This document shows positions 1-23,197 of a DNA stretch of 23,197 nt, one piece after another (position 1 is the stretch's first letter; the number at the start of each line of letters is the position of its first letter). The stretch covers positions 1 to 23,197 of the IMG/VR virus record IMGVR_UViG_3300034093_005439, one strand, 5' to 3'. The notes beneath the pieces are model-generated. The model was not told where the DNA came from and did no database searches. It saw nothing but the letters and a program-made list of their open reading frames with translations. The position numbers were made by a program, and so were the translations under genes. This stretch comes from a virus.

Positions 1-1742
1 GAAAGAACAACTCTATTACCTGCATTATCCTCGACTTTAAAATCGATTGTAACTGCAGCAGCAAGTTTTTTTCTTTGCTCTGATGCAATCTTTGCAAAGT
101 GATCCATTTGATTTCTGCTCCCCGCCATGAAAGGCGTATTTGTTTTTATATTTTTGCTTCTTTCATTAGCAATTCTAATGACACTATCAATACTTATTTG
201 TACTTGAGAATTGTTATTTAAATTATTTTTTAAATCTAAAATATTTTTAGTCAAGTTCAAAATTTTATTGGAAGATGAACTGTTTTGAGAGCTAGCAAAA
301 ACTTCTCTCTTGCCATCTCTTGAAGCCCACACCAAATTGTGAACGCTAGAGGCTAACGCAACACCGCCTCCAACTTGATTGTCTTGATCTCCAGGAAGTG
401 TAAGGTCCATCACTTTTCCTACAGATTCAGTTGGTGCATAATTTGCCAAACCAATATTGGCATTCATTGGAGAAGCTTGTGGTGCTTGTCCTTGTTGCAT
501 ATTTTGAGGTTGATTGATTTGTTGTGGTCTTTGCCCACTACCAACGTCAACACCATCGTCAATCATGTCTTGCATAGTAGATTGAAGTTCTGCCATGGAT
601 TTAGTGATTTTTCCAACGTGTCCTAAATCAACATTATCTTTTCTAGCAAACATATTCATCACAGCAACTTCCAAAAAGTTTAATGATAAATTGATTAAGT
701 CAAGAATATTCAATCCTGATGCTGGATCAATACCAAGAGCTGTCAATACTGCAGAAACGGTTGAGTTTTGATTCGCTCCTGCTCCAGCCAGTAAAGGTCC
801 ACCAACAAGAGTTCCAGCTTGTTGTGCTAATCTAACTGCAGTTTTCGCTGTGAAATTTGCTACACTTAGGCAGTTTTCGTATTCTGCTCTATGTTGAGGA
901 ATAGATGATGTTTCGTGAAGTGCTAAAACAATATTTGAAGAAAGCTCATTTGCTTTCTTTTCTAAATTCATTGCAGCATCTAAAACATCATCAACATCAT
1001 AAATTTCTTGAATTTCACAAGATTCAAAAGCACCATCTCCTACGCAGCTTAATTCAATAAACTTTACGCCGTAGTTCTTTTCATATGATTTTTTGCCAGA
1101 CTCAGGATGTGTTTTTCCTTTGTACTTTTTAAGGTGTTCACAGTAATCTTTTTCAGTGTATGCTTTATTTCCACAAATTGAACAAACACCCCATTCAACA
1201 CTTGCACCCATGGAGACATCATGAATTACACCAGTACGAATATTTCTAGCAATATCAGGATAAGCTTCTTCATCTACAAAGAAAGTACAATATACACAAT
1301 CTTCCTTTTCATCCCATTCTGCATAAACAACCATACCCTTAGCTTGTTCAATATCATCATTTTTGTGGTTTGTGTAAATTGGCACACCTTCAAATGTTTT
1401 ATATGACGGGATTTTTTGACCTTTGATTTCAACTTCCTTGAGAAGTTCTTCTTTTGAAAACAAGTCTCCATTAGCATTTACGACATCAGCGTCAATTGCT
1501 CTAGCTCTTACCCATAAAAGTTTTGCACCTTTACGAGCTTGCATTTCTTTAACAATGTCGAAATCTTTGTATTTTTCGAGTACTTCTTTTGGATCAGCAT
1601 AGAGTGATTGAAGACCAATCTTTGCAGCTTCTCGCATATTTGAAGAAGCAGTCTTTATGATATAATCTCTAGCTATATTTCGGTCATTTTCGTTGAGGAA
1701 GCTATTTATAGTAATAGCCCCTCCTTTTGCAACCTTGTACAT
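1..1742 (-). CDS. Probable capsid maturation (prohead) protease, 3' end cut by window edge
   Basis: The frame is open without a stop from an ATG at 1742 to position 1, so about 580 residues are visible and the C-terminus is missing. The start has a good ribosome site (AAGGA, 8 bases upstream). Residues about 75-185 resemble phage head maturation proteases of the herpes-protease-like (S78/U35-type) fold: a conserved N-A-N-G-D stretch near 89-93, a candidate catalytic His126 in YTNHKND, and candidate Ser177 in DVSMGAS. Directly after this comes a probable zinc site, C187-x2-C190 then C201-x-H203. The later part is helical and low in complexity, with a Gln/Pro-rich stretch, and may be a scaffold-like tail. 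A protease beside a portal is the usual head-gene arrangement, and the major capsid gene may lie just beyond the left edge. The function is inferred from motifs, not proven. Confidence 0.62.
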   Translation of the reverse strand, partial: MYKVAKGGAITINSFLNENDRNIARDYIIKTASSNMREAAKIGLQSLYADPKEVLEKYKDFDIVKEMQARKGAKLLWVRARAIDADVVNANGDLFSKEELLKEVEIKGQKIPSYKTFEGVPIYTNHKNDDIEQAKGMVVYAEWDEKEDCVYCTFFVDEEAYPDIARNIRTGVIHDVSMGASVEWGVCSICGNKAYTEKDYCEHLKKYKGKTHPESGKKSYEKNYGVKFIELSCVGDGAFESCEIQEIYDVDDVLDAAMNLEKKANELSSNIVLALHETSSIPQHRAEYENCLSVANFTAKTAVRLAQQAGTLVGGPLLAGAGANQNSTVSAVLTALGIDPASGLNILDLINLSLNFLEVAVMNMFARKDNVDLGHVGKITKSMAELQSTMQDMIDDGVDVGSGQRPQQINQPQNMQQGQAPQASPMNANIGLANYAPTESVGKVMDLTLPGDQDNQVGGGVALASSVHNLVWASRDGKREVFASSQNSSSSNKILNLTKNILDLKNNLNNNSQVQISIDSVIRIANERSKNIKTNTPFMAGSRNQMDHFAKIASEQRKKLAAAVTIDFKVEDNAGNRVVL

Positions 1743-1765
1743 ATATTCAATCCTTAAAAAATGAA

Positions 1766-1794
1766 GTTATCAATAGGATTTCTTCTATTTTCAA
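1766..1794 (-). promoter_or_regulatory. Sigma-70-like promoter candidate for the protease gene
   Basis: On the minus strand TTGAAA (1789-1794) and GATAAC (1766-1771) are separated by 17 bases. They match the consensus -35 and -10 at 5 and 4 of 6 positions. The site sits between the terminator at 1817-1840 and the ribosome site of the protease gene, where a new promoter is needed. A phage-specific sigma factor could use different sequences. Confidence 0.4.
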
Positions 1795-1816
1795 CCTATT
1801 AAAACCTGTAAAATTT

Positions 1817-1840
1817 AAACCCGTCGAAATCGACGGGTTT
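1817..1840 (-). terminator. Intrinsic terminator after the portal gene
   Basis: A perfect 10-bp stem (1817-1826 paired with 1831-1840, loop of 4) ends in GGGTTT and is followed on the minus strand by AAATTTT. It lies 28 bases after the portal stop codon and before the protease promoter candidate, so it would end the head/packaging transcript. Confidence 0.75.
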
Positions 1841-1867
1841 ATTGTACAGTGACAAACGATTTGGTAA

Positions 1868-4222
1868 TTATAGATATTCAGAATTACCCTCACCCATACC
1901 TGTTCGCTTCTTAATTACTTTAATTAAAACATTCAAACAATCTTGTGGGTGATCATTAATTTCTTTGTCAGTAAATCTAATTATAATCCAACCATTAGCA
2001 GCTAATTCAGAATCTCTACGCTTGTCTTTAGCGATTTTGTCTGGATTATTGTGCCAAATTTCACCATCAGCTTCAATGCCAATCTTAAGATTAGGAATTG
2101 CAGCATCTAATTGATAATCCATTGCTGGACCAGCAGAATACTGAGCGTAAAGCGGAAAAGGCATATTTAAAGACATAGTCAATCCATAAAGTTTCTTTTC
2201 CAAATTAGTAAACATTTTAGGTTGTTGAGAAATGTCTACTTTCTTTTTTGCGTATTTTTTGATTGATTCATTTTCATTAGAAGCGAATTGATGAATTTGT
2301 TCTAATGCATAGTTGTTCAATGGATGTGAATTATCTCCACCAATAAAGGGGGATTGTAATTGACCATACAATCCATCATATTCATCTGGTAAAGGACCCA
2401 AAGAACCTCTACCTGTTACTGGTGTTAGTGATTTTAAGAAACCTTCATGTGCTGCAGATTTAATTTTCTTGCTTGCAGTTCTTACTCCAGAATTCTTTGC
2501 TTCAATTCTTTCCATATAAATTTCATTAATGGTTGAGCTAGCAACTTTGTAAAATCTGTTCATTACATCTGCAGTAGGAGCAGGAGCACCAGCTGGAGCT
2601 GGAGCTGCAGGAGGCGCCCCACCACCAACAGATAAGTCAGCAGGTGGAGGAGCCATACCTGCACCAGACATATCTGGAGACGAAGCCGCAAAGCCTTGTC
2701 CAGTTACGCCACCACTTTGGAAACTTAATGAAACATTTGGAGTGCCAAAGCTTTGATCATTTACAAAGTTTGCACCTTGTTCAAATCTCAATCTTTCAAT
2801 TTCCTGGTCTGAGTCTAAACCAAAAGCTTCAATAAGAGAAACATTTGAAATAACTCCATTTTGATTTGCAGTGACAAGCATTTGCAATTTACCAGTGTCA
2901 TCACGTAATTGAAGATCGTCAAATTTGATTTTAGGATAGACTATTTCGTCCTGTCCTCTTTCACCTTCGATTACAAAACCATTCCATTTTGCAACTGGCA
3001 TAAAGACATTTTGTTCAATCCAGTGTGCAACTTCTCTTCTAAATGTCTCTAATCTTTGAGCCATTGCAAGAAGTCCAACTTGGGCATTACCGTATGTTGG
3101 TCCCTCACCATTCAAAAGTGCTTTGTTCAACATAACACCATCGAGGATTTCTTGCTCAATTAATTCAAATTCACCAGTAAGAGGATGAATTTTTCCAGTA
3201 GCTCCATACCACTCGAGATCAAAGTTGTGGTGAGTAACAAGTGTTAAGTTAGGATCATTAGCAATAGATGCTAACTCATCTTGGACATTATCAATATCTT
3301 CTTGAGATGCTGGTCTTGTATCACTACCAATTTTTACAACCTTGATTGGTAAGATAAGACGCTCAGCAATCATATATTGAGCTTGTCTTAATTTGTCTTT
3401 GTATGTCAGAATTGGGAACAATGGTCTGATCATAGAAATTCCATAATCTTCCCAAGGATTTGATCCATATTTGAAATGGTGAATAGATATAGTGTTCAGT
3501 TTAATTGGATTACCCTGAACAATCATTTTTTTAATATTGTCAGGAATAGAATCATAAATTTCTTTAGGATGTCGTTCATTGACAATTCTAATTTCTTCTG
3601 CAGATGGACGATATGCATAACTTCCAGGTTGATCAATCATACCTGGACTCTTAATTACAGAATCAGGATTAAGTATAGAAATTGACTTCCAAGTAGCACC
3701 ATCATGTTGACATTCTTGATTTTTGTCTTCATCCCAGTTAGAACCATGGCAATGTGGACAATCTAATGAAAGGAGAACAAAGGAATCACCTAACAAGTGA
3801 TATGTTTTAGAAATTTCTGGTAGCCATTTTTGAAAATTAAGTGATTCTACTAGCTTTTCAAAATAATCTTTTACATAAGAAGAAGAACACTCTAACTTCC
3901 ATCCAGAAAAAGGATAGTTAGTGTAAAAATTGATGGCTGCAGCAATTTTTGGCTCATTGTTTCTCCACCAGTTTGCCCAAAGATAAACTTCACGACGAGC
4001 ATTTGGGATTTGAAAAGATGATGGAGTAAGAAATGGTGAATAGAAGTTAGGAGCTGTAGTAACTGTATTGACGCTTGCAGTTCTTGTTACGCTTGGACCT
4101 AATCCTAGACCAATTCTGCTGCTTGCATAATTTCTGTCTACAGTTGCAGTGGGTGATGATGCTCCTGATACTTGTGTTGCTGCTGTTCGAATAGCAGAAG
4201 CCAATGATGTTCTATTTGCCAT
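1868..4222 (-). CDS. Portal protein fused to a C-terminal Vsr/DUF559-like nuclease domain
   Basis: The protein has 784 residues, long for a phage portal. Residues about 75-490 look like a portal: an N-terminal region near 78-145 with conserved Trp/Asn residues, and a central helical region (about 265-410) typical of portal stems. A possible metal site, CPHC at 155-158 with C171-x-H173, is inserted early. A Pro/Ala/Gly-rich linker (about 505-550) follows. Residues about 669-772 resemble Vsr/DUF559-type PD-(D/E)XK nucleases: E675, D706 (LDAA), E717-A-D719-G, W723-H724, K733 and R735-R736-D737, then GWIIIRFT at 744-751. There is no stop or frame change between the parts. No Shine-Dalgarno precedes the ATG; a TATAAT lies 7 bases before it. 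The portal call rests on overall pattern and context, the nuclease call on specific motifs. Confidence 0.75.
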   Translation of the reverse strand: MANRTSLASAIRTAATQVSGASSPTATVDRNYASSRIGLGLGPSVTRTASVNTVTTAPNFYSPFLTPSSFQIPNARREVYLWANWWRNNEPKIAAAINFYTNYPFSGWKLECSSSYVKDYFEKLVESLNFQKWLPEISKTYHLLGDSFVLLSLDCPHCHGSNWDEDKNQECQHDGATWKSISILNPDSVIKSPGMIDQPGSYAYRPSAEEIRIVNERHPKEIYDSIPDNIKKMIVQGNPIKLNTISIHHFKYGSNPWEDYGISMIRPLFPILTYKDKLRQAQYMIAERLILPIKVVKIGSDTRPASQEDIDNVQDELASIANDPNLTLVTHHNFDLEWYGATGKIHPLTGEFELIEQEILDGVMLNKALLNGEGPTYGNAQVGLLAMAQRLETFRREVAHWIEQNVFMPVAKWNGFVIEGERGQDEIVYPKIKFDDLQLRDDTGKLQMLVTANQNGVISNVSLIEAFGLDSDQEIERLRFEQGANFVNDQSFGTPNVSLSFQSGGVTGQGFAASSPDMSGAGMAPPPADLSVGGGAPPAAPAPAGAPAPTADVMNRFYKVASSTINEIYMERIEAKNSGVRTASKKIKSAAHEGFLKSLTPVTGRGSLGPLPDEYDGLYGQLQSPFIGGDNSHPLNNYALEQIHQFASNENESIKKYAKKKVDISQQPKMFTNLEKKLYGLTMSLNMPFPLYAQYSAGPAMDYQLDAAIPNLKIGIEADGEIWHNNPDKIAKDKRRDSELAANGWIIIRFTDKEINDHPQDCLNVLIKVIKKRTGMGEGNSEYL

Positions 4223-4229
4223 AACATGT

Positions 4230-4235
4230 ATTATA
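4230..4235 (-). promoter_or_regulatory. TATAAT box placed for a leaderless portal mRNA
   Basis: TATAAT on the minus strand lies in the 33-base gap before the portal gene, 7 bases from its ATG, where no Shine-Dalgarno is present. A transcript starting at the usual distance would begin at or next to the ATG. No -35 match is visible at 16-18 bases. Confidence 0.35.
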
Positions 4236-4255
4236 CCGTTCTAAAAATATATAAC

Positions 4256-4801
4256 TTAATACCAAGTTTGATTAGAAGGTTTGTTGCCGAAAAGAATTGG
4301 ATCTTGTTTGCCTTTAGACGCTTGATAATAACCTTCACCATTCTTGAAATGTTGAAAACTATTTCCTTTTTCAGTTGAAGCCATGCTTTGAGGATCTCTG
4401 TTATTGTTTTCTTGTTGCGAGCCTCTAAGTTGAGTTTCTAATGGTGTATCTTCTGGATTCTCATGAAATGGAGAGTGTCTTCTAGCTTCAGTAGATGCAG
4501 ATTGAGGAGAAATAATATACTGTCCATTATTATCCATATTCATTCTATGAGGACGTTCGACTAAAAGATTCCAGATTTCTTTTTGTTGTTCTTGATTCAT
4601 GCGGTAATATTCATCTAGACTCTTACCCATTTTTTCTAGAATTCCAGAAAGTTCATCATAGAGTCCAGCTGGTTGATTATCTACATCACTTATGCCATCA
4701 ATTCCGAAACCAGACTGACTATCTACCGTATCTTTTGACTCATTTTGTCCTGGGCTAATGACACCACCGCCAAATTGGGACAAAACTTGTTTATACCACA
4801 T
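4256..4801 (-). CDS. Unrecognised hydrophilic protein starting MWYKQ
   Basis: I do not recognise this 181-residue protein. It is rich in Gln, Asn, Glu and Ser, has no membrane segment, and has one likely helical segment at about 45-80. The rest is probably disordered. It begins MWYKQVLSQFGG and ends TWY; the MWY start is shared with the metallopeptidase-like protein at 15555. Its ATG lies inside the end of the preceding gene (11-base overlap), so translation is probably coupled. Its position between a Cys-motif protein and the portal suggests a head, connector or packaged internal protein, but that is inference from location only. Confidence 0.6.
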   Translation of the reverse strand: MWYKQVLSQFGGGVISPGQNESKDTVDSQSGFGIDGISDVDNQPAGLYDELSGILEKMGKSLDEYYRMNQEQQKEIWNLLVERPHRMNMDNNGQYIISPQSASTEARRHSPFHENPEDTPLETQLRGSQQENNNRDPQSMASTEKGNSFQHFKNGEGYYQASKGKQDPILFGNKPSNQTWY

Positions 4802-6443
4802 CGTCGTATTCTTCTCTTTTAGATTCCATGATGTAGTCTAAGCCAAGTTCTTCAGCAAATTTCTTGAGATCATCATCTGAAAATTGATGACCAAAACTGT
4901 CATCATCTTCATCATTTAATAAAGTTTCAATATTGACTTTGATCTTCTTGTTTTCTCTTTTGTCTTCTAATTGATTATCTTTAGGAGTATCAACAACATT
5001 CTTTTTTCTTGTGCTGTTAAGAATTTGTTCTTGGTTGAGTTCTTTCTTTGATGCAGTTTTATCTAATTGATGAATAATAGAATTCTTTGGCTCATCGAAA
5101 TTTTTATTTAACTCATCTCTGTAATTAATGGGATCTTTGCTTTTAACATTTAATTGGTCAGCATAAGATTTTTCCATTTCACCACGATGAGTATAAAGTC
5201 CATCAGAGTCAAGTTGTTCTTCCATTGCTTCGTCAGCTACTGATTCTTTACCATTTAATTTTCTCAACAAAGCTTCAAGATATTCACTGCCCTTTTGTTC
5301 TTTTCTTGGAAGTTGAGAATCAATAGTTTTTAAAGAATCAGATTGAGCTTGCTTAGGGCGCATGACTGGTTTTTCACCTTGTTGATGCCCATAGCTTGAT
5401 TGTTTGGCATCTGACAATTGTTTTTCCATTGAATCATCGACATTTTGCTTGCCTCTGATTTTATTTGCGCCTCTATCTGAGTTGTCAAATCTAGCTTCAA
5501 ATCCAATCTCACCTTCGGTAAGTTTCTTGGATCTTTCACCTTCTTTAAGTTCAAGAGCATTAGCTTCGTTGTCAGGATGCTTATGAACATCTAATCTGGC
5601 CATTACTTCATCATGAGATTGGAATGCGACTTTTAACCAATCTTGATATGCACAAGTTACTTGTCCGTCTTTATCAACTCTTGAGTCAATACAATTTTCA
5701 CGACATTTTGAAACTTCCATAGGCACTGGAGCTTTATAGCCTTGAAATTTTCCTTTAGGACACAGCAAATATGGTTCATTTGCTTGTGTTGAAAGAGTAG
5801 TATATGCAACTCTTCTATTTTCTTTAGGAGTTATTTCTGAGTACCAATTATGCATAAAATTTGCAACTTTTATGGATTTATCTTTATTGCCTGAAAGTAC
5901 AATATTTCTTGCACTGTTTAATTTACTAATTTTGTTATTAGAAGCAAATTTATTTAGCTTATCAATAGCTTTAATAGCTTCAATTTGCCAATAGCCTGAA
6001 GATTGACTATTATTCTTGTAAGCAACTCTTTCCATTTTAGCCGCTTCATTGTTTTTGTTGATAAAATTTTGAATAGCCATATAAGCATAGCGAAGAGTAT
6101 TTCTTTCTTCAGCAAGTCTTATGTTGTTTAATGTATTTAATGCTTTATGCAAATGATGATGTGCTTCTTCTTTTGGAAGAGCTACTATCTTCATAATATG
6201 TTGTGGTCCGCCCATATTCTTAAAGGCAGAAATAACGGGATCATCTCCGAAATCATCCATACCTAAAACATGAAATGGGGAAGACATTGGCATAGAATCC
6301 CCTTCTCCAATACCTGACAAAGTGTCTTGAAGCATGCTAAGTAATCCATTGCCACCGACCAATGGTTTTTTGTCCATAATATCTTGAATTTTTTTAGGAT
6401 CGTGAGTTTCGTATGTAGCTTTGATTTTATATCCCTTGTCCAT
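4791..6443 (-). CDS. Unrecognised head-operon protein with a four-cysteine motif
   Basis: This 550-residue protein has a helical N-terminal half (about 85-200) and then a four-cysteine cluster: C228 (LLCPKG), C247 and C251 (KCRENC) and C264 (VTCAYQDWL). This is a plausible metal-binding or disulfide knuckle. After about residue 320 the sequence is charged and probably disordered. It contains short look-alike segments such as DDSMEKQL (336-343), DEAMEEQL (404-411) and EMEKSYADQL (422-431). The C-terminus is very acidic (DEDDD at 511-515, then SDDD at 522-525). A modest ribosome site (AGGACTGGG) precedes the ATG. Spacing to the upstream gene is 2 bases and the downstream gene overlaps, so it belongs to the head operon. 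I cannot assign a function. Confidence 0.65.
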   Translation of the reverse strand: MDKGYKIKATYETHDPKKIQDIMDKKPLVGGNGLLSMLQDTLSGIGEGDSMPMSSPFHVLGMDDFGDDPVISAFKNMGGPQHIMKIVALPKEEAHHHLHKALNTLNNIRLAEERNTLRYAYMAIQNFINKNNEAAKMERVAYKNNSQSSGYWQIEAIKAIDKLNKFASNNKISKLNSARNIVLSGNKDKSIKVANFMHNWYSEITPKENRRVAYTTLSTQANEPYLLCPKGKFQGYKAPVPMEVSKCRENCIDSRVDKDGQVTCAYQDWLKVAFQSHDEVMARLDVHKHPDNEANALELKEGERSKKLTEGEIGFEARFDNSDRGANKIRGKQNVDDSMEKQLSDAKQSSYGHQQGEKPVMRPKQAQSDSLKTIDSQLPRKEQKGSEYLEALLRKLNGKESVADEAMEEQLDSDGLYTHRGEMEKSYADQLNVKSKDPINYRDELNKNFDEPKNSIIHQLDKTASKKELNQEQILNSTRKKNVVDTPKDNQLEDKRENKKIKVNIETLLNDEDDDSFGHQFSDDDLKKFAEELGLDYIMESKREEYDDVV

Positions 6444-6445
6444 AA

Positions 6446-7345
6446 TTATTTACCCAGTCCTAAGTTTGATAATTCTTCTTTATCAAAACCTCTATTTGTG
6501 AGAGCTGTTCTAATTTGCTTGAGTTCTTCAGAAACTCCTTTTTTGTCAGCAGCATCTTTAAAGTCACCTTGCTTAGTTGTTTTAGAATAGTCTTGTAAAT
6601 CCATTAGGAAGCAAGCTCTCATAATTAACTCAGGTGTTGATCTCTTTTCAAAATTAGGTTTTGAATCATAATTTAAGGCAGCAATTTTGACAGATTCAGA
6701 AAGATTAACAGTATTAGCTTTCTTTTTTGTTTCATCGTCTTTGTCTTTGCCTTGCTCTAATTTTTTGTTATATTCTTTAACAATATCTACAGCTCGTTCA
6801 ATTGTTTCTTTATTCCAATATTTAAGTTTAGAAATGTATCTAACAATATCATTTTTATCGACACCATGATCAAGTAATTTTCCAACCTTGCCCATTAAAA
6901 CACGGAATGGATTGCCTCTAGTTTTCTTTTTCTTTTTGACCTGTGCTGTTTTTGAATTGTTGTACACGTTCTTAGCCTCGACTAAATAAGTTTCTTCAAT
7001 CTTATTTGCTATATCAGAATAGCTTGGATCTAATTCTTTAGTAATTGGATCTTTTGTTCTTGTTTCATTATTATTTGACATCAAAAGTGCTTTAGACAAT
7101 TTATCTAATTGATGACGTAAATCATTATCTTGCACTTTGTCAGCTGTAAGGGTAACTTCATTTGAAAGTTCACTAAAATTACCATCACTAGCTTTGATTT
7201 TTTTAATCAACTGTCTCATTTCATCTTTAGTTACACCTTCAATATTTTCACCATTTAAAGGAATATTGTTAATCCCATTTGCTGGATTTGAAGCCATAGC
7301 TGGGCCAGATTGTTGAGGTGGTTCAGTTTGAGACAGTTTATTCAT
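6446..7345 (-). CDS. Unrecognised lysine-rich helical protein
   Basis: This 299-residue protein is strongly helical and basic in its middle, with KKKKK at 137-141. Residues about 145-195 form a helix pair containing G161-V-D-K followed by DIVRYISKL. A related phrase, GFDKEEL, occurs at 286-292 and another in the protein at 14667-15380. The ATG overlaps the stop of the upstream gene as TAATG, so translation is coupled. No transmembrane segment, signal peptide or catalytic motif is visible. It lies between structural-looking genes and may be a virion or assembly protein; that is positional inference only. Confidence 0.6.
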   Translation of the reverse strand: MNKLSQTEPPQQSGPAMASNPANGINNIPLNGENIEGVTKDEMRQLIKKIKASDGNFSELSNEVTLTADKVQDNDLRHQLDKLSKALLMSNNNETRTKDPITKELDPSYSDIANKIEETYLVEAKNVYNNSKTAQVKKKKKTRGNPFRVLMGKVGKLLDHGVDKNDIVRYISKLKYWNKETIERAVDIVKEYNKKLEQGKDKDDETKKKANTVNLSESVKIAALNYDSKPNFEKRSTPELIMRACFLMDLQDYSKTTKQGDFKDAADKKGVSEELKQIRTALTNRGFDKEELSNLGLGK

Positions 7346-8160
7346 TAATCAATATCATCAAAATTAATGTCAATGCTATTATAAATTTCATTGACAGTTT
7401 TTGCTCTCATTTGAGATTTGCTGTTCATATCACTTTGGATATTTTTCTTGATAGCCATTCTATCGTTTCTATTCTTCTCTTGATTAGCAATTCTCATGGT
7501 TTCACGATTGTCCAGAGCAGATGGATCAATCATTCCAAATTGTGAATTGAATTCATTGTCTGAAGATGTTCTCAAGATTGAATGTGCTCTTGAGGAAACT
7601 ACAGAAGATTGTCTTAAGTTATTAAGTTGGCTTTCTTCCCAAGCTTTATGGCGAGTTGTTTTTGCTTCTCTTGCTCTTTGATTTTCAATAATTGATTGTT
7701 CACTTGTAGAAGCTTGAGAATTCAAGAATTCTTCTGTTATTGAAATCATGTCTGGATTGAAAATTGATGCTGATCTAGAAAGCATTGCGTTCATATAGTC
7801 ATCTGAAGAAAATGCTTTCAATCCACTTGTAGTAGTTCTTGCAGTTTCGCCATCATCAAATTGTGAACCAGCTCTTCTAATAGCACCAAAATCTTGAGCA
7901 AGAATTCTATCTTCAGTTGTGGTGTCTCTCAAATCTTGATATGTTGATGCACCTTGAATTCTTTCCCAAGACTTATTAATATTGTTTGCTTCTTTTGTGA
8001 AACCAATATTTTGTTTAGAAATTGATTGTCTGTTTGCAGTTGAATTTCTCTTTAACTCAGCGTATGGATCTTCTTCAACTTCTACTTGAGCGCCAATAAA
8101 TCTCTTTTCCATAAATGTTGGAATATTATCGATTTCTGATACTTTTCTAAATCTGCTCAT
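7345..8160 (-). CDS. Unrecognised hydrophilic, cysteine-free protein
   Basis: This 271-residue protein is rich in Ser, Asn, Arg and Gln, appears to lack cysteine, and has several likely helices: about 145-160, a long charged helix around 165-185, and 215-260. The C-terminus is acidic (INFDDID). AGGA lies 12 bases before the ATG. It ends in a TAATG overlap with the next gene. Nothing in it matches a family I can name. Composition and location suggest a head-associated structural or internal protein. Confidence 0.6.
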   Translation of the reverse strand: MSRFRKVSEIDNIPTFMEKRFIGAQVEVEEDPYAELKRNSTANRQSISKQNIGFTKEANNINKSWERIQGASTYQDLRDTTTEDRILAQDFGAIRRAGSQFDDGETARTTTSGLKAFSSDDYMNAMLSRSASIFNPDMISITEEFLNSQASTSEQSIIENQRAREAKTTRHKAWEESQLNNLRQSSVVSSRAHSILRTSSDNEFNSQFGMIDPSALDNRETMRIANQEKNRNDRMAIKKNIQSDMNSKSQMRAKTVNEIYNSIDINFDDID

Positions 8161-8192
8161 GTTTATTTTATCCTGATCTTACTTTTCAAGAA

Positions 8193-8218
8193 TGTCCCAG
8201 AGCTTTCACCCTGGGACA
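8193..8218 (-). terminator. Weak terminator or mRNA-processing hairpin
   Basis: An 8-bp perfect stem (8193-8200 with 8211-8218, loop of 10) lies in the 78-base gap between two head-operon genes. On the minus strand it is followed by TTCTTG rather than a long U tract. It is therefore more likely a partial terminator or a structure adjusting expression of the genes on either side than a full stop. Confidence 0.4.
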
Positions 8219-8238
8219 ACTTTTCTTGAGGAATGTAA

Positions 8239-9327
8239 TTATTTCTTGTCGTATTTCTTGGTAAAGAGTGCATCAATCCACTCTTGATCACCATAGCCGA
8301 GTTCATTCTTCCAGTAATCAACGATTCTGGAATAGTCTGCGTCTGAAAGTGTTGCAACTTTGATCATTGAAGATGCTGCAGCAACTTTGACATTAGTTTC
8401 AAGACCAGAAGCAAGAACGTCCTTGATATTGGACAACTTATCAACTGCAGGAGCTGATGTTTCGCCTAATCTAGCATTTACATATTCGATTGGAAAACCT
8501 TCGGCAAGAGCTTTAGCAGCAAATGCTTTTCTAGCAGCAGATGAGAATGCTTTAGCTTCTTTCATGTCTGACTTTGCTCCACATTCTTTTTCCATAGCTG
8601 CTTCTTTTTCAACTTCCATATTTGCAGCTACTTTTTGAACTAATGCTTCTCTGTAAGCTCTTCTTTGTGCAAGCTTAACATTAGTTTCTTTGTTGGCTTG
8701 AACTTGGCGCTCAATTTTGCCAGCTAATCTTACTCTTCTGTCATGACGAGCAGCAAGGATAGCATCTTTAAGATCTTCATCACCAGCAGCTACAGCAGCT
8801 TCTACAGCTTCAGCTGATAATTGTGATGCATGGTTAAAATGGTAAGCTTTCTTTTCAGACTTGCCTTTAGGACCTTTTCTCTTCATAGGACCCTTTGCAT
8901 CATCTTCGTCATCTTCGTGGTCTTCATGATCTTCATGATCTTCATGATCTTCATCATCTTCATCATCAGAATCTTTAGACTTCTTCTTACCTTTGCCATT
9001 CTCTTCCATCCACTTAGCTAAACCAGGTGGAATACCTTTCTTGGCCATTTTGGTTGAATTATGATACATTGCGCCATCTTCCATGTCTTCAGACATAGCT
9101 TCAGCATCTTCTTCATCTCCAGCATACATAGTGCCAGATTTTGCTTGCAATCTATCTACTTCTTTATCACCAATAGCATTAAAAAGTTCTTCGAGACCTT
9201 TGGTCTCTTTACCCTCTTTGGCTTCGGCTAATCTTTGGTTAAAGTTGTCCCAATCAATTCCTTGGAAAACCAAGTCAGAATCAAGAGGGTCTTCTTGAAA
9301 TCTGTTTGGGAAAATTCTATCTGCCAT
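8239..9327 (-). CDS. Acidic scaffold-like protein with an HED repeat (tentative)
   Basis: The protein has 362 residues in three parts. Residues 1-110 are mixed and acidic. Residues about 120-142 are an extreme acidic run of D/E with repeated H-E-D. Residues about 165-300 are an Ala/Lys/Glu-rich helical region likely to form coiled coils (for example AVEAAVAAGDEDLKDAILAA), and a compact C-terminus ends DALFTKKYDKK. A charged coiled-coil protein in the head operon, with a strong ribosome site (GAGGAG) and a hairpin after it, fits a scaffold or head-core protein. No sequence motif proves this; a DNA-mimic or internal head protein is also possible. Confidence 0.6.
   Translation of the reverse strand: MADRIFPNRFQEDPLDSDLVFQGIDWDNFNQRLAEAKEGKETKGLEELFNAIGDKEVDRLQAKSGTMYAGDEEDAEAMSEDMEDGAMYHNSTKMAKKGIPPGLAKWMEENGKGKKKSKDSDDEDDEDHEDHEDHEDHEDDEDDAKGPMKRKGPKGKSEKKAYHFNHASQLSAEAVEAAVAAGDEDLKDAILAARHDRRVRLAGKIERQVQANKETNVKLAQRRAYREALVQKVAANMEVEKEAAMEKECGAKSDMKEAKAFSSAARKAFAAKALAEGFPIEYVNARLGETSAPAVDKLSNIKDVLASGLETNVKVAAASSMIKVATLSDADYSRIVDYWKNELGYGDQEWIDALFTKKYDKK
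8903..8965. repeat. Seven 9-bp tandem repeats coding for the acidic HED/DED run
   Basis: Seven consecutive 9-base units on the plus strand follow TCTTC(A/G)T(G/C)(A/G), three of them identical (8921-8947). Read on the minus strand they encode the D-E-D/H-E-D run of the scaffold-like protein. Being a multiple of 3, copy number can change without breaking the frame. Confidence 0.85.
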
Positions 9328-9333
9328 AATTAA

Positions 9334-9352
9334 TTTTTCTCCTCAAGAAAAA
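9334..9352 (-). promoter_or_regulatory. Strong ribosome site presented in a hairpin loop
   Basis: On the minus strand a 7-bp A/U stem (9346-9352 with 9334-9340) holds TGAGG in its 5-base loop, with GAGGAG reading into the right arm, about 11 bases before the ATG of the scaffold-like gene. It is among the best Shine-Dalgarno matches in the window and suggests high translation of this gene. Confidence 0.5.
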
Positions 9353-9405
9353 ATACATTAAGAAAATTTCTAAATTCAATGCTCAAATTCCTTTAATGCA
9401 TCCAT

Positions 9406-9708
9406 TTATGTTTTTTTACTTAAAATTAGTTTGTTGCCCTTCAAGAGCAATTTATCTCCAACACCAATCCCTAATTTTTTAAACAATCCTTTATTTGCTT
9501 CTACAACAAATACAACACTGTTAGAATCTGGACCAACTGACTTTGGATCATCAGCTTCCATATCTTTGATGTCCACAATCTTATGATTTTTATCTAAAAA
9601 AGCTAAAGAAAGCGGGAAAGAAACATTTTTATTCCAAAATGAATAGCTGTCTGGATAATCAAATTCAAAGTAAACTACTTCATATTCATCTAAAGGCTCA
9701 GCATTCAT
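9406..9708 (-). CDS. DUF192-family protein (domain starts upstream of the first ATG)
   Basis: The 100 residues from the first in-frame ATG match most of a DUF192 domain: SFWNKNVSFPLSLAFLD (near 27-43), the hydrophobic strand VVFVVEANKG and the closing LGIGVGDKLLL. DUF192 is a small, mostly beta domain of unsettled function in bacteria and archaea. The ATG is itself the methionine of the conserved G-L-M motif, and the first strand of the domain (EFDVRFVANND) is encoded just upstream in the same frame. The annotated start is therefore almost certainly not the real beginning. Upstream there is no ATG, GTG, TTG, CTG or ATT before the TGA of the preceding gene. Readthrough, an unusual start or a sequence error are the options. 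Confidence 0.75.
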   Translation of the reverse strand: MNAEPLDEYEVVYFEFDYPDSYSFWNKNVSFPLSLAFLDKNHKIVDIKDMEADDPKSVGPDSNSVVFVVEANKGLFKKLGIGVGDKLLLKGNKLILSKKT

Positions 9709-9789
9709 TAAACCTTTAGTTCGTAGCTTGTCATTGTTAGCTACAAATCTAACATCGAATTCATCACGGAATTCTTTACTAGTGAGTCA
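9709..9789 (-). other. In-frame DUF192 N-terminal coding segment behind a TGA: readthrough candidate
   Basis: The 26 codons 9786-9709 are in frame with both the upstream gene (stop TGA at 9789-9787) and the DUF192 gene. They encode LTSKEFRDEFDVRFVANNDK and LRTKGL, which completes the DUF192 N-terminus. None of these codons is a usual start. The stop is followed by C (TGA CTC ACT), a context known to be leaky in some systems. Readthrough would join the 163-residue upstream protein to a complete DUF192 domain, about 290 residues in all. Confidence 0.5.
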
Positions 9790-10278
9790 TGAACCTACTT
9801 TTCTAAATTTGTTTGAAGAAGCTTTAACATTTCTAGCTTCATCAAGATCAAATCTATCTTTTGTTCTTTGTTTTCTAAATTCATTAACATTGTCTATGCT
9901 TAAATAATGATCACGTAATGCTAATTTGGCTCTTTCAGTTAATTCTACAGATCTACCGTATCCTGTAAGTAATCCAGCAGTTTTCATAGCTAAAAGATCA
10001 TTGTCTGAAATTTCAGTTGGAACACCACAAACGTTGCTATCTTTATGCAAAGCAACATAGCTTGCAGCAGTCACTAAAACATCTGTATTTGAGTCAATAG
10101 ACTTAAGCATAGTTAAATATCTATCACTAAGCTTTGCTGCTTCTGCTTTTCTAGGAGTTTGTGAAACGCCAAGAAGTTGAATTTGAATGTCAGAAAGTCC
10201 GAGGCTTTCCATTGATGGTCCGTCGAATAATTCAGCATGCAAATCTAATGAATGAACTGGTTTAATTGGTATTGGCAT
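9787..10278 (-). CDS. Unrecognised head-operon protein, possible readthrough parent
   Basis: This 163-residue protein begins MPIPIKPVHSLDLHAELFDG, with AAGGA 10 bases before the ATG. A helical middle (about 45-90) leads to a segment that could be a small winged-helix-like or helical fold: DNDLLAMKTAGLLTGYGRSVELTERAKLALRDHY at roughly 93-126, read in two parts as a helix then a beta-turn and helix. The C-terminus is basic (KASSNKFRKVGS). It ends in TGA, one of three TGA stops among the genes here, and the frame continues directly into the DUF192 sequence. I do not recognise the family; placement suggests a virion or assembly role. Confidence 0.65.
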   Translation of the reverse strand: MPIPIKPVHSLDLHAELFDGPSMESLGLSDIQIQLLGVSQTPRKAEAAKLSDRYLTMLKSIDSNTDVLVTAASYVALHKDSNVCGVPTEISDNDLLAMKTAGLLTGYGRSVELTERAKLALRDHYLSIDNVNEFRKQRTKDRFDLDEARNVKASSNKFRKVGS

Positions 10279-10289
10279 AATTTTATTCC

Positions 10290-10748
10290 TTATCTATTTG
10301 GTATTCTATTTTTCCAAGCATTTCCTTCATCAACATTCTTCTCGTATGTTTCTTCCCAGGAAAATTTATCGCACAAATCTTCTCCACTGTGAATTGCCAT
10401 AGAAGGACTTGATGCTGGATTGCCTGGATCTATATAGGCAGGACCAGGAACATTGTCTGGACCATGCAATAATCCTTCTATATTTGGACCATCAGCTTCT
10501 CCTCCCAAATCAAAATATTCTTTTGGAATTTTTCTTGGGTTGATTTTTTGACGCCAATAATCGTTTTGTTTTGTTTCTTCTTCAATTTCTTCATAAGGAA
10601 CTAAAGAAACATTTGGTGATTGAGTAACTGATTGTTGTGGATAATATTGAGCAATTTTCTCAAACAAATTATCAGCCTTGGAGTAATGGCCTTTTTTGTC
10701 TAGTTTTGAACAGATCTTGATAATTGTTTGTAAAGAAGTTGCGTTCAT
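10290..10748 (-). CDS. Unrecognised protein with N-terminal LDxxGxYxxAD motif
   Basis: The protein has 152 residues. Residues 8-33 form a probable helix pair with LDKKGHYSKAD at 16-26 followed by KIA, closely like residues 5-27 of the protein at 21958-22581. The remainder is Pro/Asn/Asp-rich and probably extended, with a Trp-containing tail (FSWEETYEKN and AWKNRIPNR). A weak ribosome site (AAGAAC) precedes the ATG, and the same AATAAGAACAA-type leader occurs before the next gene upstream. I cannot name its function. The shared N-terminal motif could be a docking or virion-targeting tag. Confidence 0.6.
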   Translation of the reverse strand: MNATSLQTIIKICSKLDKKGHYSKADNLFEKIAQYYPQQSVTQSPNVSLVPYEEIEEETKQNDYWRQKINPRKIPKEYFDLGGEADGPNIEGLLHGPDNVPGPAYIDPGNPASSPSMAIHSGEDLCDKFSWEETYEKNVDEGNAWKNRIPNR

Positions 10749-10782
10749 AATTTGTTCTTATTAAATAATCTTTAAATGACCT

Positions 10783-11775
10783 TTAAAAACTATGTCCGCT
10801 GATTCCATAAAATGCTGAACCATCGTAAACTTCTTCTACGCCCTTATCCTCTCTATTTGTCGGATCGATGTAGTTTGCGTATGTTGTGTCTTTTTGTTCA
10901 GGATTCAATGCCTGCTCTGTAGTCATAAATGGATTTGATTCTTTTAATGTTTCTGATTTGGGCGCTATATCTTTTGGAGCATGAACGTTTGCTTTACCAT
11001 CTGGATCTGGATAGGAAAGAATAGTATCTTTTAGACCATATTCTTGAAAGCCATCATGGTCAGGAGTGTTTACGGTCATCAAACTTGTTATATAATTATC
11101 AAGTTCTTCACCGAATTCTAATACAGGTGTTTTTCCTAAAGATGGACGAGTAAATTGTGCCTCATCAAATTCATTTCTATCTTCAGGATATTCATCAGTA
11201 ATTCTATTTCTTCTTCTGATTGCATAATCTTCAGCAATACGATTTATGGCTTTGTCAGAAATAGAAAAATGCAATCTAGAAGCTTTATCAGGATCTTTGT
11301 ATTCTTCTCTTGGATACTTAAAATCTTTATTATATTTATGACGATTTTCTAAAGATTGTTCCATAGTCATCATATGTTCATCTTTAGGGCGATAATGCTC
11401 TTTGATATAGGCTGGACTGTTTTTCATTAAAGTATCAGCAGCATTTTCTAAAGATTTTTTATAATTATGAAGTTGAGCTCTAAATTTTGCTCTCATTCTT
11501 TCTTCTGAAGTTAATTCATATGGAATTAATTCTTCATAGTTTTTGTGCTGAGGAGTAAGTCTAGACTCCATATTGACATCACGATTATCAGGCTCAATGT
11601 GTGTTTTTCTTAATAATTTATCAAAACCAGCATCTTCATCTACGTAAAGATTTATTTCGTGTCCACCACGATTTCCACCACCACGACCAATAGGGCTACT
11701 TCCAGGCTGGAAAGGAGCACCATTTCCCCCTCCGCCTACACCACCAAATTGAGCTGTTCTGATATTGTTAGACAT
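10783..11775 (-). CDS. Unrecognised Gly-rich, charged protein next to TerL
   Basis: This 330-residue protein begins MSNNIRTAQFGG, followed by a glycine-rich segment to about residue 35. A long highly charged region follows with helices around 85-115 and 150-200, including an Arg-rich patch (YAIRRRNRITDEY). The C-terminal third is extended and Asp/Pro-rich, with YANYIDPTNRED near 300-311. Cysteine appears absent. It is the first gene after TerL in the operon with a 34-base gap. No catalytic or membrane motif is visible. It could be a connector, head-completion or internal head protein, but the sequence does not say which. Confidence 0.6.
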   Translation of the reverse strand: MSNNIRTAQFGGVGGGGNGAPFQPGSSPIGRGGGNRGGHEINLYVDEDAGFDKLLRKTHIEPDNRDVNMESRLTPQHKNYEELIPYELTSEERMRAKFRAQLHNYKKSLENAADTLMKNSPAYIKEHYRPKDEHMMTMEQSLENRHKYNKDFKYPREEYKDPDKASRLHFSISDKAINRIAEDYAIRRRNRITDEYPEDRNEFDEAQFTRPSLGKTPVLEFGEELDNYITSLMTVNTPDHDGFQEYGLKDTILSYPDPDGKANVHAPKDIAPKSETLKESNPFMTTEQALNPEQKDTTYANYIDPTNREDKGVEEVYDGSAFYGISGHSF

Positions 11776-11809
11776 AATGAATTGTTCTTATAAATGAAAA
11801 TAATTACCT

Positions 11810-13921
11810 TTATCTTCTGTTTAAATTGACCATTTTTGATCTTGGCAATCTAACCATAATTTTAGATGTAAGACATTCATAACATACAGCAGCCACCGCA
11901 TCACAAATGTCATCTTTATATCCCGATAAAGCTTCAATGTAATATCTTTTACCTTTCCATTTCTTTTGTAAAAATAAAAATTGAATTTTTGCTTCTTGAA
12001 CTTCATTTAAAGATATAATTTTATTGTCTAAATCTCTATATTCTCCACCAGGTAAATCATAAATATCAATTCGATCATCTCTGATTAATTGTGATAATTC
12101 TGTATATATCTTTTCTTTATATTCTTTGTTGAATTGTCTTTCTACAATTGGAATTCTCATAGATTGCAGTTTTATTAAAGATGACTGTGAATTCCATTGA
12201 TCAATAGAAACTTGTTTAAATTTAAATTTAGCGTGTAAGTTGATAACATAGTCTTCAACTTCACTTTCTTTAACAGGTTGATTTTTTGTTCTAGGATTCC
12301 AAAAATGGACATGATCAATCACAACTCTTTTAAGTGGTTGAAAGTCAGGACCAATATGACCATACATGTTTTCAGTATGAGCAATTACAAGAGCGTAATA
12401 GTCTGAAGTTCTAGCTGGATCTAAATGACAAAAATAATCAAAATGACCTTCTGCCATTTCTTTTCTTTTCACCATAGACATAGAAGCAAACATCCTGTCT
12501 ACGTCTTCGGAATTAAACATTGGATCTGATGAAGAAGCTCCAAATTCAGCTCCGTACTGCATTTGAAATTCTTGAGGATCTTTTTTCTTCTGACTATCTA
12601 ACCATTCTTTATCAATATTAGGATTGGTAAGCCAAGTAGGAAGTCTCATCACAAGAGTAGTAGGATCTTCTTGCCTATTCTCGTGTAAATCATAAAGCAA
12701 ACCAAGTGGACCTTTAGGGTTGGAAAGAAGCATCATTTTGCCATCTTTACCAAATGTAGCAAGAGATGGTTTTAGATCATCATAAAGAGCATAGTCAACA
12801 CCAGAGTCAGGATTATCACCTGCCATAGCTGCAACTTCGTCCATAATGATAGTCCAGCAAGTAAGACCAACAAGACCTGATGCATTGCTAGAACCACATC
12901 GTAATACCAAAGAACCTGCAAAAAGATTGATATTATCTGCTTTTCTTCTTACATTCTCTTCTCTATCGTGTTCAGTGTAGAATCGCATTTCAAGCTCAGT
13001 ATCTTTGCCAATATAGGGTGCAAAAAATGGAGAAGCTAGAACAGTTTGCTTAATCTTAGAGAAGATTGCTTTTTTAGCCTGTTCTTCGTTACGAGCAACA
13101 TTTAGAAGAACAACTTCATCAAACTCCATTAAGCCGTATCTTGCTTGAGGATGGCCCATAGAAATCAATCTATACAATTCATAAAGAGCCATAGCAGACA
13201 CAAGGAACGATTTTCCTGAACGTCTACCAAGTACTAAAACTAATTCTTCAAACTTATATCTTTTAGTACATTTTTCTTGAACTTGCATACGAAGCTTTGG
13301 ATCAAATTCTTCTGAATAAAGTAAATCATTTTCACTTTGAAAACCATCAATAATTGGTCTTGTTTCTAATACTATGACTTGTCTTTCAGCATCAGGGTTT
13401 GTTGCTTCTTCTTTGGCATATCTGTATCTTTCTTCTCTAACTTCATTATCAAGACGTTTACACTGTAGGCAAGGGGAATTTACAACATTGAAAATTGTTT
13501 TAAACTGTTTTCCTTCTGATCTGGCTTTTAAAAAATTATTTTCATTTTTTTGAACATAATTCCAAACACAACCTTTGCAGTCTTCTTTATTGTCTGATTC
13601 ATTTATTACAAGATTAGTATTGCCTTCTTGTCCCATATAAAAGCATTTTAGAATTAATTTTTGCCAAGGATAGGGTTTTAAATTACAAAAATAAGGATGT
13701 TCTATAAATGTAATGATATCTACAATTTGATCAGGATTAAATCTATCTTTAGGGGGTTTTGGTGGTGGAGCTACTTCTTGTCTTGTAGCAGGAGCAATTT
13801 CATCAACAAACTCTTCAGCATATTCTGTGTCTTTGAATAATTGTGTTACTGAATTGGCTTGCTGTAATAATTGATTTCTTAATTCGTTAGGAGATTGTTT
13901 TACGGGAGTAGGTTTTCTCAT
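11810..13921 (-). CDS. terL: Terminase large subunit (TerL): packaging ATPase-nuclease
   Basis: This 703-residue protein drives DNA into the prohead by ATP hydrolysis and cuts the concatemer. ATPase motifs are clear: Walker A GRRSGKS at 232-238, Walker B TIIMDE at 357-362 with catalytic E362, and a coupling motif LLSNPKG at 398-404. The C-terminal RNase H-like nuclease shows HLDPA with D501, VSIDQW with D574 and YKDDICDA with D671. Before the ATPase core lies an insertion with C115-x2-C118 and C151-x2-C154, a likely zinc knuckle that is not a standard TerL feature. The ATG overlaps the stop of the upstream gene (TAATG), coupling it to the small-terminase candidate. The length is at the upper end for the family, explained by the insertion and N-terminal extension. 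Confidence 0.93.
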   Translation of the reverse strand: MRKPTPVKQSPNELRNQLLQQANSVTQLFKDTEYAEEFVDEIAPATRQEVAPPPKPPKDRFNPDQIVDIITFIEHPYFCNLKPYPWQKLILKCFYMGQEGNTNLVINESDNKEDCKGCVWNYVQKNENNFLKARSEGKQFKTIFNVVNSPCLQCKRLDNEVREERYRYAKEEATNPDAERQVIVLETRPIIDGFQSENDLLYSEEFDPKLRMQVQEKCTKRYKFEELVLVLGRRSGKSFLVSAMALYELYRLISMGHPQARYGLMEFDEVVLLNVARNEEQAKKAIFSKIKQTVLASPFFAPYIGKDTELEMRFYTEHDREENVRRKADNINLFAGSLVLRCGSSNASGLVGLTCWTIIMDEVAAMAGDNPDSGVDYALYDDLKPSLATFGKDGKMMLLSNPKGPLGLLYDLHENRQEDPTTLVMRLPTWLTNPNIDKEWLDSQKKKDPQEFQMQYGAEFGASSSDPMFNSEDVDRMFASMSMVKRKEMAEGHFDYFCHLDPARTSDYYALVIAHTENMYGHIGPDFQPLKRVVIDHVHFWNPRTKNQPVKESEVEDYVINLHAKFKFKQVSIDQWNSQSSLIKLQSMRIPIVERQFNKEYKEKIYTELSQLIRDDRIDIYDLPGGEYRDLDNKIISLNEVQEAKIQFLFLQKKWKGKRYYIEALSGYKDDICDAVAAVCYECLTSKIMVRLPRSKMVNLNRR

Positions 13922-14601
13922 TAATTGTCTTGTTGAATCTTATTGCGTAGATTCACAATTTCATCCCTAATAATTCTTTTATCATTTTCACTATCCATCT
14001 TTTCGTGAAGGGCAGCTAAAATTTCAAAAATATTTATAGAGTAAATTCCTTGATTATCTCTTGCTTCTTTTAATTGTAAGATTTTAGAGATTAATTTTTC
14101 TACCATTGCTGCTCTTTTCAGTTTCATATCATTATTTTTAGAGCAGTCAATTCCACGAACATCATCAAGTTCAACGAGTAAAGCAGTAAGGGCTAATTGA
14201 TGTTCACGAAAAATCCAAGGAGCAATAAGTTCTTCTCTTTGCTCGTAATTTTTAAGTCCGGAAGTTGAGATTTTTTTGAAATCACAATGTTGTTCCATGT
14301 GGGTATTAATCTGCATCCAGTTCATCTGTGCATCAAAATACTGTAAGAAAAATCTAATTACTGATTGATTTTTCTTTCCACTATCTAAATAAACGTGTTC
14401 TACCAAATCTCGAAAAGGAGAAGTGCAAATTGCGCATCTCGGTTCCATAAATTGAGGATAAGATATATCATTCATATTGTCAGGGGGAAGAGGCATTAAA
14501 GGTTTATCGCCTTCTTTCAAATCCCTGAACATTCTTGATGGTTTCTTAGGGCCTTCGTCAGGAACAATAAGAGCATCAACAGTTTCTTTTTTCGATTCCA
14601 T
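13921..14601 (-). CDS. Probable terminase small subunit with Cys/His motif
   Basis: The protein has 226 residues and lies directly before TerL with a TAATG overlap, the classic place for a small terminase. Residues 56-106 hold C56-x2-C59, then R64, H69 and G75, a helical stretch, and H101-x3-H105-C106. This pattern of a CxxC knuckle, a helix-turn-helix-like segment and a closing H-x3-H-C suggests a metal-stabilised DNA-binding domain. Residues 120-220 are helical with heptad-like leucines and could mediate oligomerisation. No Shine-Dalgarno is seen; TATAAC lies 7 bases before the ATG. The small-terminase role is inferred from position and probable DNA-binding character, as small subunits are poorly conserved. 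Confidence 0.55.
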   Translation of the reverse strand: MESKKETVDALIVPDEGPKKPSRMFRDLKEGDKPLMPLPPDNMNDISYPQFMEPRCAICTSPFRDLVEHVYLDSGKKNQSVIRFFLQYFDAQMNWMQINTHMEQHCDFKKISTSGLKNYEQREELIAPWIFREHQLALTALLVELDDVRGIDCSKNNDMKLKRAAMVEKLISKILQLKEARDNQGIYSINIFEILAALHEKMDSENDKRIIRDEIVNLRNKIQQDN

Positions 14602-14608
14602 TTCTTTA

Positions 14609-14614
14609 GTTATA
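14609..14614 (-). promoter_or_regulatory. TATAAC box placed for a leaderless terminase-operon mRNA
   Basis: TATAAC on the minus strand lies between the terminator at 14621-14648 and the small-terminase ATG, 7 bases from that ATG. A new promoter is expected here because the terminator ends the upstream transcript, and there is no room for a leader. No -35 match is visible. Confidence 0.4.
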
Positions 14615-14620
14615 CAAGCA

Positions 14621-14648
14621 AAACAAGCCGCATAAATGCGGCTTGTTT
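14621..14648 (-). terminator. Intrinsic terminator before the terminase operon
   Basis: A perfect stem of 12-13 bp (14621-14633 with 14636-14648) with a GC core ends in GGCTTGTTTT on the minus strand. It lies 18 bases after the stop of the gene at 14667-15380 and separates it from the packaging operon. The A-rich left arm means it could also work on the plus strand. Confidence 0.8.
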
Positions 14649-14666
14649 ATTCTTTCAGGATATAGG

Positions 14667-15380
14667 TTAGTCTTTCAAAGCTCTTTTCAATCTCTGGTAT
14701 GGGGAAACTGTATCAGCAGCCTTAACCATAAATTCATCAGCCAGTCCAAAATCAACGTAATTTCCACCAATAAATTTTTCGCTTGAAGATGTTGCATTTG
14801 ATAAATCAACTTCAGCGGATCCCTTCTTCATAGAAACAACATATTTTGTCTTTGAAGCAGTCTTGATTTGAGCTTCTTGAGATTGTGCTAAGAGAACATT
14901 ATTAAGGAGAGTTTCCTCAATATATGGCCTTAAGGATGCATGTAAATGGCTTTTACCTGCAGCAGTCTCTTTAGCAGCTTCAGTAATTCTCATCCAAAAT
15001 CCTAATCCTTTTTCATCAGTTTTTACAACTGAATGAGGACCAGTGCAAAGTCTCTTTACGAATTCTTTGGCAGATAATTTTGTTAAAGATCGTTCAATTA
15101 CAGGAGCGCAATCGGAATATCTTGTAGGAACAACAGCAACTTCAACAGCAGTATTTTGTTTTACTTCTTCAGCAGTGTCAAACAACTTAGAAGCAACTCT
15201 ATTAGCAACGTCTAAATCAAAATTATCAGCTGCGAGTAATTCTACAACTTCTGACTTATCGAAACCTTGATTTTTATATTTTTGTGCTTGATTATTTGCG
15301 ACAACGAGAACACCATCTTTATGTGAACTTAATTCATTGCGCCAGTTGTAAATCATGTCATTTGTGTTATTTTCAGACAC
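14667..15380 (-). CDS. Unrecognised protein, GTG start chosen from its ribosome site
   Basis: An ATG at 15413 has no ribosome site, but a GTG at 15380 in the same frame is preceded by AAGGGAG with a 9-base gap. I therefore start there (237 residues, MSENNTNDMIYNWRNEL). Residues 34-68 form a helix pair with NQGFDKSEVVELL, similar to a segment of the protein at 6446-7345. A second helical block (about 90-165) contains RLCTGPHSVV and GLGFWMRITEAAKETAAGKSH. Near 175 comes IKTASKTKY, and the C-terminus reads VKAADTVSPYQRLKRALKD. It is a single-gene unit bounded by terminator-like hairpins. No known family is recognised; a virion-associated or regulatory protein is possible. Confidence 0.62.
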   Translation of the reverse strand: MSENNTNDMIYNWRNELSSHKDGVLVVANNQAQKYKNQGFDKSEVVELLAADNFDLDVANRVASKLFDTAEEVKQNTAVEVAVVPTRYSDCAPVIERSLTKLSAKEFVKRLCTGPHSVVKTDEKGLGFWMRITEAAKETAAGKSHLHASLRPYIEETLLNNVLLAQSQEAQIKTASKTKYVVSMKKGSAEVDLSNATSSSEKFIGGNYVDFGLADEFMVKAADTVSPYQRLKRALKD

Positions 15381-15389
15381 TTCTCTTAT

Positions 15390-15396
15390 CTCCCTT
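15390..15396 (-). promoter_or_regulatory. Ribosome binding site that decides the GTG start at 15380
   Basis: AAGGGAG on the minus strand, 9 bases before GTG at 15380, is a strong Shine-Dalgarno. No comparable site precedes the ATG at 15413. Confidence 0.6.
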
Positions 15397-15434
15397 AGAT
15401 TTTTGATTCCCATCGTAAAAGGACTTAAATAAAT

Positions 15435-15472
15435 AAAACCTCTAGACGTGCTTGAAATGTCTTAGAGGTTTT
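15435..15472. terminator. Bidirectional terminator-like hairpin between divergent genes
   Basis: A 10-bp perfect stem (15435-15444 with 15463-15472) plus 3 inner pairs beyond a single-base bulge is flanked by A-rich and T-rich tracts. Both strands therefore show a stem followed by U: TTTTTG on plus, TTTTATTTATTT on minus. It lies downstream of neither adjacent gene. The likeliest job is to stop antisense transcription leaving the minus-strand replication operon, whose last gene overlaps the convergent gene at 18255-18266 with no terminator of its own. Confidence 0.6.
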
Positions 15473-15487
15473 TGTGGAACATAATTA

Positions 15488-15493
15488 TATAAT
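15488..15493 (+). promoter_or_regulatory. TATAAT box, possible promoter of the plus-strand gene
   Basis: TATAAT lies 61 bases before the ATG of the metallopeptidase-like gene, just after the bidirectional hairpin. It sits in an AT-rich, nearly self-complementary stretch. No -35 match is seen at normal spacing, so this is a weak call. Confidence 0.3.
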
Positions 15494-15554
15494 ACGAGAA
15501 TTTCAAAAATATATTCCAAAGGTTAAATTAGTAGATTTGTAAAATAAAAAACAT

Positions 15555-18266
15555 ATGTGGTACTCAAAAATTATCGAATCTGCAACAGCCTGGGACGTTC
15601 TATCTACTAAAGAAGTATCGTGGGCTGGTTCTTTCTCTAGAACTTTCAAAGATTTTTCATTTTACGATCCAAATGATAACCCTACTATGACTGCTATGCT
15701 CAAACTTATAGGAGACTTAGAAAAGGGCAGAACTGGTGATTCAATAATTGACAGATATCTTGAACAAGCGAGAAGTGACCATAATGCACTATCTGATATT
15801 TCAATTTTTTCTTATAATTTATCAAAATTTATTGATAATGAAATGAAAAAACAAGGAAGCTCTGCTAATACAGATATGATGAAAGTATTAGACTTTCTTG
15901 GCAAACTCAATGAATATATAAAATCAAGAGGCGGAAAAGGCATAGAACTTGGTGAACAAATTCCAGATATTGACAAAGTAAAATCATCTGTTAATAGCAC
16001 TCTTGGTATGGGATTTACCACATTGAATTTACTCTTGAAAAAAGGCACGAGTATGAATGAGGCACTAGCTATGTTCATCATCCGTGGAGATGATGTTAAC
16101 TTACTAGGATATCCTCTTTCTGTACAAAGAAACTTGCTTGTTTATCAACTTGTTGAAGCCAGACCAGAATTACAATATTTCCAAAATCAAGAAAGTGTTG
16201 TAAATTTAATTAGACGTGGAGAGGGAACATTCTATTTTCCAAACATTAAAGAATACATTTTTTCAGGTATTGCCGAAAGCAAAATTTTAGAAATTGTTTT
16301 TGAGTTATTATTGAAAGATTTTGATCAACAAAATGTTGCAACGATGCTTCACTATCTTCCAAACAAAACTCAGATTAACGTAGCTGTAAAAATCGATGAA
16401 TATCCACAGTACGATAGATTTTGCCAAAATATAGCAGAAAAGTTATACTCAAGTATAGGTGAGTATGATTTTGATCAAGATGTTTTATTAATAAGAAAAC
16501 TTAAATCTTTCAAAAAATTTATGGAGGTTATTGATAGTAAAGGTGATCAGTGCTCTCCTATATTTATAATCAAGGGAATTGCAAAACCACAAGTCATTAT
16601 AAATTATTTAAATAAAAATCCAGAAGATTATGAAAAATTTGATCCTAATTTATTGGATAGTCTTGGCAGTGAAATTAAAAACCAAATTCAACAAAAAGGC
16701 AAAGCTGCAAAAGCCAGAATTCAGTCTGATGGTTTTGCTCTTTTAGAAAAAGCACAACAAGAAGGCGTAATCAAAATAACTAAAGCTTCTGAAACTGCTT
16801 ATAATTATGCCTTCGGAAAAGGACCAAAAAGAGATCCAGCTCCTCAAGGTATGTCTGAAAGTGGACAAAGGCAAAAAGAAAAGTCTGATGAAATATTTAC
16901 AAAGTTCAAACAGTCATATGAAGATCGTATGCAACAAGAAGCTCCATTTGCTGGCGTAAGTACTGAAGATATAAGTAAATACGCTGAACAAATGATTATT
17001 GTAGAATTTAGCACTTATAGCTTAAAGAATTTTATGCGAGAAAATAATGTGCCTAAATTGAAATTAGGTCCTGTAGATTTTACTGATGAAAAATGGGGTG
17101 GATTATTTGTACCTAAATTTCCAACAAAAGATATGGGTCCACGTCCAGCAATTATTATCAAAACAGATATATGGTCTCAATTAGCTTATCATAGAAAATT
17201 AGCTGAAAATATTGGAATGGATGCTAACCATTATCTTGAAGCCACCAAAAGACACGAAGTTGCTCACGCATTGCAGTATCTTCAATCTGGAGATTTGATG
17301 ATGCAAGATTCTGTTGCTTTAAACCCTGAATTGACTCCTGAAGAAGCTTACATATCTGATCCTTCTGAACTATATGCAAGAATTCACGGAGATATACCTT
17401 ATCTGGCTAAAATCTTTGATGCTCATATTGGAAAATTAATGGCAGATCCAAAAATATATCAAGCTGCTAAAGAACAATGGATTCTAGATATCCAGGATGA
17501 AATGATTCACTTGATGTCAGGTGGAACGAATGCTAAAAGATTACTTGAAGATATGGAGAATGGTAGATTTGGAACTTACACCTCATCTACAGGACAAACA
17601 ATTACATTAACTGATCCTCTTGAAGTAATCAATAAAAAATTACAGCGTCAAAGAAACAGATTGGAAATGATTTTTCACGAGACTTTTCAAATTCAAGGCA
17701 GACGTGATTATAGAAGAGGGTTGATCGGCAAGAAAAATCAATTAGCTCAACAAATTGAATCTACCCCTATTTATTCTTCTGAAAGGACCCAACTCGAAAA
17801 AGAAATAAAAGAAGTTGAAACAAATTTAGTTGAATCAGGAAGAATGCTTATCTTTGATGTAAAAGATGTATCTGAGGCTGTAGTTGAGGGATATTTATCA
17901 GATTATTATAGTAAAATTGCGAAAGCTGTAGCAGATGGTTTACTTACAACAGATAAAATTAATCCTCAAGGCGAAGATCAAAGAGTAGAAAATCAGCAAC
18001 TACGTGAAGAAGCTAAAAAACAAGAACCACCAACAGCGCAAGACATTAAGCAACACGCAAGATTTCAAATTCAACAAACCGAACCTATTCCAAGTGGTAG
18101 AAAGATTGACGTCATTATTCCGAGATATAAAGGACCTGGAAGACCACCTGGCAATTTCCCTGGCTTTGATGATGCAGAAAAAGATGACAGTCAAATTGAT
18201 ATCACTATTGAACGAGACGAAGATAAAACAGCAAGTGTGTTCAATTACAGAAAATTAATCAAATAA
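15555..18266 (+). CDS. Large protein with zinc metallopeptidase (HEVAH) domain
   Basis: This 903-residue protein is the only plus-strand gene. Residues about 490-640 contain the metallopeptidase core: H567-E-V-A-H571 followed by ALQYLQ, and DPSELYAR at 602-609, whose E605 is a good candidate third zinc ligand. This arrangement fits gluzincin-type peptidases. The N-terminal 450 residues are mainly helical and unrecognised. Residues about 690-770 look coiled-coil, with many Gln, Glu and Lys. The C-terminus is Pro-rich, then acidic, ending KTASVFNYRKLIK. It starts MWYSKIIESA, like the MWY protein at 4801. No signal peptide or membrane segment is visible and no Shine-Dalgarno precedes the ATG. 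It may act on host proteins or be packaged in the virion; the substrate is unknown. Confidence 0.75.
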   Translation: MWYSKIIESATAWDVLSTKEVSWAGSFSRTFKDFSFYDPNDNPTMTAMLKLIGDLEKGRTGDSIIDRYLEQARSDHNALSDISIFSYNLSKFIDNEMKKQGSSANTDMMKVLDFLGKLNEYIKSRGGKGIELGEQIPDIDKVKSSVNSTLGMGFTTLNLLLKKGTSMNEALAMFIIRGDDVNLLGYPLSVQRNLLVYQLVEARPELQYFQNQESVVNLIRRGEGTFYFPNIKEYIFSGIAESKILEIVFELLLKDFDQQNVATMLHYLPNKTQINVAVKIDEYPQYDRFCQNIAEKLYSSIGEYDFDQDVLLIRKLKSFKKFMEVIDSKGDQCSPIFIIKGIAKPQVIINYLNKNPEDYEKFDPNLLDSLGSEIKNQIQQKGKAAKARIQSDGFALLEKAQQEGVIKITKASETAYNYAFGKGPKRDPAPQGMSESGQRQKEKSDEIFTKFKQSYEDRMQQEAPFAGVSTEDISKYAEQMIIVEFSTYSLKNFMRENNVPKLKLGPVDFTDEKWGGLFVPKFPTKDMGPRPAIIIKTDIWSQLAYHRKLAENIGMDANHYLEATKRHEVAHALQYLQSGDLMMQDSVALNPELTPEEAYISDPSELYARIHGDIPYLAKIFDAHIGKLMADPKIYQAAKEQWILDIQDEMIHLMSGGTNAKRLLEDMENGRFGTYTSSTGQTITLTDPLEVINKKLQRQRNRLEMIFHETFQIQGRRDYRRGLIGKKNQLAQQIESTPIYSSERTQLEKEIKEVETNLVESGRMLIFDVKDVSEAVVEGYLSDYYSKIAKAVADGLLTTDKINPQGEDQRVENQQLREEAKKQEPPTAQDIKQHARFQIQQTEPIPSGRKIDVIIPRYKGPGRPPGNFPGFDDAEKDDSQIDITIERDEDKTASVFNYRKLIK

Positions 18267-18821
18267 GAAATCTTCACCAAGAATTAGTTTCATTTGTTCA
18301 AGGGCTTTTGATAATCTTTTTGAGAAAGCCCCTTGAGTGATACCTAGAGTTTCAGCACATTCTTTTTGATCTAATCCATCAAAGAAATAAACTTGGATTA
18401 CTTCTCTGCTTTTTTCGTTCAATTTATCCATAGCTTGATGGATACAGATTGCATTGTCAATATCATTAAATGGATCTTCAGATTCTTCAGGAAAATAATC
18501 TTCGTCTGAAAGTTCTTCTTTTGGAAAATATTTATCAGCTGTGTATCTAAATAAATTGATATCTATTCTTGTTGATAAGAAATAAGAAAAATAAGATAAT
18601 TTTGGATCATATTGATCAATTAGTTTACGTAAAACAAAAATACAATCACTTAAAATATCTTCTCTGTGTGATGAAAGCCGAGATTCTTTTTGGATAATTC
18701 TTTTAACAGATGAGATGAAAAGAGGTTTGTAAAATTCATATAAATCAAAAAGCGCAGTATCATCTCCAGCTTTGTATTTATATAAAAGCTTATTTATCTC
18801 ATCATAATTATTATCAGCCAT
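18255..18821 (-). CDS. ECF-like sigma-70 family factor
   Basis: From ATG at 18821 the protein has 188 residues; a longer TTG start at 18842 lacks any ribosome site. Residues about 20-90 match sigma region 2: an acidic helix leading to REDILSDC and a region-2.3-like stretch DPKLSYFSYFLSTRI. Residues about 125-180 match region 4, a helix-turn-helix: REVIQVYFFDGLDQKECAETLGITQGAFSKRLSKAL, read here as two helices. Region 3 is absent, replaced by an acidic linker, as in ECF-type sigma factors. It would direct RNA polymerase to phage or host promoters. It is the last gene of the replication operon, and its stop overlaps the convergent gene by 12 bases. No Shine-Dalgarno; TATAAT lies 6 bases before the ATG. 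Confidence 0.82.
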   Translation of the reverse strand: MADNNYDEINKLLYKYKAGDDTALFDLYEFYKPLFISSVKRIIQKESRLSSHREDILSDCIFVLRKLIDQYDPKLSYFSYFLSTRIDINLFRYTADKYFPKEELSDEDYFPEESEDPFNDIDNAICIHQAMDKLNEKSREVIQVYFFDGLDQKECAETLGITQGAFSKRLSKALEQMKLILGEDFLFD

Positions 18822-18827
18822 AAAAAG

Positions 18828-18833
18828 ATTATA
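18828..18833 (-). promoter_or_regulatory. TATAAT box placed for a leaderless sigma-factor mRNA
   Basis: TATAAT on the minus strand overlaps the stop of the clamp-loader gene and lies 6 bases before the sigma-factor ATG, which has no Shine-Dalgarno. It could let the sigma gene be transcribed apart from the operon. Confidence 0.3.
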
Positions 18834-19830
18834 CAGAGGCAAGTTTTGAAATTAATATTGGCACTGAATGATTTACTGAGCCATTAGTACGTAAATCAAC
18901 TATAGTATCAACTACTAATGTAATCATTTTTGAAAACTGTGCTGGACTATATAAATTTTCTTTGCTAGATTGTATGCGAATTCTTATAGGATTTTGAGCT
19001 TTTACTGTGAATGTAGGCTCTTTGTATTCATCGTCCAGATACTTGCCTAAAAGATCTCTTAATTCAACTATTTCTTGAACTTCAGTAAGAGGATGATATT
19101 TCTTATTAGTCTCTGAAATTACAAGCATAAAGTTTAATTGGCTAAGTAAAACAAGTAAAAATCCTTGTTCTCCCATAGAGTCAATTAGTAGCTCAATCTT
19201 TGTTAAACAGTAATCCATATTTTTGTTCATCAGTTGTTCGATAAATTCGAATATGTCGCATTCTTCATTGAAAGAAGCATTTTGTATGTCACGCAAAAAT
19301 ATTTTATCTGTGTAAGAAATAATCTTTTCTAATTCCTTGAAAAGAATATCAATATCATAACAGATAATTTCTTTCTTGCTTCCAGATTGTTTTGATTTGA
19401 TACGTAGGACAGGGCAAATTTCAACAAGACTATTCAAAGTTTCTCCATTGATATTTGCATTGTTCTTCATTACATAATTGTTGATATGACGTTTCAGAGC
19501 ATTGAAATCCCCAACAAGTGGATAGCTACAATCGAAAATTAAGTTGTTTTTCTTGGCCTTTGCAATTAGAGATAAACGACCATCAAAACTATCATCATCG
19601 TACAGTATAACGTGTTTGCTGCCTAACTTATCACTCTTTTCCTGAATGAGTTTAATATCTTCATTAGAAATGCTAGTGTGAATATAGACGTTATTATTGT
19701 CAAAGAATTTGGAATAACTATTAATTATCTTTTCAACATTATTATCAATAAGAAGAATAAGACCAGGGAATTCTTCCTTGATCTTATTCAATGCTAGTGT
19801 AGTTGATCCGTAATAAATTCTTGGAAACAT
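18829..19830 (-). CDS. Clamp-loader delta subunit-like protein (HolA family)
   Basis: I start at ATG 19830, one base after the clamp stop codon, rather than at TTG 19875, which lies inside the clamp gene. This gives 333 residues, the usual HolA size. The N-terminus MFPRIYYGSTTLALNKIKEEF recalls the delta opening strand. As in HolA no Walker A is present, since delta is a degenerate AAA+ protein. The best match is the third domain, about residues 195-245: DIFEFIEQLMNKN, then ALxxL-like CLTKIELLIDSMGEQ and LLVLLSQLNFML, read as the delta collar helices. Delta opens the sliding clamp for loading onto DNA, and the clamp is the adjacent gene. No other loader subunits are visible, so host ones may complete the complex. 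Confidence 0.6.
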   Translation of the reverse strand: MFPRIYYGSTTLALNKIKEEFPGLILLIDNNVEKIINSYSKFFDNNNVYIHTSISNEDIKLIQEKSDKLGSKHVILYDDDSFDGRLSLIAKAKKNNLIFDCSYPLVGDFNALKRHINNYVMKNNANINGETLNSLVEICPVLRIKSKQSGSKKEIICYDIDILFKELEKIISYTDKIFLRDIQNASFNEECDIFEFIEQLMNKNMDYCLTKIELLIDSMGEQGFLLVLLSQLNFMLVISETNKKYHPLTEVQEIVELRDLLGKYLDDEYKEPTFTVKAQNPIRIRIQSSKENLYSPAQFSKMITLVVDTIVDLRTNGSVNHSVPILISKLASV

Positions 19831-19831
19831 A

Positions 19832-20929
19832 TTAATCCATTGGGAAAAGAATATGCTTGAAATTTTCTGCTTCAAGCATCAATAAAATAAAGTCATTATG
19901 TTTTATGAAATTGAGTTTCAATTTCTTACTATCAAGTAAATCTAAAACTCTAATTAAATGAGAAGAAACGTAAGACACTGATAAAACTTCATAATTTTCA
20001 ATTTCAATAGTGTCAACAACTGCATTTTTCTCATTACTGTTTGCAGATATAACAAGTTTATTTATATCTAGAGTCAAGCTTATCATGTGAGAATTTGCAA
20101 TGCTAGATACAAACTTTACACTCTTGACTAATGAATCTTTTTGTAATTCAAGAGTTAAGAAAAATTGATCGCTAAAGAATTGATTGAAGTTTGAAAAGAT
20201 CTTTTCGTAAGTGTTTTTCTCAAGGCTGCAAGATAATTCTCCACCATCCCAAGTCAGATAAATTTTACTATTATAAAGAGAGAAAGTAATGCCTGGTATT
20301 TTTTCAATATAGTAAAGTATTACATCTGAAATTGTTTTAGAAAATAAATAAGATTGTTGTAATTCGTATTTCTTGCCAAAAACAGAAATTCTATGTTTGT
20401 CTGAAGATTGAGCATTTATTTTTCCATCTTCAATAAACCAAAGTATAGAAGTGTATGGATGCTCATCAAAATCAGGAGCACAAGAGAAAGAAGTCATCTT
20501 CATACTGTGGACAAAATCATCAACAGTAACATCTAATGGTTCTAAATCTTCAGAAAAACTAATAGTAAAATTATCAACAGGAACAGTTGCCAAAGATACT
20601 CTAGTTTTCTTATTTCCAAAGATAAGTAAATTTTCTTCAAAATTGTAAATAAACTGAATTTCTTCTGTCGGGAAATTATTCAAGGCATTAAAAAAAGAAG
20701 ATACATCTAAACCAAAAGTTCCATCTTCTGTAGGCTGTACATTCTTAAGCAAAAACTTTGAACCACAAAAATTGTTTTCTGATTGGACATAAAGTTTTCC
20801 ATCAACTGCATGAAAAATAAGACTACTCGATGCAGCTTTATTTTCACGCATAGAAAGTTTAGATTTTTCAATTTTATTAAGTAAGGCAAAACAAATAAGA
20901 TGTTCTGCCTTGTTCAACTTAAATTTCAA
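19832..20929 (-). CDS. dnaN: DNA polymerase III beta-type sliding clamp
   Basis: The length of 365 residues equals that of bacterial beta clamps (366 in E. coli). Alternating strand/helix pattern runs through three similar domains; SDKHRISVFGKK near 178-189 matches the family's conserved S/T-D-x-H-R-L segment, and the C-terminus HILFPMD parallels the bacterial ending VVMPM. The clamp forms a ring that tethers DNA polymerase to the template. The start is TTG at 20929, with AAGGA 8 bases upstream, overlapping the TGA of the PurA-family gene (TTGA), so the two are translationally coupled. The delta-like loader follows one base after its stop. The sequence is divergent from host clamps, as expected of a phage copy. 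Confidence 0.82.
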   Translation of the reverse strand: MKFKLNKAEHLICFALLNKIEKSKLSMRENKAASSSLIFHAVDGKLYVQSENNFCGSKFLLKNVQPTEDGTFGLDVSSFFNALNNFPTEEIQFIYNFEENLLIFGNKKTRVSLATVPVDNFTISFSEDLEPLDVTVDDFVHSMKMTSFSCAPDFDEHPYTSILWFIEDGKINAQSSDKHRISVFGKKYELQQSYLFSKTISDVILYYIEKIPGITFSLYNSKIYLTWDGGELSCSLEKNTYEKIFSNFNQFFSDQFFLTLELQKDSLVKSVKFVSSIANSHMISLTLDINKLVISANSNEKNAVVDTIEIENYEVLSVSYVSSHLIRVLDLLDSKKLKLNFIKHNDFILLMLEAENFKHILFPMD

Positions 20930-21921
20930 TGTAGTTGTCCTTGGAATTCAACTTGAGTACTTGGAAGATAGATGTTTACTTCCTTCAAGATGTTAGAAAT
21001 AAATGTATCTTCATTTGCACAAGAAATCAACATATTATTTTCGTAATAATTCCAAACACTGTCAACTTGTCGAAGAACATCCATTTTGTTAATGATAAGT
21101 TTTGTAACACCATTCATTTGACAGGCTACAATTACTTCTTCGATATTGAGCCAGTCTATTTGTCTTGGTCGCCCTGTAGTGGCTCCATACTCTTGACCAA
21201 TCTCTCGCAATCTTTCAAATCGTTCGTCGTCTTTTTGGTATCCTTTAGCTCCAACATAGGTAGAATAACACTTGATAACCCCGATAACATTCCGTACTTG
21301 CTTATAATTGAAACCATTGTTTAATACTGCTCCTACTCCAGTGTTTGATGAAGTTACATAAGGGTAATCGCCAAAGTCAACATCAAGCCAATATCCTTGA
21401 GCTCCTTCAGCTAAAAATTTCTTAGGGCAAGAATAAATAAGGCTGTGCATATCGACAAGATATGGTGCTAATTCTGGAACATCTTTGGCACGAAGACCTG
21501 TGCGACCAACTTTGTCTTTATAACAAGGGCCATTTCCAGTACGAGTTGTTCCAATAGTAGTATCTCTGGAATCTTCGTCGATATGATTAGGGGTAATTAT
21601 ATGTGCGTTTTCTGCTATTTTAAGGATTGATGTGTCAAACCCAAATCCTTCAAGATACTCAAGTTCGTCAAATAATTTTTGCGTATTGATAACACAACCA
21701 TTACCGATGACACTAGGAATGCCATGCAGAACACCACAAGGAACAAGATGCGTAACAATTTTCTCTCCATTGAGGTAAATTGTATGACCAGCATTTCCTC
21801 CACCGTTAAAACGGACAACGTAGTCATATTCACCTGATGCAGCCATTTGATTGGCTATTTTCCCCTTGCCTTCATCACCATACTGCATACCGATAACTAC
21901 ATCAACAATTGAAGTTTCCAT
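20926..21921 (-). CDS. purA: Adenylosuccinate synthetase-family enzyme, short form (PurA/PurZ family)
   Basis: From ATG 21921 it has 331 residues; GTG 21927 is a possible earlier start. PurA condenses IMP and aspartate using GTP. Motifs: GDEGKGK at 15-21 with catalytic D16, NAGHT with H46, IGTTRTGNGPCYKDK at 123-137, GAQGYWLD at 173-180, YPYVTSSNT at 186-194, TTGRPR with R251 and R253 (aspartate binding) and NKMD at 278-281 (guanine recognition). The length fits the short archaeal-like and phage lineage rather than the roughly 430-residue bacterial PurA. Phage PurZ, which makes the 2-aminoadenine precursor, usually replaces D16 with Ser or Gly and loses the NKxD guanine motif. Both are kept here, favouring PurA chemistry or a GTP-using PurZ0-like form. 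It overlaps the sliding clamp gene. Confidence 0.88.
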   Translation of the reverse strand: METSIVDVVIGMQYGDEGKGKIANQMAASGEYDYVVRFNGGGNAGHTIYLNGEKIVTHLVPCGVLHGIPSVIGNGCVINTQKLFDELEYLEGFGFDTSILKIAENAHIITPNHIDEDSRDTTIGTTRTGNGPCYKDKVGRTGLRAKDVPELAPYLVDMHSLIYSCPKKFLAEGAQGYWLDVDFGDYPYVTSSNTGVGAVLNNGFNYKQVRNVIGVIKCYSTYVGAKGYQKDDERFERLREIGQEYGATTGRPRQIDWLNIEEVIVACQMNGVTKLIINKMDVLRQVDSVWNYYENNMLISCANEDTFISNILKEVNIYLPSTQVEFQGQLH

Positions 21922-21957
21922 ATGCACATTTTACTTCATTGTATAGGTGTTGGCAAG

Positions 21958-22581
21958 TTATAATTCTATGTCTTTTTCTTCGTCAAAAAATTCTCTATCA
22001 TCAATACCATTTACAACAACATCAACGTGCGTGTCTGGGAATTTTTGTCGAACTTTTTCCATTGCTTCTTCTTTACTGTAATCTTCAAGAGCAAGATTAG
22101 ATGTGAAAACTACATCGTGAGAAATTTCTTCTGCATCTTCTTCCTCACCATATAAATTTTCTAATCCAGGTATGGAAAGTTGATCTGTTAGGAGCTTTCC
22201 TTCTTTGTCAGAACCTTTAGATAATGATTTCAATGACAAAGGATCTAAAAAGAAAAATTTCCATACTCCACTTTCTGGAAATAAAATAATTTGTGGATAA
22301 ATTGCAAAATGCCTTCTTGTTCCTTTAGATCTTTCAACAAGTTGCTCCATAGGGTCTCTCGATGGATCTACAGTGAACTTTTCATCTCCAAGAACTTCTA
22401 CAATATCTCTGCCTTGCTTTCTTGCTTTAGTTAATGCAAAATCAGAATATGTTTCTGGATTTTTGTAAACTTCATCAAAATCTAAATCTGATTGATCTAT
22501 TGCTACTTTGGTAAATCTGTCAGCCAGTTTAAAGCATCCCAAGGTATCCAAAATAGAGGCAGTTCTAAGTAAATTTATCAT
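21958..22581 (-). CDS. Unrecognised protein with N-terminal LDxxGxFxxAD motif
   Basis: The protein has 207 residues, with AAGG shortly before an ATG that overlaps the TGA of the sigma gene (ATGA). Residues 5-27 (LLRTASILDTLGCFKLAD and a following KVA) resemble the N-terminus of the head-operon protein at 10290-10748. The middle is a mixed alpha/beta stretch: RRHFAIYPQIILFPESGVWKFFFLDPLSL near 90-118, read as strands. The C-terminal half is acidic, with EEEDAEE and the ending FFDEEKDIEL, and contains a possible small alpha/beta fold (EEAMEKVRQKFPDTHVDVVVNG, in two elements). The family is not recognised. It sits between a sigma factor and the PurA-family gene. Confidence 0.62.
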   Translation of the reverse strand: MINLLRTASILDTLGCFKLADRFTKVAIDQSDLDFDEVYKNPETYSDFALTKARKQGRDIVEVLGDEKFTVDPSRDPMEQLVERSKGTRRHFAIYPQIILFPESGVWKFFFLDPLSLKSLSKGSDKEGKLLTDQLSIPGLENLYGEEEDAEEISHDVVFTSNLALEDYSKEEAMEKVRQKFPDTHVDVVVNGIDDREFFDEEKDIEL

Positions 22582-23197
22582 GATCTACCTTTTGGCTTCT
22601 TATGAGTGGCATCGTTCATCTCATCGTCTTTAAATTGAACATAAACTTCTGATGCTTTTTTTCTAATTCTAGTAAGTGCATTGTCAACACATTTAGCTGG
22701 AACGCTCAGCGTTTGTGAAATTTCTTTATATGATGAATTATGACCATATTCGACAAATATGTCTGCCTCTAATGGTGTTAATTTATCCATTAACATTTCA
22801 GAATTTAATTCTAATTCTTGTCTTACAATAATATCTTCAACCAAATTTACTTCCGGAGATTCATCATAAGGATTTTTCTTATCAGGAATATAGTCTCCTA
22901 ATGAATGAAAATTACCATCATCATTCAAAATAAAAGGAGCGTCAAGCGAAATTGAGTCATTCAAAGCTGAATTCTTCATTCTTTTCGCTGACGCTATAGC
23001 AGTTGCAAGATGTCTTTTACAAACTAAATTTACGCAAAAGTTCTTAAATGTTGTGTCTTTAGTGCAATCATAGGAATTTACCGCTTTAAATACACCTAAT
23101 CTCAATTCTTGCATTACATCTTCTCTGTCTCCGCCGACTATGAAAAAGTGTGGTGCAATCTTCTTGAGATCTGGTTCTACCATCTTAAGCAACTTTT
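22578..23197 (-). CDS. SigH-like sigma-70 family factor, 5' end cut by window edge
   Basis: The frame is open to the right edge, and the first visible start (TTG 23192) falls inside the expected region 2, so the N-terminus lies outside. The visible part resembles SigH-type (Spo0H-like) factors: PHFFIVGGDREDVMQELRLG (region 2.1-2.2), FKNFCVNLVCKRHLATAIASAKR (regions 2.3-2.4), SLDAP, then region 4 with LTPLEADIFVEYGHNSSYKEISQTL and VDNALTRIRKKA forming the helix-turn-helix. A basic tail (KKPKGRS) follows. It would redirect RNA polymerase, presumably for a class of phage genes. The stop overlaps the next gene start as ATGA. This is the second sigma factor in the window and is clearly of a different subtype from the one at 18255. 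Confidence 0.85.
   Translation of the reverse strand, partial: KLLKMVEPDLKKIAPHFFIVGGDREDVMQELRLGVFKAVNSYDCTKDTTFKNFCVNLVCKRHLATAIASAKRMKNSALNDSISLDAPFILNDDGNFHSLGDYIPDKKNPYDESPEVNLVEDIIVRQELELNSEMLMDKLTPLEADIFVEYGHNSSYKEISQTLSVPAKCVDNALTRIRKKASEVYVQFKDDEMNDATHKKPKGRS

Follow-up and report, generated by a model that had tools for sequence, protein, structure and literature searches.

A portal gene with a nuclease tail

The DNA analysed here (the window) is a stretch of 23,197 nucleotides, positions 1 to 23,197 of virus record IMGVR_UViG_3300034093_005439. Positions 1868–4222 of its minus strand hold 784 codons without a break, in which a phage portal protein is fused to a nuclease. An earlier sequence-only reading had proposed a portal-like body joined to a nuclease in one unbroken frame, and this proposal is upheld by the 784 open codons together with the portal profiles and fold described below. 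The anatomy, in which a portal is joined to an EDxHD nuclease that retains its full set of active-site residues, is regarded as very nearly certain. The features of the gene and its main neighbours are as follows.

1868–4222, minus strand: fused portal–nuclease gene, 784 aa, single open frame
4046–4222, minus strand: N-terminal tail, residues 1–59; low model confidence (pLDDT under 50 over residues 1–69)
2753–4045, minus strand: portal body, residues 60–490 (PHROG 16240, Portal_Mu, Foldseek, VIA)
3704–3760, minus strand: putative zinc-binding insert in the portal body, residues 155–173 (C155-x2-C158 ... C171-x-H173)
2579–2752, minus strand: Pro/Ala/Gly-rich linker, residues 491–548 (composition, low pLDDT, dN/dS 0.16)
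2219–2578, minus strand: semi-conserved segment between linker and nuclease, residues 549–668; holds KVAS at 559–562 and RTAS at 581–584
1898–2218, minus strand: EDxHD/Vsr-type nuclease domain, residues 669–775 (profiles, predicted structure, conservation)
2198–2200, minus strand: E675 codon, aligned to Vsr E25; 82/82
2105–2107, minus strand: D706 codon, aligned to Vsr D51; 82/82
2051–2053, minus strand: H724 codon, aligned to Vsr H69; 82/82
2024–2026, minus strand: D733 codon, aligned to Vsr D97; 82/82
3–1742, minus strand: head maturation protease gene, adjoining the portal gene and cut by the window end (PHROG 18299, E 4.1e-21)
11810–13921, minus strand: terminase large subunit (TerL), ATPase and nuclease motifs intact (profile matches)

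The portal gene sits in a packaging and head cluster, with the protease alongside and TerL in the same gene run, and in the related locus L045 the gene for the major head protein lies downstream. The head maturation protease frame of that locus (L045:12457–16617, stop-to-stop) extends over 1387 codons, with protease similarity only near residues 60–250 and CxxC pairs near its end. The remaining genes of the window include a sliding clamp, two sigma-70-like proteins (18255–18842 and 22578–23195, minus strand) and several genes without a family match. There is also an adenylosuccinate synthetase-like gene (20926–21927, minus strand), whose product is short at 333 aa and does not reach the curated cut-off of any of the six listed NCBIfam models, which include PurZ. 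A DUF192 (COG1430) protein is encoded among the head genes (9406–9708, minus strand, E 3e-17), and the proteins of 10290–10748 and 21958–22581 (minus strand) have a common N-terminal stretch, LD-x2-G-x4-5-AD, but are otherwise different.

Portal body and nuclease domain

The body of the protein matches the PHROG 16240 portal over residues 51–420 (E 7.3e-32) and Portal_Mu over residues 234–467 (E 9.2e-8, 32.2 bits against a cut-off of 23.9). Foldseek with the portal model returned a portal at E 1.5e-10, and the 50 matches listed by VIA for the full-length model (Z 15.5–19.3) are portal, neck, connector or particle entries, this model being weaker than that of the nuclease (pLDDT 66.8, pTM 0.45) and lowest in confidence in the N-terminal tail and linker. 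Residues 70–471 of the model superpose on residues 46–426 of the G20C portal (VIA, Z 18.5, rmsd 9.1, 341 aligned), and therefore the chain that follows the body departs from the crown. In solved portals, the crown faces the head interior. The body also contains a CxxC ... CxH insert, and the residues C155, C158, C171 and H173 are invariant in 28/28 aligned fusion-bearing rows and likewise in a five-row set of portal bodies, a pattern suggestive of zinc binding.

Long in-frame inserts that resemble inteins, one or more per gene and at several sites, are present in portal genes of deeper relatives (L207, L209, L210, L212, L213, L229, L236, L268, L269, L271 and L311). Eight of these insert-bearing portals were scanned. 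Five have a LAGLIDADG domain (L207, L212, L213, L229 and L268), L271 has Hint and intein-splicing matches, L236 has a weak intein-splicing match below the cut-off, and L209 has none. The Vsr-type nuclease is located in the portal tail, outside the inteins.

The nuclease hallmarks that had been pointed out at 1907–2218, equivalent to residues 669–772, are all present (LDAA, IEADG, WH, KDKRRD and GWIIIRFT). These motifs are not a product of chance, since the segment is matched by two Pfam profiles, DUF559 (PF04480; residues 701–770, E 8.7e-7, 29.2 bits against a cut-off of 20.6) and MTES_1575 (PF18741; E 4.6e-9). The latter scores 36.7 bits with the whole protein, just below its cut-off of 38.2, and 39.8 bits, above the cut-off, with the nuclease domain alone. 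Both families are matched at E 0.01 or better by 32/32 members. The AlphaFold2 model of the nuclease, built from 32 aligned sequences, has a pLDDT of 82 and the order helix, three strands, helix, strand, which is the alpha-beta-beta-beta-alpha-beta fold. The top Foldseek match in the PDB is the homing endonuclease I-Bth0305I (E 1.3e-4), while by profile the domain is closest to the putative endonuclease 3hrl, with I-Bth0305I second. Superposition with VIA gives Z 13.4 for 3hrl (rmsd 1.8, 93 aligned), Z 13.2 for I-Bth0305I (3r3p; rmsd 2.2, 96 aligned) and Z 9.8 for Vsr (1vsr; rmsd 2.5, 98 aligned).

Profile alignment with E. coli Vsr by hhalign (E 1.6e-5, probability 79) places E675, D706, H724 and D733 on Vsr E25, D51, H69 and D97, giving the EDxHD pattern. 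Vsr E25 and D97 have roles in the active site. The pairing of Vsr D51 with H69 is described in the available text of PMC11879112. In contrast, the position of Vsr H64 is occupied by an Asp in the fused nuclease. From its sequence, the domain would be expected to act as a metal-dependent nuclease.

The assignment of the domain to the Vsr/DUF559 PD-(D/E)XK nucleases is thus borne out by profiles, by predicted structure and fold search, and by conservation in relatives; separate structural searches with the two parts gave a PD-(D/E)XK-type match for the C-terminal domain and a portal fold for the N-terminal part. Two details of the sequence-only reading need amendment. The Pro/Ala/Gly linker is present (about 491–548) but does not lead directly to the nuclease, as the semi-conserved segment 549–668 intervenes. 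Similarly, D706 and E717, which had been singled out as key acids, are both invariant, but the active-site set is wider and comprises E675, D706, H724 and D733 in addition to E717.

Conservation, distribution and relation to phage G

An initial search recovered 68 loci. A further query (A6) was built from portal bodies alone, so that nuclease-biased recovery was avoided; it recovered 145 relatives, and the analysis covered the best 80 of them. The fusion proved to be common to related phages: the nuclease follows in the same frame in 75 of these best 80 of 145 relatives (66 distinct frames), and in the remaining five the frame runs off the contig end. No alternative C-terminal domain replaces the nuclease in the 75 complete genes. 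Ten residues (E675, D706, E717, G720, H724, D733, R736, D737, W745 and R749) are identical in 82/82 distinct nuclease segments from all loci, and D719 is kept in 81/82. One alignment has 53 rows that reach residue 770 and includes the window's protein under several ids.

The nuclease and the portal body are similarly constrained, with dN/dS values of 0.032 and 0.033, respectively, while the three stretches between them have values of 0.12–0.21 (Nei–Gojobori with Jukes–Cantor; 20 non-independent pairs out of 325 from 26 sequences, pairs outside the chosen synonymous-divergence range having been left out). Pairwise distances of portal and nuclease are strongly correlated (r 0.946, 82 genes, restricted to frames over 650 aa), and 0/999 permutations gave a value as high. 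The nuclease is therefore under purifying selection, is inherited with the portal and is present throughout the sampled clade. The retention of the active-site residues across the group suggests that the domain has a standing role in the handling of virus DNA. Around residues 660–690 there is no drop in synonymous diversity of the kind that an internal start freeing the nuclease might give.

A split or frameshift artefact was considered as a general explanation of the fusion and rejected, as the portal is also present in 284/287 nuclease-bearing frames, a redundant set obtained in part by nuclease query. The three exceptions (L059, L129 and L205) are one contig, IMGVR_UViG_3300012000_000088, which lies outside the best 80. 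In this contig an in-frame TGA in the linker (L059:11681–11683) parts the portal from the nuclease; the close relative L227 has no TGA at that site. Among 27 same-strand gene alignments of the contig with two relatives there is no other mid-gene stop, and the few other stops fall within the first 20 columns, before likely starts. The linker TGA may be an assembly error, a real split or a site of readthrough.

The fusion is present in 11 records of 255–494 kb, two pairs among them, with matching portals, being possible near-copies. DUF559 lies within the portal in 11/11 of these large records and is the sole copy over the cut-off in 9/11; the clade's own nuclease profile gave one additional weak match (E 0.005), in one record. 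In a portal tree of 37 rows, one change is enough to set the 30 rows with the nuclease apart from the seven that lack it (SH-aLRT 99), and the same holds for a larger tree (82 with the nuclease, five without), although part of the rows had been recovered by way of the nuclease, and long branches, chiefly that of L236, come together close to this fork. Both portal trees fit a single origin of the fusion.

The closest isolate is Bacillus phage G, whose portal (gp14) shares 28.4% identity with that of the window and 30.3% and 35.5% with those of two deeper members; the major head protein of L045 shares 47.7% identity with that of phage G. The phage G portal has a Pro/Gly-rich tail end, as in the fused portals, but no nuclease follows the tail, and the zinc-like insert is absent, appearing as a gap in the phage G row of the portal alignment. 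The nuclease profile has no match in the phage G genome. Among 12 outgroup records there is a nuclease match in one, as a separate 346-codon frame. In the isolate collection, 0/248, 0/215 and 0/215 matching records cover 80% of the three query portals. Relatives of the nuclease itself occur in 69 records of isolated phages, and none of the 30 matches listed of these 69 is named portal. Those 30 are named as helicase, endonuclease, DUF559 or repair endonuclease, homing endonuclease or hypothetical protein, with one lacking annotation. One scan of bacterial genomes (query A5) found no relatives. The fusion-bearing phages are an uncultured giant-phage group related to Bacillus phage G, and the fusion provides a one-gene marker for the uncultured group around this phage.

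Possible roles of the nuclease and comparison with known systems

We tentatively favour a fixed role for the nuclease in DNA processing at the portal, either while packaging is under way or as it ends, to which we give somewhat less than an even chance. In the proposed mechanism, the gene would encode the portal of a giant phage resembling phage G, and a flexible tether would join a metal-dependent nuclease of Vsr/EDxHD type to the C-terminal side of every subunit in the ring, placing up to twelve nuclease domains on the lumen side, at the point of DNA entry and exit. The lumen side is proposed because the portal fold ends in the crown, and by the structural model this location is probably correct. 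The nuclease, if active, would then trim, nick or debranch DNA in the manner of T4 gp4, which acts in head completion, or of the portal-bound gp49, its substrate and timing being presumed. With a nuclease in the lumen, the packaged genome would be at risk unless the enzyme were restrained, specific or timed.

Two further lines of evidence bear on this DNA-processing role. The suggestion that the domain assists TerL, in the sense of replacing the TerL nuclease, can be set aside for near relatives: D501, D507, D574, D670, D671 and D674 are conserved in 32/32 distinct TerL copies (at least 49% identity), so TerL is not being replaced and no missing activity demands a replacement. Profiles of T4 gp4, including PF08722, have no match in the 11 large records, which may be incomplete, although the same profiles are positive in T4. 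The absence of gp4 alone does not show that the fused nuclease substitutes for it, since Bacillus phage G, in which gp4 was likewise not detected, lacks the fusion as well.

An injected effector is the strongest of the alternatives, although we consider it unlikely. Here the neighbouring prohead protease would free the tail of the portal, and the nuclease would ride free in the head and enter the cell with the DNA to cut that of the host, a plasmid or a rival phage. Fusions of portal and MuF proteins to RNase, 2H, InPase and Nudix domains are proposed as injected effectors in the available portions of PMC5512222 and PMC9503650, and the gene for the head maturation protease adjoins that of the portal. 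Furthermore, the motif [KR]xAS occurs before the nuclease in 52/91 distinct frames (94 seen compared to 8.3 in shuffles that ignore kinship). This motif is not a proven cleavage site, however, because it is missing from the linkers of deeper clades and is enriched in the portal body too (70 seen compared to 13.8, again in shuffles that ignore kinship); additionally, no copy is present in the L045 major head protein. A wider pattern, [KR][TIVLFYMQ]A[SATEQRKN], is seen 43 times compared to 11.6 in shuffles over 21 window genes, the enrichment being mostly in genes near the portal, with examples in the head genes at 3–1742, 1868–4222, 4791–6443 and 8239–9327; judged as a sequence pattern, it is a possible processing signal. 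Also against an effector is that 75/75 complete genes have the same nuclease, which is not swapped for other domains and is as constrained as the portal. That each complete gene has the domain, under such constraint, is easier to reconcile with a fixed step in virion assembly than with a toxin module, since the C-terminal domains of MuF toxins are diverse, as described in the accessible text of PMC5576092. The evidence favours the fixed DNA-processing role over both a swappable toxin and a mobile homing enzyme.

The two readings that follow are each improbable. In the first, the tethered nuclease would serve as a packaging checkpoint that cuts DNA lacking a putative phage modification at the portal, so that host or rival DNA is kept out and the phage genome is spared. 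Such a checkpoint would explain how a nuclease in the lumen is tolerated. In addition, the window and 6/11 large records contain an adenylosuccinate synthetase-like gene, and PurZ, known from diaminopurine phages, belongs to the same superfamily. However, with 116 bits this gene falls well short of the 300 bits required by the curated PurZ model, and 5/11 of the fusion-bearing large records have no synthetase-like match. In the second, of comparably low probability, a domain of nuclease fold would bind DNA without cutting it and act as a clamp or as a sensor for a full head. There is precedent for a Vsr-fold protein without nuclease activity in FASTKD4, but according to the available text of PMC11879112 the histidine of Vsr is replaced by Asn in this protein, whereas the four EDxHD residues of the fused domain are invariant (82/82).

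It is very improbable that a homing endonuclease was fused to the portal gene and is still driving its own spread: the top Foldseek match is the homing enzyme I-Bth0305I and inteins do hit portal genes of this clade, but the active homing enzyme once suggested is not supported, since the domain is missing from no complete gene of the portal-only query (75/75), tracks the portal in inheritance, needs only one origin and is selected as the portal is. It is also separate from the inteins, being at the end of a structural gene, and 5/8 of the insert-bearing portals scanned have a LAGLIDADG domain belonging to the insert itself.

Portals are usually viewed as channels or pressure sensors. A bolder form of the DNA-processing reading holds that the portal itself is an active DNA-processing enzyme, in which a lumen ring of tethered nucleases would be obligatory for packaging or ejection and would do the work of T4 gp4 and gp49; we consider this form a real possibility, though short of probable. 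If true, a whole lineage would share a portal with a fixed enzymatic activity, and the inner side of the packaging channel would be a place where DNA can be cut, making the survival of the genome beside a nuclease a direct question. It would also offer a handle on how phages of 300–500 kb end packaging, clear branched DNA and deal with foreign DNA.

Several known systems share features with the fused nuclease. T4 gp49 (endonuclease VII) is stationed at the portal gp20, as the fused nuclease is at its portal, but it is a separate protein, and its nuclease fold differs from that of the fused domain. The association of gp49 with the portal is reported in the available part of PMC3012670. T4 gp4, a TnsA-like head-completion nuclease, has a restriction fold, as does the fused nuclease, and its DNase activity is required for packaging according to the accessible text of PMC7824862; it too is a separate protein, with no detectable sequence relation to the fused nuclease (hhalign probability 0.1), and PF08722 (TnsA-like) has no match in the fused protein at E 0.1. 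The predicted fold is common to Vsr and I-Bth0305I. In contrast to these enzymes, the fused nuclease is tethered to a portal, with no mismatch-repair partner or homing context seen. At E 0.1 no Pfam DNA-recognition domain of homing type was matched in the fused protein, in which the segment 549–668 is not assigned to any family.

Parallels in architecture are the polyvalent portal and MuF fusions (PBECR RNase, 2H, InPase and Nudix), in which a catalytic domain is carried on the portal, as the predicted nuclease is here. Catalytic domains on portals are thus already known as a kind from the available text of PMC5512222 and PMC9503650, in which no restriction-fold DNase on a portal is named. In the part of the open-access literature that was searched, no report was found of a Vsr/EDxHD or other restriction-fold DNase on a portal. 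Unlike the swappable C-terminal domains of the polyvalent and MuF effectors, the nuclease described here is one domain type fixed across a clade, and the novelty would be greater still should DNA cutting by the portal turn out to be obligatory.
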